Source: an uncultured Clostridia bacterium (GTDB lineage Bacteria > Bacillota > Clostridia > Christensenellales > UBA3700). From it: a stretch of 64,000 bases of DNA. The stretch is taken from the NCBI GenBank assembly GCA_947646415.1, contig CANSGN010000008.1:1-64000 (forward strand). The letters run 5' to 3'. A program made the translations under genes and the position numbers. This document shows, piece by piece, positions 1 through 64,000 of the stretch (the stretch's first letter is position 1; each line of letters starts with the position of its first letter). The notes beneath the pieces are model-generated. The model ran no database searches. It was not told the origin of the DNA and worked only from the letters and a program-made list of their open reading frames with translations.

Positions 1-27
1 TTTCAAAGCCTTATAGGCTTAGAGCAT

Positions 28-48
28 ACCACCCCTCTTAGGGGTGGT
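28..48. repeat. Strong 9-bp hairpin at the window edge, possible end of an IS200/IS605-type element
   Basis: The arms ACCACCCCT and AGGGGTGGT are perfectly complementary and separated by a three-base loop. A smaller dyad (AGCC/GGCT) lies just left at about 7-19. There is no T-tract directly after the hairpin, so it does not look like an ordinary terminator. A subterminal hairpin of this kind is common at IS200/IS605 ends, but no transposase is inside the window. One forward frame is open from base 1 to a stop at 157-159, but it runs through the hairpin and shows no recognisable family. The mobile-element reading is therefore an inference from shape only. Confidence 0.3.
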
Positions 49-119
49 TATGATTCTGCTTTTGATTTTGTGAAAAACATTAAAAAATCGGTACTAAATT
101 GTAAATATTTGTTGTACTG

Positions 120-1589
120 TTATTCGATTTTGTATATTTTTGTTGCAATTAAGTTTTGAAAAGCTGTATCGTGTTCCACAAATATCATTGTGGGAGAGTA
201 TTCGCTAAGTAGTTCTTCAAGCTGTATGCGAGAGAAAATGTCCAAATAGTTAAGCGGCTCGTCCCATACATATAAATGTGCTTTTTGAGATAGGCTTTTT
301 GCAATTAAAATTTTCTTTTTTTGCCCCGCTGATAAATATTGCATATTGATATTATAATTTTGCTTTTCAAATCCCATTTTATCCAAAATTGCTCTAAATA
401 ATGCCTCATCTATTTTGCTGTCCTTTGCAAAATCGGTTATATTGCCTTGCAAAGTGTCGTAAGATTGCGGTATATACGAAATTATAAGGTCATTTGGAAT
501 ATTTAAGGTGCCTATGTAGTTTGAAGATTGCTTCAAAATTATTTTAAGCAAACTGCTTTTGCCACACCCGTTTTTGCCGTCAAGTAAAATTCGGTCGCCT
601 TGGTTAACATACAAATTTATCGGCTTGCATATAGGTGTATTATCATATTCGATTTGTAGGTCGGTGATTTGTATAAAATTTCTTTTGCGATACTCCAAAT
701 TTTCTATTTTCAACTTAAAGGTTTGCTCGTTATCCTTTAATAGTGCCGATTTTTGTTCGATTATTTTGTTTTGTCTGTTTTCGGTTGCCTTGGCTCGTTT
801 CATCATTTTTGCAGATTTATGACCAATAAATCCTCTATCCACAGGGCCGTTACCATATTTTGTAGATTCTATTTTATTACTCCAATCGGCGGTTTGTTTA
901 GCGGCTTTGGATAGACGTGCGATTTCTTTTTTTAGCTCCTCGTTTTGCGCTTGCTCCGAGATTTGTCTTTGATTGTAATTTTCAAACCAACTGCTAAAAT
1001 TGCCTTGAGTAACTGTTATACTGCTTTTATATATTGCTAAGATATGGTTGACAGTACTATCCAAAAAGTTTCTATCATGTGAAACTAAAATAAAGTTTTT
1101 CTTGTTTTTTAAATAATTAGCCACTACCTTTCTGCCGTCGCTGTCCAAATGGTTTGTAGGCTCATCAATAAGCAGATAGTTGTTATCTTTTAAAAATAGC
1201 CCCGCAAGTAACACTTTTGTTTTTTCGCCGTTTGAAAGGTTTGAGAAATTTTTGTACAGAGTATCATAGTCAAAATTTAAATAAGAAAACTCTCGGATTA
1301 TTTCCCATTCCTCAACAATAGGGCAAATGTCAAATAAAATTTCAATTACATTTCTGTTTGGATTTTTTACCTCGAAAGGGAAGTAAGTAAATTTAACATT
1401 TGCAGAAATATTTCCCTCATACTCCAAATTGCCTAAAAGCAAATTTAAAAAAGTAGTTTTGCCTCGTCCGTTTCTACCTACCATACCAAGTTTCCAATTT
1501 GTATCTATTTGAAAACTCACTTTTTCAAAAATATTTTTATCGCTTCCTTCATAGGAAAATGTTAAGTTTTGTATATTTATTAATGCCAT
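120..1589 (-). CDS. ABC-F family ATPase, Lsa-like ribosomal protection protein
   Basis: This 489-residue protein has two ATP-binding cassettes and no membrane segments, the layout of ABC-F proteins, which bind the ribosomal E site and displace antibiotics rather than pump them. The first cassette shows Walker A GRNGRGKTT (residues 38-46), signature LSNGEKTK and Walker B LLIDEPTNHLD. The second shows GKNGCGKSS, LSAGQKKK and WDEPLNYLD. A charged linker of about 90 residues (roughly 210-300) joins them. The second-cassette signature and Walker B wording resemble the Lsa group (lincosamide, streptogramin A and pleuromutilin protection). The substrate range cannot be read from sequence. The start is set at the ATG behind AGGAGTG; a GTG nine bases upstream lies inside that ribosome site and is unlikely. 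A promoter, short leader ORF and intrinsic terminator upstream suggest drug-inducible attenuation. Confidence 0.9.
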   Translation of the reverse strand: MALINIQNLTFSYEGSDKNIFEKVSFQIDTNWKLGMVGRNGRGKTTFLNLLLGNLEYEGNISANVKFTYFPFEVKNPNRNVIEILFDICPIVEEWEIIREFSYLNFDYDTLYKNFSNLSNGEKTKVLLAGLFLKDNNYLLIDEPTNHLDSDGRKVVANYLKNKKNFILVSHDRNFLDSTVNHILAIYKSSITVTQGNFSSWFENYNQRQISEQAQNEELKKEIARLSKAAKQTADWSNKIESTKYGNGPVDRGFIGHKSAKMMKRAKATENRQNKIIEQKSALLKDNEQTFKLKIENLEYRKRNFIQITDLQIEYDNTPICKPINLYVNQGDRILLDGKNGCGKSSLLKIILKQSSNYIGTLNIPNDLIISYIPQSYDTLQGNITDFAKDSKIDEALFRAILDKMGFEKQNYNINMQYLSAGQKKKILIAKSLSQKAHLYVWDEPLNYLDIFSRIQLEELLSEYSPTMIFVEHDTAFQNLIATKIYKIE

Positions 1590-1642
1590 TTTTATCACTC
1601 CTTTTTTTGTTTAGTTAAAAAGCTTGCAATGTAAATAAAGTG

Positions 1643-1677
1643 AAAAAAAGCTATCGAGAAAGTATATCTCAATAGCC
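1643..1677 (-). terminator. Intrinsic terminator in the ABC-F leader (attenuator)
   Basis: On the minus strand GCTATTGAGA pairs with TCTCGATAGC (ten pairs, one G-U) around a seven-base loop, and seven T residues follow directly. It lies about 55 bases upstream of the ABC-F start and downstream of the promoter at 1801-1829. It would therefore stop transcription before the gene unless antiterminated. Confidence 0.8.
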
Positions 1678-1750
1678 GTTATGCTTTGTATATTCAACTT
1701 TCTTGCATCACAAAGAGCCTGCAATATTTATTGCATACTCAATATTCAAT

Positions 1751-1771
1751 TTAGCAAGAAAGAATCTCCAT
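1751..1771 (-). CDS. Leader peptide MEILSC upstream of the ABC-F gene
   Basis: A six-codon ORF (ATG to TAA, MEILSC) follows a GGAATAGGTG ribosome-site-like stretch and lies between the ABC-F promoter and the leader terminator. Its codons on the minus strand include CTTTCTTGC, complementary over nine bases to a downstream leader segment at 1698-1706. That is the arrangement expected if a drug-stalled ribosome changes the leader fold. Leader peptides of this kind precede many antibiotic-resistance ABC-F genes. That this one is translated is inferred. Confidence 0.6.
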   Translation of the reverse strand: MEILSC

Positions 1772-1800
1772 TTCGCACCTATTCCTAGTTTGATAATTTG

Positions 1801-1829
1801 ATTATATCATATTATTTTAAAATAAGCAA
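1801..1829 (-). promoter_or_regulatory. Sigma-A type promoter of the ABC-F leader
   Basis: The minus strand reads TTGCTT, 17 bases, TATAAT. Transcription would start near 1794, giving a leader of about 200 nucleotides that contains the small ORF and the terminator. Confidence 0.75.
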
Positions 1830-1861
1830 GTTTTTGACTGAAAAAATTTATTTAAAATAAC

Positions 1862-2632
1862 TTAGATTTTCCTATTTTCATCATTTTCCCTTTGATATTC
1901 TTTAGGTACTGAAGTATCCCAAAGGTTATTGCGGGATGGGTTATAAATTGCTCCAAGCATTATTTGTTTTGTGCCTAATGTTTTGTTATTAAGTTGTTCT
2001 ATTAATTGCTTTGTTTCGCTTCGGTTAGAGTTTTTATCCTTAGGGCAAGGATTGTGCACGATAGGGAAGTTGTATTTTTTGCATAAGGCAGACAAATATT
2101 TTTCCTCTATGTAAATAAAAGGTCTTATCAATGTCATATTTGTTCTATCCATAAAGCTAACAGGGGAAAAAGTGCTAAATCTTCCCTCGTTCATAAGGCA
2201 CATAAGCATTGTTTCCAATATGTCGTCGGCATTATGTCCCAAAGCGATTTTATTACAACCATGTTGAATTGCAACTGTATTAAGCGCACCTCTTCGCATT
2301 TTTGAGCAAAGCGAACAAGGCGATTTTTCCTTTCTGTCTTCAAAAATTATTTTAGCAATATCCGTATCGTGTATTATCAAATGGATATCTTGCTGTTTAC
2401 AAAAGTCTTTTAATGCCTGAACTTCTTCCGCTTTGGTTTGCTCAAACCCAAGATTAATGTTTATGGCGATAATATCAAATTTATATGGAGCGAAATTTTT
2501 GTACGCATTTAAAATCGCAAGCAGACAAATGCTGTCTTTTCCGCCGCTTACGCCAACGGCAATTTTATCTCCCTCTTTAATCATTTTATAATCGTCAATG
2601 GCTCTTCGTGTAAGTCCGAGTATTTTTTGCAT
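1862..2632 (-). CDS. ttcA: TtcA-family PP-loop tRNA 2-thiolation protein
   Basis: The protein belongs to the PP-loop ATPases that adenylate tRNA bases before sulfur insertion; TtcA makes 2-thiocytidine at position 32 with a [4Fe-4S] cluster. The ATP motif SGGKDS is at residues 29-34. The cluster cysteines fit C106 and C109 (CSLC) and C196 (NPCPKD). A conserved LGHNADD segment follows the cysteine pair. The start is placed at the ATG after AAAGGGGTTAGCT, giving 256 residues; an upstream ATG ten codons earlier lacks a ribosome site. Clostridia often carry several TtcA-like proteins, so the exact tRNA position modified is not certain. The gene is transcribed alone, divergently from the next gene. 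Confidence 0.85.
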   Translation of the reverse strand: MQKILGLTRRAIDDYKMIKEGDKIAVGVSGGKDSICLLAILNAYKNFAPYKFDIIAININLGFEQTKAEEVQALKDFCKQQDIHLIIHDTDIAKIIFEDRKEKSPCSLCSKMRRGALNTVAIQHGCNKIALGHNADDILETMLMCLMNEGRFSTFSPVSFMDRTNMTLIRPFIYIEEKYLSALCKKYNFPIVHNPCPKDKNSNRSETKQLIEQLNNKTLGTKQIMLGAIYNPSRNNLWDTSVPKEYQRENDENRKI

Positions 2633-2712
2633 AGCTAACCCCTTTATTATCGCTAAAATCATTATAATTTTGCTTGCTAGGTATATAATATATATTAATA
2701 TACACTATCTTA

Positions 2713-2741
2713 TTGACTTTATGCAACCATTTAGTTATAAT
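2713..2741 (+). promoter_or_regulatory. Promoter for the COG2426 gene
   Basis: TTGACT, 17 bases, TATAAT. It is followed by a leader of about 85 bases before the ATG at 2833. Confidence 0.7.
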
Positions 2742-2832
2742 TAAATAGTATAAAAATACAATATAGTATGCTGATTTAATATTTTATATAAAATTTTATA
2801 ATCAAATCTATGTTGATGCGGAGATGTGCTAA

Positions 2833-3708
2833 ATGGCAGATGCGGTAATAAATTTTTTTAGAGAGCTTCTTAATAACGATATTTTGACGATATTTATTAT
2901 ATCGATGTTGCCTATTGTGGAGTTGCGCGGTGCAATACCTGTTGCAATAGAAATGGGGCTTAGTTGGTACGAAGCTTTCGGCTATGCTTTTTTAGGCTCT
3001 ATTATCGTAGCTCCGATTTTGCTTTTGATTTTAATGCCGATATTAAATGCTATGAAGAAAATAAAAATTTTCCGCGGGCTTGCAAACGCTGTGGAAAGTT
3101 TATTTAAGTCAAAGGCGGAAAGTGTAAGGAAAAAAGCGAACAAAGCAGACTCTAAAAATACGGAAGATATTATAAAAATGGTTGGCGTATTTTTATTTGT
3201 AGCAATACCATTGCCTTTAACAGGTGTTTGGACGGGTACGGCAGTTGCAGTATTTTTGGGTTTGGGATTTTGGAAGTCTTTGCTTGCAGTAAGTTTGGGT
3301 AACATTTCCTCCGGCTTGATAATGACAGGATTGAGCATATTGTTTAAAGATAATTTGAATTTGTTTTTAACGATATTTATGGTCGCTGTTTTGGCTCTAT
3401 TGGTTATCAACATCATTTATTTGGTTGTTAAAGGCAAGATAAAAAAGAAAAAAGCCGCACAAAACACATTGTATAATGAGGACGAAAATAGCTTTTCAAA
3501 TAGTTTCGAAACAGTGAAAGATAAGGATAAAAATAATAGCACAGATTGTAAAAACAACTGCAGTAAATTAATATCCGAGACAGATGCGGATAATATTTAT
3601 AAAAAGAATAATGTTGACGAAATTGAACAAAAACCTTGCGAAAATCGGGATATTATCACTAAAACAGATGTTTCTAATATAAAAAATGCTGAAAATAACA
3701 ATGATTAA
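2833..3708 (+). CDS. COG2426 / small multidrug export family membrane protein
   Basis: The 291-residue protein matches the family annotated as small multidrug export (PF06695, COG2426) by its opening hydrophobic segment, the motif LPIVELRGAIPVA, and the later PLPLTGVWTGT segment. It has about four to five membrane segments within residues 1-200. The family name reflects an early guess; its substrate is not established. The C-terminal 90 residues are hydrophilic, rich in Asn, Asp and Lys, and form an extension beyond the usual family length with no recognisable domain. The start follows GGAG with a nine-base gap. It precedes the transporter gene by 63 bases, probably in one transcript. Confidence 0.8.
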   Translation: MADAVINFFRELLNNDILTIFIISMLPIVELRGAIPVAIEMGLSWYEAFGYAFLGSIIVAPILLLILMPILNAMKKIKIFRGLANAVESLFKSKAESVRKKANKADSKNTEDIIKMVGVFLFVAIPLPLTGVWTGTAVAVFLGLGFWKSLLAVSLGNISSGLIMTGLSILFKDNLNLFLTIFMVAVLALLVINIIYLVVKGKIKKKKAAQNTLYNEDENSFSNSFETVKDKDKNNSTDCKNNCSKLISETDADNIYKKNNVDEIEQKPCENRDIITKTDVSNIKNAENNND

Positions 3709-3771
3709 AAGTATATAGAAAGTAAATAATTTGTGGGGAGAATAAAGAAATAAAATAACGGGAGCAAAAAG

Positions 3772-5259
3772 TTGAACAAGCAAAAGAGTAACAAAGGGTT
3801 TACAAGTAAATTTGGATTTTTAATGGCAACGGTTGGGTCGGCTGTCGGTCTTGGCAATTTGTGGAGTTTTCCATACAGAGTAGGTCAAGGCGGCGGTGCG
3901 GCTTTTGTTTTTATCTATATCATTATGGTTTGCTTGGTCGGTGTCATAGCAATGATAGGCGAGTTTGTCATAGGCAAACGTTCGGGCGTGAATGTTATTG
4001 ATACTTTTGGCGGGATAAGCAAGTGGGCTAAATGGCTTGGTTACCTCGGCGTTATTGTTCCTTTTTTGATTTTGTGTTATTACCAGGTAATCGGCGGTTG
4101 GTCGATTAAATATATGGTTGACTATATTGGCGGTATTGGCGTTGCAAGCGGAGCAAATCATGTAGGCGATATGTTTGGTACATTTACGCAAAGCGTAGGT
4201 ATGCCTGTACTTTACTTGTTCATATTTGCTTTTGTGGTTGCAATCATAGTTTTGTTCGGAGTTAACAAAGGTATTGAAAAAGCAAGTAAAATACTTATGC
4301 CCGCACTGTTCGTTTGTTTGATAATTGTAGTTATCAAAAGTTTGACCTTGCCAAATGCGTCCAAGGGTCTAGAGTTTTTGTTCAAACCCGATTTTACAAA
4401 AGTAAGCGGCTCTACAATATTATCTGCACTAGGGCAAGTGTTTTTCAGTATGTCGCTTGGTATGGGTATTAATGTTGCTTACGGAAGTTATATGAAAGAC
4501 AATATGAATATCGGCAAAAGCAGTGTAATGGTAGGTATTATGGATACAGTTATTGCAATGCTTGCGGGCATGGCGATATTTCCGGCAGTATTTTCCTTTG
4601 GGCTTGAGCCTACTGCAGGACCTGGATTGTTGTTTGTAGTACTTGCCGAAGTTTTTGCAAGTATGGGACCTATCGCGGGTAGGATTTTTGGTGCAATTTT
4701 CTTTATGCTTGTAATTCTTGCCGCAACAACATCGTCAATCGCTTTGCTTGAAGTGCCTGTACAATTTATTGTGGAAAAATTTCATATAAACAGAAAATTG
4801 GCATCCATGTGTGTAGCGGGAATTGTTTTTGGTATAGGCTCGTTTATCGCTATGTCATTCGGGGTTAAAAATTTGCAGGTCGAAGGTGTAGATTTGTTAA
4901 CACTGTTTGATTCCGTTACAAACAAAATTATTTTGCCTATTACTGCAGCCACGACCTGTCTGCTTGTCGGGTTTAAAGTTAAACCTAAAAATTTGATGGA
5001 TGATTTGGGTGCAGATACAAAAAATAAAATTATCATTTACAAGATTTGGGGCTTTTTAATAAGATATATCACTCCGATTGGCATTTTATGTGTGCTTGGA
5101 ATAGGTGTTTATGAGGTAATTTCCGGACAGGCGGGCTTTACAACAGTAAGCGGAAAACTCGCAATTATATTATCCGCCGTGTTACTAGTGCTTTTCAGCA
5201 TAATAGCAAATGTGATAGTCAATTATGTGGAAAATAAAAAGCGGTTTAAACTCAATTAG
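3772..5259 (+). CDS. Sodium-dependent transporter of the SNF/NSS family
   Basis: This 495-residue protein with about 12 membrane helices is a neurotransmitter:sodium symporter homologue, which typically moves amino acids with sodium into the cell. Helix 1 carries the family signature ATVGSAVGLGNLWSFPYR, whose unwound segment binds sodium and substrate, and GGGAAFVFIY follows. Later family landmarks include GPGLLFVVL and TSSIALLEV. The start is a TTG seven bases after GGGAG; the next in-frame ATG would delete the cytoplasmic N-terminus and cut into helix 1. The substrate cannot be told from the sequence. An intrinsic terminator follows at 5289-5322. Confidence 0.9.
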   Translation: MNKQKSNKGFTSKFGFLMATVGSAVGLGNLWSFPYRVGQGGGAAFVFIYIIMVCLVGVIAMIGEFVIGKRSGVNVIDTFGGISKWAKWLGYLGVIVPFLILCYYQVIGGWSIKYMVDYIGGIGVASGANHVGDMFGTFTQSVGMPVLYLFIFAFVVAIIVLFGVNKGIEKASKILMPALFVCLIIVVIKSLTLPNASKGLEFLFKPDFTKVSGSTILSALGQVFFSMSLGMGINVAYGSYMKDNMNIGKSSVMVGIMDTVIAMLAGMAIFPAVFSFGLEPTAGPGLLFVVLAEVFASMGPIAGRIFGAIFFMLVILAATTSSIALLEVPVQFIVEKFHINRKLASMCVAGIVFGIGSFIAMSFGVKNLQVEGVDLLTLFDSVTNKIILPITAATTCLLVGFKVKPKNLMDDLGADTKNKIIIYKIWGFLIRYITPIGILCVLGIGVYEVISGQAGFTTVSGKLAIILSAVLLVLFSIIANVIVNYVENKKRFKLN

Positions 5260-5288
5260 TATTTTTAGGAATAAATAAAAACAAACAG

Positions 5289-5322
5289 GAATGATTAAGT
5301 ATGTTGCTTAGTCATTCTTTTT
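5289..5322 (+). terminator. Intrinsic terminator after the SNF transporter
   Basis: GAATGATTAAG pairs with CTTAGTCATTC (one G-U) around a seven-base loop, followed by a run of T. Confidence 0.85.
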
Positions 5323-5341
5323 ATTATTAGCTATAAAAAGA

Positions 5342-5370
5342 TTGCTTTTAATAAAAATATAATATATAAT
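5342..5370 (+). promoter_or_regulatory. Promoter for the walJ operon
   Basis: TTGCTT, 17 bases, TATAAT, about 55 bases before the walJ ATG. Confidence 0.65.
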
Positions 5371-5425
5371 TAAAATGTATATGATTTATTTATTAAAAAT
5401 AATTAGTTGATAGACAGAGGTAAAA

Positions 5426-6205
5426 ATGCGGATTTGTTCGCTTGGTAGCGGTAGTAAAGGTAATTGTATATATATAAATGTGGAAGGACAAGGGATTGTA
5501 ATTGATAACGGACTGTCTTGTAGGGAACTTAAAAACCGAATGCAAAGCATAGGGTTGGGTTTTTCCGACATTAGTCATATTTTGATTACTCACGACCACA
5601 GCGACCATGTAAAAGGCATAGGTATTCTTGCCAGAGAAACGCAGGCTAAAGTTTACGCTCATCCGCAATGTTTTAAGGCAATCGCCGGAAAAGTCGGGGA
5701 TGTTGATTACTGCGGGGATAACGAAAATTATGAAAATGGTTTTTATATTGGCGGGGTATTTGTAAAGCCGTTCCGCACGCCGCACGATGCTACCTATTCG
5801 GTCGGCTATAGGATAGAAGGGGAAGGCAAAGTGTTTGCTTTGGCGACAGACCTTGGGGTGGTAACCGAAAGTATTTTAAAGCATTTAACGGGTACTGACC
5901 TTACGGTAATAGAATCGAATCATGACATTAACATGTTAAAAAAGGGGCATTATCCCGAACAATTAAAGCGTAGGATAATGAGCAACCGCGGACATCTTGC
6001 AAATTTTGAAACGGCAAATGCAATAGTAAAGCTTGCGCCAAGCTCAAAAAGGTTTTTGCTTGCTCATCTTAGCGAAGATAATAATTTGAAAGAACTTGCT
6101 TTTAAGGAAAGCGGCAATGCCCTTAAAAGTATGGGTGCGGAAAAAGGGGATATAATTTTGGATGTACTTGACCAATATGTTCCTAGCAAAATTTATGATA
6201 TTTAA
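5426..6205 (+). CDS. walJ: MBL-fold metallohydrolase WalJ/YycJ
   Basis: The 259-residue protein opens with MRICSLGSGSKGNC and carries the metallo-beta-lactamase motif THDHSDH (around residues 54-60), which binds the two catalytic metals; a later DLG and ESNHD supply further ligands. This is the WalJ/YycJ family, linked in Firmicutes to the WalRK cell-wall regulon and to coordination of division and replication. Its biochemical substrate is unsettled, with nuclease-like activity reported for the family. No walRK genes are present here, but rlmH downstream preserves part of the usual neighbourhood. The ATG is preceded by AGAGG. Confidence 0.88.
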   Translation: MRICSLGSGSKGNCIYINVEGQGIVIDNGLSCRELKNRMQSIGLGFSDISHILITHDHSDHVKGIGILARETQAKVYAHPQCFKAIAGKVGDVDYCGDNENYENGFYIGGVFVKPFRTPHDATYSVGYRIEGEGKVFALATDLGVVTESILKHLTGTDLTVIESNHDINMLKKGHYPEQLKRRIMSNRGHLANFETANAIVKLAPSSKRFLLAHLSEDNNLKELAFKESGNALKSMGAEKGDIILDVLDQYVPSKIYDI

Positions 6206-6255
6206 TTTGTCTACAGCAAAATATAAATTTTAAAAATTGTTTATACAGGTGGAAT

Positions 6256-7440
6256 ATGAAAAAAATCGAAGATATTAACAAAAGTTATTTTGGACCTAGG
6301 GTAAGCGACGGAGCAGGAGTATTTGTTGCCGGTTTTGTATTTTTATATATTTTTCAAGTAGTTTTGCTTTTAATCGCATATTTAACGGGTGTTGATATAA
6401 ACAATCTTGAAACTTTGCCACTATGGTTTTCATGGGTAATGTTGTTCATCAATCAAGTTGCGATTGTATTGGCAGTGTTGGCTTATAGCGGAATCGCTCG
6501 CAAACCTTTACTTCGTGAGTGCAGGATAGAGCGTAAATTAAATTATAAACAAATTTTGATACTGCCTGTTATAGCTATATTTGGCATTTTGGCATTTTTG
6601 CCGCTTGCACAAGGCTTTGTACAACTTGTAACTTTGATTACAAAAAAACCTCCAAGTGTCGGTATCGGTATTGGTACTAAGTGGTGGGAAGTACTTGTTT
6701 CAATAATTTTCGTTTGTGTTTTTCCTGCAATCGGGGAAGAAATATTATTCCGCGGCTGTGTTGCAAGAAGCCTTAAGCGAAAAAATTATTTGTTTGCAAT
6801 ACTAGTGTCGGGATTTATGTTTTCAATTTTTCACGGCAATGCGGCACAAACAGTTCATCAATTTTTTATCGGTTTAGTATTTGCTTATGTATATTTTGTA
6901 ACAGGCTCATTGCTTGCATCAATAATTTGCCATTTTTCAAACAATGCACTAGCAGTTTTGTTTGATGTTATACTTGTAAATGTTGATGTTCAAATTTCAA
7001 ATGGTGCATTAATAGCAATTTACGTTGTAATGAGTATTGTCGGATTTGTGGGATTGTATTTCTTGCTAAGATATATTATGAAATTAAGTAAACAAGCAAA
7101 AGGGATAGAAAATACTACCGATAAAATGGCTTGGGCAAAGGACCTTGGCAAGGCATTTACCGCACAAGGTATCAAGGATAATTACACTAGGTTGGAAAAC
7201 TCTTTAAAATCGTTATTTGACGACCCTTGCGATGGCATAAATTTAAATGGCGATATCCAAATTGAAAATGATAATTTGCAAGCTGATAGTTGTGCTACAG
7301 GCAATCAAGATAATCAATTAGATAAACTTTTGACCGAGGCAAATAAGCAGACTATCAAAAAACGTAAAAAATTCGATTTGTTCTCATTGATTGCGGCAAT
7401 CGGCATTGCTCTTGCTGTATGGATAATTAATTTGCTATGA
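6256..7440 (+). CDS. CPBP (CAAX/Abi) family intramembrane metalloprotease
   Basis: The 394-residue protein has about eight membrane helices and the three CPBP motifs: GEEILFRG (glutamates 161-162 and Arg 166), FSIFHGN, and CHFSNN. These residues line a membrane-embedded glutamate-dependent protease site, as in Rce1/MmRce1. After the core, residues of roughly 280-375 are soluble and poorly conserved, and a final hydrophobic helix ends the protein, which is longer than many family members. It lies between walJ and rlmH, where Bacilli usually carry the serine protease HtrC/YycK. The stop overlaps the rlmH start (ATGA), so the two are translationally coupled. Substrates are unknown. Confidence 0.87.
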   Translation: MKKIEDINKSYFGPRVSDGAGVFVAGFVFLYIFQVVLLLIAYLTGVDINNLETLPLWFSWVMLFINQVAIVLAVLAYSGIARKPLLRECRIERKLNYKQILILPVIAIFGILAFLPLAQGFVQLVTLITKKPPSVGIGIGTKWWEVLVSIIFVCVFPAIGEEILFRGCVARSLKRKNYLFAILVSGFMFSIFHGNAAQTVHQFFIGLVFAYVYFVTGSLLASIICHFSNNALAVLFDVILVNVDVQISNGALIAIYVVMSIVGFVGLYFLLRYIMKLSKQAKGIENTTDKMAWAKDLGKAFTAQGIKDNYTRLENSLKSLFDDPCDGINLNGDIQIENDNLQADSCATGNQDNQLDKLLTEANKQTIKKRKKFDLFSLIAAIGIALAVWIINLL

Positions 7441-7898
7441 ATATCAACATAATTTGCATAGGAAAAATCAAGGAAAGCTTTTATCGTGATGCTGTTGCGG
7501 AGTATGCAAAGCGTCTTACAAGATTTTGCAAGTTTAACATAGTAGAACTTGCGGAAAGCAGGCTTGAGGGGAATGAGATAAATAAAGTAAAACTAAACGA
7601 GGGTAAAAGCATTTTGTCCAAATTAAAAGGATATGTCATTATTTTAGATTTGGGAGGCAATATGCTATCCAGCCCCGATTTGGCAGAAAAAATTGACAGC
7701 TTGCAAAGCAGCGGAGTAAGTCAAATATCCTTTGTTATAGGCGGCTCTTACGGATTGTCCGACGAAGTTAAACAAAAGGCAGATTTTAGCTTGTGTTTTG
7801 GTAAAATGACCTATCCGCATCAACTTATGCGAGTGATTTTGTCGGAACAAATTTATCGTGCTTTTATGATAAACAGTAATTCGGAATATCACAAATGA
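7437..7898 (+). CDS. rlmH: 23S rRNA pseudouridine-1915 N3-methyltransferase RlmH
   Basis: RlmH is a small SPOUT methyltransferase that methylates pseudouridine 1915 in helix 69 of 23S rRNA on assembled ribosomes. The 153-residue length and the landmarks fit: INIICIGKIKE at the start, FVIGGSYGLSDEV (the SAM-binding knot), MTYPHQLMRVILSEQIYRA, and the terminal YHK. The last residues read NSNSEYHK, where most family members have a Pro before YHK, a small deviation. It overlaps the preceding protease gene by four bases. The 165-bp repeats begin seven bases after its stop. Confidence 0.93.
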   Translation: MNINIICIGKIKESFYRDAVAEYAKRLTRFCKFNIVELAESRLEGNEINKVKLNEGKSILSKLKGYVIILDLGGNMLSSPDLAEKIDSLQSSGVSQISFVIGGSYGLSDEVKQKADFSLCFGKMTYPHQLMRVILSEQIYRAFMINSNSEYHK

Positions 7899-7904
7899 GC
7901 GCTC

Positions 7905-8234
7905 GTTACGACCTTATAGAGTGATTTTTTTAAAATAAAAAAATCGACTCGTTAGCGGTCGAACTCGCTCACTCGGACCAAATGTGAAATTTCGCTACGC
8001 TGTATTTCAGTCCGACTTGTAAGGTGTATTTATCTGTTATCAACAAGAAAAGTAATAAACTCAGACATTGTTACGACCTTATGGAGTGATTTTTTTAAAA
8101 TAAAAAAATCGACTCGTTAGCGGTCGAACTCGCTTACTCGGACCAAACGTGAAATTTCGCTACGCTGTATTTCAGTCCGACTTACAAGGAGTGTTTATCG
8201 GCTATCAACAAGAAAAGTAATAAACGCAAAACAT
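7905..8234. repeat. Two tandem copies of a 165-bp intergenic repeat
   Basis: Copy 1 spans 7905-8069 and copy 2 spans 8070-8234, with the same length and only scattered substitutions. A third copy is cut off after GTTACGACCTT at 8235. Each copy contains an A/T dyad (seven T, AAAAT, seven A), a small hairpin CGAC/GTCG, and a nested stem in which CGGAC and TGAAAT pair with ATTTCA and GTCCG around a GC-containing loop. No ORF spans the copies. The segment fills the gap between rlmH and the M14 peptidase gene. The paired substitutions and stems suggest a mobile or RNA-forming repeat rather than random duplication. Confidence 0.85.
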
Positions 8235-8322
8235 TGTTACGACCTTTGTGAGGTTTTTTAGGTAAAAACACAAACTTTTTATTTTGCATATAATACAAGT
8301 AATACATAATGTGAGGTGTTAT

Positions 8323-9159
8323 ATGTACGATGATGTCGCGTTGGATAAAGATTTGGCAGTGTTAGAAAGCCAAGGCGCAAAGGTTTTTACCATAGGTTAT
8401 ACAGTGCTTGGTAGACCTATAAAATGTGTTGTAAAAGGCAATTTGAGCGGACCTTGTGTGTTTGTTCAAGCAAGTATGCACGCAAGGGAATATATAACCA
8501 CACCGCTTGTCATTGAGATGATGAAAAACTATAATGGAAGTGTTGGTGTGTGGTGCGTTCCTATGGTTAATGTGGATGGTGTGTTACTATGTCAGCTTGG
8601 GCTTGACAGTGTGCCTGACCCTAGTTTACGGGAGTTTTTGCTTAATGTAAACGGCGGTAGCAGAGATTTTAGTTTATGGAAAGCAAATGCAAGAGCGGTT
8701 GACCTTAATGTAAATTACAATGCGAGATGGGGTGAGGGCAGACAAAATGTTACCTATCCCGCACCAAGCGATTATATAGGAAAATTTCCTGTGTCTGAGC
8801 CTGAAAATATAGCACTTCGCGATTTTACAAACAAGTTGCAACCAAGCGTTACTTTGAGTTATCACACTAAAGGGGAAGTCATATATTGGGGTTTTGAGTG
8901 TATAAAACCATATTTTGAGTACGCTCAAAGAATAAGTAATGTGACAGGCTATCCAATTTTTGAAAGTGCAGACAGCGCAGGCGGATACAAAGATTGGTAT
9001 ACGGCTACAACTTTTAAATTAGGTTTGACGCTTGAAGTCGTAAATGGGGAAATTCCTTATCCGATTGACCTTGGAGTGCTACCTGAAGTTTACAAACAAA
9101 ATGCGGCAGTGTTGGATACAGCAGCCGTAATAGCCGAGGAAATCGAGCGGATAGAATAA
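8323..9159 (+). CDS. M14-family zinc carboxypeptidase-like protein
   Basis: The protein (278 residues from the ATG behind AGGTG) has the M14 zinc ligands HAREY (HxxE) and the histidine of LSYHTKG. The catalytic glutamate is in LTLEVVN, and the substrate-binding stretch is NARAVDLNVNY. In most M14 enzymes the last motif is DLNRN(F/Y), where Arg anchors the substrate carboxylate; here it is Val. No signal peptide is seen, so it probably acts in the cytoplasm, perhaps on peptidoglycan-derived or other peptides as for gamma-D-glutamyl-diamino acid peptidases. An upstream ATG 13 codons earlier overlaps a TATAAT sequence (8289-8294) and is unlikely. It leads a series of closely spaced genes with tadA and pth. 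Confidence 0.85.
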   Translation: MYDDVALDKDLAVLESQGAKVFTIGYTVLGRPIKCVVKGNLSGPCVFVQASMHAREYITTPLVIEMMKNYNGSVGVWCVPMVNVDGVLLCQLGLDSVPDPSLREFLLNVNGGSRDFSLWKANARAVDLNVNYNARWGEGRQNVTYPAPSDYIGKFPVSEPENIALRDFTNKLQPSVTLSYHTKGEVIYWGFECIKPYFEYAQRISNVTGYPIFESADSAGGYKDWYTATTFKLGLTLEVVNGEIPYPIDLGVLPEVYKQNAAVLDTAAVIAEEIERIE

Positions 9160-9174
9160 ATTACAGAGGAATAT

Positions 9175-9663
9175 ATGCAAGACGAATACTTTATGCAAAA
9201 AGCTATCGAACAGGCAAAATCGGCTTTGGATTACGACGAAGTGCCGATAGGTGCGGTTATTGTAAAAGATGGCGAAATAATAGCCGTCGGCAACAATTTT
9301 AAGGAAAGGGAGAACTGTGCCGTTTATCATGCCGAGGTAGTTGCAATTATCAATGCTTGCAAAAAATTGAATAATTGGTATTTGGATGGTTGCACCTTGT
9401 ATGTGACATTAGAGCCTTGTCCAATGTGTTGCGGGGCTATTGTCAATAGCCGGATTGACAGGGTTGTTTACGGAGCAAAGGATGCGAAAAGTGGAGCAGT
9501 AGTCAGCCTTTATAATTTGTTGAACGATAAAAAACTTAACCATCAAGTACAAGTGACGGGCGGAGTTTTAGAGGATGAATGTTCATCTATTTTGACGGAT
9601 TTTTTTAAAAAGAAAAGGGAAGATAAAAAGCAAAATAAAAATAGTAACTGCATGTCATTGTAG
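9175..9663 (+). CDS. tadA: tRNA adenosine(34) deaminase TadA
   Basis: TadA deaminates adenosine 34 to inosine in the tRNA-Arg(ACG) anticodon. The zinc-dependent cytidine deaminase core is clear: HAEVVAI supplies the zinc histidine and proton-shuttle glutamate (around residue 55), and PCPMCCGAI supplies the two zinc cysteines. The N-terminal A/G motif DEVPIGAVIVKDG is also typical. At 162 residues it is close to the usual length, with a lysine-rich tail. It starts 15 bases after the peptidase stop and is followed 32 bases later by pth. Confidence 0.94.
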   Translation: MQDEYFMQKAIEQAKSALDYDEVPIGAVIVKDGEIIAVGNNFKERENCAVYHAEVVAIINACKKLNNWYLDGCTLYVTLEPCPMCCGAIVNSRIDRVVYGAKDAKSGAVVSLYNLLNDKKLNHQVQVTGGVLEDECSSILTDFFKKKREDKKQNKNSNCMSL

Positions 9664-9695
9664 GAAGAATAAATAATTTGCTATAGGAGTAAAAT

Positions 9696-10253
9696 ATGTT
9701 GATAGTAGGACTTGGCAATCCCGAAAAAAAGTATGAAAATACATACCATAATGTCGGGTTTGCCGTTATCGATAAACTAGCGGAAATTTTAAATATAACC
9801 TTAAAGGAAGAGGCTTGCCGTGCTAAGTACTCTACAATGTACAAAAACGGCGAGAAGGTAATTATTGCAAAACCTTTAACATATATGAATTTGTCGGGAG
9901 AGGCTGTTGTCGCACTTAGCAGCAGGTACAATATACCCGTTAGCGATATAATAGTTGTGTATGACGATATCGACTTGCCTGTAGGGGATATAAGGATAAG
10001 AAAAAGCGGTTCAGCAGGCACTCACAATGGTATGCGTAATATTTGTGGTTTGCTTGGTGGCAACAATTTCCCTAGGGTAAGAATAGGTATAGGAAAACCC
10101 GAGCCGCCTATGCAATTAGTGGATTATGTACTTAGTCACATAAAAGGCGACAATAAAGATAAGTTGGACAAGTCATTTGAAAAGGCAGCCAGACTTATTG
10201 CGGATTTTATTTGCCATAAGGATTTGGAAAAAATGATGAGAGATAGTAAATAA
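9696..10253 (+). CDS. pth: Peptidyl-tRNA hydrolase
   Basis: Pth recycles peptidyl-tRNA released from stalled ribosomes. The 185-residue protein starts LIVGLGNPEKKYENTYHNVGF, which includes the catalytic histidine, and has PLTYMNLSGEAV, VYDDIDLPVG (catalytic Asp) and the signature SAGTHNGMRNI. The pth-mfd order is common in Firmicutes. Confidence 0.95.
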   Translation: MLIVGLGNPEKKYENTYHNVGFAVIDKLAEILNITLKEEACRAKYSTMYKNGEKVIIAKPLTYMNLSGEAVVALSSRYNIPVSDIIVVYDDIDLPVGDIRIRKSGSAGTHNGMRNICGLLGGNNFPRVRIGIGKPEPPMQLVDYVLSHIKGDNKDKLDKSFEKAARLIADFICHKDLEKMMRDSK

Positions 10254-10296
10254 ACAAAATATACCGATTTTCGAATGGTTTTTGTGTTTATCGGCT

Positions 10297-10326
10297 TTGC
10301 ATAATCGATAATAAATACAATATAAT
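10297..10326 (+). promoter_or_regulatory. Promoter upstream of mfd
   Basis: TTGCAT, 18 bases, TATAAT, about 25 bases before the mfd start. A copy of the recurrent intergenic motif lies just upstream on the minus strand (10261-10275). Confidence 0.6.
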
Positions 10327-10351
10327 ATTTATAAGTTAAAGGAGAATGTTT

Positions 10352-13300
10352 TTGGACGAGTGTTTGGTAAATCTCTTGGACTTAAGAGAATTGGGCGGAG
10401 TGCTTCAAAACATAAGACAAAAAGTGCGTTCGGGTGTAAACACCGCGGTGTTTACCGCTAATCAATCCGAGCGTATACATATCGCGTGGGGAATGGATAA
10501 CCCCACACTTTTTGTTGTGTCCGACAGGGTTAAAGCAAGGGAGATATTTGAGCAGTTCAAAGGATACGAGGATAATGTAAGTTTATTGTTTGAAAGGGAC
10601 GATATGCTTATGTATCGCAAACTTTCCGTCTCTTCGGATATTACGGCAAGGCTACGTGCTATAAATGACTTTGTAAGCGGTAAAAGCCGTATTATGGTTG
10701 CAACCTGCGAATCTTTGCTACAGTTCTTCCCAAACACACAAAACATACGAAAATCGGTACTAAATTTAGCTGTTACCCAACAGATACCTTTGCAAAACTT
10801 GGCATCAAGTCTGCAAGAAATGGGATATAATAGGGTGGATAGCGTTGCGGAAAAAGGCGACTTTAGTATTGTAGGAGATATTCTTGCCATATTCCCAGAA
10901 AATCAAGATTTGCCTGTAAGGTTGTCCTTTTTTGACGAAGAGATTGAAAGCATAAAGCCTTTTGATTTGGAGAGTATGAAGTCCACCGATAGTTTGGAAA
11001 ATGTTGAAATTTTTGCTAGAATAGATGGGACTTTTAGCGAACTTAATTTGCAAGAAGTGCTTGCAAAAGCGAAAAAAAGTATAAAACAATTTGACGACAT
11101 TGCAAAAACTCGTGCCAAGGAAATATTAGCTGCTCTAGAAGAAAAAATCAATTTGGGCAATTTTAAAAATTTAAATTGGCTGTTACCGTTTTGCAACAAT
11201 TTGCAAGGCATTGAGGAAATATTGCCTAAAAATACCATTGTGGTGTTTGACGACCCTAAAAATATTTATGACCACGCTAAGATTTACTGCAACGATATTA
11301 CAAATCGCGGTAAAAGTTTGCTTGAACAGGGGGAGACAACCAACGAGCATTTGAAAGCTGTAAGAAAACCTGAAGTTTTTTCTGCTTTGGCCGAAAAGTT
11401 TTATACTTTGGGATTTGCAAATATAACAAGCTCAAACCCAATATTTGAGCCGAGTGAAATATATAAGCTTACAAATCCGCCGATACGCAATTATTATGCA
11501 AATTATAACAGTCTGTTTACCGATTTGAAAAACTTTAATTTAAACGGATACAGGATATTACTTTGTGCGGGCGACGAGCATACTGCAAGGAGCTTTGTAA
11601 GTTCTTTGAAAGATTACAATTTATATTCCAGATATACCGTCAATGTTGCGGAAAACTTTACAGGTATAGCTGTTACGCCGTTTGGAATAAAGCATGGTTT
11701 TAATTATCCGCATGCAAAATTTGTACTAATTGGTGTAAATGATTTATTACGAAAACGCGAAGTTAGTATAACACCTAAAAAACATAAGACAAATGTATTC
11801 ACAATGCCTAAAATAGGCGACTATGTTGTTCACGAAACGCACGGTATAGGTCTTTGCAGCGGGGTTGAACAAATTGTGGCGTTCGGCACAAAAAAGGATT
11901 TTGTAGTCATCAATTATGCCGAAGGCGCTAAGCTTTATATCCCCGTTGACCAAATGGATAAACTTGAGAGGTACAGCGGTAGCGATAGCGTGCCTAAGCT
12001 TAGCAAATTAGGTGGCAGAGAGTTTCAAAAACTTAAAGACCGCGTAAAACAGTCGGTAAGAGAAATGGCGTTTGATTTGCTTGAGCTTTACAGGCAAAGA
12101 AATCAAGCAAAAGGTTATGTTTATCCGCCCGATACCTATTGGCAAAAGGAGTTTGAGGATTCCTTTGAGTATACCGAAACGGATGACCAATTAAAGGCTA
12201 TTGCGGAGATAAAAGCAGATATGGAAAGCGGTGTCGTAATGGACAGGCTGCTTTGTGGTGACGTTGGTTACGGTAAAACGGAAGTTGCATTGCGAGCTGC
12301 TTTTAAAACGGTTATGGAAAACAAGCAAGTTGCGATACTTGCACCTACAACTATACTTGCAAGACAGCATTATAACACGGCATTAGCAAGGTTTAATGAC
12401 AGCAAATTAAAGTGTGTTTTGATGTCAAGGTTTCAGTCAAAGGAAGAGATAAATCAAAATTTGAAAAAAATAGAATCCGGAGAGGCAAGTATCATTGTTG
12501 CAACGCATAGATTGCTGTCAAATGACGTCAAATTTCATGATTTGGGGTTGTTGGTGCTTGATGAAGAACAAAGATTTGGCGTGGAACACAAGGAAAAAAT
12601 AAAAACGCTTAAAAATAATATAAATGTGCTTACACTATCCGCTACACCTATACCGCGAACACTTAATATGGCACTAAGCGGTATAAGGGATATTTCCGTA
12701 TTGGAAACACCGCCTAAGCACAGACTTCCTGTGGAAACTTATGTGACCGAACTTACGGACGGACTTTTAATTGATGCGATAAGCAGAGAGATTGAAAGGG
12801 ATGGACAAGTTTATGTGCTTTATAATAGAGTAAACGATATCGAAAAAGTAGCAAATAAAATAATGACTTTAGTTCCCGATGCAAAGGTTGTGATAGGTCA
12901 CGGACAAATGTCGGATACCGAGCTTGAGGATGCTATTGACAATTTTTATACTAAAAAAGCCAATGTACTTGTTTGTACTACGATAATCGAAAACGGTATT
13001 GATTTGGCAGATGCAAATACTTTGATAGTTTGCGATGCGGACAGGCTTGGATTGAGCGCTCTTTACCAATTACGCGGCAGAGTAGGACGTTCGGACAAAC
13101 AGGCGTACGCCTACTTTACCACAAAACCGCAAAAAGTGCTTACAAGCGATGCTTTGAAAAGACTTACTGCAATCACAGATTATACCGATTTTGGCAGTGG
13201 CTTTAAAATTGCAATGCGCGACTTGGAGATTAGAGGTGCAGGCAACGTGCTTGGAAAGGAGCAACACGGTCATATTGCAAAAGTCGGTTACGATATGTAC

Positions 13301-13801
13301 TGCAAATTGCTTAAGGAAGTTGTGGAGGAAATTAGCGGTGGCGAAATAACAAGCAAATCGGATGTTAAAATGAAAGTTGATATCGACAGTTATCTTGACC
13401 CTGAATATATCCCGTCAAATGACGAAAAAATCAAAGTTTACAAGGATATTGCAGCTCTTCAAAACAGTGAGGAAATAAACGAAATGTATCTTGACTTAAA
13501 GGACAGATACGGAGAGCCTGGCGACGGAATTTGCAACCTTATGTATGTTGCGGTTATCAAAAACTCGGCGGCGGAATGTGGTGCTGTAGCCGTGGATATT
13601 AGTTTGAAAAATTGTGCTGTGCATTTTGATAACAGCGTATTAAAAAACGAAAATGTAATATTTGCGGTAAGTGATATGTCCGACGAGTGTAGTTTTGAGA
13701 TAAAAGAAAATCCAAGTGTGATATTTAAGGATAAATCGCTAAATATTAGGCAAAAATTAGAGTTAATGATAAAATTTTTAAAAAAATGTAAAAATAATTA
13801 A
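10352..13801 (+). CDS. mfd: Transcription-repair coupling factor Mfd
   Basis: Mfd removes RNA polymerase stalled at DNA lesions and recruits UvrA. The order of domains is the usual one: a UvrB-like N-terminal module, an RNA polymerase interaction domain around residues 480-550 (GDYVVHETHGIG), and the RecG-like translocase with Walker A GDVGYGKTE near residue 636 and DEEQRFG near 737. SATPIPRTL and QLRGRVGRS follow, then the C-terminal regulatory D7 domain. The length (1149 residues) is normal. An ATG six bases upstream sits one base after GGAG, too close for use. The TTG at 10352 has a seven-base gap and is preferred, although the ATG cannot be excluded. The final residues (KKCKNN) are very lysine-rich. 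Confidence 0.96.
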   Translation: MDECLVNLLDLRELGGVLQNIRQKVRSGVNTAVFTANQSERIHIAWGMDNPTLFVVSDRVKAREIFEQFKGYEDNVSLLFERDDMLMYRKLSVSSDITARLRAINDFVSGKSRIMVATCESLLQFFPNTQNIRKSVLNLAVTQQIPLQNLASSLQEMGYNRVDSVAEKGDFSIVGDILAIFPENQDLPVRLSFFDEEIESIKPFDLESMKSTDSLENVEIFARIDGTFSELNLQEVLAKAKKSIKQFDDIAKTRAKEILAALEEKINLGNFKNLNWLLPFCNNLQGIEEILPKNTIVVFDDPKNIYDHAKIYCNDITNRGKSLLEQGETTNEHLKAVRKPEVFSALAEKFYTLGFANITSSNPIFEPSEIYKLTNPPIRNYYANYNSLFTDLKNFNLNGYRILLCAGDEHTARSFVSSLKDYNLYSRYTVNVAENFTGIAVTPFGIKHGFNYPHAKFVLIGVNDLLRKREVSITPKKHKTNVFTMPKIGDYVVHETHGIGLCSGVEQIVAFGTKKDFVVINYAEGAKLYIPVDQMDKLERYSGSDSVPKLSKLGGREFQKLKDRVKQSVREMAFDLLELYRQRNQAKGYVYPPDTYWQKEFEDSFEYTETDDQLKAIAEIKADMESGVVMDRLLCGDVGYGKTEVALRAAFKTVMENKQVAILAPTTILARQHYNTALARFNDSKLKCVLMSRFQSKEEINQNLKKIESGEASIIVATHRLLSNDVKFHDLGLLVLDEEQRFGVEHKEKIKTLKNNINVLTLSATPIPRTLNMALSGIRDISVLETPPKHRLPVETYVTELTDGLLIDAISREIERDGQVYVLYNRVNDIEKVANKIMTLVPDAKVVIGHGQMSDTELEDAIDNFYTKKANVLVCTTIIENGIDLADANTLIVCDADRLGLSALYQLRGRVGRSDKQAYAYFTTKPQKVLTSDALKRLTAITDYTDFGSGFKIAMRDLEIRGAGNVLGKEQHGHIAKVGYDMYCKLLKEVVEEISGGEITSKSDVKMKVDIDSYLDPEYIPSNDEKIKVYKDIAALQNSEEINEMYLDLKDRYGEPGDGICNLMYVAVIKNSAAECGAVAVDISLKNCAVHFDNSVLKNENVIFAVSDMSDECSFEIKENPSVIFKDKSLNIRQKLELMIKFLKKCKNN

Positions 13802-13808
13802 AAAACTA

Positions 13809-13837
13809 TTGCTATTTTATTTATAATCTTGTATAAT
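13809..13837 (+). promoter_or_regulatory. Promoter for the PrsA-like lipoprotein gene
   Basis: TTGCTA, 17 bases, TATAAT, about 65 bases before the ATG. Confidence 0.65.
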
Positions 13838-13903
13838 AAATAAGAAATATTAAAAATTATAGGCAAATTATGCCATTTTCACATAAATTTAAGGAGTGTT
13901 ATA

Positions 13904-16111
13904 ATGAAAAAAAAGCTTGTTTTGGTTATAGCCGTTATTTTAATTTTAAGTTTTGTACTTGCCGGTTGTAACTTGTTCACTGTTAATGCGGAGCGTGACG
14001 GCGACCAAGTTGTGGCTTCGGTTAAACATAACGGACTTGTTGCAGAGGTAACAAAGTCCGAGTTTACTAACTACTTTGCACAAAATTATCAACAATATGC
14101 AAGTTATTTCCAATGGACTCCCGAGGAAGCAGGCGAGTACTTTATTGCTATACTTGCAAGACAAAAAATGACAGTTGTTTTGGCTGTGGAAAAAGTTTGC
14201 AAAGAGCGTGGTATCGAAGTCGATAAAAACAAGTTTAACGCTATTTTAAAAGATAATGTAACAAAAGGCGATGCTAAAAAAGGCTATGATGTTTACGCTA
14301 ACTATTTGTTGTCACTTTTAGATTTAGACGAGCAAAAGTATGTTAAGGAGCAAACAAACAAAATGTTCCAAGACAGCTATGACGAATATATTGAGACTGA
14401 AGTTGAAAATGACAGAATCAAAGCCGAGGAAGAAAAAAATAATTCCTCATCATCTTCTAAAGAGGATGTAAAAGACCCTAGACCTACTAAGGATAAGGAA
14501 GAAGATACAACCTTTAAGAAAGACAGCACTGTAACTAAGGAAGATGTTGATAGTATTATTGATTTCTTTACTGCAAACAAACCTAATGACAACTCCACTC
14601 AATACGAGAAAGATGCTTATAAAAACCAAGAGAAAGCTTTGACGAACACTTATTTATCTTATGATTATTATCTTGCAAAACAAGCGGAAAGCAGACTTTC
14701 AAGTAAATATCAAGATTACTTTAAAGCAAGCAGTGATGGTGTTGACGTAAAAGTTAACAAAAATTATGAAAAGACTTTGCAAGAGCAAATTAATTCGTAC
14801 AAAACGGCAAGCAATTATAAAAGTGCTATTGAAGGAGACACAACAGTTATTTATCACAACGGTAGATATGTTAAAGTAAAAAGTATTTTGTTGCAATTCT
14901 CCGACGAGCAAAAGGCTGCTTTAGATTATATCAAAAAGAAATTTGAGGGCGAGGCTTTTGAGCAATATGTACAAGAAGTAAGAAAAGCTTTGGTATTTGG
15001 TACAGATGTTATCGAAAGTTTGCAACTTGATAAATATATCGACGACCTATGCGGATTGGTTGTTTACAAATCAAACCCTAATTACGACCCTAAGAAACCT
15101 GCGGGAGACCCTAAAGACCAAGACGAAAATACTAAGGATGAGGATATGAATTTCCCTTATATCAAAAATCCTAGTTACGATAAAAACGACCCCGAGAGCG
15201 AAAAATGGCAAAGCGTACCTTTCCTTGACGTTATTGCAGAGCTAGGCGAGGCTTTAATGAGCGTTGACGACTCTGCAAAGGCTGAATATAAGGAAAAATA
15301 TCCAAACGCAAATGATGCAGTTGGCGAAAAAATGTATGTTAACCAAAAGAGAGCTGAGTTGTTTGAAGAGTGGATTTACCTTGTAAATGACGATAGCGGT
15401 ATGTTTGAGGGTAAGGAGTATACCGAAACTCCTGTCGGCAATAGCAGTGACTATGTAGTTGAATATACTGCTTTGGTAAGACAGTTGCTTTTGGATAAAG
15501 GTACTGCAGGCAGCGTAATGGTTGACCAAAAGAATGCTATTGCTTTAAGCGGCAAAGCAGATTATGCAAATATCGTTATTACAAAAGCTAAAGTAGGTAC
15601 TAAAGAGGTAGAAATTTATACTGATACCGAAAATGAAATTTCATTTATTATCAATGAGTTTGGTGTTCATATCGTAATGCTTACAACTGTTCCTGTAGAT
15701 ATGGGATACAATCAAGAGTGTACTCATTACGAAGTTATTGAAAATAAAGATTTTGATATGACAGAGTTCGAGGAGAACGAAAAGTACACTCAAGCTGATT
15801 TGGATTTAATAAAAGAGCAAAATTCTTATTACAAATTTACTATGGATGCTTATGTAGGCTTTGATGAGGAGACAGGTAAGGCAATCACTTTAAGAGAAAA
15901 ACTTTCCGAGACTCTTCAAAATACTTACGATAGCAATGCGTACAGCAGTCACACCGAAAAAGTGTTTGATATGTACGGAGAAAAATTGTTTGACAAAAAG
16001 GACGATAAGGATGCAGCCGAGGGCTATGCGGAATTTAAGTTTGAACTTGTTTTGAAAAAATCCGTTTATAACGGCGTAGTAAGCGCAGTAAAAAGAGCAT
16101 TCAACGCTTAA
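13904..16111 (+). CDS. Lipoprotein with SurA/PrsA-like foldase features
   Basis: A lipoprotein signal peptide ends in LAGC (Cys 22). The next segment (VASVKHNGLVAEVTKSEF) resembles the SurA/PrsA chaperone N-terminus, in which a short beta hairpin precedes a helical region. A segment near residues 545-605 ending FGVHIVMLTTVPV resembles the last strand of a parvulin rotamase domain. The middle is highly charged, with a Ser/Asp/Lys-rich insert around residues 175-215 and another acidic insert near 390-425. At 735 residues it is much longer than PrsA. A PrsA-like gene after mfd is a recurring Firmicutes arrangement and supports the call. Rotamase activity is doubtful because the parvulin core is hard to recognise. 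Its own promoter and terminator bracket it. Confidence 0.6.
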   Translation: MKKKLVLVIAVILILSFVLAGCNLFTVNAERDGDQVVASVKHNGLVAEVTKSEFTNYFAQNYQQYASYFQWTPEEAGEYFIAILARQKMTVVLAVEKVCKERGIEVDKNKFNAILKDNVTKGDAKKGYDVYANYLLSLLDLDEQKYVKEQTNKMFQDSYDEYIETEVENDRIKAEEEKNNSSSSSKEDVKDPRPTKDKEEDTTFKKDSTVTKEDVDSIIDFFTANKPNDNSTQYEKDAYKNQEKALTNTYLSYDYYLAKQAESRLSSKYQDYFKASSDGVDVKVNKNYEKTLQEQINSYKTASNYKSAIEGDTTVIYHNGRYVKVKSILLQFSDEQKAALDYIKKKFEGEAFEQYVQEVRKALVFGTDVIESLQLDKYIDDLCGLVVYKSNPNYDPKKPAGDPKDQDENTKDEDMNFPYIKNPSYDKNDPESEKWQSVPFLDVIAELGEALMSVDDSAKAEYKEKYPNANDAVGEKMYVNQKRAELFEEWIYLVNDDSGMFEGKEYTETPVGNSSDYVVEYTALVRQLLLDKGTAGSVMVDQKNAIALSGKADYANIVITKAKVGTKEVEIYTDTENEISFIINEFGVHIVMLTTVPVDMGYNQECTHYEVIENKDFDMTEFEENEKYTQADLDLIKEQNSYYKFTMDAYVGFDEETGKAITLREKLSETLQNTYDSNAYSSHTEKVFDMYGEKLFDKKDDKDAAEGYAEFKFELVLKKSVYNGVVSAVKRAFNA

Positions 16112-16123
16112 TTGAATATTAAA

Positions 16124-16150
16124 ATATGCACTGAAAAGTGCATATTTTTT
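16124..16150 (+). terminator. Intrinsic terminator after the PrsA-like gene
   Basis: ATATGCACT pairs with AGTGCATAT around GAAA, followed by T residues. Confidence 0.9.
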
Positions 16151-16224
16151 GTAAATAAAATTGTTAAAATAAAAAAGTATAAAATATATTATTATAAATA
16201 TATATAAATTATAAAGGAAATTTT

Positions 16225-16761
16225 ATGAAACTTGAAGAAAAAACTTTGGAAAGTTCGTTGCAATTTGACGGAAAAATTTTAAAACTTAAGCTTGATAAAG
16301 TACAACTTCCTGACGGAAGAGTTGCAAGCAGGGAATATGTTTGTCACAATGGCGGTGCGGGTATTCTGCCTGTCTCAAAAGACGGAAAGGTGGCTTTGGT
16401 AAAGCAATTCAGATATCCTTATAAGGAAGTTATTTACGAAATCCCCGCAGGTAAAATCGATAGTGGAGAAACACCTTTTCAAACGGTAAAACGCGAGCTT
16501 AAGGAAGAAGTCGGCGGATATTCCGATAATATAATCGACTTGGGTATTATTTATCCATCTCCCGGCTACACAAACGAAAAAATTCACATTTATTTGGCGT
16601 TGGATGTGGTGTTTGAAAAACAACAACTTGACGATGGCGAGTTTTTGGAAGTGGAGTTTTTTGACTTTGATAGCGTTTTGCAAATGATAAATGACAATAT
16701 AATTAAGGACAGCAAAACAGTTATAACAATGCTAAAAGCAAAAGATTTGCTTGCAAAATAA
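16225..16761 (+). CDS. nudF: NUDIX hydrolase, ADP-ribose pyrophosphatase type
   Basis: The 178-residue protein has a complete NUDIX box beginning GKIDSGETP and continuing RELKEEVGGY, matching the GX5EX7REUXEEXGU pattern that binds magnesium. The preceding VALVKQFRYPYKEVIYEIPAG and the later YPSPGYTNE are typical of the ADP-ribose pyrophosphatase group, which splits ADP-ribose into AMP and ribose 5-phosphate. It starts after AAAGGAAATTTT and is followed nine bases later by the acetyltransferase gene. Confidence 0.88.
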   Translation: MKLEEKTLESSLQFDGKILKLKLDKVQLPDGRVASREYVCHNGGAGILPVSKDGKVALVKQFRYPYKEVIYEIPAGKIDSGETPFQTVKRELKEEVGGYSDNIIDLGIIYPSPGYTNEKIHIYLALDVVFEKQQLDDGEFLEVEFFDFDSVLQMINDNIIKDSKTVITMLKAKDLLAK

Positions 16762-16770
16762 AGGTATAAT

Positions 16771-17304
16771 ATGATTTTACAAACGGATAGATTGATTTTA
16801 AGGGAATTAACACAATCGGACATTGCCGACCTGTGCGAGATTTTGCAAGATGAACAAACTATGTATGCGTATGAACACGCTTTTTCCGACGAGGAAGTGC
16901 AGTGTTGGTTTGACAATCAACTTGCAAGGTATAAAAAATACGGCTTTGGGTTGTGGGCAGTAATAGAAAAGGAAAGTCAAAAAATGATTGGAAACATAGG
17001 CATTACTATGCAACCTTTCGGTAATGAACAGGTGCATGAAATAGGGTATTTGTTGAACAAAAAATATTGGCATAAAGGTTATGCAACCGAGGCAACTGTT
17101 GCTTGTCGTGAATATGCTTTTAACATACTTAAGTTAGACAAAGTATATTCTATTATCCGAGATAATAACTATTCCTCTCAAGCAGTTGCTTTTCGAAATG
17201 GTATGAGTGTTGTGGGAGAGGAAATAAAACATTATTATAATATGAAAATGCCACATTTGGTATATATGGTAAAAAATAAAAGTTTGAATAAAAATGTGAA
17301 ATAG
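16771..17304 (+). CDS. GNAT N-acetyltransferase, RimJ/RimL-like
   Basis: The 177-residue protein has the Acetyltransf_3 pattern: an opening LQTDRLILRELTQSD, a strand with GLWAVIEKES and MIGNIGI, then the acetyl-CoA loop region GYLLNKKYWHKGYATEA and a final NYSSQAVAFRNGM helix. Such enzymes acetylate protein N-termini, small amines or antibiotics; the substrate here is unknown. It is co-transcribed with the NUDIX gene and ends before a strong bidirectional terminator. Confidence 0.85.
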   Translation: MILQTDRLILRELTQSDIADLCEILQDEQTMYAYEHAFSDEEVQCWFDNQLARYKKYGFGLWAVIEKESQKMIGNIGITMQPFGNEQVHEIGYLLNKKYWHKGYATEATVACREYAFNILKLDKVYSIIRDNNYSSQAVAFRNGMSVVGEEIKHYYNMKMPHLVYMVKNKSLNKNVK

Positions 17305-17370
17305 TATTTGAAATTTCAGCCTAAACAATTCTAATATTTATATAAATTTTAACAGTGTTTAAAAATAAAA

Positions 17371-17401
17371 AACACCCCGAAACTTTGTGTTTTGGGGTGT
17401 T
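17371..17401. terminator. Bidirectional intrinsic terminator after the GNAT gene
   Basis: AACACCCCGAAAC pairs with GTTTTGGGGTGTT (one G-U) around a short loop. It is flanked by an A-rich tract on the left and a T-rich tract on the right. Confidence 0.85.
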
Positions 17402-17510
17402 ACTTTTTATGTAAAGTTTAAAGTATGCAAAAAGTGGCGTTTACTGCAATAATCCTATCAAAAATCGGGACTATTTAGGTTAAAAAATTGCCTTTAATGT
17501 AAAGTTTGGG

Positions 17511-17685
17511 TACATGGAATAAGTATATCTATGTACATATTATATGTATATTTTAAACTAAAATGTAAGATAATGTCAACGTTATAATAAAGGTTTTGTA
17601 AACTCTTTACTTTAAGCATACAAAAATTATATATTCAAACTCAAAAAATCCGTGATTTTGTACATAGATATACTTATTCTATGTA
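17511..17685. repeat. 26-bp inverted repeat bracketing the leader of the dockerin gene
   Basis: The arms at 17511-17536 and 17660-17685 are inverted copies differing at one base. Each arm is itself nearly palindromic (TACATAGA facing TCTATGTA), and a third dyad, TACATAT-T-ATATGTA, lies at 17534-17548. Between the arms are AT-rich sequence and possible promoter elements (TTTACT, 18 bases, TATATT at 17606-17635). The layout could be paired operators, a long leader hairpin, or the ends of a small non-coding mobile element of 175 bp. This gap from 17305 to 17707 contains no ORF worth calling. Confidence 0.75.
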
Positions 17686-17707
17686 AGGTAAAAACGGAGG
17701 TTTTATT

Positions 17708-19438
17708 ATGGCAAAAATAATAAAAAGGGCAGGGATAGTATTTTTGGTATTAGTAATTTCCTTGCTATTAATATTAGGCTGTATGTTAGCGGTAAATACT
17801 GCAACCGAAGATAAAAATGCCGAGTTGCAAAACAATGATGGAAACGTTCAAGAAACCGCGGATAAAAGCTACACGCTAAGCGGAACTTGTTCGCAAATGG
17901 CAACAACTTGGAATACTGCTATTACATATTCCAAAAATAATAGTGCAGTTAATGTCAATGTTACTTTAGGCGGAAATTGGACAGCACAAAGCGATAGCAC
18001 ATATACAACTTCATTTGGCACAGGGGATGGATTTTCTAAGGGAAGAATACTTATACCTTCGGGAACGAAAATAACATTAGAACTAAATGGATATACCATA
18101 AATAGAAATTTAACTACAGCTATAAAGGGTGGTGGAGTTATTAGTGTGGCAGGAGAATTTGTATTAAAGGATAGTTATTATACAAAAGAGAAAGCACTAA
18201 CATTGGATAGTGTAGCAAAAATAGAAAGTACGCGAATAGGCAAAATTACAGGTGCAAATATTTCATCACACATGGAAGCAGCTTTATCTATTGATGGGAG
18301 CAATGACTGCAAAATTTATGGTGGAGTTTTTTATAATAATAAGTTAAACTATACTCCAAGTTCTTCTTATGGCTTTACTGCAAGTGCTATATATAATAAT
18401 GGTTGGGCTAAAGCATATTTTTTTGGTGGTCTGGTTGCTTTTAATAGTACTATAGTAAATGGGGCATATAAAGATAATGGGACAGCTGCTGCAGTATTGG
18501 TCGCTGATTATGCCTACTCGTACTTATATGACTTGATAATCAAAAATAATTATGGTAATATAGTTGCAGGATATACATGTGGAGATTCGCATTCCACTAA
18601 TATCGGTGCAGGATTTCAAGTTTATGATAATAAATTAATAGACAGCGAAGCTGAAAGTAATTTCAGTGATGGTTTTACCGTATTGGAGCCGCTTGATAAG
18701 GATGGCAAAATAACTCGTATAGGACTAACAAGAGCCGCTAATACAAGTATAAGTAGTAATAATTATAATACGCACAACAATGGTGTTAATCCGCTAAAGT
18801 TTTTCTTTAGTGATAATGATGATTATATTGCTACTTTACAAAACAACAAATTAATGCTATGTAGAAAAATAGAAAGTGATAAATATGACTTGATGTATTA
18901 TCAAAACGGTTATAGGAAGAATTATAAAGATAATAATATTATACATGGTAGGGATGATTATAGTTTATTGGAAAACTGTGGTATGAGTGAATATGTTTTA
19001 GGAAATATATTGCCAAATACATCAATAAATACACTTATATCAAATATTAATTTTGCAGGTAGTAAAGTTGTGATTTATAATAGTAAAGGGCAAGTGGTTT
19101 ATAACAAAGGTACTGCTACAAGCGGAGTTGATATAAACAACACTATATTAAATGCAGTCGGTACAGGTTGGAGATTGGAAACATATTCCGACAGTAATTT
19201 AAAGATAGAAACGGTTTATCTATCCGTATTAGGCGATGTGAATGGAGATGGCAGAATAACCGCAAGCGATATTTCCTATTTAAGGCAATTAGCAAGTGAT
19301 AAAACAATGTTTAATAATATTAGCGTTGCAAAAAAACTTGCATGTACAATAGATAATAGAGGCGGTTTATCCATTGTTGATGGAGAAATTTTGAGATTAT
19401 TTATAGATAAAAAAGTCGATTTGAGTAATTATTTATAA
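17708..19438 (+). CDS. Exported protein with C-terminal dockerin-like domain
   Basis: The 576-residue protein begins with a lysine-flanked hydrophobic segment (residues 9-28) that serves as signal peptide or anchor; ILGC inside it could be a weak lipobox. The body is rich in Asn, Thr, Gly and Ser with strand-turn patterns (KITLELNGYTINRN, GGVFYNN), resembling a right-handed beta helix. No catalytic residues could be recognised. The C-terminus (from about residue 509) carries a type I dockerin-like pair: GDVNGDGRITASD followed by SYLRQL, and a second, altered calcium loop, DNRGGLSIVDGEIL. Dockerins bind cohesins, but no cohesin is seen in this window. The ATG is eight bases after GGAGG. Confidence 0.75.
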   Translation: MAKIIKRAGIVFLVLVISLLLILGCMLAVNTATEDKNAELQNNDGNVQETADKSYTLSGTCSQMATTWNTAITYSKNNSAVNVNVTLGGNWTAQSDSTYTTSFGTGDGFSKGRILIPSGTKITLELNGYTINRNLTTAIKGGGVISVAGEFVLKDSYYTKEKALTLDSVAKIESTRIGKITGANISSHMEAALSIDGSNDCKIYGGVFYNNKLNYTPSSSYGFTASAIYNNGWAKAYFFGGLVAFNSTIVNGAYKDNGTAAAVLVADYAYSYLYDLIIKNNYGNIVAGYTCGDSHSTNIGAGFQVYDNKLIDSEAESNFSDGFTVLEPLDKDGKITRIGLTRAANTSISSNNYNTHNNGVNPLKFFFSDNDDYIATLQNNKLMLCRKIESDKYDLMYYQNGYRKNYKDNNIIHGRDDYSLLENCGMSEYVLGNILPNTSINTLISNINFAGSKVVIYNSKGQVVYNKGTATSGVDINNTILNAVGTGWRLETYSDSNLKIETVYLSVLGDVNGDGRITASDISYLRQLASDKTMFNNISVAKKLACTIDNRGGLSIVDGEILRLFIDKKVDLSNYL

Positions 19439-19482
19439 AATTAATCTTCCATATATGTTCAAAAAGCAGTAAATAACAAAAA

Positions 19483-19509
19483 TTAGCACTCTTAGTGGTA
19501 GAGTGCTAA
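19483..19509. promoter_or_regulatory. CIRCE element (HrcA operator), probably also a terminator
   Basis: The sequence is the exact CIRCE pattern TTAGCACTC-N9-GAGTGCTAA, bound by the heat-shock repressor HrcA. It lies 27 bases upstream of the -35 box of the ctsR operon, not between promoter and gene as is usual. The hairpin is followed by T-rich sequence (five T, GA, eight T), so it can also end transcription from the dockerin gene 44 bases upstream. Confidence 0.92.
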
Positions 19510-19536
19510 TTTTTTGATTTTTTTTGCAAAAAATAC

Positions 19537-19564
19537 TTGACAATAGAAAAATTTGTGATATAAT
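19537..19564 (+). promoter_or_regulatory. Promoter of the ctsR-mcsA-mcsB-clpC operon
   Basis: TTGACA, 16 bases, TATAAT. The predicted start point (about 19571) falls inside the CtsR-box cluster. Confidence 0.85.
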
Positions 19565-19566
19565 AA

Positions 19567-19590
19567 AGTCAAAGGTCAAAGAAAGTCAGG
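19567..19590 (+). promoter_or_regulatory. CtsR operator cluster
   Basis: Three heptads stand in a row: AGTCAAA, GGTCAAA, then GAA and AGTCAGG. GGTCAAA-N3-AGTCA matches the CtsR box (RGTCAAANANRGTCAAA) except at the last bases. It lies at the transcription start, as expected for CtsR autorepression. Confidence 0.8.
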
Positions 19591-19737
19591 AATACGATTT
19601 GAATATACTTTAATAGGTAATAATGTATTTATAAGTATAAGGTAAGTTTGATATAAAATAAAATATAATTACATATTTTATATTGAATATTGGCAAAATT
19701 AAACTTTTGGCAAAACACAAAAGTTAAAGGAGTTAAA

Positions 19738-20199
19738 ATGGCGACTATAAGTGATATAATAGAAGAATTTATTTTATCGGCACTTGCTGACGACGAATTG
19801 TTGCAATTATCGCGTAATGATTTGGCAAACTATTTCAGTTGTGCACCAAGTCAAATAAATTATGTTTTATCCACAAGATTTACGCCTGAAAAAGGGTTTA
19901 TAATCGAGTCTAAACGCGGTGGTGGCGGTTGTATAAATTTAATAAGGATAACGGACGATAAGGAAAATGTATTAAAAAGCATTTACGACTATTTAATGCA
20001 AGAGGGCGTGCTAGAGTATAACAAGTTATTGCATATACTGCAAAGGCTAGTTACCGATGGCATAATCGACCAAAAGGAAAGCGATTTGCTAAAAGTTGCA
20101 ATGTCGGATAAGTCGCTTGCAAGCCCTGTGAATATGCGCGCAAGGCTTAGGGCACAAATGTTAAAGGAAATAATTTTGAATTTATCAAAAAGGAGTTAA
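19738..20199 (+). CDS. ctsR: Transcriptional repressor CtsR
   Basis: CtsR represses the clp genes and is released on heat shock or when McsB acts. The 153-residue protein starts MATISDIIEEFIL at the ATG behind AAAGGAGTTAAA; an earlier TTG start has no ribosome site. It shows the helix-turn-helix segment (RNDLANYFSCAPSQINYVLSTRF) and the glycine-rich wing RGGGGCI, which acts as the heat sensor in Bacillus. The C-terminal half is helical (dimerisation and McsB binding). It is first in a four-gene operon. Confidence 0.95.
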   Translation: MATISDIIEEFILSALADDELLQLSRNDLANYFSCAPSQINYVLSTRFTPEKGFIIESKRGGGGCINLIRITDDKENVLKSIYDYLMQEGVLEYNKLLHILQRLVTDGIIDQKESDLLKVAMSDKSLASPVNMRARLRAQMLKEIILNLSKRS

Positions 20200-20201
20200 A
20201 T

Positions 20202-20723
20202 ATGAGCGGAAATTATTATTGTTGTGTGTGTGGCAAACCTGCTACCGTATGCAAAAAGGAAACAATCAACGGTGTAACAAAGGTATCGTATTATTGTGAC
20301 GAGTGTTTGGCACTTTTGGAAAACGGGCATCCGTTTGACAACCTTATATCCGCAATGTTTAACTTTGGCGGAAATAGTTTAGGAGGAGTGCAAAAACACA
20401 AAATGCGTGTTTGCAAGTGCGGTATGACCGAGCGTGATGTTATAAACAGCGGTAAGTTCGGCTGTAGCGAATGTTACAATGTTTTTCGCGATATTGCGGA
20501 AAATTATGTGAACACAAGAGGTTATCTTGCACATAAAGGCAAAGCTCCAAAACAAAACAAAGCTACACAAAATGCAGGTGTGGATACAAATAACGCAAAT
20601 GCACCTTTGTCGCAAGTGGATAAATTAAAGGCGGAACTTGCAACTGCCGTAAAAGAAGAAAGATTTTTGGATGCGGATAGGATAGCAAAACAAATAGCTG
20701 CATTAAACAAGGGAGGTAATTGA
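20202..20723 (+). CDS. mcsA: McsA, zinc-finger activator of McsB
   Basis: McsA activates the arginine kinase McsB and links it to CtsR and ClpC. The 173-residue protein has two paired zinc-binding CxxC units: CCVCGKP with CDEC, and CKCGMTERD with CSEC. It ends in a UVR domain (from about residue 133, DKLKAELATAVKEERFLDA) with coiled-coil character. It starts two bases after the ctsR stop and ends one base before mcsB, indicating translational coupling. Confidence 0.94.
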   Translation: MSGNYYCCVCGKPATVCKKETINGVTKVSYYCDECLALLENGHPFDNLISAMFNFGGNSLGGVQKHKMRVCKCGMTERDVINSGKFGCSECYNVFRDIAENYVNTRGYLAHKGKAPKQNKATQNAGVDTNNANAPLSQVDKLKAELATAVKEERFLDADRIAKQIAALNKGGN

Positions 20724-20724
20724 T

Positions 20725-21723
20725 ATGGCAAATTATGATAGTATAATTGTTTCCACAAGAGTAAGACTTGCAAGAAACTTAAAAGATATACCTTTTCCTG
20801 CAATGTTGAAAGGCAGCCCAAAGTCGAGTGAAAAAGTTGTAAATACGGTTACTGCCGCTTGCGACAAACTTTTTAAATACGATTTGTACAAAATGAGCGG
20901 GATAAGCGATATTGACAGGCTTACATTGCAAGAAATGCATTTAATAAGCCCTAATTTGGCAAAAAATACGGATAATGGTGCTGTTTGTATAAGTAAAGAC
21001 AGCGAAATGAGCATAATGATAAACGAAGAGGACCATATTCGCGCACAGTGTGTGATGGGTGGTTTTTGCTTGGAAGAATGTTACAAAAAAGTTAATGCTT
21101 TTGACGATAAGCTTAGCGAAATTGCAGCAATAGCTTATGACGATAAACTTGGGTATTTGACTGCGTGTCCTACCAATTTGGGAACAGGTATGAGGGCAAG
21201 TGTAATGTTGTTTTTGCCTGCTTTGACCAAAACAAGGGAGCTTGCAAGCATAATAAACCATGTTCAACAAATGGGACTTACCGTAAGAGGTTTTTATGGC
21301 GAAGGCAGCGAGGGAATAGGTTATTTGTATCAAATAAGCAATCAAATAACCATTGGCGTAAGCGAAATAGATTTGCTTAAAAATGTTGCTAATGCCGTAA
21401 TCAAGATTTGTGAAAGCGAGCAAAGTGCAAGAGAAAAATTGCACAGCAAGCTTGGCATTGCGTTGGAGGATAGTGTTTCCCGCTCGTTAGGAATTTTGCT
21501 GTATGCAAAAAGGTTGAGTTCGGGCGAGTTTATGGAACACATTGCAAATGTCAAGTTGGGTACGGCACTTAATATACTTGATTTAAGTATGCCTATGCTT
21601 AATCATTTGACGGAGTTTTGTCAGCCTGCAAGTTTGTGCAGATATGGCGGAGGCAAGTTGAGTGCGGATAAACGCGATAAATTGCGTGCGGATTTAGTAA
21701 GAAGTAAGATTCAAGAGAGGTAA
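20725..21723 (+). CDS. mcsB: Protein arginine kinase McsB
   Basis: McsB phosphorylates arginines on damaged or aggregated proteins and on CtsR, marking them for ClpCP. The 332-residue protein has the phosphagen-kinase entry IIVSTRVRLARNL, the nucleotide-contact region NEEDHIRAQCVMGG, and CPTNLGTGMRASVM. It is about 30 residues shorter than the Bacillus protein. The C-terminal RDKLRADLVR resembles the phospho-arginine-binding RDxxRA motif, so allosteric regulation is probably kept. It is followed three bases later by clpC. Confidence 0.94.
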   Translation: MANYDSIIVSTRVRLARNLKDIPFPAMLKGSPKSSEKVVNTVTAACDKLFKYDLYKMSGISDIDRLTLQEMHLISPNLAKNTDNGAVCISKDSEMSIMINEEDHIRAQCVMGGFCLEECYKKVNAFDDKLSEIAAIAYDDKLGYLTACPTNLGTGMRASVMLFLPALTKTRELASIINHVQQMGLTVRGFYGEGSEGIGYLYQISNQITIGVSEIDLLKNVANAVIKICESEQSAREKLHSKLGIALEDSVSRSLGILLYAKRLSSGEFMEHIANVKLGTALNILDLSMPMLNHLTEFCQPASLCRYGGGKLSADKRDKLRADLVRSKIQER

Positions 21724-21726
21724 TAT

Positions 21727-24165
21727 ATGAACAAATTTAGTAGTGAAAGTAATAAAATAATTGAAAAAGCAACTGCGCTAGGTGCATTTAGCGGCGGTTT
21801 GATTGGTACAGAACATTTACTTTGTGCTATGGCGTATGTGGATGGTACCAATGTGCAAACAATTTTGGAAAGGGTAGGTTTTACCAAAACGGATATCCCT
21901 AAGGTTATTAGTTTGGGGGAGGAAAGCCATTCTACTTATTTTAGCCCTCGTACAAAAAACGTGATTGCAAATAGTGTGAACTTGGCAACAAGTTTGGGAC
22001 TTAACTATGTAATACCCGAACATATTTTGGCGATTATTTTGAATGATAGGACATCCTATGCTTACAAGTCACTTGTTCATTTGGGCTGTGATGTGAACAG
22101 CTTGGTACTTGCAATTTCAAATGCTATCAATTTGAATAACAATATAAACCAAAGTGGAGAGAGTAATGATTTTAGCGAGGCTTTCAGCGGTGGTGCGGAC
22201 AGCGAGAATAGCATAAAAGGACTTGAAAAATTGGGTGTGGACTTGACAAGTAAAGCGGAACAAGGCAAACTTGACCCTGTAATCGGCAGACATGAGGAGA
22301 TTGACCGAGTTATTCAAATTTTGTCAAGACGTACAAAAAACAATCCTGTTTTGATAGGCGAGGCGGGTGTAGGTAAGTCCGCCATTGTTGAGGGGCTTGC
22401 AAGTGCCATTGTAAACGGCGATTGCCCAGAAATGTTAAAAGGTAAAAGAATTTTCAGTCTTGATATTTCAAGTTTGCTTGCAGGTACAAAGTATCGTGGC
22501 GACTTTGAAGAGAGGATGAAAAATGCAATAGACACTATCAAAAAGTCGGGTAATATAATTTTGTTTATTGACGAAATTCATACAATGGTTGGTGCAGGCG
22601 GTGCGGAGGGTGCTGTTGATGCAGGAAACATTTTAAAACCTATGCTTGCAAGGGGAGAACTTCAAACCATAGGTGCGACAACCATTGACGAGTACCGTAA
22701 ATATATCGAAAAAGACCCTGCGTTAGAGAGAAGATTTCAGCCTATTATAGTAAATCCGCCATCTGTTGAAGATACGATTTGTATTTTAAAAGGATTGCGT
22801 GATAAGTACGAGGCACATCACAAAGTGCAAATAAAGGACGAGGCAATCGAAGCTGCGGCAGTACTTTCCGACAGGTATATAAGCGACAGATTTTTGCCTG
22901 ATAAAGCTATCGACTTGATTGACGAGGCAGCAAGCCGTAAAAGGACACACAGTCAAGTTATGCCAAAGGAAATCAAAGAAATTGAGGACGAAATAATAAG
23001 ATATAAGCAGAAAAAGGAAGATGCTCTAAAACAAGAGCAGTACTTGAAAGCCAATGAATATAAGGAAAAAATCGAAGAGTTGACCCGCGATTTTGAAAGC
23101 AAAAAGGCTAATTGGACGGAACATTCGGAGGGCAATGAACTTAGTATCGGCGAAGAAGAAATCGCACAAATTGTAAGTAGTTGGACGGGTATACCTGTTG
23201 TTAAAATGACCGAAAGCGAAGCGGAAAGATTGATAAATCTTGAAGATATTTTGAAAAAGCGTGTAATCGGACAGGAAGAGGCAGTAACAAGCATATCAAA
23301 AGCTGTAAGACGTGCAAGAGCAGGACTTAAAGACCCTAACAGACCAATCGGCTCATTTATATTCCTAGGACCAACAGGCGTGGGTAAAACAGAACTTTGC
23401 AAAGCACTTGCCGAGGCTATGTTTGGGGACGAAAACCTTATGATTAGGCTTGATATGAGCGAGTATATGGATAAAATCAATGTGTCTAAATTGATTGGCT
23501 CTGCACCCGGTTATGTCGGCTTTGAAGAGGGCGGACAGCTAACCGAAAAAGTAAGACGTAAACCTTATTCGGTAATTTTGTTTGACGAGATTGAAAAAGC
23601 ACACCCTGATGTATTTAATCTTTTGTTGCAAATTATGGATGACGGCAGACTTACAGACTCGCACGGCAGGACGGTATCCTTTAAAAACACTATAATAATC
23701 ATGACAAGCAATATAGGTGCAAGCGAGATTGGCAAAATGTCTACTTTAGGTTTCGGCGGGGGTCAAAGCAGTGTTTCCGAGGACGAGTATGACGAAATGC
23801 GTGACAGACAGCTTGAGGCATTAAGACAGACTATGAAACCCGAGTTTATCAACCGTATAGACGATGTTATAATCTTCCGCAAATTGTCAAAAGAAAATAT
23901 AATGAATATTTGCGATTTGATGGTAAATAACCTAGCAAAAAGACTTAAGGAACAAAATATCAATATTACAGTAAGCGAAAAAGCAAAAGAGTATATTGCC
24001 GAGCAAGGCTTTAACAGCGAGTACGGCGCAAGACCTTTAAGAAGAAGTGTACAAAAGCTTATCGAAGATAAATTGTCCGACGAAATTTTGCGCGGAAGTA
24101 TTGCAATAGGCGATAAGGTCAACATTGATTTTAAGGAAGATAAATTGGTGTTTGAAAAAGAGTAA
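21727..24165 (+). CDS. clpC: ATP-dependent Clp protease ATP-binding subunit ClpC
   Basis: ClpC is the AAA+ unfoldase that feeds substrates, including arginine-phosphorylated proteins, to ClpP. The 812-residue protein has the Clp N-domain repeats (1-140), first AAA+ domain with Walker A GEAGVGKS near residue 211, a middle region with a UVR-like coiled coil (about 415-455), and a second AAA+ domain with GPTGVGKT near 548 and SEYMD. It ends with the Clp D2-small domain. An intrinsic terminator follows within ten bases, closing the operon. Confidence 0.96.
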   Translation: MNKFSSESNKIIEKATALGAFSGGLIGTEHLLCAMAYVDGTNVQTILERVGFTKTDIPKVISLGEESHSTYFSPRTKNVIANSVNLATSLGLNYVIPEHILAIILNDRTSYAYKSLVHLGCDVNSLVLAISNAINLNNNINQSGESNDFSEAFSGGADSENSIKGLEKLGVDLTSKAEQGKLDPVIGRHEEIDRVIQILSRRTKNNPVLIGEAGVGKSAIVEGLASAIVNGDCPEMLKGKRIFSLDISSLLAGTKYRGDFEERMKNAIDTIKKSGNIILFIDEIHTMVGAGGAEGAVDAGNILKPMLARGELQTIGATTIDEYRKYIEKDPALERRFQPIIVNPPSVEDTICILKGLRDKYEAHHKVQIKDEAIEAAAVLSDRYISDRFLPDKAIDLIDEAASRKRTHSQVMPKEIKEIEDEIIRYKQKKEDALKQEQYLKANEYKEKIEELTRDFESKKANWTEHSEGNELSIGEEEIAQIVSSWTGIPVVKMTESEAERLINLEDILKKRVIGQEEAVTSISKAVRRARAGLKDPNRPIGSFIFLGPTGVGKTELCKALAEAMFGDENLMIRLDMSEYMDKINVSKLIGSAPGYVGFEEGGQLTEKVRRKPYSVILFDEIEKAHPDVFNLLLQIMDDGRLTDSHGRTVSFKNTIIIMTSNIGASEIGKMSTLGFGGGQSSVSEDEYDEMRDRQLEALRQTMKPEFINRIDDVIIFRKLSKENIMNICDLMVNNLAKRLKEQNINITVSEKAKEYIAEQGFNSEYGARPLRRSVQKLIEDKLSDEILRGSIAIGDKVNIDFKEDKLVFEKE

Positions 24166-24174
24166 ACAAAAATT

Positions 24175-24214
24175 AATATCCTTGTAAACATTATTGTTCG
24201 CAAGGATATTTTTT
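24175..24214 (+). terminator. Intrinsic terminator of the clpC operon
   Basis: AATATCCTTG pairs with CAAGGATATT around a 16-base loop, followed by T residues. Confidence 0.85.
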
Positions 24215-24377
24215 GTGCTGTTAAAATAGGTAACATTTTATCTAAAAACAAAATAATATCGATTTTCAATGTAAAATTTAGATAAATTGTATAGTAATTT
24301 GTGGCAAAATATGGTACAATATACTTGATAAAAATATTTGTTTTTATCAAAATAACTAATTTAAGGGGGCAATAAAT

Positions 24378-24908
24378 ATGCGTATTGAAATTATTGCAAA
24401 AAATTACAAACTTAGTGAAAAGCTAAAAGACATTATTGAGAAAAAGCTTGACAAATTCTCTAGGTATTTCGAAGAAGATGCTAAAGCAAAAGTTATTCTT
24501 AGGGAAGTTAATCAAGACAAAGATGCAATGGAAATCACAATCAATTTCGGTGGCGGAAAGATTATGAGAGCGGAAGTTGTATCTGACAATATGTATGATA
24601 ATATAGATATAATCTTGCCAAAGCTTGAAAGGCAAGTCAGAAAATATAGGACAAAATTGGGCAAAAAAGTTAAAGAAAGTGCCTTTGATATGGAAGCTTT
24701 GTATGGAGATAGCGAGCCTACACGTGAGCTTGCCGTTGCAAGAATTAAGGAAACCGAAGTAAGAAAAATGTCTGTCAAAGATGCTATTGCCGAAATGGAA
24801 TTGCTTGACCATTCGTTTTATGTTTTTATCAACGAGGCAAATGGACTTGTAAACATTGTTTATAAACGTGCTGCAGGGGATGTAGGTTTGCTTGATTTAA
24901 TTTACTGA
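24378..24908 (+). CDS. hpf: Ribosome hibernation promoting factor, long form
   Basis: Long HPF dimerises 70S ribosomes into inactive 100S particles in stationary phase or stress. The N-terminal S30AE domain (1-105, starting MRIEIIAKNYKLSEKLKD) binds the decoding region. A charged linker leads to the C-terminal dimerisation domain (about 120-176) with the typical RKMSVKDAIAEMELLDHSFYVF pattern, interrupted only by usual variation. The 176-residue length fits the long form. It has its own terminator and lies downstream of the heat-shock operon. Confidence 0.95.
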   Translation: MRIEIIAKNYKLSEKLKDIIEKKLDKFSRYFEEDAKAKVILREVNQDKDAMEITINFGGGKIMRAEVVSDNMYDNIDIILPKLERQVRKYRTKLGKKVKESAFDMEALYGDSEPTRELAVARIKETEVRKMSVKDAIAEMELLDHSFYVFINEANGLVNIVYKRAAGDVGLLDLIY

Positions 24909-24916
24909 TAACAAAT

Positions 24917-24956
24917 AAAAAACATTGCTTGGTGTATGCCAAGCAATGTTTTTTAT
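24917..24956. terminator. Bidirectional terminator between hpf and the P-II operon
   Basis: AAAACATTGCTTGG pairs with CCAAGCAATGTTTT around a six-base loop, with A- and T-tracts on either side. It serves hpf on the plus strand and can serve the convergent P-II operon on the minus strand. Confidence 0.85.
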
Positions 24957-25029
24957 TTTACTTTTATGTTTTTAATTTGTTTGATTAATAAAATTGTTTA
25001 TAAAATTTAAAACAATATTATACAAAAAT

Positions 25030-25431
25030 TTACTTATTGTTTTCGTCCGTGTCTTTTTCCTTTTGTTCGCTAGTTGAGGAATCTCCCTCAACTTCCTTTT
25101 TTGCAGTTGTGATTGGGGCAGAGGTTAAACCTACAACATCGTCAACAGGTAGGGAAAAAGCAATGCCTTGACCTGCTGTTTTAAGTCCTACGCCTTGGTA
25201 TAAAGCGTGTAGTACATTGTCCTTTATCTCGCTGGATACTAAAATCATAACCAATTCCTTATCCGGCTGAATGGTTATGTTGAAAAACTGTTCTGCCTCA
25301 CGGTTTGCAGTACCTCTTGCATGAATAACCGTACCACCGCGAGCTCCTGCTTCTTTGGCGGCATCCATAACAGCTTCGGAGAATCCCGCATTTACTATGC
25401 ACAATACTAATTCGTGTTTTGATTTGTTCAT
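25030..25431 (-). CDS. P-II-like signalling protein (first copy)
   Basis: The 133-residue protein has the ferredoxin-like P-II layout: strand HELVLCIVNAGFSEAVMDAA, the turn GARGGTVIHARG in the place of the T-loop base, strand KELVMILVS, and the C-terminal GQGIAFSLPVDDVVGL. Classical GlnB/GlnK features such as the uridylylated T-loop tyrosine are missing, so it is a divergent PII-like protein. The Ser/Glu/Lys-rich tail is disordered. Its start overlaps the stop of the neighbouring P-II gene (ATGA). It is last in a three-gene operon with a DUF1538 membrane protein, which suggests nucleotide-dependent gating of that protein. Confidence 0.8.
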   Translation of the reverse strand: MNKSKHELVLCIVNAGFSEAVMDAAKEAGARGGTVIHARGTANREAEQFFNITIQPDKELVMILVSSEIKDNVLHALYQGVGLKTAGQGIAFSLPVDDVVGLTSAPITTAKKEVEGDSSTSEQKEKDTDENNK

Positions 25432-25940
25432 TTTGATTTTTCCTCCTTAACCGCCATTTTGTTATTACTTAAAAATCCGTAAATCAATGTTCCGATTACG
25501 CTTGTAATCGGTATGGTAAAAGCAATACCTTTGCCGTCCTTTATGGTATTAAATTTATTGTCTATCTCGTGAAGAGCATCGGAAATTTTGTTTTCGCCTA
25601 TCACGCTGCAAATTACAGCTTTTTCGTTATGGGCAAGACCTAACAATTCAAGCATGCTTTTTGGTGCCATACCATTGCCGAGCATAACTACCTGCATATT
25701 TACGTCAAATGACTGTATCAAATCAAGGTAAAACTCCGCTTTGTTTCTGCTGACTATTGTAATCAACAATTTTAGTTTGTTAGATGAAACTTTGTTAGAT
25801 TTGTTTGCAGCCGTTTTTGCCTTTTGCGGTATTTTGACTTTTATATTTTCTTGAATTTTAGTAAGTTTTTCTTTTCGCTTAATTTGATTTTGCGGGTTAG
25901 CAGTTTTTTCGTTTTTTAAATTGGAAAATCTATTTGGCAT
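25428..25940 (-). CDS. P-II-like signalling protein (second copy) with basic N-terminal tail
   Basis: Residues of about 55-165 form a P-II-like fold (LLITIVSRNKAEFYLDLIQS, EKAVICSVI, then DGKGIAFTIPITSVIG), parallel to the other P-II protein. The first 50 residues are Lys/Asn/Gln-rich and probably unstructured. The helix after the first strand ends in MLGNGMAPKSMLELLG, unlike GlnB. It begins 11 bases after the DUF1538 gene and overlaps the next P-II gene by four bases. Two different P-II-like subunits in one operon could form mixed trimers; this is inference. Confidence 0.72.
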   Translation of the reverse strand: MPNRFSNLKNEKTANPQNQIKRKEKLTKIQENIKVKIPQKAKTAANKSNKVSSNKLKLLITIVSRNKAEFYLDLIQSFDVNMQVVMLGNGMAPKSMLELLGLAHNEKAVICSVIGENKISDALHEIDNKFNTIKDGKGIAFTIPITSVIGTLIYGFLSNNKMAVKEEKSK

Positions 25941-25951
25941 ACCATACCCCC

Positions 25952-27478
25952 TTAATCAAAGTAAATGATTTGTTCATCATCTGCCGACAAGATACGTTTC
26001 ATAGCAATCTTATTGCGAACTTTTGCCGACATAATAGCTTTAAAGCCAAGTGTTTGAATTGTTATAAGCGGTGTCATTGCAACCATTGCAACCACGCCAA
26101 AAGCATCGGTAAGTACACTTTGAGGATTGCCGCTAATCATAACGCATGCACCGATTGCAAGCGGAAGTATAAAGCTTGAGGTCAACGGACCGCTTGCAAC
26201 ACCACCGGAGTCAAATGCTATTGCGGTGTATATCCTTGGCACGAAGAATGACAGTCCGAGTGAAATCGCATAGCCGGGAATTAAGTAGTAAAGTATCGAA
26301 AATTTGAATATCATCCTTATCAAAGATAGTCCTATAGATATTCCTACTGCGACGGATAGCGCGACAAGCATTTCAATTTTTTTAACGCCTCCGCCCGTAA
26401 CTTCCTCAACCTGTTTGTTAAGTACGTGTACTGCAGGCTCTGCAAGTACTACCACCATACCTAAAAGCACGCCGATAAATACGAGCAACACAGGGCTGAA
26501 CTCTGCAATTTGTTCGCCTAACTTAAAGCCAACAGGCATAAAACCTACCGATACTGCAACAAAGAAAATCGTAAGTCCGAAAAATGTATAAATTATGCCA
26601 ATGCCTATTTGTAAAAGTTTTTTTACAGGCAATTTTAATATGGTAAATTGCAATATCAAAAAGAATAGTATAATCAACCCTAAAGCTTTTAAAGTGTCAA
26701 GTGAATGACTTAAAAGCACGCCGCCAAAGTTTGAAAGGTTTGCCTCTACAGAATAATCTGCAAGCTCGTATAACATTTGACCGTTGGATGTCAATGCCAA
26801 AACAGCCAAAGCTATCATAGGACCGATAGAGCAAAGTGCAATCAAACCAAAGCTGTTTTCGTTTGAGTTCCTGCCGCCTACCGTGTTTGCAATACCAAAG
26901 CCTAAAGCCATAATAAACGGTACTGTGATAGGACCTGTTGTTACGCCGCCGGAGTCAAATGCCAAAGCTAAAAAGTCGGCTTTGCCACACTCAATCATAA
27001 CCGCACAAAATGCAAACAGCAGCATGTAAAAGAACATCAAAATCATTGATAGATTTTTTTTAAAAAGTATTTTTAAAATGGATATTACAAGGAAAAGTCC
27101 AACCCCAAGTCCAACAGTCATTATAAGTAGTGTAGGGGATATTACGGCACTTACTTGCCCAGCTAAAACAGATAAGTCAGGCTCGGCAATCGTTATAAGT
27201 ACTCCCATAACAAAACTAACGAATATCAAAACAAAAACTTTTTTGGATTTGATAAGACCTGAGCCGATATGTTCGCCCATTGGGGTCATTGCCAAATCGG
27301 AACCCAAATTAAAAAGTCCGATACCCAAAATCAAAAAAACAGCGGAAACAGCAAATGATACAATTTCCGTAGTTGACAAATCGACAAGTGGCGTAAAGGA
27401 AATAATCAAAACTATTGCCGTAATGGGAAGTACGGAAATCAATGCTTCTTTAAGTTTTAATAACAGTGCTTTAACCAT
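25952..27478 (-). CDS. DUF1538 integral membrane protein, internally duplicated
   Basis: The 508-residue protein has roughly 12-14 membrane helices in two homologous halves. Each half contains an AEP segment with QV (AEPDLSVLAGQV; AEPAVHVLNKQV) and an AFDSGGV motif followed by GP (TTGPITVPFI; ASGPLTSSFI). This matches DUF1538 (PF07556), a family of presumed transporters with unknown substrate. The polar DSGG motifs in both halves suggest a twofold-symmetric substrate or ion site. It starts behind GGAGTGGCTA and has its own promoter. Its partners are two P-II-like genes, so control by nucleotide or metabolite binding is likely, by analogy with AmtB-GlnK. Confidence 0.82.
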   Translation of the reverse strand: MVKALLLKLKEALISVLPITAIVLIISFTPLVDLSTTEIVSFAVSAVFLILGIGLFNLGSDLAMTPMGEHIGSGLIKSKKVFVLIFVSFVMGVLITIAEPDLSVLAGQVSAVISPTLLIMTVGLGVGLFLVISILKILFKKNLSMILMFFYMLLFAFCAVMIECGKADFLALAFDSGGVTTGPITVPFIMALGFGIANTVGGRNSNENSFGLIALCSIGPMIALAVLALTSNGQMLYELADYSVEANLSNFGGVLLSHSLDTLKALGLIILFFLILQFTILKLPVKKLLQIGIGIIYTFFGLTIFFVAVSVGFMPVGFKLGEQIAEFSPVLLVFIGVLLGMVVVLAEPAVHVLNKQVEEVTGGGVKKIEMLVALSVAVGISIGLSLIRMIFKFSILYYLIPGYAISLGLSFFVPRIYTAIAFDSGGVASGPLTSSFILPLAIGACVMISGNPQSVLTDAFGVVAMVAMTPLITIQTLGFKAIMSAKVRNKIAMKRILSADDEQIIYFD

Positions 27479-27518
27479 TAGCCACTCCTTTGCTTTTGCT
27501 TGTATTTTTGGTATTTAG

Positions 27519-27547
27519 ATTTTAGCATATATTTTATTAATTGACAA
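27519..27547 (-). promoter_or_regulatory. Promoter of the DUF1538/P-II operon
   Basis: The minus strand reads TTGTCA, 17 bases, TAAAAT, about 40 bases before the start codon. Confidence 0.65.
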
Positions 27548-27590
27548 ATATATAAATATAAAAAATAAAAAAATTTAAAAATTTTTAGTT

Positions 27591-28298
27591 TTATTTGCAT
27601 TTAGCCCCGATTTTCGATGCCTTTTTATTTGCAAGCAGATAGCTTCTGTCAATATGTTCAAACACTTTTTCTATTGGCAAACTGCAACCATCCAATCGGA
27701 TAGTAAGCCAATATTTTTTGTTCATGTGGTAGGCAGGAAAATAGTTTTTCATATCTATTATATTCGGGATAATTTGAGGATTTTCCATAAAGTCGATTAT
27801 CTCGGCAATCTTATCTCCATCAAGTCCTAAAGATTTTTCTTTTGTGGTAAGCAGGGCACAGTACCATTTGCTGTTGTCTTTTCTTCTCCAAATAGCGTTG
27901 TTAGGCGACTTTGCCCATAAAAATTCAAGATTGTCCTCGTATTTATTTTTTATGTAATCAATAATTTGCAATGCATAATCACTTGTAAAAATAGTTTTTG
28001 TAAAGCACTTATCGCGAATATCGATTAATGCTTTTTCATAAGCTTTTTTTACTTCTCCGACAAAAACTCCGCTTGCACTTTCTGCAAGAAAAAGAGTATA
28101 AATTTCCTCGCTTTCCAAATCGTAAACTTCGGTTTCTATATTTCCCGTTACATTGATTTTTACAGTCAGTTTCATACTGCCGTCGACTATGTTTGTAACA
28201 TATTCATAGTAATCATTGTTAAAAATAAAACCGTAATTTGTTAAGCAGTTAAAATTGACTTTGTATTGTCCGAAAATTTCTTGTAAAATTTGATTCAT
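27591..28298 (-). CDS. MmcQ/YjbR family protein
   Basis: The C-terminal half (residues of about 100-230) matches the MmcQ/YjbR fold, with FLWAKSPNNAIWRRKDNSKWY, LTTKEKSLGLDGD and YHMNKKYWLTIRLDG landmarks. The N-terminal 100 residues form the extra domain often seen in the longer members. YjbR proteins have a CyaY-like fold and are called DNA-binding by analogy only; the role is unknown. The gene stands alone with its own promoter (28331-28359). Confidence 0.82.
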   Translation of the reverse strand: MNQILQEIFGQYKVNFNCLTNYGFIFNNDYYEYVTNIVDGSMKLTVKINVTGNIETEVYDLESEEIYTLFLAESASGVFVGEVKKAYEKALIDIRDKCFTKTIFTSDYALQIIDYIKNKYEDNLEFLWAKSPNNAIWRRKDNSKWYCALLTTKEKSLGLDGDKIAEIIDFMENPQIIPNIIDMKNYFPAYHMNKKYWLTIRLDGCSLPIEKVFEHIDRSYLLANKKASKIGAKCK

Positions 28299-28330
28299 AA
28301 TAATCCTTTTTAAAACTTTCTTATAAATTG

Positions 28331-28359
28331 ATTATAGCATATCTAATACAAAAAATCAA
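28331..28359 (-). promoter_or_regulatory. Promoter of the YjbR gene
   Basis: The minus strand reads TTGATT, 17 bases, TATAAT. Confidence 0.65.
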
Positions 28360-28429
28360 TATGACAATTAATTTAAAAATAATGTAATGCTTGATTGAAT
28401 TGCTTGAGAATGTTAAAAAAAATACTATA

Positions 28430-28458
28430 TTGCTTTACATTTGTTTTTATGTTATAAT
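28430..28458 (+). promoter_or_regulatory. Promoter of the small ORF/radical SAM unit
   Basis: TTGCTT, 17 bases, TATAAT. The predicted start lies about ten bases before the ATG of the 64-codon ORF, leaving only a very short leader. Confidence 0.7.
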
Positions 28459-28474
28459 AAAAAAAAGAGAAATT

Positions 28475-28669
28475 ATGAGCAAAATTAAAATGTTTTTTGT
28501 TGGCGGTGTAGAAAAGTGGTTTAAGAAAAACAACGCCAATTTTAAGTCTAAAAAATCGGCTAGATTAAATTATACGGAAATCGTAAATATTTTGGAAGAA
28601 AAATTATCCGACTTTAATGGTAAAGCTGTGTTGAAACCATTTGAAATTTTGAATGTCAGATTTTATTAA
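28475..28669 (+). CDS. Small 64-residue protein of unknown function upstream of a radical SAM enzyme
   Basis: I do not recognise this protein. It begins MSKIKMFFVGGVEKWFKK, has a basic Lys/Asn/Ser middle, and ends with a helix-strand segment (EIVNILEEKLSDF, then FEILNVRFY). It has no Cys and no membrane segment. A well-formed promoter sits directly in front, so an in-frame start further upstream (28391) would precede the transcript and is rejected. The ribosome site is weak (AAGAGAAATT). There is no terminator before the radical SAM gene 59 bases downstream, so the two are probably co-transcribed. It could be a substrate or partner of that enzyme, or an unrelated small protein. Confidence 0.6.
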   Translation: MSKIKMFFVGGVEKWFKKNNANFKSKKSARLNYTEIVNILEEKLSDFNGKAVLKPFEILNVRFY

Positions 28670-28728
28670 ATACCACTTAATAGGTTAAAAAACTATCGAA
28701 AATCGATATTATTTATAGGAGTTAGAGT

Positions 28729-29823
28729 ATGCCAGCACTATCTATAATGGTTAAACCTGCATCGGGACTATGCAATATGAGGTGTAAATATTGTTTTTAC
28801 AGCGATGTAGTAAGCCATAGAAAAAAAGGACAATTTGGAGTAATGAGCAATGACATTGCAGATAATTTGATAGAAAAGGCCATCGCGTTTGCAAACGGCG
28901 ATAATATTGGCATTGTGTTTCAAGGGGGCGAGCCATTGCTTGCGGGTATTGAATATTTTAAGCATTTTATCGATTGCGTAAATAATTACAATTATAAGGG
29001 TAAAATTTATTATAGTTTGCAGACAAACGGCACATTGATTGATGATGATTGGGCGGAATTTTTTAAAGTTAATAATTTTTTATTGGGCGTAAGTTTGGAT
29101 GGAAATGAAATACATAACAAATTTAGAGTAATGAGTGACCAAAGCTCGTCTTTCGAAAAAATAGAAAATGGGATAAAATTACTTGATAAATATAAAGTTG
29201 ATTACAATATTTTAAGTGTGGTTACAGGTTATTTTGCCGATAATGTGGAAGAAATTTACAACTATTTTAAGAGTAAAGGTTATAAATTTTTACAATTTAT
29301 ACCTTGCTTGAAACCATTCGGAAGTAATGAAGAAAGCGAACTTTTTATGACAGGGAAACAATATCAAAATTATTTGATTAAGCTGTTTAGGTTGTATGCA
29401 AATGATTTTTTAAATGATGAATATATTAGCATACGAAGTTTTGATAATATCGTACGCCTTTATGGGGGAATTAAACCCGAGCAATGCGGAATGATTGGCG
29501 CTTGCTCACGTCAATTTGTGGTGGAGAGTAACGGCAATGTGTATCCTTGTGATTTTTATTGCAGTGACGAGTGGTTGCTTGGTAATATAAAATATTGCGA
29601 TTTTAATATACTTACAAAATCAGAAAAAGGGTTACAGTTTTTAAAACAATCTTATGAAATAAATGACAAATGTAAAAAATGTGAGTATTTTAAATATTGC
29701 AGAGGCGGCGGTTGCATGCGTGAAAAGGAAAGCTTGGACTATTGCATAGCAAACCAAAATTTTTATAAAAAAAGTGCAGTTATATTTGCAAAGGTGCTAA
29801 AAAAATTGCGTGCCGGAAGCTAA
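28729..29823 (+). CDS. Radical SAM/SPASM enzyme, anaerobic sulfatase-maturase-like
   Basis: The 364-residue protein has the radical SAM cluster motif CNMRCKYC (Cys 15, 19, 22), the SAM-binding GGEP, and a C-terminal SPASM domain with cysteines in CGMIGAC, PCDFYC, CKKC, YCRGGGC and DYC for two auxiliary [4Fe-4S] clusters. The PCDFY motif includes the Asp used by anaerobic sulfatase-maturing enzymes, which oxidise a Ser or Cys to formylglycine. No sulfatase lies in this window. The family also includes peptide-modifying relatives, so the small ORF upstream is a possible substrate. RBS TAGGAGTTAGAGT supports the start. Confidence 0.88.
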   Translation: MPALSIMVKPASGLCNMRCKYCFYSDVVSHRKKGQFGVMSNDIADNLIEKAIAFANGDNIGIVFQGGEPLLAGIEYFKHFIDCVNNYNYKGKIYYSLQTNGTLIDDDWAEFFKVNNFLLGVSLDGNEIHNKFRVMSDQSSSFEKIENGIKLLDKYKVDYNILSVVTGYFADNVEEIYNYFKSKGYKFLQFIPCLKPFGSNEESELFMTGKQYQNYLIKLFRLYANDFLNDEYISIRSFDNIVRLYGGIKPEQCGMIGACSRQFVVESNGNVYPCDFYCSDEWLLGNIKYCDFNILTKSEKGLQFLKQSYEINDKCKKCEYFKYCRGGGCMREKESLDYCIANQNFYKKSAVIFAKVLKKLRAGS

Positions 29824-30058
29824 AAATTAAAAAATGTTAAGTTTTATAGTGTACTTAAAAATTTTAATATTTTATATAAGAAGATAATAAGTTATAATAA
29901 TTGCTAATTTAAAAATTTTATGTTAAAATAGTTTTGTATAATTGTAAAAATAGCCAAATTACAGATATATTTGAAAAAATGAATAATTTTATTGATAAAA
30001 AATAAAATTAATTGTAGGACTTCCGTGTTTTTTACTAAAATAAATATAGGAGTATTTA

Positions 30059-31051
30059 ATGAAAGATTTAATAAGCGTAATTGTCCCTGTCAGCAATGTG
30101 GAAAATTATTTAAGGGAATGTTTGGATAGCATACTTTGCCAAACTTATGAAAATTTGCAAGTAATATTGGTAGATGACGGCAGTTTTGATGGAACTGCAA
30201 AAATTTGCGACGATACGGCAGCTGCAGATAAAAGGATAGTTGTTGTGCATGAGCCTGACTTGAACAGCAGCGAAATCAAAAATATAGGATTGTCTAAAGC
30301 TACAGGTAAATATGTCACTTTCGTTAACGGCGGTGACTATATCGCCAAAAATTATATTGAAATGTTGCATTACGGAATAACCCATTTCGAAACGGATATT
30401 GCCTTTTGCAAATATAAAAAATATTATGTAAGCCATAATGAAAAAGTTTATGAAAACAATTTGAAAAACAGCAAAAATTATTTGTTGAATTTTGATGAGT
30501 TCGCGAGCAGCGTATTTTGTTTGGAAGACGGAGAAAACGCCGTGACTTGCAGCAGTTGGAGAACTTTGTTTAAAACTGATATTATAAATAAATGGAATAT
30601 CAAGTTTGATGAAAGTATAACAATGTGGGAAGATATAAAGTTTTTGTTTGAGTATTTAAAAATGTCGCTTTCTTACTATGTGGTCGATGAGTATTTGTAT
30701 TATTTGAGATTGGACGAAAATATGATACAAAAATACAATGACAATTTTATTACTATGAAGACAGAGGCATATAGACACGTGGAGAACTTTGTCAAAGACG
30801 AAAATATAAAAGGCATTGTAAAGTTCAATTTGATATGGAATTTGTTTTATCATGAACTTTCTCATATTTCTACATATTACGATAAGGAAAAAGTTAAAAA
30901 CATTTACGCACTTAAGGAATATAGTGCATTTAAAATCAAAACATATATTGCCAATGCTAAAAATAAGAGTTTCTCCAATGTTTTGTTCATGGCTTTGATT
31001 AAAATGAGAATGCCTAAACTTGTTTGGAAGCTAAATAGAGAAAAGGAATAA
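30059..31051 (+). CDS. Family 2 glycosyltransferase-like protein with altered DxD
   Basis: The N-terminal third has the GT-A fold pattern of GT2: ISVIVPVSNVENYLRECLDS, QTYENLQVILVDDGSFDGT and NIGLSKATGKYVTFVNGGDY. In active members the last part reads (L/V)DSDD, which binds the metal-nucleotide sugar; here it is VNGGD, so the usual first acidic residues are missing. A later MWEDIKFLFEY matches the catalytic ED(x) region. The 330-residue length is normal. It may be a diverged or inactive transferase. It starts behind ATAGGAG and lies 20 bases before metF. The 235-base gap upstream is AT-rich, with no clear promoter or terminator. Confidence 0.78.
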   Translation: MKDLISVIVPVSNVENYLRECLDSILCQTYENLQVILVDDGSFDGTAKICDDTAAADKRIVVVHEPDLNSSEIKNIGLSKATGKYVTFVNGGDYIAKNYIEMLHYGITHFETDIAFCKYKKYYVSHNEKVYENNLKNSKNYLLNFDEFASSVFCLEDGENAVTCSSWRTLFKTDIINKWNIKFDESITMWEDIKFLFEYLKMSLSYYVVDEYLYYLRLDENMIQKYNDNFITMKTEAYRHVENFVKDENIKGIVKFNLIWNLFYHELSHISTYYDKEKVKNIYALKEYSAFKIKTYIANAKNKSFSNVLFMALIKMRMPKLVWKLNREKE

Positions 31052-31071
31052 AAAATATATTACGGTGAATT

Positions 31072-31938
31072 ATGAATAATACAAACGGAATAAGGAAACA
31101 CACTTTTTCATTTGAGGTGTTTCCGCCAAAACAAAGTACGAGTTTTGAAAATATAAAAAGAGTTACTGACAGTTTGATAAAATTGAATCCCGATTTTATA
31201 AGTGTTACTTATGGTGCGGGAGGTACTGCTAAAGATAACAGGACAGTCGAAGTTTGCAAATTGATTGCAAATAGCGGAAAAAGCAAGCCTGTTGCACACC
31301 TTACCTGTATTGGCTCGACAAAAGGTGAAATCGATGAAATTTTAGCTGCTTTAAGTGCGATAGGCGTAAAAGATATACTTGCTTTGCGCGGAGACAGAAA
31401 TCCTAATGTTACTCAAAAAGGGGATTTTGAGCATGCAGTTGATTTGATATATTATATTAAGTCAAAAATGGGGGATAAGTTTAATATTTTGGCGGCTTGT
31501 TACCCTGCGGGACATAATGAAAGCGCAAATCAAAAGGAAGATATTTTAAATTTAAAGAAAAAAGTCGATGCGGGTGTAAGTGCTTTGATAACTCAAATGT
31601 TTTTTGACAATGAAGAGTTTTACAGGTTTAGGGATATTGCGGAAATAGCCGGTATCAACATTCCTATCGAAGCGGGAATAATGCCAATTACCAACACAAG
31701 ACAGATTGAAAAAGTTATATCTTTGTCGGGTGCGAGTATGCCAACAAGATTGACAAAACTGATTGCAAAATATGGCAACAACGACAATGCTATGTTCGAT
31801 GCAGGGACAAGCTTTGCTACCTCTCAAATAGTGGAGCTGTTATCAAGTGACATAAGCGGAATACATTTGTACACAATGAATAATCCTTCTGTTGCCGAAA
31901 ATATTTACGGACAGGTAAAAGGTCTTTTGGAAGTTTGA
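31072..31938 (+). CDS. metF: 5,10-methylenetetrahydrofolate reductase
   Basis: MetF makes 5-methyltetrahydrofolate, the methyl donor for methionine synthase. The 288-residue protein has the family start FSFEVFPPK, VTYGAGG near residue 45, LTCIGST, LALRGD and the FFDNEEFYRF segment, all MetF landmarks around the FAD site. It leads directly into the MetH activation-domain gene (18 bases) and then metH, so the block supplies and uses methyl-folate. No S-box or other methionine riboswitch is visible in the 20-base upstream gap. Confidence 0.94.
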   Translation: MNNTNGIRKHTFSFEVFPPKQSTSFENIKRVTDSLIKLNPDFISVTYGAGGTAKDNRTVEVCKLIANSGKSKPVAHLTCIGSTKGEIDEILAALSAIGVKDILALRGDRNPNVTQKGDFEHAVDLIYYIKSKMGDKFNILAACYPAGHNESANQKEDILNLKKKVDAGVSALITQMFFDNEEFYRFRDIAEIAGINIPIEAGIMPITNTRQIEKVISLSGASMPTRLTKLIAKYGNNDNAMFDAGTSFATSQIVELLSSDISGIHLYTMNNPSVAENIYGQVKGLLEV

Positions 31939-31956
31939 TTGATTTTTGGAGAGTTT

Positions 31957-32598
31957 ATGTATATAGATAAAAGAACGGTAAAAAAATATCTTAATTATAA
32001 AGGGCTTGACAGCGATTTTGATAGCTTGATAGGCGATGTTTTTTTGGAAGTTAAAAGCATAAGCAATCCTAAAAAATTATGTGTTTTAAGCGATGTTAGC
32101 AAAGAAAACGGATTTTACAAGATAAACAAATTGAATTTGTTGCTTAAAAGTCAGGATATTAACAATTTGTTTGACGATTGCGAAAGTATTGCTACTTTGG
32201 TAGTAACCTTAGGGCTTGCAATAGATAAAAAAATTGATTTTTATGCAAAAGTAGATATGATGCGGTCATTGGTTATGGATGCGGTAGCAAGCGTTTACGC
32301 CGAGAGCATTTTGGACGAATTGGAGACGGAAATAACCGCTCAAACAAATTTGTATAAAACGATGCGTTTTAGTCCTGGTTATGGCGATTTGGACATAAGT
32401 TTGCAAAAAGATTTGATTGAAGCTGTTGGCGCAAGTAAGTATTTGGGCATAATTGTAAATGAAAATTACCTTATGACTCCGCTTAAATCTATAACCGCGT
32501 TTATAGGTTTTTCAAGCAAAAAGCAGTTGTTTGGTAGCATTTGTCTTACTTGCCCGCAAAAGGGCAAATGTTCGGTTAAGTGTGGCAAGGCAGAGTGA
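31957..32598 (+). CDS. Stand-alone MetH activation-domain protein
   Basis: The 213-residue protein matches the C-terminal activation domain of cobalamin-dependent methionine synthase (PF02965), which binds SAM during reductive reactivation of the cobalamin. Landmarks are MMRSLVMDAVASVYAE, the SAM-site motif RFSPGYGD, and YLMTPLKSITAFIG. It ends in a four-Cys cluster (CLTCPQKGKCSVKC) not present in E. coli MetH, possibly for a metal or an Fe-S cluster; such tails occur in anaerobe versions. The start is the ATG behind TTTTGGAGAG. The MetH downstream lacks this domain, so the two act in trans. Confidence 0.88.
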   Translation: MYIDKRTVKKYLNYKGLDSDFDSLIGDVFLEVKSISNPKKLCVLSDVSKENGFYKINKLNLLLKSQDINNLFDDCESIATLVVTLGLAIDKKIDFYAKVDMMRSLVMDAVASVYAESILDELETEITAQTNLYKTMRFSPGYGDLDISLQKDLIEAVGASKYLGIIVNENYLMTPLKSITAFIGFSSKKQLFGSICLTCPQKGKCSVKCGKAE

Positions 32599-32607
32599 GA
32601 AAATTTG

Positions 32608-32653
32608 ATAACTTTGTTTAAATTTTTAATGACAATTAAACAAAGTTATTTTT
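32608..32653 (+). terminator. Strong hairpin before metH (internal terminator or attenuator)
   Basis: A perfect 14-bp stem (ATAACTTTGTTTAA with TTAAACAAAGTTAT) encloses a 14-base loop and is followed by TTTTAAT. It lies between the activation-domain gene and metH, ten bases past the former's stop. It should reduce readthrough into metH or form a regulated attenuator. Confidence 0.75.
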
Positions 32654-32672
32654 AATAATAAAGAGGCTGAAA

Positions 32673-35018
32673 ATGAAAGAGTTATTTGCAAAAAAAGTGG
32701 TGGTTTTGGATGGTGCAATGGGCACAATGCTTATCGGCGCAGGTTTAAAAGTCGGAGAAAAGCCCGAAATGCTTAATATTACCGACCCGCAAATTGTATA
32801 CAATATACACAAAGCATATCTAAAAAGCGGTGCAGATATTATTTACACCAACACTTTCGGTGCAAATGCCGTAAAAATGAAAAATTATCCTTACCGCGAG
32901 GTTATCGAAAAAGGTATCGAAATTGCAAAGCGTGCCGTCAATGATTTTGGCTATGGTTATGTCGCTTTGGATATGGGCAGTATTGGAGAGTTGCTTGAGC
33001 CAATAGGCAGTTTAACATTTGACCGAGCTTACGAAATTTATAAGGAAATTGTACTTATAGCAAAAAATGAGGTTGACTTGTTTGTTGTGGAAACAATGAG
33101 CGATTTGTACGAATTAAAGGCAGCTGTGCTTGCAGTAAAAGAAAACAGCGACAAACCTATTATAACAACAATGAGCTTTGACGAAAGCAAAAGGACTTTT
33201 GCGGGCTGCCCGTTACTTGCAATGGTTGCTACAATGGAAGGTCTTGGAGTAGATGCCCTTGGAGTAAACTGTTCGTTAGGACCTAAACAACTTGGAAGTA
33301 TTGTAGATGAGCTAGTAGCAAAATGCAATATGCCTATAGTATTAAAACCAAATGCGGGATTGCCTTTTATACGAAATGGTGTGACAGAATACGATGTTTC
33401 TGCCGAAGAATTTGCTCAGGTTATGGCGGATTATGTTAAGCGCGGTGTAAGTATTGTTGGCGGATGTTGCGGAACAGACGATAAATTTATTGCCGCTATG
33501 GTTGATAAGATAAAAGGGCTTAAACCTATAAAACGTGAGGTTGCTCCTGTATCTTCGCTGGCAAGCGGTACGAGATATTTGGAAATCGACAGCCCTAAAA
33601 TAATTGGGGAAAGAATTAATCCTACAGGTAAAAAATTGATGAAAGAGGCAATCGCCAAAAAGGATATTGCTTACTTTGAAAATCAAGCTGTTGAACAAAT
33701 GCAAGCTGGTGCCGATATTTTGGATATCAATATGGGTATACCTAATATTGACGAGGCAGAGATGATGAAAATTGCCGTTAAGGCAGTTCAGTCTGTTACC
33801 GATTTGCCGTTGCAAATTGATAGCAGTGACCCATTGGCAGTGGAAACAGGCGTGCGTTATGCAAATGGTAAAGTCATAATAAATTCCGTTAACGGCGATG
33901 ACGAAGTTTTGGATAATATTTTGCCTATTGCAAAAAAATACGGAGCTATGCTTTTAGGGCTTACGATAGATAAAAACGGAGTGCCTAAAAGTGTGGAAGA
34001 AAGGGTGCGTATTGCCGAAAAAATAATAAATAAAGCTACAAAAATCGGTATTAAAAAGGAAAATTTAATAATTGACTGCCTAACTTTGACGGTTGGTGGC
34101 GAGCAAGACCAAGCAATAAAAACCTTGCAAGCACTTAAATTGATAAAGGAAAAATTTGGCGTAAAAACAGTGCTTGGGGTTTCAAACATTTCCTTTGGAT
34201 TGCCTAGTAGGCAAATTGTAAATAGTCACTTTTTGACAATGGCTTTGAGTTTTGGTTTGGACTTAGCTATCATAAACCCTAATATTACGGAAATGATGCA
34301 AAGCTTTAGGGTATTTAACTTGATAAGCGGTGTGGATGAAAACGGTAAAGATTTTATAAAGCATTGCGGAGTTATAAATAATGCTACCGAAATTGTTGGA
34401 ACAGAATATTCCTTGCAAGACTGTATAATAAAATCGTTAAAAGCAAAAGCTGTAAGCATAGTGCAAAATATGCTTAAAAATCAAAACGGACTTGATATCA
34501 TAGAAAAAGATGTAATCCCCGCACTTGACTATATAGGGGATATGTACGAACAAGGCAAGTTGTTTTTACCTCAGTTAATAAGTTCTGCCGATTGTGCAAA
34601 AGCCGTTTGCGATACAATCAAACTTACACTAGGTGGTAGCTCGTTGGATAACGGCACGAAAATAGTTTTGGCTACAGTACAGGGAGATGTTCACGATATA
34701 GGTAAAAATATAGTTAAAACTGTTTTGCAAAATTACGGATACAATATTATTGATTTGGGTAAGGATGTTCAGATTGAAAAAGTTGTGCAAACTGCAAAAG
34801 AAGAAAATGCCAAAATAGTTGGATTATCAGCACTTATGACAACTACCGTAAAAAATATGGAAAAAACTATAAAAGCTTTGAAAAAAAATATAGACGGTGT
34901 TATTGTTTTTGTGGGTGGGGCAGTGCTTAATGAAGAAATCGCATTGCAAATAGGTGCTGATTACTATAGCAAAGACCCAAGACAAATGGTTAAAATATTG
35001 GGCCAATTAGATATATAA
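32673..35018 (+). CDS. metH: Cobalamin-dependent methionine synthase without activation domain
   Basis: The enzyme transfers a methyl group from 5-methyltetrahydrofolate to homocysteine through cobalamin. Domains in order are the homocysteine-binding barrel (1-290; zinc cysteines in GVNCSLGP and GGCCGT), the pterin-binding barrel (about 305-570; GERINPTGKK, DINMG), and the cobalamin cap and binding domain (about 585-781), with the histidine ligand motif DVHDIGKN. The 781-residue length reflects absence of the C-terminal activation domain, which is encoded by the gene just upstream. The ribosome site is AGAGGCTGAAA. Confidence 0.95.
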   Translation: MKELFAKKVVVLDGAMGTMLIGAGLKVGEKPEMLNITDPQIVYNIHKAYLKSGADIIYTNTFGANAVKMKNYPYREVIEKGIEIAKRAVNDFGYGYVALDMGSIGELLEPIGSLTFDRAYEIYKEIVLIAKNEVDLFVVETMSDLYELKAAVLAVKENSDKPIITTMSFDESKRTFAGCPLLAMVATMEGLGVDALGVNCSLGPKQLGSIVDELVAKCNMPIVLKPNAGLPFIRNGVTEYDVSAEEFAQVMADYVKRGVSIVGGCCGTDDKFIAAMVDKIKGLKPIKREVAPVSSLASGTRYLEIDSPKIIGERINPTGKKLMKEAIAKKDIAYFENQAVEQMQAGADILDINMGIPNIDEAEMMKIAVKAVQSVTDLPLQIDSSDPLAVETGVRYANGKVIINSVNGDDEVLDNILPIAKKYGAMLLGLTIDKNGVPKSVEERVRIAEKIINKATKIGIKKENLIIDCLTLTVGGEQDQAIKTLQALKLIKEKFGVKTVLGVSNISFGLPSRQIVNSHFLTMALSFGLDLAIINPNITEMMQSFRVFNLISGVDENGKDFIKHCGVINNATEIVGTEYSLQDCIIKSLKAKAVSIVQNMLKNQNGLDIIEKDVIPALDYIGDMYEQGKLFLPQLISSADCAKAVCDTIKLTLGGSSLDNGTKIVLATVQGDVHDIGKNIVKTVLQNYGYNIIDLGKDVQIEKVVQTAKEENAKIVGLSALMTTTVKNMEKTIKALKKNIDGVIVFVGGAVLNEEIALQIGADYYSKDPRQMVKILGQLDI

Positions 35019-35050
35019 TAAAGTAGTATTAAAATTGTATATAAAAACAA

Positions 35051-35080
35051 AAAAAGTTTGAGATATCTCAAACTTTTTTT
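35051..35080. terminator. Bidirectional intrinsic terminator after metH
   Basis: AGTTTGAGA pairs with its palindromic partner TCTCAAACT, with an A-run before and a T-run after. It can stop both metH and the convergent SGNH hydrolase gene. Confidence 0.9.
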
Positions 35081-35095
35081 GTTTATTTAAGCCAA

Positions 35096-35848
35096 TTAGT
35101 TACGTTTTAAAAAATTTTCAAAGCAATAAGAAATTTCGCGTGTTACTATCTTATACCCTACGTCGCTTAAATGTAATCCATCTAAAGTGTAAGTTTTGTT
35201 TAATTTATCATTAAGCAAAAGACTTTTGTGAATATCCAAATAAATGACTTTTTTTGTATTGCATAAGTTTCTTAATTTTGAATTTATATCCATGATAGTA
35301 AAATTATCACGCTTTTTAGTTAAATTTTTAGAGTTGTAATTATCAAGTGTTACAGTAGGGAAGATTGAATTTACAATGATATTGCAATCGGGTAAATTTG
35401 TTTGTAGCATTTCAATAATTTTATCCATATTGGCAAGATATGTTTCTTCCGGAATAGCGTGCCCTATATCGTTTGTTCCTACATGAACAAGAACTGTTTT
35501 TGGCTTTAAGTCTATTACATTTGTTTGCAATCTGTTTAATACATCTTGCGATTTGTTACCCGAAATGCCACGATTGATATAATCTTTATCTTTAAAATAT
35601 TTTGGTAAATTATATAGTTCCATTATGCTGTCGCCGACAAAAACAACCCCTTCCTTTTTGGTTTGATTTGCGATAGCCGCATATTCTTCCGCTTTTTTAA
35701 GTTGAGTACTTTTTGATGAAAAAAGCGCCTCGCCATATAAAAGAAAGATAAGTAAAGTACAGCCTATAATTGTTATAAGCAACAATAAAGTGGCACAAGT
35801 TGCCATCACTATTTTTCTTTTTTGGCAATAATTTAAATTTTTTATCAT
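35096..35848 (-). CDS. Membrane-anchored SGNH/GDSL hydrolase
   Basis: After an N-terminal membrane segment (about residues 13-36) the protein carries the SGNH blocks: VGDSIMEL (catalytic Ser), RGISG, HVGTNDIG (oxyanion Asn) and DGLHLSDVG (Asp/His pair). It should be an extracytoplasmic esterase, perhaps acting on acylated surface polysaccharide or lipid. The substrate is not evident. Of the possible starts, the ATG with a six-base gap after AGGTG is chosen; a GTG nine bases upstream lies in the ribosome site. It has its own promoter. Confidence 0.85.
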   Translation of the reverse strand: MIKNLNYCQKRKIVMATCATLLLLITIIGCTLLIFLLYGEALFSSKSTQLKKAEEYAAIANQTKKEGVVFVGDSIMELYNLPKYFKDKDYINRGISGNKSQDVLNRLQTNVIDLKPKTVLVHVGTNDIGHAIPEETYLANMDKIIEMLQTNLPDCNIIVNSIFPTVTLDNYNSKNLTKKRDNFTIMDINSKLRNLCNTKKVIYLDIHKSLLLNDKLNKTYTLDGLHLSDVGYKIVTREISYCFENFLKRN

Positions 35849-35882
35849 CATTTGCACCTATTTAATAGTTTTGTTAAATTTT

Positions 35883-35911
35883 ATTATATCATTATTGTGT
35901 GTAAATTGCAA
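35883..35911 (-). promoter_or_regulatory. Promoter of the SGNH hydrolase gene
   Basis: The minus strand reads TTGCAA, 17 bases, TATAAT. Confidence 0.7.
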
Positions 35912-35968
35912 TAGAAAACTGCCTATTTGTTATTAATATAACCAATTTGAGGGCTTTTGAAAAAAATT

Positions 35969-35996
35969 TCATAAAAAATAATTTCTTTGGTATAAT
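35969..35996 (+). promoter_or_regulatory. Possible sigma-E type promoter of spoIVA
   Basis: TCATAAA, 13 bases, GGTATAAT resembles the mother-cell sigma-E pattern (ATA-type -35, CATACAAT-type -10), which is the expected control of spoIVA. The -10 box matches six of eight positions, so this is tentative. Confidence 0.4.
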
Positions 35997-36046
35997 TGTG
36001 ACAGTACAGCAATATTCTATAATGATAAAGGTTTGGAGGATAGAGA

Positions 36047-37510
36047 ATGGATAGCGTAACTATTTATCAAGACATTGCAAAAAGAACAAATGGCGATATT
36101 TATATCGGAGTAGTAGGACCTGTCAGAAGTGGCAAGTCAACATTTATTAAGAAGTTTATGGACGAGTTGGTTTTACCTAATATTTCCGACGAAAACGAAA
36201 GGGTACGTGTGACCGATGAACTTCCGCAATCGGCAACAGGAAAGGCGGTTATGACAACTCAACCGCAATTTGTACCCGATAAAGGCGTAAGAATTGATTT
36301 GGAAGGTAATTTGAACGTCAATATTAGGTTGATTGATTGCGTTGGATATATGGTAAACGGAGTGGAAAATCAAGACAGAATGGTAAATTCGCCATGGTTT
36401 GCTCACGAAATTCCTTTTGCGGAGGCAGGGGAAATCGGAACTAAAAAAGTTATGTGCGACCACTCTACAATCGGTATTGTAGTGACTACTGACGGCAGTG
36501 TCACTGAGTTTGCACGCGGGGATTATGAACAATCCGAAGAGCGTATAATTGCCGATATGAAAAGGACAAACAAACCTTTTATAATTTTGCTAAACACAAA
36601 AAATCCCGACAGCCCTATTACCGAAAAGCTTGTGCAGGATATGAGTGCAAAATACGGCGTTGCTGTTGTGGCTAAAGATGTAAGCAGTATGCTTGTTAAA
36701 GATATTCAAGAATTATTGTATTGCATTTTGGGCGAATTCCCTCTTAGAATGATTGGTGTTACTTTGCCAAAGTGGATGCAAATGCTATCATTTGACAGCG
36801 AATTGATAAGCAAAGTTATGAATGCGCTTGCAGATAAAACTATTGATATAAATAAAATGTGCGATTATGCAAAATTAAAAGACATCTTTACTGCGGATAA
36901 CGATTTTAACAATGTAAGCGACATAAATGTAAGGTTTGATGATGGTAGCATTGCTGTAAATATCGTCCCTAAAGAGGAGTTGTTTTACAGAGTGCTTAGC
37001 GATTGTTGCGGTGTGGATGTCAAAGACGAATCTGCTTTGTTCGGATATATTAAAAATGCAAGCCGTGCTATTAAAATTTCAAGCAAAATGGATAAAGCAT
37101 TGGAGGCAGTTGAGCAATTCGGTTACGGCGTAGTAGTGCCTAATGAAGAGGAAATTGCCTACAACACTCCTGAAATAGAAGTAAACGGCAGCAAGAAAAA
37201 CATCAAAATGACGGCAGATTGCAGCTGCTTGCATATTATGAAAGTGGATATTCAAACAAGCGTTAATCCTATCATTGGTGTAGGTGCTCAGGCACAAGAT
37301 ATGATAAATTATCTTGAGAGTGAGTATGCTGAGAATTTAGACGAAATTTGGCAAACCAATATGTTCGGCAAAAAATTATGCGATATCGCAAAAGACGGAT
37401 TGTCGCAAAAAATGTATGCTATGCCGCCTGAAGCACAAAATAAAATGCGTAAAACCGTTTGCCGTATTGTAAACGAAGGCAGGGGCGGAGTGCTTTGTGT
37501 ATTGCTATAA
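36047..37510 (+). CDS. spoIVA: Stage IV sporulation protein A
   Basis: SpoIVA is the ATPase that polymerises on the forespore surface to form the base of the spore coat. The 487-residue protein starts DSVTIYQDIAKRTNGDIYIG and has Walker A GPVRSGKST (about residues 24-32), a DELPQSATGKAVMTTQP segment, DCVGYMV (Walker B-like) and the C-terminal region ending NEGRGGVLCVLL. The ribosome site GGAGGATAGAGA is strong. Its presence indicates an endospore-forming lineage. A terminator follows. Confidence 0.96.
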   Translation: MDSVTIYQDIAKRTNGDIYIGVVGPVRSGKSTFIKKFMDELVLPNISDENERVRVTDELPQSATGKAVMTTQPQFVPDKGVRIDLEGNLNVNIRLIDCVGYMVNGVENQDRMVNSPWFAHEIPFAEAGEIGTKKVMCDHSTIGIVVTTDGSVTEFARGDYEQSEERIIADMKRTNKPFIILLNTKNPDSPITEKLVQDMSAKYGVAVVAKDVSSMLVKDIQELLYCILGEFPLRMIGVTLPKWMQMLSFDSELISKVMNALADKTIDINKMCDYAKLKDIFTADNDFNNVSDINVRFDDGSIAVNIVPKEELFYRVLSDCCGVDVKDESALFGYIKNASRAIKISSKMDKALEAVEQFGYGVVVPNEEEIAYNTPEIEVNGSKKNIKMTADCSCLHIMKVDIQTSVNPIIGVGAQAQDMINYLESEYAENLDEIWQTNMFGKKLCDIAKDGLSQKMYAMPPEAQNKMRKTVCRIVNEGRGGVLCVLL

Positions 37511-37544
37511 TTTACAAATTTTAAAGTGAAATAAATTGTTTTAA

Positions 37545-37572
37545 AATGTGGCGGTATACCGTCGCATTTTTT
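37545..37572 (+). terminator. Intrinsic terminator after spoIVA
   Basis: AATGTGGCGG pairs with CCGTCGCATT (two G-U pairs) around a short loop, followed by T residues. Confidence 0.75.
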
Positions 37573-37784
37573 AATTTGTCCTACGAAAATCGGCACTAAA
37601 TTAGTATTTAATGTAATCAATGTATGTGAAAAAGCTAGCAAATTTATGTTTTTTGGATGTTTTTGTATTGCTATGAAATTGTAAATTTAACAGTTTATTA
37701 AAATGTCGAATAACGTGTAAATATAGTGTATAAATGTAAAACTGAATTTAAATTAAAATATTTATACTTTTTAAAAATTTGGTA
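37573..37784. other. AT-rich gap before the glycogen operon with a copy of the recurrent motif
   Basis: The gap holds no ORF. At 37584-37603 is CGAAAATCGGCACTAAATTA, one of several intergenic copies of a short motif in this window. Others are at 83-100, 10261-10275 (minus), about 17459-17474, 24251-24267 (minus), 28698-28714 and 46769-46785. The rest is A/T-rich DNA leading to the promoter at 37785. Confidence 0.6.
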
Positions 37785-37813
37785 TTGACGGATATGGTAA
37801 AATGTGCTAAAAT
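37785..37813 (+). promoter_or_regulatory. Promoter of the glgBCDA operon
   Basis: TTGACG, 17 bases, TAAAAT, about 35 bases before the glgB ATG. Confidence 0.7.
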
Positions 37814-37848
37814 AAAACATATATAAAGATAGATAAAAAGGGGGGTAT

Positions 37849-39714
37849 ATGAATAATACGCAAAACGATTTGCCGATTTATTTGTATCATGAAGGCAAGA
37901 ATTATCAGTCATATAAATTTTTCAGCCCTCATAAAGAAGGAAAGAATTGGGTGTTCCGTGTTTGGGCTCCTAATGCAAAAGCTATTCATTTGGTTGGCGA
38001 TTTTAATCATTGGCAAACAGGTGAGGATAAATTTGAATTGATTTCCGACGGAATTTGGGAGTGCGTAACAGCAAAACCAAAAAAATTCGATGCTTACAAA
38101 TTGTGCGTGTTTAAAAAAGACGGTAGTAAGGTGCTTAAGTGTGACCCTTATGCCATACATGCGGAAACCGCTCCGCAAAACGCTTCCAAAGTTTACGAGT
38201 TGGATAAATATAATTGGTCGGATGACGAGTGGATAGAAAAACGCGACAATACCAATTCGTTTGAAGCACCTATGAATATTTACGAGCTTCATTTTGGGTC
38301 ATGGAAACAGTATCCTGACGGCAATTATTTGAGTTATAAGGATATGGCAAAAGAGCTTATACCTTATGTCAAAAAAATGGGGTACACTCATATTGAGATT
38401 TTGCCAATGACGGAATATCCTTTTGATGGCTCGTGGGGCTATCAAGTTACAGGATTTTTTGCTCCTACTTCAAGATACGGCTTGCCAAAAGATTTTATGT
38501 ATTTTGTGGACAAGTGTCATAAGGAAGGTATAGGTGTTATTTTGGATTGGGTTGTTGCCCATTTCCCTAAAGACGAACACGGACTTATGGAGTTTGACGG
38601 AAGTAGATTGTACGAGTACACCGACGAACTAAAATGCGAGCATAAGGAATGGGGTACAAGAATTTTTGACTATAGCAAAAACGAAGTTAAGTCATTTTTG
38701 ATTTCCTCGGCTATGTATTGGCTTTCAGAGTACCACATAGACGGTATTAGAGTTGACGCGGTTGCAAGTATGCTTTACTTGGATTACGGCAGGAAAAACG
38801 GAGAGTGGCGAGCTAATTGTTTTGGCGGAAACTATAATTTAGAGGCTATAGACTTTTTGAAAGAGTTAAACAAAACTTGCTTAACAGAACACAAAGGCGC
38901 ATTAATGATTGCAGAGGAGTCTACGGCTTTCCCAATGGTTACAAAACCATCGGAGGACGGCGGATTGGGCTTTAATTATAAATGGAATATGGGCTGGATG
39001 AACGATATGCTAAGCTATGTGTCCCTTGACCCGTTTTTCAGGAAAGACAATCACAATAAAGTAACTTTTTCAATCACTTACGCTTATTCGGAAAATTATA
39101 TTTTACCATTGTCACATGACGAGGTTGTGCACGGCAAATGCAGTATGATTGGTAAAATGCCGTTATACTATGACGATAAATTTGAAGAGTTAAAAGCTTT
39201 TTACGGCTATATGATAGGTCATCCGGGTAAAAAATTATCCTTTATGGGTAACGAATTTGGACAGTTTATCGAGTGGAATTACAAACAAGGGCTTGATTGG
39301 CTGCTGCTTGATTATGAAAAACATCGTAAGTTGCAAGATTTTGTAAAAGCATTAAATAAATACTATCTTGATAACAAAGAAATGTACGAACAGGATTGCA
39401 GCTATGATGGTTTTAAATGGCTGGTTGTAGATGACAGGGAACAAAATATAGTTTCGTTTGTCAGGTATGCAAAAGACGGCGATTTTACTGTAGTGCTTGT
39501 TAACTTTTCGCCGGTAAAAAGGGAAAAGTACGATATGGGTGTGCCTAAGGCAGGCAGCTATTCGGTTAAACTTGACAGTTCACTTGAGAAATTCGGTGGG
39601 CATAAGATGAAAAATAAGTCATACAAAGCTAAAAAAGGCGGAATGCACAGTTGTGATTATCACATTACGCTTGAAATTGAGCCAAACAGCGTTATGTTTT
39701 TTAAATGTAAATAA
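37849..39714 (+). CDS. glgB: 1,4-alpha-glucan branching enzyme
   Basis: GlgB introduces alpha-1,6 branches into glycogen. The 621-residue GH13 protein has an N-terminal CBM48 domain (about 25-110; FRVWAPNAKAIHLVGDFN), the catalytic barrel with IDGIRVDAVASM (nucleophile Asp), IAEEST (acid/base Glu) and LSHDEVVHGK, and a C-terminal beta domain. Length is typical. It is first in an operon with glgC (16-base gap), glgD and glgA. Confidence 0.96.
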   Translation: MNNTQNDLPIYLYHEGKNYQSYKFFSPHKEGKNWVFRVWAPNAKAIHLVGDFNHWQTGEDKFELISDGIWECVTAKPKKFDAYKLCVFKKDGSKVLKCDPYAIHAETAPQNASKVYELDKYNWSDDEWIEKRDNTNSFEAPMNIYELHFGSWKQYPDGNYLSYKDMAKELIPYVKKMGYTHIEILPMTEYPFDGSWGYQVTGFFAPTSRYGLPKDFMYFVDKCHKEGIGVILDWVVAHFPKDEHGLMEFDGSRLYEYTDELKCEHKEWGTRIFDYSKNEVKSFLISSAMYWLSEYHIDGIRVDAVASMLYLDYGRKNGEWRANCFGGNYNLEAIDFLKELNKTCLTEHKGALMIAEESTAFPMVTKPSEDGGLGFNYKWNMGWMNDMLSYVSLDPFFRKDNHNKVTFSITYAYSENYILPLSHDEVVHGKCSMIGKMPLYYDDKFEELKAFYGYMIGHPGKKLSFMGNEFGQFIEWNYKQGLDWLLLDYEKHRKLQDFVKALNKYYLDNKEMYEQDCSYDGFKWLVVDDREQNIVSFVRYAKDGDFTVVLVNFSPVKREKYDMGVPKAGSYSVKLDSSLEKFGGHKMKNKSYKAKKGGMHSCDYHITLEIEPNSVMFFKCK

Positions 39715-39730
39715 TTAGGAGGGGGACTTC

Positions 39731-40939
39731 ATGTTACACAATAATAAAGAATGCGTTGCAATGTTACTTGCAGGCGGACAAGGTACAAGACTTGGCGTGC
39801 TAACTAAAGATACTGCAAAACCGGCTGTACCATTTGGCGGTAAATATCGTATTATAGACTTTCCGTTATCCAACTGTATAAATTCGGGTATCGATACGAT
39901 AGGTGTTTTAACACAGTATCAACCGTTTGATTTGAATCAGTATATCGGTAACGGACAACCTTGGGACTTAGACAGATTGAACGGCGGTGTTTACGTATTG
40001 CCACCATATATGAGAGGCAAGTCAGGCGAGTGGTATAAAGGTACTGCCAATGCGATTTATCAAAATATTGCTTTTATTGATAAATTTATGCCTGAATATG
40101 TTTTGATTTTGTCCGGCGACCATATTTATAAAATGGATTATTCGGAAATGCTTGCCGCACACAAAAAACGCAATGCGGATTGTACGATTGCGGTTATTGA
40201 TGTGCCAAAGGAAGAGGCATCAAGATTTGGTATTATGAACACAAATCCTGACGGAAGTGTTTACGAATTTGAAGAAAAACCTAAAAAACCGAAGAGTACC
40301 AATGCGTCAATGGGTATTTATATCTTTACTTGGGAAAAACTTAAAAAGTACCTTGTTTCCGATGAGGAAGATAAAAATTCCGAAAACGACTTTGGTAAAA
40401 ACATTATTCCTAACATGTTGAATGCGGGCGAAAAATTATTTGCCTATGATTTTAAGGGATATTGGAAAGATGTTGGAACTATATCAAGTTTGTGGGAGGC
40501 AAATATGGATTTGCTTGACACAAAGAGCGGTTTGGTATTAAATGACGATAAATGGAAGATTTATGCACGTTCTACAGCAGAGCCTCCTCATTTTACAGGC
40601 GACAAGGCGGTAATCAAAAATTCGTTGATAACCGAAGGTTGCTCGATACTTGGTAGCGTTACTAACTCTATCATTTCTCCGTCAGTTGTGGTCGGCGAAA
40701 ATGCAGTAGTGGAAGATTGTACTATAATGCCGGGCGTAATTATTCAAGACGGTGCGGTTGTTAAACACTCAATTATTGGTGCAGGTGCTGTAATAGGCAG
40801 CGGTGCTGTAGTAGGCGAAACGCAAAAAGAGCCTGTTGCGGGCGAGTGGCAAATAACTGTTGTCGGACCTAATGCAATAGTTCAACCAAAGGCAAAAGTG
40901 CCTGTAAACGCTATGATAGATGGGGGTGAGTTAGCATGA
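39731..40939 (+). CDS. glgC: Glucose-1-phosphate adenylyltransferase, catalytic subunit
   Basis: GlgC makes ADP-glucose, the glycogen precursor and regulated step. The 402-residue protein has the nucleotide loop [33 protein letters not shown], the substrate motif FEEKPKKP, and a C-terminal left-handed beta helix (about 290-385). The N-terminal WYKGTANA motif is intact, so this is the catalytic member of the GlgC/GlgD pair. It overlaps glgD by four bases (ATGA). A very strong ribosome site (AGGAGGGGG) precedes it. Confidence 0.95.
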
Positions 40940-42054
40940 ATAACAATATAATGAGTGTAGTTTTTGCAAGTGATTCGGCGGAGGCAAAATTGAATGAACT
41001 TACCATTCACAGAACAACAGCATCTTTGCCGTTTTGTGGAAGATATAGGTTTATAGATTTTACTTTGTCAAATCTTGTAAATAGCAACATTACTACTATA
41101 GGAATTATTACAAAATCAAATTACAGCTCGTTGATGGACCATATCCGTATGGGACGTGATTGGGATTTGAACAGGAAAAACAGTGGTATTGCGGTATTCC
41201 CACCTTATGTTTCCAATATAAGTAGGAACATTTACAGGGGTAAGATTGAGGCTCTTCATGGTATACTTGACTATATAACAAACGCAAAAGAAGATTACAT
41301 AGTACTTACTAACAGTAATATTGCGGCAAATATAGATTATGAAGAAGTATATAACGCACATATCAAGGCAAATGCGGATATTACAATGATAACTCACATG
41401 GCAAAACCTAATAATTGTACAAGGGTTATCGTAGAGAGTGACGAAAACAATTTTGTCAAGGAAATGCTTATAAAAAATACCAAATCGGACGAGATTTCTC
41501 AAATTTCTTTGAATATTTATTTGATGAAAAAGGAATTGCTTGTAAAGATGATTGAAATGGGATATGAACAAGGTCACATGAACTTTGAAAGACATACTTT
41601 ACAACAAAATCTTGACAAACTTAAAATTTATGCTTATTTGCATAACGGATATTCTGCAATTATTGACGATATTCAATCATACTACGGCGAAAATATGAGA
41701 ATGCTTGACAGCAAGGTAAGGAACGATTTGTTCTATCGAGCAGGCAAGATTTATACAAAAACAAAAGACAGCGTTCCAACTATTTACAGGGAAAAATCAA
41801 CTGTCAAAAATAGTTTGATTGCCGATGGTTGCGATATCAATGGTACTGTAGAAAACAGTATATTGTTCCGTGGCGTTGTAGTGGAAGAAGGCGCTGTGAT
41901 TAAAAACAGTATTGTTATGGAACACGGTATAATTCAAAAGGATGCGCAGTTAAGCTATACAATTACCGATAAAAACGTAGTAATAACCGAAAGCAGACGT
42001 ATTGCCGGTTACGATACATATCCTGTTGTAATAGCAAAGAATAAGACAGTTTAA
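40936..42054 (+). CDS. glgD: GlgD, regulatory partner of GlgC
   Basis: GlgD is the GlgC homologue in Firmicutes that lacks catalysis and modulates GlgC in a heterotetramer. The 372-residue protein keeps the fold ([21 protein letters not shown]-terminal beta helix with [17 protein letters not shown]) but lacks the GGxGTRL loop and the KGTANA-type site. Its start overlaps glgC, consistent with equal synthesis of the two subunits. Confidence 0.93.
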
Positions 42055-42074
42055 GTAGATATAAGGGGGTTAAA

Positions 42075-43784
42075 ATGGAAACCGAAAAGAAAACCACTAC
42101 TAAAGTAAAAACAACTAAAAAAGAAGATGTTGAAGTAAAAGTAGAAAGTAAGCCTAAAACAACTGCTAAAAAGACAGAGACTAAAGCGGCAAGTGCAACT
42201 ACTGCAAAAAAATCTGCAAGTGCGCCTAAGACCGAAAAGACTGCCGTTGTTAAGGAAAATAAAGCCGCAGAGGTAAAAGTTGCTCCTAAAAAAGAAGAAG
42301 TGATAAAACCTGAGCCAAAGAAAACAGAGCCTAAGGTAAAAGCTGTGGCAGAAGAGCCTAAAAAGAAGAAAATTTTGTTTTTAGCTGGAGAATCCGCACC
42401 ATTTATCCGAACAGGCGGATTGGGAGATGTAGCAGGCGCACTTCCTGCAACATTAAATGCACTTGGTGCAGATGCGAGAGTAATTTTACCGCTTTATATG
42501 GAAATTCCGCAAGATTTTAAAAATGCTATGAGATATATAGGAAGTGTTTATGTAACGCTTGCTTGGAGATATCAATATTGCGGATTGTTCTCGTATAATT
42601 ACAATGGTGTAACTTATTATTTTGTAGATAACGAGTACTACTTTAAGAGAAACGGAGTTTATGGTCATTATGACGATGCAGAAAGATTTGCATTTTTCTC
42701 AAAAGCTTGCTTGGAAGCATTAAGATTGATTGATTTTTATCCGGATGTTATACACGCAAATGATTGGCATACCGCTTTGGCACCTGTATTTTTGGATTGT
42801 TTTTATAGGGGTATACCTGAGTATCAAAACATTAAAACTGTATTTACTATCCACAATATCGAATTCCAAGGCAAATACGGCGAAGATTTGATAACAGATA
42901 TTTTGGGCTTGCCTGAAGATAGACACAGTTTGGTTAAGTATGCAAAATGTACTAACTTTATGAAAGGTGCAATCGAGGCAAGTAACAGCGTTACAACTGT
43001 TTCTCCATCTTATGCAAATGAGATTATGGATAGATATTATTCATACGGTTTGGATAATATCTTAAGACAAAGAGGCTATAAGTTAAGCGGAATCGTAAAT
43101 GGTATCGATGTGGATTTGTACAATCCTGCTACTGATAAAGCATTGTTTAAAAACTTTGATTTTACAACTATAGAGGATAAGCAAGTTAATAAGCAAGAAC
43201 TTTTAAAAATGTTTGATATGAACTTTAACAGCAATACACCGCTTATTGGTATGGTTACAAGACTTACCGAACAAAAGGGACTTGATTTGCTTTTAGCAAG
43301 GATTGACCAATTAATGCAAAGCGATTTGCAAATTATCATTTTGGGTAAAGGCGATTGGAAATACGAAAGTAAACTTCAAGAGTTGCAAAACAGGTATTAT
43401 GGCAAATTGAAAGTAATTATCAATTTCTCTACAGATATTGCAAACAAAATTTATGCGGGCAGCGATATGTTCTTGATGCCGTCTAAGTTTGAGCCTTGCG
43501 GTCTGAGCCAAATGATTGCTATGAGATATGGTACTATCCCTATTGTAAGAAGGACAGGGGGACTTAACGATACGGTAATCGGTTTTAATCCTGCTGAACT
43601 TACAGGAAATGGCTTTACATTCTACAGCTTTAATGCAGACGATATGTGCGATGCAATTTACAGGGCAGCAGGCACTTATCACAATAAGCGTGAGTGGATA
43701 TCTTTGATTGCAAATGCTATGTCGGCCGACTTCTCTTGGAAAGCATCCGCAAGCAAATATCTTGAGCTTTACGACAGGCTTTAA
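42075..43784 (+). CDS. glgA: Glycogen synthase with Lys/Ala-rich N-terminal extension
   Basis: GlgA (GT5) adds glucose from ADP-glucose to glycogen. The core begins near residue 96 with KILFLAGESAPFIRTGGLGD, whose KTGGL-type site (RTGGL here) binds ADP-glucose. VIHANDWHTAL, TVFTIHNIEFQG and EPCGLSQMIAMRYG follow. Before it lie about 95 residues composed mainly of Lys, Thr, Ala, Glu and Pro, not part of the normal enzyme and probably disordered. A similar tail ends GlgP. The core is the usual length. It ends the glgBCDA transcript; glgP follows after a 306-base gap. Confidence 0.94.
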   Translation: METEKKTTTKVKTTKKEDVEVKVESKPKTTAKKTETKAASATTAKKSASAPKTEKTAVVKENKAAEVKVAPKKEEVIKPEPKKTEPKVKAVAEEPKKKKILFLAGESAPFIRTGGLGDVAGALPATLNALGADARVILPLYMEIPQDFKNAMRYIGSVYVTLAWRYQYCGLFSYNYNGVTYYFVDNEYYFKRNGVYGHYDDAERFAFFSKACLEALRLIDFYPDVIHANDWHTALAPVFLDCFYRGIPEYQNIKTVFTIHNIEFQGKYGEDLITDILGLPEDRHSLVKYAKCTNFMKGAIEASNSVTTVSPSYANEIMDRYYSYGLDNILRQRGYKLSGIVNGIDVDLYNPATDKALFKNFDFTTIEDKQVNKQELLKMFDMNFNSNTPLIGMVTRLTEQKGLDLLLARIDQLMQSDLQIIILGKGDWKYESKLQELQNRYYGKLKVIINFSTDIANKIYAGSDMFLMPSKFEPCGLSQMIAMRYGTIPIVRRTGGLNDTVIGFNPAELTGNGFTFYSFNADDMCDAIYRAAGTYHNKREWISLIANAMSADFSWKASASKYLELYDRL

Positions 43785-43915
43785 TATTGTAAATAGTTAA
43801 ATTTTTTAGTCGTTATTGCGATTTTTATTTGGACAAAAATAGAGTAATTTTTAGTTTTATATAAATTTATAATGTAAACTCATTGTAAAATAAAACAAAT
43901 TGCCTATGCAAATTG

Positions 43916-43944
43916 TTGCTTAAAATCGCAATATGACATATAAT
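43916..43944 (+). promoter_or_regulatory. Promoter of glgP
   Basis: TTGCTT, 17 bases, TATAAT. The leader to the glgP ATG is about 140 bases. Confidence 0.7.
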
Positions 43945-43969
43945 TAAAAAGTAAGTGGCAGTAATCATA

Positions 43970-44075
43970 CTTTAGTATGCGTATACTAAAGATTAGTGAT
44001 GCTAATTGCTTTAATAAAATAGTTAATAAATTTTTAAACATCGCTTGGAAAGCTCGTGGCAGTTTTCCTTGCGAT
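43970..44075 (+). promoter_or_regulatory. Structured leader of glgP with two hairpins
   Basis: The first hairpin pairs CTTTAGTAT with ATACTAAAG around GCGT (43970-43991). The second (44040-44075) pairs ATCGC and GGAAA with TTTCC and GCGAT, with a symmetric TT/TT internal loop and a 12-base GC-rich loop. It ends five bases before the AAGGAG ribosome site. Such placement could control translation of glgP. I do not recognise it as a known riboswitch. Confidence 0.55.
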
Positions 44076-44090
44076 TTGTTAAGGAGTAAT

Positions 44091-46610
44091 ATGATAACAA
44101 CAGAAGAATTTGAGAAAAAAGTTGAAAGTTTGGCTACTGTAATGTTTGGTAGAAAAATCGAAGATTGCAATCACAATCAACTTTATAAGATTATTGCAAG
44201 TGCAGTTAAAGATATTTTAACCGAAAAAAGATTGACTTTCAAAAAAGCATGTGCGGGGCAAAATGCAAAGCATGTTTACTATATGTCAATGGAGTTTTTG
44301 CTAGGTAAATCTTTAAAAAATCATTTGTTCAATCTTGGTATTAGTGATATTGTGGAAAAGACTTGCCAAAAATACGGTTGCAGTGTTGACGAATTGTGCG
44401 AAATCGAGCCGGATGCAGGTCTTGGTAACGGCGGTTTGGGTAGATTAGCTGCTGCGTATATGGAGTCACTTACTAATTTGAGTTATCCTGCAAGCGGTTT
44501 TTCAATCAAATACGAGTTTGGTATTTTTAAACAAAAAATGGCTGATGGTTGGCAAATGGAATTGCCTGACGAGTGGCTAAAAGATGGTGCTGTATGGCTA
44601 GCACCTCGTGAGGAGGATACTTTCCCTGTAACTTTCGGTGGAGAAGTAGTTCAACATTGGAACGATAATCGCATGGTTGTGGAAATTAAAAATGCGGATA
44701 CTATCCTTGCAGTTCCTTACGATATGAATGTAAGCGGTTATCATACAGATGCCGTAAATACATTAAGACTTTGGGATGCAAAAGCATCTATGGACTTTGA
44801 TATGCAAGCTTTTTCACGAGGCGATTATATCAAAGCTTTGTACAATAAATCTCTTGCAGAGTCCATAAGCAAAGTTTTGTACCCTGCAGATGACCATATC
44901 GAGGGTAAATCATTAAGATTAAAACAACAATATTTCTTTGTATCTGCATCTATCCAATCAATTATTAAAAAGCATTTGGCAGATTATGGCACATTGGATA
45001 ACTTTGCTGACAAAGTTTCTATCCATATCAATGATACACACCCTACATTGTGCATACCTGAGCTTATGAGAATATTGCTTGACGTATACGGTTACAGCTG
45101 GGATGATGCTTGGAAGATAGTTTGCGGTACAATGAGCTATACTAACCATACAGTTATGGCAGAAGCATTGGAAAAATGGCCTGAGAGCTTGTTTGCTATG
45201 TTGCTTCCTCGTGTTCATCAAATCGTGCAAGAAATCAACAAGAGATTTTGTGCTGATTTATGGGATTTTTATCCTAATGATTGGAACAGAGTTGCAAATA
45301 ACGCAATTTTGCAAAACGGTCAAGTAAGAATGGCTAATTTGTGCCTAGCTGCATCACACACTATCAATGGTGTAAGTGCTTTGCACAGTGATTTGTTGAA
45401 GCAAGATGTTTTCCACGATTATTACAATATGCAACCTAAAAAGTTTACAAACGTAACAAATGGTATTACTTATAGACGTTGGCTTGCACTTTCTAACCCT
45501 AAATTGACATCTTATATTTGCAGTTTGATTGGCGATGACTTTTTGAAAGATTGCAATAAACTTGCAGATTTGATAAAATTTAAAGGGGACAAAAAAGTTC
45601 TTGGCGAATTTGCAAAAATCAAAAGAGAAAATAAGGAAAGACTTGCTAAATATATCAAGGAAAACAATGGCATTGATGTCAATGTAGATAGTATTTTCGA
45701 TGTACAGGTTAAGAGATTGCACGAGTATAAGAGACAGCTTTTAAATTGCATGCACATTATTGATTTGTACTTGAGACTAAAGGAAAATCCGGATTTGGAT
45801 ATACATCCTAGAACATTCATTTTCGGTGCAAAAGCAGCTCCTAGCTACTATACCGCAAAATCTATCATTCGTTTGATTTGTATGCTTGGCGAGCAAATTA
45901 ACAATGACCCAGATATAAAAGGTAAAATCAAAGTTGTATTCTTGGAGAACTACCGCGTAAGCTTAGCGGAAATCGTTATGCCTGCATCTGATGTAAGCGA
46001 ACAAATTTCTATCGCAGGTAAGGAGGCATCCGGTACAGGTAACATGAAGTTTATGATAAACGGTGCTGTTACTATGGGTACAATGGATGGTGCGAACGTT
46101 GAGATTCACGAGAATGTCGGCGATGAAAATATCTTTATCTTTGGTTTGAGGGAAGAGGAAGTATCCAAAATGTACAAAGAGGGTTACTATCCATCTAGAT
46201 ACTACAACGAAAACTATCGTATCAAACGCGTAATAGATATGCTTAACGAGGGCATTGCCGGTGTTAAATTTAACGAAATTGCTCACATTTTAACAACCAA
46301 AGACCCTTATATGTGCTTGGCAGATTTTCAAAGCTATGTGGATGCTCAAGATGCACTTGACAAAGCTTACGGAGATGTTGAACGTTGGAACAGAATGTCA
46401 CTTGTAAACGTTGCAAAAAGCGGTTTCTTCTCCTCTGACAGGTCTATCCAAGAGTATGCTGATAGGATTTGGGCTTTGTCTCCTGTAAAGGTTAAAAAGG
46501 CAAAAGCTGCTAAAGCGGCAACAAAAACTGCGGTAGAAGTGAGCCAACCTGAAACTGAAAAACCAAAGGCAACAACAGCAAAAAAAGCTCCTGCGAAAAA
46601 GAGCAAATAA
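44091..46610 (+). CDS. glgP: Glycogen phosphorylase with Lys/Ala-rich C-terminal tail
   Basis: GlgP (GT35) releases glucose 1-phosphate from glycogen using pyridoxal phosphate. The 839-residue protein has YYMSMEFLLGKSL, EPDAGLGNGGLGRLAA, the NVTNGITYRRW region, and the PLP-lysine motif EASGTGNMKFMINGA near residue 645. The start at the ATG behind AAGGAGTAAT is preferred over an in-frame ATG at 43977, which lies in a leader hairpin. The last 40 residues (from about 800) are Lys/Ala/Thr/Pro-rich, as in the GlgA N-terminus and unlike typical phosphorylases. A terminator follows. Confidence 0.95.
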   Translation: MITTEEFEKKVESLATVMFGRKIEDCNHNQLYKIIASAVKDILTEKRLTFKKACAGQNAKHVYYMSMEFLLGKSLKNHLFNLGISDIVEKTCQKYGCSVDELCEIEPDAGLGNGGLGRLAAAYMESLTNLSYPASGFSIKYEFGIFKQKMADGWQMELPDEWLKDGAVWLAPREEDTFPVTFGGEVVQHWNDNRMVVEIKNADTILAVPYDMNVSGYHTDAVNTLRLWDAKASMDFDMQAFSRGDYIKALYNKSLAESISKVLYPADDHIEGKSLRLKQQYFFVSASIQSIIKKHLADYGTLDNFADKVSIHINDTHPTLCIPELMRILLDVYGYSWDDAWKIVCGTMSYTNHTVMAEALEKWPESLFAMLLPRVHQIVQEINKRFCADLWDFYPNDWNRVANNAILQNGQVRMANLCLAASHTINGVSALHSDLLKQDVFHDYYNMQPKKFTNVTNGITYRRWLALSNPKLTSYICSLIGDDFLKDCNKLADLIKFKGDKKVLGEFAKIKRENKERLAKYIKENNGIDVNVDSIFDVQVKRLHEYKRQLLNCMHIIDLYLRLKENPDLDIHPRTFIFGAKAAPSYYTAKSIIRLICMLGEQINNDPDIKGKIKVVFLENYRVSLAEIVMPASDVSEQISIAGKEASGTGNMKFMINGAVTMGTMDGANVEIHENVGDENIFIFGLREEEVSKMYKEGYYPSRYYNENYRIKRVIDMLNEGIAGVKFNEIAHILTTKDPYMCLADFQSYVDAQDALDKAYGDVERWNRMSLVNVAKSGFFSSDRSIQEYADRIWALSPVKVKKAKAAKAATKTAVEVSQPETEKPKATTAKKAPAKKSK

Positions 46611-46646
46611 TAAAAAAATCGATATAATTTTTAGCATATAAAACAA

Positions 46647-46680
46647 AAATAACTCCCGTATCAACGGGAGTTATTTTGTT
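46647..46680 (+). terminator. Intrinsic terminator after glgP
   Basis: AAATAACTCCCGT pairs with ACGGGAGTTATTT around a four-base loop; T-rich sequence follows. Confidence 0.9.
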
Positions 46681-46784
46681 GTTAAAGATAAATTTTACAA
46701 GCAAATTTTTGTGTTTTAAAACAAATTCATAAAACTATAAAAAAATATTAATCTGCATAAAAATCGTGCGAAAATCGGTATTAA

Positions 46785-46815
46785 ACGATAAAAACAGCTG
46801 ATTTCAAGTTGTTTT
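46785..46815 (-). terminator. Intrinsic terminator of the DUF1624 gene
   Basis: AGTTGTTTT and AAAACAGCT form a nine-pair stem (one G-U) around a seven-base loop. On the minus strand it ends in TTTTTATC, about ten bases past the stop codon. Confidence 0.6.
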
Positions 46816-46823
46816 ACGAGAAA

Positions 46824-47678
46824 TTAAAATGGAAAAACAAAGTTTCCAGGAGTAATAAACAAATAGCTTATTAGCGATAGCAAAACAATTATAATAGGTT
46901 GGTGCAAAATATATACTGCCAAAGCTTTGTTGCCCCAAAAACTTACGGGTTTGTACCAACTGTATTTGTCTAGCATAGGAAGTACAGATTTCCGTTCCGC
47001 ATAAACAAAACTGCCTACACTTGCACCAAGAAGAACATATCCTAAATTAGGCAGTATAGGGAAATAGTCTGCCGATTGATAGCCTCCAAAATATGTTGCG
47101 ATAAACCCTAAGTCGGGATTTACGTTTTCAGGCGGATTTGCGCTATAAACTTGCGTTACAACTATAATTACTACCCCTGCAATCAAACATACCATACTTA
47201 TCAATCGGTTGTTATCCATACAAACTTTTGAGATGATGTAGTAAATCAAAATGGAAAAAGCCAACATGTGTAATACGCCGAAAGTAATGGACATATCAAA
47301 CAAGGATGTTACTAATGTTATGCCGAATGCTAAAAATAAAGCCTCGATTCCGCGTTTTAAATTGCTCCTTGATAGGTTGCAGGAAATACCGCAAAGTATG
47401 AAAAAAAGGCAAAATATAATAGGATGAAATATCTCCCTTAGCATACCGCTTTCATAATTATAAGCAAAATTTAAAATACCATTATGAATAGGATTGGCAG
47501 TAGCCCAAGCTTCCCCGAAAATTTCAGATATATTGAACATAAAATGGTCCCAAATCATAAGCAAAACGCAAATGCCGCGTATAAAATCAAGTTCCCAAAT
47601 GCGGTTTTTGCTTTGGGATAACTTGCGTTTTGATAGTGGCTTTGCGATTGTTATAGTACTATTACTTTCTTTTTCCAT
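46824..47678 (-). CDS. DUF1624 / HGSNAT-like membrane acyltransferase family protein
   Basis: The 284-residue protein has about seven to eight membrane helices and the family opening RIWELDFIRGICVLLMIWDHFMF, with the conserved His; ITFGVLHMLA and a final ALAVYILHQP are also family landmarks. The family is related to heparan-alpha-glucosaminide acetyltransferase and is thought to move acyl groups across the membrane onto sugars. The substrate is unknown. Its start overlaps the end of the preceding minus-strand gene by 17 bases, which implies coupled translation. Confidence 0.82.
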   Translation of the reverse strand: MEKESNSTITIAKPLSKRKLSQSKNRIWELDFIRGICVLLMIWDHFMFNISEIFGEAWATANPIHNGILNFAYNYESGMLREIFHPIIFCLFFILCGISCNLSRSNLKRGIEALFLAFGITLVTSLFDMSITFGVLHMLAFSILIYYIISKVCMDNNRLISMVCLIAGVVIIVVTQVYSANPPENVNPDLGFIATYFGGYQSADYFPILPNLGYVLLGASVGSFVYAERKSVLPMLDKYSWYKPVSFWGNKALAVYILHQPIIIVLLSLISYLFITPGNFVFPF

Positions 47679-48285
47679 AACGCTTGCCGTCCTTTTCGTA
47701 GTTTAATGGTTTTTCCTTTACGTCAATAAGTTTAAAATCCCCGTTCGTATATTCCTGAAATACCTTAAAATGATTGTGATATTCGTGAATTATAATGGAT
47801 GGATTGTTGTTAGAGCGGTAAACTTTTGGCGGAATAAAACCTTTTCTGCTAATATTAGGGTCATAATAAGGATGACTTCTGTGTGGCATACCGCCTTCGT
47901 ACTTTTTAAAGTATTTTACAGGCTTTTTTTCGTACATTTTTTGCCTTTTGTCCGCATCTTTTCTTTGCTGAAGTTCACGCTTTGCTTTTTCACTTTCCAT
48001 AATCTGTCTTATGGGTTTTACAATCAAATTCCTAACCGAAATTATCAAACTTCCTATCAAAGTTAATGCCAAACCGATATAAAACAATATTGTGTTTGTA
48101 TCAAGTACACTTATATTAAGCCCACCTGTAAGCATAAGTATACCGCAAACAATCATATAAATTGCAGGAATCCATAGCCCGAAATACAAAAGCATATATG
48201 CAATAATGTGCAAAAGAATTTTGGCGATTTTTATAACCGCCTTGATTATCCAAGCGAAAATTGCCGTCAATCCTAAAATGCGCAT
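47662..48285 (-). CDS. Membrane protein of unknown function
   Basis: I do not recognise a family. The protein (207 residues from the ATG behind AAAGGTATAAAC) has three or four hydrophobic segments in the first 100 residues, then a basic coiled region (KAKRELQQRKDADKRQKMYE) and a tail rich in Tyr, His, Asn and Pro ending near KDGKRYGKRK. The soluble part should be cytoplasmic given its charge. It is the first gene of a two-gene operon with the DUF1624 protein and may assist it. Confidence 0.7.
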   Translation of the reverse strand: MRILGLTAIFAWIIKAVIKIAKILLHIIAYMLLYFGLWIPAIYMIVCGILMLTGGLNISVLDTNTILFYIGLALTLIGSLIISVRNLIVKPIRQIMESEKAKRELQQRKDADKRQKMYEKKPVKYFKKYEGGMPHRSHPYYDPNISRKGFIPPKVYRSNNNPSIIIHEYHNHFKVFQEYTNGDFKLIDVKEKPLNYEKDGKRYGKRK

Positions 48286-48316
48286 GTTTATACCTTTGTA
48301 TAGCTTATTTAAGCAT

Positions 48317-48345
48317 ATTATAACACAAAAAACGCCATTTGTAAA
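48317..48345 (-). promoter_or_regulatory. Promoter of the minus-strand membrane protein operon
   Basis: The minus strand reads TTTACA, 17 bases, TATAAT, about 32 bases before the start codon. Confidence 0.7.
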
Positions 48346-48369
48346 CGATTTGATACAAAAATACAACAC

Positions 48370-48877
48370 TCTAAAACGCTTGTAAAATAGTAAAAAAGTT
48401 AATTTTATATTGATAAATCAATCATAGTTTAACAGGGGGTATGACGAAAAAAAATGAAAAATTTAAGCTATATTTATCAAAAAAATGATAGTTTTTTGCT
48501 GTTCTTTTTTACAAATTTGACATTGTTTATTTACATTTTTATGCGAATTTTTTGCAGCTTTTGCAGTAAATTTTTTATCATTTTTTGTCCTGAAAACGAC
48601 CATTTTTTACTGTTTTTTTATTGTAAAAAATCCTATAAAAATCACTTTAAAACTGTAAAAAAATAGAGGTAAAAATAAAGAATAAAGTGATAATGATTAC
48701 TAGTTTAAAGATTAAATTTTAAGCAAATTTTTAGATAAAATTCATTAATTATTTTTAGCTACGGGAGCTTTTTTTAATAGAAAAAAACTTGCTAATATTT
48801 TTTCTTGCTAGAAAGTAACAGGCTATCCATTGTATAAAAAGAAAACTGCACGTAAAGTGTTTGTAAATTTAGGGAAC
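48370..48877. other. Long T-rich intergenic region with imperfect inverted repeats
   Basis: No convincing gene is present. On the plus strand 48470-48665 has an extreme T bias, with repeated pieces close to CAGTAAAAAATG and its inverse (for example near 48590-48603). An imperfect inverted repeat relates about 48479-48503 to about 48562-48587. A 70-codon open frame at 48454-48666 is Phe/Ile/Lys-rich as expected from poly-T and has no properly spaced ribosome site. The right part (48667-48877) contains a duplicated CTTGCTA and a short AGCT-CGGG-AGCT hairpin with T-tract. Confidence 0.6.
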
Positions 48878-48911
48878 GTTTAAGGTTGGTTTAAGGTCGC
48901 ATTTATATAAT
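48878..48911 (+). promoter_or_regulatory. Putative activator-dependent promoter of the giant surface operon
   Basis: GTTTAAGGT occurs at 48878-48886 and again at 48889-48897, exactly 11 bases apart, followed by TATAAT at 48906-48911. No good -35 box is present; its place overlaps the repeats. Direct repeats one helical turn apart beside a -10 box are the usual site of OmpR/PhoB-type response regulators. The regulator is not identified. Confidence 0.5.
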
Positions 48912-48963
48912 TTATTTAGTTAATAAGACTATTGCGCAGGCGACTGTGCATTTGGGAGGAAAT

Positions 48964-51900
48964 ATGAGGAAGAAGAGATTTTTGTCTTGCTTGCTTGTCG
49001 TGCTATTGTTGGCAGTGTTTTCTGTCACTTTAGTTGCATGTAAGGAAAGAACTTCTCAAATAGTCACTCCGGAGGCTCCTGTAGCCGGTGAATCCGCACC
49101 GAGCGTAGGAGACTTGTTGCTTATTATGCTAAAAGGCATGGGCAAAATGGATGAGGACTTTGTGAGTATGGATTTCGAATCGGAAATCAAGACCAATGTT
49201 GGTAGTGTAGAAAATCCGATTTGGGACTATCGTAAATTTTACTTAAAGGGCAATTTCAGACCTGACTCTGGGGACGATGAGGGTGAAGTTGAACTAGGCT
49301 TGGGCGTTATTGCGACTGATGCAAACGGAAACGAAAGAGCCGACCAAAGTCAAAATTTCGAATTGTTTTTACATAACGGTAGATTCTACATGAGAGTAGG
49401 CACTACTGCTTTGTATTTGGAAGATATTGACTTTAATTGGATTATCGAACAGTTGAGGAAAATCGACGGTTTGCAAAACCTTGTAGATACTATTTTGGGC
49501 TCTATCCCGGGACTAGGACTAAAAGGTAGTGTAGACGAGTTGATTGGCATTGTTGCGATGCTTATTTTCCAAATCGACAATCAAATGACTACATACAATA
49601 CTACAACAGGCACCGGACACATTGCGTTGAAGTTCAACCCTGACCAATTAATCGCTACTATTGTTACTGCACTTGGTGGTACAAGTATTGACGGTGTGTT
49701 GGCAGGATATGGTATGGGCTTAATGATACCTGACGGCAACGGCGGTATGAAACCTTACAGCATTGACGATTTCTTGGCAACGCTTGCGTTCCCTAACATC
49801 GATGTCTATGTTGAGGCAGATATCGAAAATAAAAAGGTTGTTATGGATACCGATGTAAACGGAAACAAAGGTTTGCAATTACATGTATATGATTGGCAAA
49901 CTGAATATTTCCACATGAGTACAGGTGTTATTTACAGCACTACAGATGCTATCAAGATTATTCCTGATAACATTGCTACTTATCAACCTTTCGGTTTGTT
50001 AAAGTTCCAATTTAACACCACAATCACTGTTGATGTCAATAATGTTGATGTTGGCAAACTTATCAACTTCTTTGCGGGCAAACAATTCTTGCCTGAAAAT
50101 AGTTTGAGGTTATCTGCAAATGCAGGCTTGACAATCAAGCTTGATGCTGATATCCGCTTAAAGGAAGAGCCAAACAGTGCAAACCCTAACCAAATGGATG
50201 ACAAGAGTATTTTCTTGTTAGAGCTTTATGGCGACAATAAAGATGTTCCTATGGTAGGTATTTACTTAAAAGACAAAAAGATTTATGTAAATCTTGACGA
50301 CGCTATCAAAACTGAGAGCGGCAATATAGATATAAGACCTGGCAATATCGTTGTTGAAGGTGCGGAGGTAAGTAAATGGCTTACATCTGCTATCGGTCAG
50401 TTGACAGGTTTGGTTGAAGGACTGATGGACGATTTGTTTGCAAAAGAAGAAGAGGACGGAGCTCAAACTTTTGCAGCAGTAAACGATATTCAATTTAAAG
50501 ACGGATATAGCTTGAGCGATATCGTGCTTCCTGTTGGCCATGACGACAATGGCAAAACATATATAAGCAAAACGTTCGGTACTATATTGGATATTGTTAG
50601 ATATACAATAGGTTTTGAAGACTATATCGATTGGGATGCGAAAACAGGTAAAATCGAACTTAAAATCACAAACGAGTTCTTCCATAAATTATGCAATCAA
50701 TTTGGCATAAATGTAAACGAACTTGCAACAATGAAAGATTTTGGTTTGATTACTCTTGGTATCGACCTTGCAAAAGGCTCTTGCTATTTAGATTTGGATT
50801 TGAACAAAGCAGTGTTTGACGAATCGCTAAGCGGGGATGACCAAAGCGTTTTGCACGCAAGGGTAGAGCTTGACAATTTCCGTTACGGTTTCGGACACCG
50901 TGATGAGTTGTTAAAGAAAATCGATGCTGCAACCGATGGTAGAGCATATATAGGTAATTTAAAAGACTTTATTTATAATGCAGTTGACGACTTGGATATA
51001 GAGTTCGAGGCTAAATTGCAAATAGACAAAGGTATATACAATGCCGCTAATATTTTGGGTATTAACACAGGACTACCAAGTGTTAATATCGAGGTTGGCG
51101 ATGCGTTTATTATGGATTTGAAATTGAATATTCAAATTCAAATGGACGAGGTTACATATAAAGAAGATAATAAAGATGTAACAAAGAAAATAATTACACG
51201 TGCATATATCGGTATTACAAATGTAACAAGAAATCCAATTTTCCCTAAAGACGGAATGACTGTTCGTTTGTATTACTTGGATGACAGATACGAGCAAAAC
51301 AATGTAATGAGTGCTATGTCGGCTACAAAGGAAGATAATAGTGTTCATGGTACACTTTATGCCGATATGTCAGAGTTTGAAATGATTAAAATTGGTATTC
51401 CAAGCTTTGCTATTGGCCTTGATTTGACTGATTTGATTTTCAGTATGATAGACAACTTGGCTATCGATTTCAAGATTCCTGAGTTCTTAAATGCTAATGA
51501 AAACCAAGACGCTCAAGCATTCGGTCTTGACGACGGAAATACAAGAACAGTTACCGCAGACGATGACTCTATCATTTATGACTTGTATACAAAAGATGCA
51601 ACAAAAGTTGACAGACTTTTAAAAGTAGAGCTAACTAGTGCATTGGTAAATGAGTTGTTCAAAATGTTTGATTTAGATATTGATTTTGAACTTCCTGAGA
51701 TTAGAATAGATGCGGAAATTAATAAAATCGACGGTATCAAATTGAGCATTAAGGCATTTGATGGTGCCGGTGAAGATAAAAAGACACTTAGCCTAGACCT
51801 AGGTATTAATAAGTTTAAAATGGGTAGCCCTAATTTGGTTATCGATATTACACCACTAACCGATGGTATAAAGGAAAATCCAGATAAATACGGAGTGTTT

Positions 51901-54900
51901 ATCAACATTAGCGACTTGTCGGATACATCCAATAAAGGTATGTTGCAAGAAATTCTACACGGTGTTATTTACAGAGCTCTTGACGACGTGGATATCAAAT
52001 TTAGCCTAGATATCCATTTGGATAAAGGCACTTATGATATCAGTAATATTTTGGGTATTCAAACAGGATTGCCTAGTATTCCTATTTACTCAAGCGAAGG
52101 CTTTGATTTGAAGTTTGATATTATGATTCAACTTCAAAGTGCTATCGTACCTAAGATGGATATTTTGGGTAACGTAATCGATGGCGAATACGAGCAAATC
52201 ATTAGCCGTGCTATGATTACACTTCAAAATAAGGCACAAAATCCTCTTACTCCAAAGGGTAACGGTGTTGTTAAAATAATGTATTTTGATGACAGATACG
52301 AAGGCAACAAAAACTTAGGATTAAAACCATACAATGCTACACAAACAGGTATTGACGGCAGTGGTAATCCTGTTTACAATGTAAGCAAAACTCATGGTAC
52401 ATTGTTGTTGAATTTGTCTACATTTAATATTTTGAACTTTGTATTGCCTGATGTTGCACTTGATATGGATTTAACACAAATCGTATCGCAAGTTATCGGT
52501 AACATAAGTTTGAGTGACGTATCGTTTAATAACTACAGTGAGGCAGATGCTGCAAGTGCGGTACAAAATCTATTTGCTGCAGTGGCAGACGGAGATAATC
52601 AAGAAGAAGGTACAACCTTTGTAAAAGTTGCATTGACTACAAAACTAATCGAAGAAGTTTTGAGAATGGTTGGTGTAAACCTAGAGTTTGGTTTGCCTAA
52701 TATTGATGGTGGTATTATTGTAGATGCCGATAATGGTATATCTATTAATATCGCAAGCAAAGACGGCGAGAAGAATGTAAGTGCCGGAATAGGTATGAGC
52801 AAATTGCATTTAGGAAAGCAATTAACAGATGATGAAATTGCTCCTCCTGCGGATTTCGATATTGAAAAATTCGGTATTGCAACAGCACTTGACCTAAGTA
52901 CATTGCTAAATACAATGATTTACAGAGCGCTTGACGACGTAGATTTGTCATTTGACTTGGCGTTTGAGATTACAAAAGGCAAGTATGATGTTTCTAAAAT
53001 ATTGAGTTTATTCGGTCTTAGCCTTGGCGATGAGCCTATTAATATCGAAGTAAGCCAAGACTTTATACTTGACTTAACACTTAACATTAAAATAAGATGG
53101 AATGACTTTATTGATGCAGAGTCAAAAGTTAACAATGCAAGCGGTATAACTCAAGCAAGAATAAGCTTGTATAACAAAACACCTAATATATTGTTCTCGC
53201 ACGCATCTGAAACAGTGCCTGTATTGGACGTATACTATTATGACGACAGAGGTCCTAATAACAACACATTGCCTCCATTGGATGCTGCTAACGGCGGACA
53301 GTTTGCTTATGGTGTAAACGGTAAGGAAACTCATGGTAGCTTGTTTGTAAATGCCGACAAGTTCGAGTTTGCAAAATTGAAAGTGCCTAACATGGTTGTG
53401 GATATCGATTTGACAAGTTTGATTAAAGGTGTTATCGACAACTTAAGCACAAGCTTGGGTACAGGTACTCAATCTGCAAGCATTGATTCGGATATTTCAA
53501 GATATATGAGCAGCCTAATGGCTCAAGAATTTGGCACAGTAGCAGATGCTGCATTGCCTACCGAAGAGACAGGTAACTATTTACAAGTTCATATCACAAT
53601 GCAATTAATTACTGAATTATTGCAAAAATTAGGCGTTGTGTTTGAAGTGCCTGACTTCTTGGACAGCTTAAACGGTAACTTTACAATAAGCCAAATTAAT
53701 GGTATCAAGTTATATGCTAATATTAATAGGCCTAATGAGGAGGGCGGTGTAAATTCTATAACTTTGAATTTAGGCATCAAGCACATTAAACTTGGTCAAA
53801 CTATTGAATATATTTCTCCTCCTGCAAGCTTTAACGATTACAGAGAGTATTATGGTACAAAAGTTATTAGCGATATTAATTCTGTAATTTACAGATTATT
53901 GGATGATACCAATATTCAAATTAAATTGCAAGCGGATGTACCTCAAGGTAGATACAATCTTGCACCTATCTTGAAGATGGCCGGCGTTAAGATTGACGAA
54001 TTGTTTGTAGAGTTTACACAAGCATTCAATCTTGATTTGACATTGAATATTCAGTTGCAAATGGACAATGTGCCTAAATATGACGATAACGGAAACATTG
54101 TAGAAGGTGCCTACGAGACTATTTTGTCAAGAGCTTGTATAGAAATTATAAGCGGCTCGGAAAACTTCTTGTTCGAGCAAGGTACTGTTGCAAAACTATT
54201 GTATTTCGATTGGAGATTGGAGGCAAATAGAAACAGTTCCGCTTTGGGATTGAAGAGACCTTCTTACGACGAGACTACAGGCATAACAAACAAGACATTT
54301 GGTACATTGTTTGCAGATTTCAGCGGATTGAATATTGCAAATATCACAATACCACCTGTAACAATGGATATCGATTTAACTCAAATCATTCAATCTATAA
54401 GCTCTAGCATTGGTGGAAACATTAATTTGGGTGGCGGTGGAACTGCTGCATATAGCTTGGCTAACAATGGTATCGGTATGGTAAACGATGCTTTAAACGG
54501 ACCTGCTGCAGCTCCTGCACTTGGCAACTATATTAAAGTTGTAATAACTACCAATTTGATTAACGCAATATTGGAAATGCTAGATGTAAACTTGGGCGAG
54601 ATTACATTGCCTAACTTTACAGTAGATGCGGCAGCAGATGCTGACAAAGGTATTGCAGTGGTAATCAACTTGTTCACAAAAGATTCGGATGATGACACTG
54701 ATAGAACAATAAGTGCAACATTGGCATTGCCTATGTTACATTTGGGTGTTAAAAACGAAATCGAAATACCTAAAGACTTTACAAACAGTTACTATGCAAC
54801 AGACTTTAGTAACATTGTAAAAACATTGTTGAAATACGGCGAAATTAATGCAAAATTGAACATTAGCGCTAACTCTTCAACAATTAATGTACAAAGACTT

Positions 54901-57900
54901 TTGAACAACATTTTGGCATCTAGCGGTATGAATCTTGCTTTGCCTATCAATGTTGATTTGAATGATTTTTCAAATGAATTGGAATTAAGCTTAAAATGGA
55001 ATTTCGACTATGACGACGCAAGAAACACTAATATTGCTTTAGAGTTGAAATGCGACGACCAAATGGCAATGTCATTGTACATGACAAGAGGAAATGTTTA
55101 TGTCGACATGTCAGGTTTAGGTCTTCCTAAATTCTCGTTGATTAATTCCGGCTTGGCAGCAAAAATTACTTATCTTGTAGGTAATGCATTGGACGGATTG
55201 CTAGGTGACTTAGTAAATAGCGGTACTTCAAACCTACAAAATGCTGTTGCTACAGCAAACAATATGTCTGTAGAGCAAATGAACAGCGAGCTATTTAGAA
55301 TGGCGCGTGACGGCGAAATCGAAGGGGAAGAAGACAAACCATTTGAAATATTAGACTACGTTACACTATTGCTAAAAGGTTTGAGCATGAGTGACGGCGT
55401 GTTTAATATTGATATCTCTGCCGAGATGATGAGAACTATTTTGAAAGAGCTTGATATCAACATTGCAGAAGATATTACAGTAAAAGCAAGCTTGGATTTG
55501 AAACATGGTATAATCGAACTTTACTTGACCTTTGCCGAAATTTCAGTAGCTGCAAAATTGGAAGTAAGAAATATCGGCGGAGTTGAAGATTTAACAATCA
55601 ATGTAACCGATTCGGCTTATGTTGAACTTAATATGTCATCGAGTGCTATCTTTGTTAACTCTTTGTTGGATAATTTGGACCCAGGCATTTGGATTGATTT
55701 GATTAGTAAAAACCACTCGTTTAACGATTTCTTTAGATATACTAAGATAACAATGGAAAAAGTGCCTATCGAGGGTATGTCATTGCCATATACAACAGGT
55801 GGTTGGGCAAATGGCGGAAGTATTTTGCTTAAATTGTTACGTATGGATGGCGGTGGTTCGAACACTGCAATAAGCGGTGGCGTCCCTGCATTGTATATCA
55901 TTTTGGATATTAACAGCAATAAATTGTGGATAAGAGCTACAAGAGATTTGCTACCAATCGATATTGATTTCTTGGGTATTAGTGTTCATGCCGATACTAT
56001 GGTAAACATCGCAATCGACTTTAATATCAAAAAGATGCTTAGCGATTTGGTAGGTCCAATCATTAACGAAATTAATAAAGTAGATACAGTAGGTTTTGAA
56101 GATGCGTTGAACGGCTTATCTATTGATAGCTTGTTAAAAGGTATCAACGTTAAAATTTACGGTGTAAGAAACATTAAGATTAATGTGGAATTAAATCATA
56201 ACGTAATAAACGACTTTATACCTAAATTGGTTAACGGCTTTAACGGTATGTTCATTCAGTTGGACCCTTCACAAGGCAACTCATATACTGTAAGCGGTAT
56301 AAATTATAACAATAAACAAAATACAGACTTCCTAAATAACTTCTGGGATAACTTGATATATCCTGTTGTTGTAGTTGCTGTTAAGGATGCCGGTATGGGT
56401 GGATTGATGACAGTAGTTGATACTGCTATCAACACTAGCGGTGCAAAAGACAATGTGCTTAACTTAGTATCAAGGTTGTTACCAATGCCGGAGTTTACCG
56501 AGCTTAATGCAAACGTTTATATCGTAAATGGTAAACTTGATAACATTCAACTTGTCGGATATGATATGACAACAAGTGGTAATACACGTAATAGATTGGA
56601 GTTAAGGATATTCAACGATATGTCCTCACAAGCATTCTTCGGAAATATGGATGCGTTAGATTTGAACAACGTAGTACGTCAAGCACCTTACATTCACTTT
56701 GATGTGGCTGTTGACAGTGAAAACAACTTTATTAATAAGTTTACTGACTATGCTTATGTTCCTAACAAAACCACAATGTACTATGATACTGCAATGGAAA
56801 ACAAGCCATTTGTAGTTCAAAAGACTGAAGTAACTTGGGCTGTAACTTATTATGACGAAAACGGCTTTGATATGAACGAAAATGTACTTAACAATGCGTT
56901 TACAAAGACCGATATGAGTGCATTTAAGGCAAATGGTAGATATAAACCTGGTTATTATATTGCAACGGAAACTGCAAGTACAGTAAAAGGTACGTTTACA
57001 AACCAAGTAAGGATTGTTATAGAGGATAATACAGCGTTTATTAGAGAAAATGACACTTATGTGGAGCATATCGAAATTCGTTCGGGTCAAACACTTCCTA
57101 CATCGATAACACTTACTAACGATAGGTTGGAAAAATCTATTTATATAAGAAATGTAGAAGGTGCAATGAACAAGTTTGAGTTTAAAGACGAGAACGGTAA
57201 TAACTCTGCACCGCAAACAAGCATTGACGGTGTTACACATGAAAATGCAAAAGTTAAGATTAATTTGTCTTCAGGCAGTCCTGTTTACAAAACAACACAA
57301 GTTAAATGGCACGATGCAAAACTTGCATTGGTTGAAACAGCCCCTATCGAAATAAGCATTTTTGATTACAAAGACTTCTTTAACAATTATTACAAAGCTG
57401 AAAAAATGTTTGTAATAACCTCTGACAGAAGAAGGATTTATCAAGATGTTCAAAGCATAAATATTTCTCAAGGTTACGATGCTTTGTTTAACTTGGATAG
57501 TAACGGAAATATCGCCTCACTTGCAAATGAGAGCAAATGGATGAGTGAAACAGGATTTAAGACACAGCTTACAATAGTGCTTAAAAATGCTCATGCACAG
57601 CAAATGCCACTTACAAGAGAGGTTATAGTAAAACCTAGAATTGTAGATTTTGTAAGATTTGACAGTAAAGACACTATTGTAATGGATACTGTACAAACTC
57701 AATCTGATTTGCCAAAGAGTGTAAGAGTATACTTTAAAAACGGCGATATGGAAACTTATTCGATACCTTATGACAGATGGGATTTCTCAAATGTTGTTAA
57801 TACCGAGGCTACCGGTGCAGCTGCAAAGACAATGACATTCGGTAAAAAAGGTGTATATGACAATGTTGCATTTAGGTTTGACCAAGATTACGGCTATCCT

Positions 57901-58416
57901 GATGGCTTTGAGATGAACAAGGTAGAAGGCGTAACTATAGCAATCAACGAGGCTGTAATCCAATATGCAAAAGTTGGTCCTGATAACGGGGAGAGATATT
58001 GCGAAATTTCGTACGAAGACTTTGCAAATAAGAAATTCGACGATTTGGATTTGCGATTGATATCTTCGGACGGAAGAGTGACAGACTATGTTGACAGAAT
58101 GACATACACTATCGCTTACAAACATGTCGAAAACGGTGATTATAGGGAAAACAATGCTGAAACTAGAAGATATATTCAAAGCTTGCCATTGGAAGAAGCC
58201 ATGAAATATCAACCTATTACGGCAGTGGCTAATAACTACGAAATTATCGATAGAGGTATTACACTTGGGGATAAAGGTGGTAGAGCAAGAGTAACAGTAA
58301 GGTTGTTGTACATGCAAAAGGATGCAAATGACGAACACCCTATACTAGATAATAGTAGAGTAGTAGAGACATACTTGTATTTCCAAGTTGCGGCACCTAT
58401 TGTTAAGGTAGACTGA
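48964..58416 (+). CDS. Giant tandem-repeat surface lipoprotein
   Basis: This is a 3150-residue exported lipoprotein. The start is the ATG behind GGGAGGAAAT, giving a signal peptide that ends LVAC (Cys 26). From about residue 590 to 2050 it is built of four to five diverged repeats of about 320 residues. Landmarks recur in order: IY(R/N)A(L/V)DD-type at residues 670, 1002, 1319 and 1642 with a weaker fifth near 1954; a DLxLNIQ strand; DDR(Y/G) at 770, 1107 and 1424 (WRL at 1747); and HGTL followed by D(M/I)DLT. The strands alternate polar and hydrophobic residues. The final 550 residues look Ig-like and lack Cys-rich or sortase signals. I cannot assign a function; an elongated beta-rich rod or lipid-handling scaffold is possible. 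Confidence 0.85.
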   Translation: MRKKRFLSCLLVVLLLAVFSVTLVACKERTSQIVTPEAPVAGESAPSVGDLLLIMLKGMGKMDEDFVSMDFESEIKTNVGSVENPIWDYRKFYLKGNFRPDSGDDEGEVELGLGVIATDANGNERADQSQNFELFLHNGRFYMRVGTTALYLEDIDFNWIIEQLRKIDGLQNLVDTILGSIPGLGLKGSVDELIGIVAMLIFQIDNQMTTYNTTTGTGHIALKFNPDQLIATIVTALGGTSIDGVLAGYGMGLMIPDGNGGMKPYSIDDFLATLAFPNIDVYVEADIENKKVVMDTDVNGNKGLQLHVYDWQTEYFHMSTGVIYSTTDAIKIIPDNIATYQPFGLLKFQFNTTITVDVNNVDVGKLINFFAGKQFLPENSLRLSANAGLTIKLDADIRLKEEPNSANPNQMDDKSIFLLELYGDNKDVPMVGIYLKDKKIYVNLDDAIKTESGNIDIRPGNIVVEGAEVSKWLTSAIGQLTGLVEGLMDDLFAKEEEDGAQTFAAVNDIQFKDGYSLSDIVLPVGHDDNGKTYISKTFGTILDIVRYTIGFEDYIDWDAKTGKIELKITNEFFHKLCNQFGINVNELATMKDFGLITLGIDLAKGSCYLDLDLNKAVFDESLSGDDQSVLHARVELDNFRYGFGHRDELLKKIDAATDGRAYIGNLKDFIYNAVDDLDIEFEAKLQIDKGIYNAANILGINTGLPSVNIEVGDAFIMDLKLNIQIQMDEVTYKEDNKDVTKKIITRAYIGITNVTRNPIFPKDGMTVRLYYLDDRYEQNNVMSAMSATKEDNSVHGTLYADMSEFEMIKIGIPSFAIGLDLTDLIFSMIDNLAIDFKIPEFLNANENQDAQAFGLDDGNTRTVTADDDSIIYDLYTKDATKVDRLLKVELTSALVNELFKMFDLDIDFELPEIRIDAEINKIDGIKLSIKAFDGAGEDKKTLSLDLGINKFKMGSPNLVIDITPLTDGIKENPDKYGVFINISDLSDTSNKGMLQEILHGVIYRALDDVDIKFSLDIHLDKGTYDISNILGIQTGLPSIPIYSSEGFDLKFDIMIQLQSAIVPKMDILGNVIDGEYEQIISRAMITLQNKAQNPLTPKGNGVVKIMYFDDRYEGNKNLGLKPYNATQTGIDGSGNPVYNVSKTHGTLLLNLSTFNILNFVLPDVALDMDLTQIVSQVIGNISLSDVSFNNYSEADAASAVQNLFAAVADGDNQEEGTTFVKVALTTKLIEEVLRMVGVNLEFGLPNIDGGIIVDADNGISINIASKDGEKNVSAGIGMSKLHLGKQLTDDEIAPPADFDIEKFGIATALDLSTLLNTMIYRALDDVDLSFDLAFEITKGKYDVSKILSLFGLSLGDEPINIEVSQDFILDLTLNIKIRWNDFIDAESKVNNASGITQARISLYNKTPNILFSHASETVPVLDVYYYDDRGPNNNTLPPLDAANGGQFAYGVNGKETHGSLFVNADKFEFAKLKVPNMVVDIDLTSLIKGVIDNLSTSLGTGTQSASIDSDISRYMSSLMAQEFGTVADAALPTEETGNYLQVHITMQLITELLQKLGVVFEVPDFLDSLNGNFTISQINGIKLYANINRPNEEGGVNSITLNLGIKHIKLGQTIEYISPPASFNDYREYYGTKVISDINSVIYRLLDDTNIQIKLQADVPQGRYNLAPILKMAGVKIDELFVEFTQAFNLDLTLNIQLQMDNVPKYDDNGNIVEGAYETILSRACIEIISGSENFLFEQGTVAKLLYFDWRLEANRNSSALGLKRPSYDETTGITNKTFGTLFADFSGLNIANITIPPVTMDIDLTQIIQSISSSIGGNINLGGGGTAAYSLANNGIGMVNDALNGPAAAPALGNYIKVVITTNLINAILEMLDVNLGEITLPNFTVDAAADADKGIAVVINLFTKDSDDDTDRTISATLALPMLHLGVKNEIEIPKDFTNSYYATDFSNIVKTLLKYGEINAKLNISANSSTINVQRLLNNILASSGMNLALPINVDLNDFSNELELSLKWNFDYDDARNTNIALELKCDDQMAMSLYMTRGNVYVDMSGLGLPKFSLINSGLAAKITYLVGNALDGLLGDLVNSGTSNLQNAVATANNMSVEQMNSELFRMARDGEIEGEEDKPFEILDYVTLLLKGLSMSDGVFNIDISAEMMRTILKELDINIAEDITVKASLDLKHGIIELYLTFAEISVAAKLEVRNIGGVEDLTINVTDSAYVELNMSSSAIFVNSLLDNLDPGIWIDLISKNHSFNDFFRYTKITMEKVPIEGMSLPYTTGGWANGGSILLKLLRMDGGGSNTAISGGVPALYIILDINSNKLWIRATRDLLPIDIDFLGISVHADTMVNIAIDFNIKKMLSDLVGPIINEINKVDTVGFEDALNGLSIDSLLKGINVKIYGVRNIKINVELNHNVINDFIPKLVNGFNGMFIQLDPSQGNSYTVSGINYNNKQNTDFLNNFWDNLIYPVVVVAVKDAGMGGLMTVVDTAINTSGAKDNVLNLVSRLLPMPEFTELNANVYIVNGKLDNIQLVGYDMTTSGNTRNRLELRIFNDMSSQAFFGNMDALDLNNVVRQAPYIHFDVAVDSENNFINKFTDYAYVPNKTTMYYDTAMENKPFVVQKTEVTWAVTYYDENGFDMNENVLNNAFTKTDMSAFKANGRYKPGYYIATETASTVKGTFTNQVRIVIEDNTAFIRENDTYVEHIEIRSGQTLPTSITLTNDRLEKSIYIRNVEGAMNKFEFKDENGNNSAPQTSIDGVTHENAKVKINLSSGSPVYKTTQVKWHDAKLALVETAPIEISIFDYKDFFNNYYKAEKMFVITSDRRRIYQDVQSINISQGYDALFNLDSNGNIASLANESKWMSETGFKTQLTIVLKNAHAQQMPLTREVIVKPRIVDFVRFDSKDTIVMDTVQTQSDLPKSVRVYFKNGDMETYSIPYDRWDFSNVVNTEATGAAAKTMTFGKKGVYDNVAFRFDQDYGYPDGFEMNKVEGVTIAINEAVIQYAKVGPDNGERYCEISYEDFANKKFDDLDLRLISSDGRVTDYVDRMTYTIAYKHVENGDYRENNAETRRYIQSLPLEEAMKYQPITAVANNYEIIDRGITLGDKGGRARVTVRLLYMQKDANDEHPILDNSRVVETYLYFQVAAPIVKVD

Positions 58417-58430
58417 TTTTAGGAGGAATT

Positions 58431-61400
58431 ATGAGAGAATCAGTGAAAAATAAAAGAAAATTAATAGTGACAGCTGTTGCGGTAATTATTGCAATGCTAC
58501 TGTCTGTTACCACAGGGCTATTGATATATAGCCCTAAGGGTAACTCCACCCCTGAAGGTACAACAGACGGTTTGATGGGTAATGTTGCCGATAGTGTTAA
58601 CTTAGATAACAGCACAACAGGAAAAACTAATCCTGACGGGACTTCGGGAGACCGTATCACTACACAAGCTGAATTAAAAAGTGCTATACAAAACAACAGA
58701 AGTTGCTATTTGGCAAATGACGTTGAGTTGGATTGGGGAAGCGGTAAACCTAACGGCAATAGCTATACCGGTACTTTTAATGGTAACGGAAAGGTTGTCA
58801 GATTAAGAACTAGTTCCGACGGATGGCCTATGTTATATGAGTGGAAAGGTTCGGGAGATAACTATTACGGTGCGGGATTTGTTGGTGTATTAGCTCCCGG
58901 CGGTGTTATTAAAAATGTAACATTCGAATATAAAAGTTTGACTTGGAAGTTTGCTTCACCGACTGCATGGCATAATGGTAAGAAAAATACTATCGCAACA
59001 TTCGGTCTTGTTTGCGGAGAGAATAGAGGTACTATCCAAAATGTAAGATTGGATATAGATTCTGCCAAAGTAGAAATGCACGCCGATACTTATGCCGATG
59101 AAGAATATGCCAATAAATTATTATTGGGTGGTATTTGCGGGGCTCAAAGCGGAACACTAAACAATGCTTATGTTAACATAACAGGAAATACCGAGTTGAA
59201 AGTAAATACAAAAAACTGGAGACGTGTTGGTGGTGGATTTAGAGCTTTACAAATGGGTATTACCGGCGGTGTATATGGTGCTTATACAAGTGCTACTGCT
59301 GCTTTAAATACTTCCAACCTTATGATGAAAGGCGGCTCTGGCGTAATTTTAACAGCAGATAGTGAGCCAAGCGGTACAGGTAGTGATCAAACCGGTGTAT
59401 TGAACTTTTGCGGAGCAGTTGCCGGATATAATATACAAGGTGTAAAAGGCGTTGTATGGGATTATCAAGGTAGCTTCTGGGTAAGGACTAAGTGGGCAAA
59501 TGGTGCACAATATGCACCTGATGATTTTGAAAGTTCTAAAGTTGCCGCTATGACGGGTATACCTAACGGATACTATTCTCCTACAGCAACAATCGTTTGT
59601 GCTAACGGCTCGGAATGGCTTTCAAACAGCAATGAAAGAGCTAACTATCTACTTAGCGGTTATGGTAAAAACGATATGCCTACTAATAGCTCTGTGAATT
59701 GGGGTATGGATACTAGTGATGCAAAAAGAGGTAAAATAGACAGGTCTTTTGGTAAAGCTAAAATCGATATGGCTCAATATGACGCAAAATTTGGTAGTAT
59801 CGAGATGAAATTTACAAATGACCCCGGTTATTTGAATATCAAAAGAACTATGACGGGTTATGGTACTTATGACTGTTTCTTCCGTGTAGGTACTTGTGCA
59901 ACCGATGCTATAAGCAGTAATCCTGCAGTTTATTACGGTTCGGATAATAATAAAGCTTTTGATGTGAATTTCAATATGGCCACCGACAATATGGCTGCGG
60001 ATGTTCAACGATTTGAGATTGTTACAGGTAAACGCTTAAGCGGGTCGACGTACGGCATTCAACTTTTGGGTAATCAGTCATATACGGGCAATGATTATTT
60101 GACTTTGTTTAAAAACAATGCAATCAGTGCTGCCGCAAGAGAAAAGATTAACGAAGTTAAAGTAGATACAAACGTAGTTTTTGATACAAGTTTAATCAAA
60201 ATACTTGAAAATGACAAGGTTATAAGCGGTTGGAACTTGATTTATCCAAAAAGAGCTGCTAAAATAACCATTCAAAGTACTGTGGACCCTAATTACGCTT
60301 ATGTGGACCACAAAAACAGATTTTGTTTTGTTCCTGCAGCTGAAATGCCTGCTTTGCAAATGTTACCGGCAAGAAACACGGTTACAGTTCCTAGCGGATG
60401 GGGTAAAACTCAAACAATAAACGTATTGCTACGTGATGACCAAAACAATACTAGCAACAGGATTCAAAATAATGCCGTAGATAGGGTAGAATACAGAGTA
60501 GTAGGAACTACTGCATTTAAGAGCCAAGCCGTAACTCACACTGCAGCAAATGGTTTCAACTTTACAATTAGTGATTCCACTCCGTTGGCGGGTGCTCAAT
60601 ACGAGATTATCGGTTATAAAAACGATAACCCTGTAGTATTCAGTCAGTTTGACGATGCAGGTGCAGTTGTGCCATTAAATTTGGGTAAAAATGTTTTTGT
60701 AGACAATATTGCACCTACTTTGGATGATAGTCAATTTGATTATCTACACGAAACAAATGTATGGTTTAATGCTGACAAAACAGTTGAGTTTGAAGTTGCA
60801 GATGCAAACTCCGGTGTTAAGACGGTAGATGTATTTAAAACAGCATTGGATAATCAAGGTAATCCTATAATCGGAAGTTATGCGGAACGTATATACAGTA
60901 CTTTACAAAATAATAAGGTTACTTTTACGGCAGATGGTTATAACAAATATCATATAAAGATTTATGACCAAGCTGATAATACAAAAGATTACGAGTTTAA
61001 TGCTCATATCGATAAGACAAATCCGGATATTACGGCAGATATAGAGTACTATATCAAAAAGATAACCGGTGGCACGGATCCATACGACCCTTCTAAAGGC
61101 TCTACGAAATCGGTATTTGCAACTATACGTACAAACTTTGGCCCTGCAGGCGGTAAAGTTTATTTCGAAGCTGCAAATCAACCTGATAACGAGTTAAACA
61201 CTAAAGGTACAGTAGTACAAAGCGTTAACAATGTGTTTGATGCGGAAATTAAGACTACTATGGACGGCGGTACTGCGTATAACTTTACTTTGATAAGTAA
61301 CGCTGTTGCTACCAAAGGCGATGAGAGCAGTAGCTTAAAAAAGACTATTAATGGAACTGTTGTAATCATTGTTAAGCAAGAGACTATCGAAGTTTTGATA

Positions 61401-64000
61401 GCAGATATCAACATTACTTCCGATAACGGAGCTTTGACAGAGATTTATAGTAAGAGTAACGGTTTTGATACTTCTAGAATTTCCGTAAGATTTTCGGATG
61501 AGACAAGAAAACAAACGGCAAAAGAAAAACTAGAGGGCATCGACGCAATTTATGATATCGAACAATTTAATACATATATCGAAGTTGTATCGGCAGGTTT
61601 CTATTCTGACAAATCGGGTAATAATCCTGTAACCGATGCAAACGAGGGCAGAGATGCTAAGTATTACTTGCTTGTTCATATAAGGGTAAAATCTATTTAC
61701 GATTTTGCTATAACAAACCAACAATCACAAAATAACTTGTATGTGTTTGAGGCAAATGCAGTTGATGATGAAGGTAATGCTATTGAATACCAAATCAACA
61801 ATACTTTGCAAACAGTTGATACTGTAGGTATTCAAAAGAAAGTCATTAATGATATGACTGTAGATTATATCGAAAAGACTTATTGGGAGCCAAACCCTGA
61901 TTTCAGTGTTACTTTGGGTGCTAACGAGTTGGTTTCGGGCGATACTATTGACGATGTTAAGATTACTTATCATACTAATGCAACAAAAGAGTCAAATGCA
62001 GGAAGATACGATGTAACTGCAACTATCGACGAAGATTGCATAAACTACAAATTGGCAAGCAATGCAAATACAAGGGGCGATTTTAGAATCAAGAGAGCTG
62101 TAATTTCCAACATTTATATCGACGGAGAGTTGAATTCTATCAGCTGTTTTGAAACCCCTAATGTAAAAGCTTATTTCTATGACGCTACAGGTATTAAAAC
62201 CGAGGCTCACAGAATTTACTTGGACATTATTTATAAAAACCAAGACAAGGAAGAATTTGAATTTATCCCGGGTAAGAGAGCTCCTATCGGTAAATACTTC
62301 TATGTTATCTTGATTGACGATGCAAACTTGATTAACTATGTTAACCTTAGCGACCCTAATATGCTTATCGGTCACTTTAGCGTTGTAGGAGATAACGTTG
62401 AAGAGGGAAGAAACTTCTTTATCAGAGACTTGGACCCTACAACTAGCGTTATTGAAGTTGAATTTGTCAACGGCTTTATCGATTTTAGGTCTTTGATTGA
62501 TTTTGAAACTAACGCTTTAAGAGATAAAATGATGATTTTGTACGGCGCTAACGAAGTTGAAAACACTATCATCAATGGAATTGGTTACTACATTGTTACT
62601 TTGAAAATCAAACGTGGCGACGATAGATATGCTCCTTTCACTAAAGAGTATGAGATAAAGGTTGTTCCTGCAACTATTATTGCTACTGATGACGATATAA
62701 AAGCTCCTAACACGCCTGTTGAAGAAGGTCAATTATCTATTGACGGCGTATACTTCGATAATAAAGTTGTTAACTTAACTACCGACAGTATAAGTAAATC
62801 TTTGCGTGACAAGCTTGAAGCTTTGCTTACCGAGGAGGAAATTGCTAACGGCGGTGTTACAAAATATTATGATTTCGATTTTACTTATAAGCTAAATAAC
62901 AGAACTGTAAGTGCAAGCAATGTTATCAATGTTGGTTACTACAATGTTTCACTTGCGATTTCCGGCGATAAAATTAATACGATTTATTTGTCGACAGGCT
63001 TTAATATCGTAACACGTGATTTGGATGTTATATTTGATACTGACAAATATGCAAGTGACGAGAACATTAAGGTTACTACAAATTCAAATGGTGTTATTAC
63101 TGTTTCAAAAGTATTTAATGGTTTGAATAACAAAATCAATTTGTCTTTGGAAAAGGAATTTGAGGCTACACTTAGACGTTTGCTTGGTGTTAATGCAAGC
63201 ACTCCTGAAAGTGAATTACCTTATCAATTCTCTGACAACGACAAAGCTGAGGCAGGTAATTATACTATCGCTTTGAACTTGACAGGTCTTGCTATCGGCG
63301 GTAGTCCTAATGTAAGATTGAGAAATGCTACTATTATTATTTCTATTTCTCAAAGAACTGTTGATTTGGAAGTAAGCGATATTAACGAAGTGTTTAAGGG
63401 CGGTACTTACTTGCTACTAACCGAAAACGACATTCAAGCTTTGATTGACAACGGTATTGCAGACCCTTATATGGACCCTGATACCGGTATTGCTCAAAAT
63501 ATCAACTCTTTATATTTCGGTATTGACGAGTACAAAGATTTGGGTGTTGAAGTTATAAGACAAAAACCATCTAACCCTGATGACATTGTGACAGGCGGCA
63601 AATTGGGATTGTATTTCCCTAACTCGGGTACTTACAATATCCCTATTAGAATGAGAGTTCCTAACCCTAACTTCAAAATAGGTAATGGCTCTATCCAGGC
63701 TACTATTGCAAAAGCACCTGTAAATTCAATCACTCTTCAAGCAGAGTATACTTTAGATGGTAAGTTGCATAAAGAAGATGTTTCCGAGGACGGCAAGTTC
63801 ACTATGGAATACAACGGCTACAATGTTGAGTTTAAGATTGGCGAACAAGGTTTGGCAGATTTGAATACTCTTGGTGTTCAAGAAAACGAAATCGAGTTTA
63901 CAAACAACATTCTTAGAGATGCAGGCTCTTACGAGGTAAGCGTTGCAGTTGATAATATGAATGTTTCAAGTGATGTTTATACTATTCAAGTGGAAATCAC
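58431..64000 (+). CDS. Very large exported protein with GLUG-like and MBG/Ig-like segments (incomplete at right edge)
   Basis: The frame opens at the ATG behind AGGAGGAATT, 14 bases after the giant lipoprotein, and stays open for at least 1856 codons to the window end. A signal/anchor segment spans about residues 10-32. GLUG-like repeats follow: GLVCGENRGTIQNV near 189, GGICGAQSGTLNNAYV near 230 and GAVAGYNIQGVKGV near 327. They suggest a beta-helical adhesin region. An Ig-like segment near 780 (ADANSGVKTVDVF) is followed by several beta-sandwich domains; the one near 1140-1225 (SNAGRYDVTATIDED, then NYKL) resembles MBG domains. It is co-transcribed with the lipoprotein and is probably a surface adhesin or S-layer-associated partner. 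The C-terminus is not seen. Confidence 0.85.
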   Translation, partial: MRESVKNKRKLIVTAVAVIIAMLLSVTTGLLIYSPKGNSTPEGTTDGLMGNVADSVNLDNSTTGKTNPDGTSGDRITTQAELKSAIQNNRSCYLANDVELDWGSGKPNGNSYTGTFNGNGKVVRLRTSSDGWPMLYEWKGSGDNYYGAGFVGVLAPGGVIKNVTFEYKSLTWKFASPTAWHNGKKNTIATFGLVCGENRGTIQNVRLDIDSAKVEMHADTYADEEYANKLLLGGICGAQSGTLNNAYVNITGNTELKVNTKNWRRVGGGFRALQMGITGGVYGAYTSATAALNTSNLMMKGGSGVILTADSEPSGTGSDQTGVLNFCGAVAGYNIQGVKGVVWDYQGSFWVRTKWANGAQYAPDDFESSKVAAMTGIPNGYYSPTATIVCANGSEWLSNSNERANYLLSGYGKNDMPTNSSVNWGMDTSDAKRGKIDRSFGKAKIDMAQYDAKFGSIEMKFTNDPGYLNIKRTMTGYGTYDCFFRVGTCATDAISSNPAVYYGSDNNKAFDVNFNMATDNMAADVQRFEIVTGKRLSGSTYGIQLLGNQSYTGNDYLTLFKNNAISAAAREKINEVKVDTNVVFDTSLIKILENDKVISGWNLIYPKRAAKITIQSTVDPNYAYVDHKNRFCFVPAAEMPALQMLPARNTVTVPSGWGKTQTINVLLRDDQNNTSNRIQNNAVDRVEYRVVGTTAFKSQAVTHTAANGFNFTISDSTPLAGAQYEIIGYKNDNPVVFSQFDDAGAVVPLNLGKNVFVDNIAPTLDDSQFDYLHETNVWFNADKTVEFEVADANSGVKTVDVFKTALDNQGNPIIGSYAERIYSTLQNNKVTFTADGYNKYHIKIYDQADNTKDYEFNAHIDKTNPDITADIEYYIKKITGGTDPYDPSKGSTKSVFATIRTNFGPAGGKVYFEAANQPDNELNTKGTVVQSVNNVFDAEIKTTMDGGTAYNFTLISNAVATKGDESSSLKKTINGTVVIIVKQETIEVLIADINITSDNGALTEIYSKSNGFDTSRISVRFSDETRKQTAKEKLEGIDAIYDIEQFNTYIEVVSAGFYSDKSGNNPVTDANEGRDAKYYLLVHIRVKSIYDFAITNQQSQNNLYVFEANAVDDEGNAIEYQINNTLQTVDTVGIQKKVINDMTVDYIEKTYWEPNPDFSVTLGANELVSGDTIDDVKITYHTNATKESNAGRYDVTATIDEDCINYKLASNANTRGDFRIKRAVISNIYIDGELNSISCFETPNVKAYFYDATGIKTEAHRIYLDIIYKNQDKEEFEFIPGKRAPIGKYFYVILIDDANLINYVNLSDPNMLIGHFSVVGDNVEEGRNFFIRDLDPTTSVIEVEFVNGFIDFRSLIDFETNALRDKMMILYGANEVENTIINGIGYYIVTLKIKRGDDRYAPFTKEYEIKVVPATIIATDDDIKAPNTPVEEGQLSIDGVYFDNKVVNLTTDSISKSLRDKLEALLTEEEIANGGVTKYYDFDFTYKLNNRTVSASNVINVGYYNVSLAISGDKINTIYLSTGFNIVTRDLDVIFDTDKYASDENIKVTTNSNGVITVSKVFNGLNNKINLSLEKEFEATLRRLLGVNASTPESELPYQFSDNDKAEAGNYTIALNLTGLAIGGSPNVRLRNATIIISISQRTVDLEVSDINEVFKGGTYLLLTENDIQALIDNGIADPYMDPDTGIAQNINSLYFGIDEYKDLGVEVIRQKPSNPDDIVTGGKLGLYFPNSGTYNIPIRMRVPNPNFKIGNGSIQATIAKAPVNSITLQAEYTLDGKLHKEDVSEDGKFTMEYNGYNVEFKIGEQGLADLNTLGVQENEIEFTNNILRDAGSYEVSVAVDNMNVSSDVYTIQVEI

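Follow-up and report, generated by a model that had tools for sequence, protein, structure and literature searches.

The window (by which we mean the whole 64,000-nucleotide stretch of contig DNA analyzed here) carries a giant gene on the + strand at 48964..58416, with an ATG start, a GGAGG motif upstream, and one open frame of 3,150 codons. Its product begins with a signal peptide (residues 1-25, 48964..49038) ending in the lipobox LVA-C, which makes Cys26 (49039..49041) the predicted site of lipidation. The lipobox cysteine is present in all 27 of the homologs with a complete N-terminus (28 homologs in all), and the signal peptide, the LVAC lipobox, and this invariant cysteine together mark the window protein as a bacterial lipoprotein whose lipidation is predicted. 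The original prediction described a 3,150-residue lipoprotein from the letters of this DNA; it was correct in the frame, its length, and its start, and the LVAC lipobox with Cys26 bears out the class to which it assigned the protein.

The first region of the mature protein, U0 (residues 30-330, 49051..49953), is conserved throughout the homolog alignment and by inspection has a helix/strand pattern similar to that of the repeat unit; it gives no match with the unit profile. It is followed by U1 (residues 337-663, 49972..50952), a remote copy of the repeat that scores 112 bits with an iterative hidden Markov model (HMM) and 84 bits with the unit profile, and then by the four repeats R1 (residues 668-999, 50965..51960), R2 (residues 1000-1316, 51961..52911), R3 (residues 1317-1639, 52912..53880), and R4 (residues 1640-1960, 53881..54843). 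Unit B (residues 1961-2260, 54844..55743; 173 bits with the unit profile) is the most conserved part of the family. Region C (residues 2261-2570, 55744..56673) is conserved in the homolog alignment, looks strand-rich by inspection, and gives no match with the unit profile. The C-terminal region (residues 2571-3150, 56674..58413) completes the protein, and all of these features lie on the + strand.

The four tandem repeats, of 317-332 residues each, span residues 668-1960 (starts at 668, 1000, 1317, and 1640), and their pairwise protein identity is 25-40%. An HMM built from any three of them recovers the missing repeat at 151-203 bits, against a best score of about 7 bits among 200 shuffled proteins, which confirms the four clear repeats of about 320 residues that had been read from the sequence. 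The weaker fifth repeat suspected at the same time corresponds to unit B and proves to be a genuine remote copy: it scores 9 bits with the four-repeat profile (residues 2018-2183) and 106 bits once the profile has been iterated over homologs (residues 2016-2198). The iterated homolog profile also revealed a sixth copy, at residues 421-662, before the array. With our final profile, built from 136 units, the window protein shows U1, R1-R4, and B, and shuffled versions of all of the proteins give zero matches. The landmarks that the original prediction had used to define the repeats are all present, some of them 2-3 residues away from the positions it gave (DDR, for example, had been placed at 770, 1107, and 1424). 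They comprise an IYNAVDD-type motif at 670 and IYRxLDD at 1002, 1319, and 1642; DDR at 773, 1109, and 1427, with DWR at 1749; HGTL or HGSL at 795, 1144, and 1457, with FGTL near 1779; and DxDLT at 1167, 1480, and 1802.

Polar and hydrophobic residues do alternate over long stretches, as was likewise claimed at the outset, and far more so than in shuffled sequences. Lag-1 autocorrelation of hydropathy over residues 30-2570 is -0.18, versus -0.001 ± 0.02 in shuffles, and strictly alternating runs of at least 8 residues number 29 where 9.4 are expected, the longest reaching 18. The last 580 residues show far less of this pattern (autocorrelation -0.075) and look different from the rest of the protein.

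Similarity searches in the host's GTDB family (f1) yielded weak matches inside frames of 2,400-3,400 residues, and full-length comparison of those frames resolved them into one family; homologous lipoproteins of 1,630-3,420 aa occur across f1. A scan of genome contigs with the window sequence alone gave no match. A profile of the A+B modules (R1-R4 being A modules) matches 63 of the 297 genomes sampled in the Christensenellales, in families f1, f3, f13, f16, and f24, nearly always inside frames of more than 1,600 residues, the longest of about 13,588. The matches are strong in f1 and much weaker in f3, f13, f16, and f24 (E about 1e-17 to 1e-5). Five complete frames outside the main f1 set, of 7,108, 9,174, 9,404, 13,588, and 2,731 aa, each begin with a lipoprotein-like N-terminus and match the unit at several places. 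In a class-level sample of 245 genomes, mostly from other orders, there was no match beyond the host genome, and the relatives found here come from metagenome assemblies only. In the libraries and literature searched, we came across no description of the module, the lipoprotein family, the pairing of giant genes described below, or the spread through the Christensenellales.

Several of these relatives are extreme in size. The 13,588-residue protein (L090-L092) is a single frame on the minus strand of contig G277:C2 (joined 10848-51614) with weak matches to the repeat unit, and further giants are the proteins of 9,404 aa (L079-L081) and 9,174 aa (L082-L084). The 7,108-aa lipoprotein (L077-L078, contig G002:C1) contains at least 12 unit cores and is followed, 85 nt on, by a frame of over 3,400 aa. 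In genus g4, three lipoproteins of 3,381-3,404 aa (L063, L064, and L065) carry the A+B pair three times in tandem.

Module number thus varies across the family. Most f1 members consist of U1, one A module, and B, whereas the window protein has four A modules; counted as detected units, there are three in most relatives, six in the window protein, eight in the g4 paralogs, and twelve or more in the 7,108-aa homolog. A maximum-likelihood tree places R1-R4 in one clade (100/97), adjacent to a clade of all other A modules, and within it pairs R1 with R3 (99/88) and R2 with R4 (98/70), on branches that the program marks as long. With that long-branch caveat, the topology fits a scenario in which a single module duplicated and the resulting two-module block then duplicated in turn. 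The expansion is old, since DNA identity between the repeats is 45-51% and a search of the window for a tandem array at the DNA level found none left. The expansion of genus g4 into three A+B blocks is independent of that in the window protein.

The C-terminal region is of a different kind. Big_4, an Ig-like domain, was found at the C-terminus of four of seven homologs (best 2.9e-7); it scores 24.5 bits in homolog L068, above the cut-off, and 10.6 bits in the window protein itself, below it. We therefore assign residues 2571-3150 to the Ig-like Big_4 type by homology. The earlier statement that no known adhesin or enzyme domain was recognized holds for the repeats and needs correcting for these last ~580 residues, where a known surface-protein domain occurs.

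The repeats themselves resist assignment. The window protein has no match to them in Pfam, NCBIfam, or PDB sequences, and searches of family members and units against the family libraries at relaxed thresholds gave only scattered matches, each in one member. AlphaFold2 modeled R4 alone, from 33 aligned units, with a mean pLDDT of 66, reaching 80-90 over most of residues 30-190. The model opens with a helix of 23 residues and continues with long antiparallel strands, the longest of 19 residues, and another helix; after an insert of ~45 residues modeled at low confidence come a third helix and three further strands. Its helices include ones of 23 and 13 residues. Modeled together, R4 and B came out poorly (pLDDT 52, with unit B below 70), and there was no confident packing between modules, so that an extended shape for the chain is an assumption. 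Foldseek searches of the PDB and of viral models returned no match at an E value of 0.001 or better. The original prediction had called the fold of the repeats unknown, and the empty library and Foldseek searches agree. An Ig-like fold in every repeat, the outcome that it had named as its own refutation, was not found: given the missing Pfam match, the helices in the model, and the lack of a significant Foldseek match, the repeats are predicted not to be Ig-like.

A predicted long helix with long antiparallel strands, together with amphipathic alternation over 2,500 residues, is also what might be expected if each ~320-residue unit were an open half-barrel (LolA/RseB/LppX-like, or a sheet around a helix) in a chain of lipid-holding modules. 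On this reading, which we consider unlikely, the chain would transport or store lipids, glycolipids, or other hydrophobic ligands in the space from the membrane to the wall surface. In its favor, a Foldseek search with the two-unit model placed LolA-fold proteins (3bk5, RseB, and MucB) at ranks 1, 2, 3, 11, and 45; among the matches listed for the R4 model, microsomal triglyceride transfer protein has the highest TM-score, and a DUF1329 protein is present as well. None of these is significant: ranks 1-3 have E values of 0.04-0.07, no E value is below 0.04, the TM-score with the single-repeat model is at most 0.20, and the LolA-fold proteins vanish from the top 50 matches once the better R4 model is the query. 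Profile comparison with hhalign, run against DUF6612, LolA, LolB, and RseB with TamB, YtfQ, and HemA as controls, had low power, its positive control, DUF6612 against LolA, giving only P = 0.23; the lowest P-values are those of DUF6612 (0.11) and LolB (0.14), at a probability below 1%, and LolA gives 0.76 and RseB 0.74. DUF6612 was not found in the host genome, nor LolA_like in 40 relatives. Any resemblance to carriers of the LolA/LolB/RseB/DUF6612 type would thus lie in a possibly shared order of helices and strands, supported by weak, non-significant structural and profile ranks. Unlike those carriers, the window protein has a unit of 320 residues with a disordered insert, forms tandem arrays, and has no outer membrane to serve. 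Its Ig-like C-terminus, in place of a second membrane contact, also speaks against the reading.

Omp85 was not found in the host genome, which is 96.5% complete, although each of seven control genomes yields one; the host is therefore probably a monoderm, with nothing to suggest an outer membrane that a bridge could reach, and we reject a diderm envelope on the same ground. Taken with the presence of spoIVA in the window, the absence of Omp85 points to a probable monoderm from a lineage that forms spores.

A monoderm cell is a poor setting for the more speculative part of the original prediction, a bridge-like lipid carrier spanning the wall. Such a conduit, of the AsmA/TamB/VPS13 type, would join all of the modules into one continuous groove, and the window protein does share with AsmA/TamB and the bridge-like lipid transfer proteins its length, its beta-rich and amphipathic strands, and its membrane attachment by a lipid anchor at one end. 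Nevertheless, helices of 13-23 residues interrupt every unit, there is no acceptor membrane in a genome that lacks Omp85, and no AsmA, TamB, TULIP, or repeating-beta-groove structure appears among the Foldseek matches listed for either model. Pfam gives no AsmA/TamB match in the window protein, and the hhalign comparison with Escherichia coli TamB is negative (P = 0.61, at low power). The lipid-bridge idea thus gained no significant support, and we regard a conduit as very improbable, far more so than a chain of separate lipid-holding modules.

The giant gene does not stand alone. A partner gene begins 14 nt downstream on the + strand (58431..63998 within the window, continuing to contig position 65213) and encodes 2,260 aa in full, with an N-terminal signal/anchor, an Ig-like/MBG stalk, and a transmembrane helix at the C-terminus that leads into a short, acidic cytoplasmic tail. 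Pfam identifies an MBG domain in it, MBG_2 being the sole match, and a search for an LPxTG motif found none. Ahead of the Ig/MBG part, GxxG-type repeats occupy an N-terminal stretch resembling a GLUG-like beta-helix. A second long gene on the same strand follows the lipoprotein gene in all 28 f1 loci, separated from it by 23 nt or less or overlapping it slightly, and the partner proteins have only weak similarity to one another. No giant partner gene adjoins the homolog in the sampled f3, f13, and f24 loci, and the pairing is therefore not universal.

An OmpR-type response regulator lies near 15 of the 28 loci, often with a histidine kinase. Together with the single transmembrane helix and short cytoplasmic tail of the partner, this raises the prospect that lipoprotein and partner form one complex, a receptor or wall sensor read by the neighboring two-component system. 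We find that doubtful: the window locus and 12 others have no such regulator within the stretch examined, and regulated expression is the simpler meaning of a regulator next to a surface operon.

The remainder of the window offers several further observations. At 46824-48369, ~0.6 kb from the giant gene, lies a divergent upstream pair encoding an HGSNAT-type membrane acyltransferase and a weakly M50B-like membrane protein; inspection of protein starts suggests a similar acyltransferase-like frame near homologs L083/L084, L088, and L089. The segment 36047-46610 encodes SpoIVA and, next in order, three enzymes: a glycogen branching enzyme, one of the starch synthase type, and glycogen phosphorylase. 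A 576-aa protein (17708-19438) has a dockerin match below threshold at residues 509-530 (19.1 bits; cut-off, 22.9), and a 735-aa protein (13904-16111) has no Pfam match.

As a class of architecture, the giant modular surface protein is already known (PMC8201768, PMC12863079). Periscope proteins resemble the window system in using tandem folded modules to set length and probably in export to the surface, and MBG (PF18676), the domain family carried by the partner gene, is listed among periscope-protein repeats (PMC8201768). The mark used for them is a repeat identity of at least 80%, which allows rapid change in copy number (PMC8201768); the repeats of the window protein, at 25-40% (protein) and 45-51% (DNA), fall well short, and the window protein further differs in its lipid anchor and in a new module with long helices. 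The Giant1-5 proteins of Apilactobacillus kunkeei are extracellular proteins of 3,000-8,000 aa encoded by neighboring genes in a small Gram-positive genome, and Giant1-4 are predicted to have N-terminal beta-solenoids (PMC12863079). On that account the two systems share neighboring giant genes, while the window protein has a lipobox and helix-plus-sheet modules instead.

The explanation that we favor, at roughly even odds, is that the window protein is a membrane-anchored stalk that lifts an Ig-like tip through the wall of a monoderm cell. It rests on the lipobox in 27 of 27 homologs, the varying number of modules, the single clade of R1-R4, the Big_4 C-terminus of homologs, the MBG domain of the partner gene, the second long gene in 28 of 28 loci, and the lack of Omp85. 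The protein would be the lipid-anchored half of a surface system of two proteins in the Christensenellales, in which six or more homologous modules, each a helix plus an antiparallel sheet, would form an elongated body bearing the Ig-like domains of the C-terminus across the wall and past it. Exposed at the surface, those domains might bind glycans of a host, other cells, or the giant Ig/MBG membrane protein encoded alongside. The number of modules would determine reach: most relatives have one A module, which has become fourfold here, other branches have expanded separately, and related proteins attain about 13,600 residues. The two-component system near many homologs would regulate expression. 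Against the stalk count the lack of a recognized ligand-binding domain in the protein and a repeat whose long helices and amphipathic sheets set it apart from the all-beta domains that adhesin stalks usually have, as do the lack of confident packing between modules and the f3, f13, and f24 loci with no adjacent giant partner.

Were the lipid-holding chain correct instead, the family would constitute a monoderm lipid-handling system with tandem lipid-binding modules on one anchored chain of up to thousands of residues, a prospect that we rate slightly lower still. Such modules would pass hydrophobic molecules across the thick wall or keep them at its surface, their number tuned by duplication. 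Whichever of these holds, the module belongs to no family library that we searched, has no detectable structural relative, and recurs in proteins of 1,600-13,600 residues. It provides a definite target for a single structure determination, and that structure would decide whether these giant proteins are Gram-positive stalks or lipid-handling chains.
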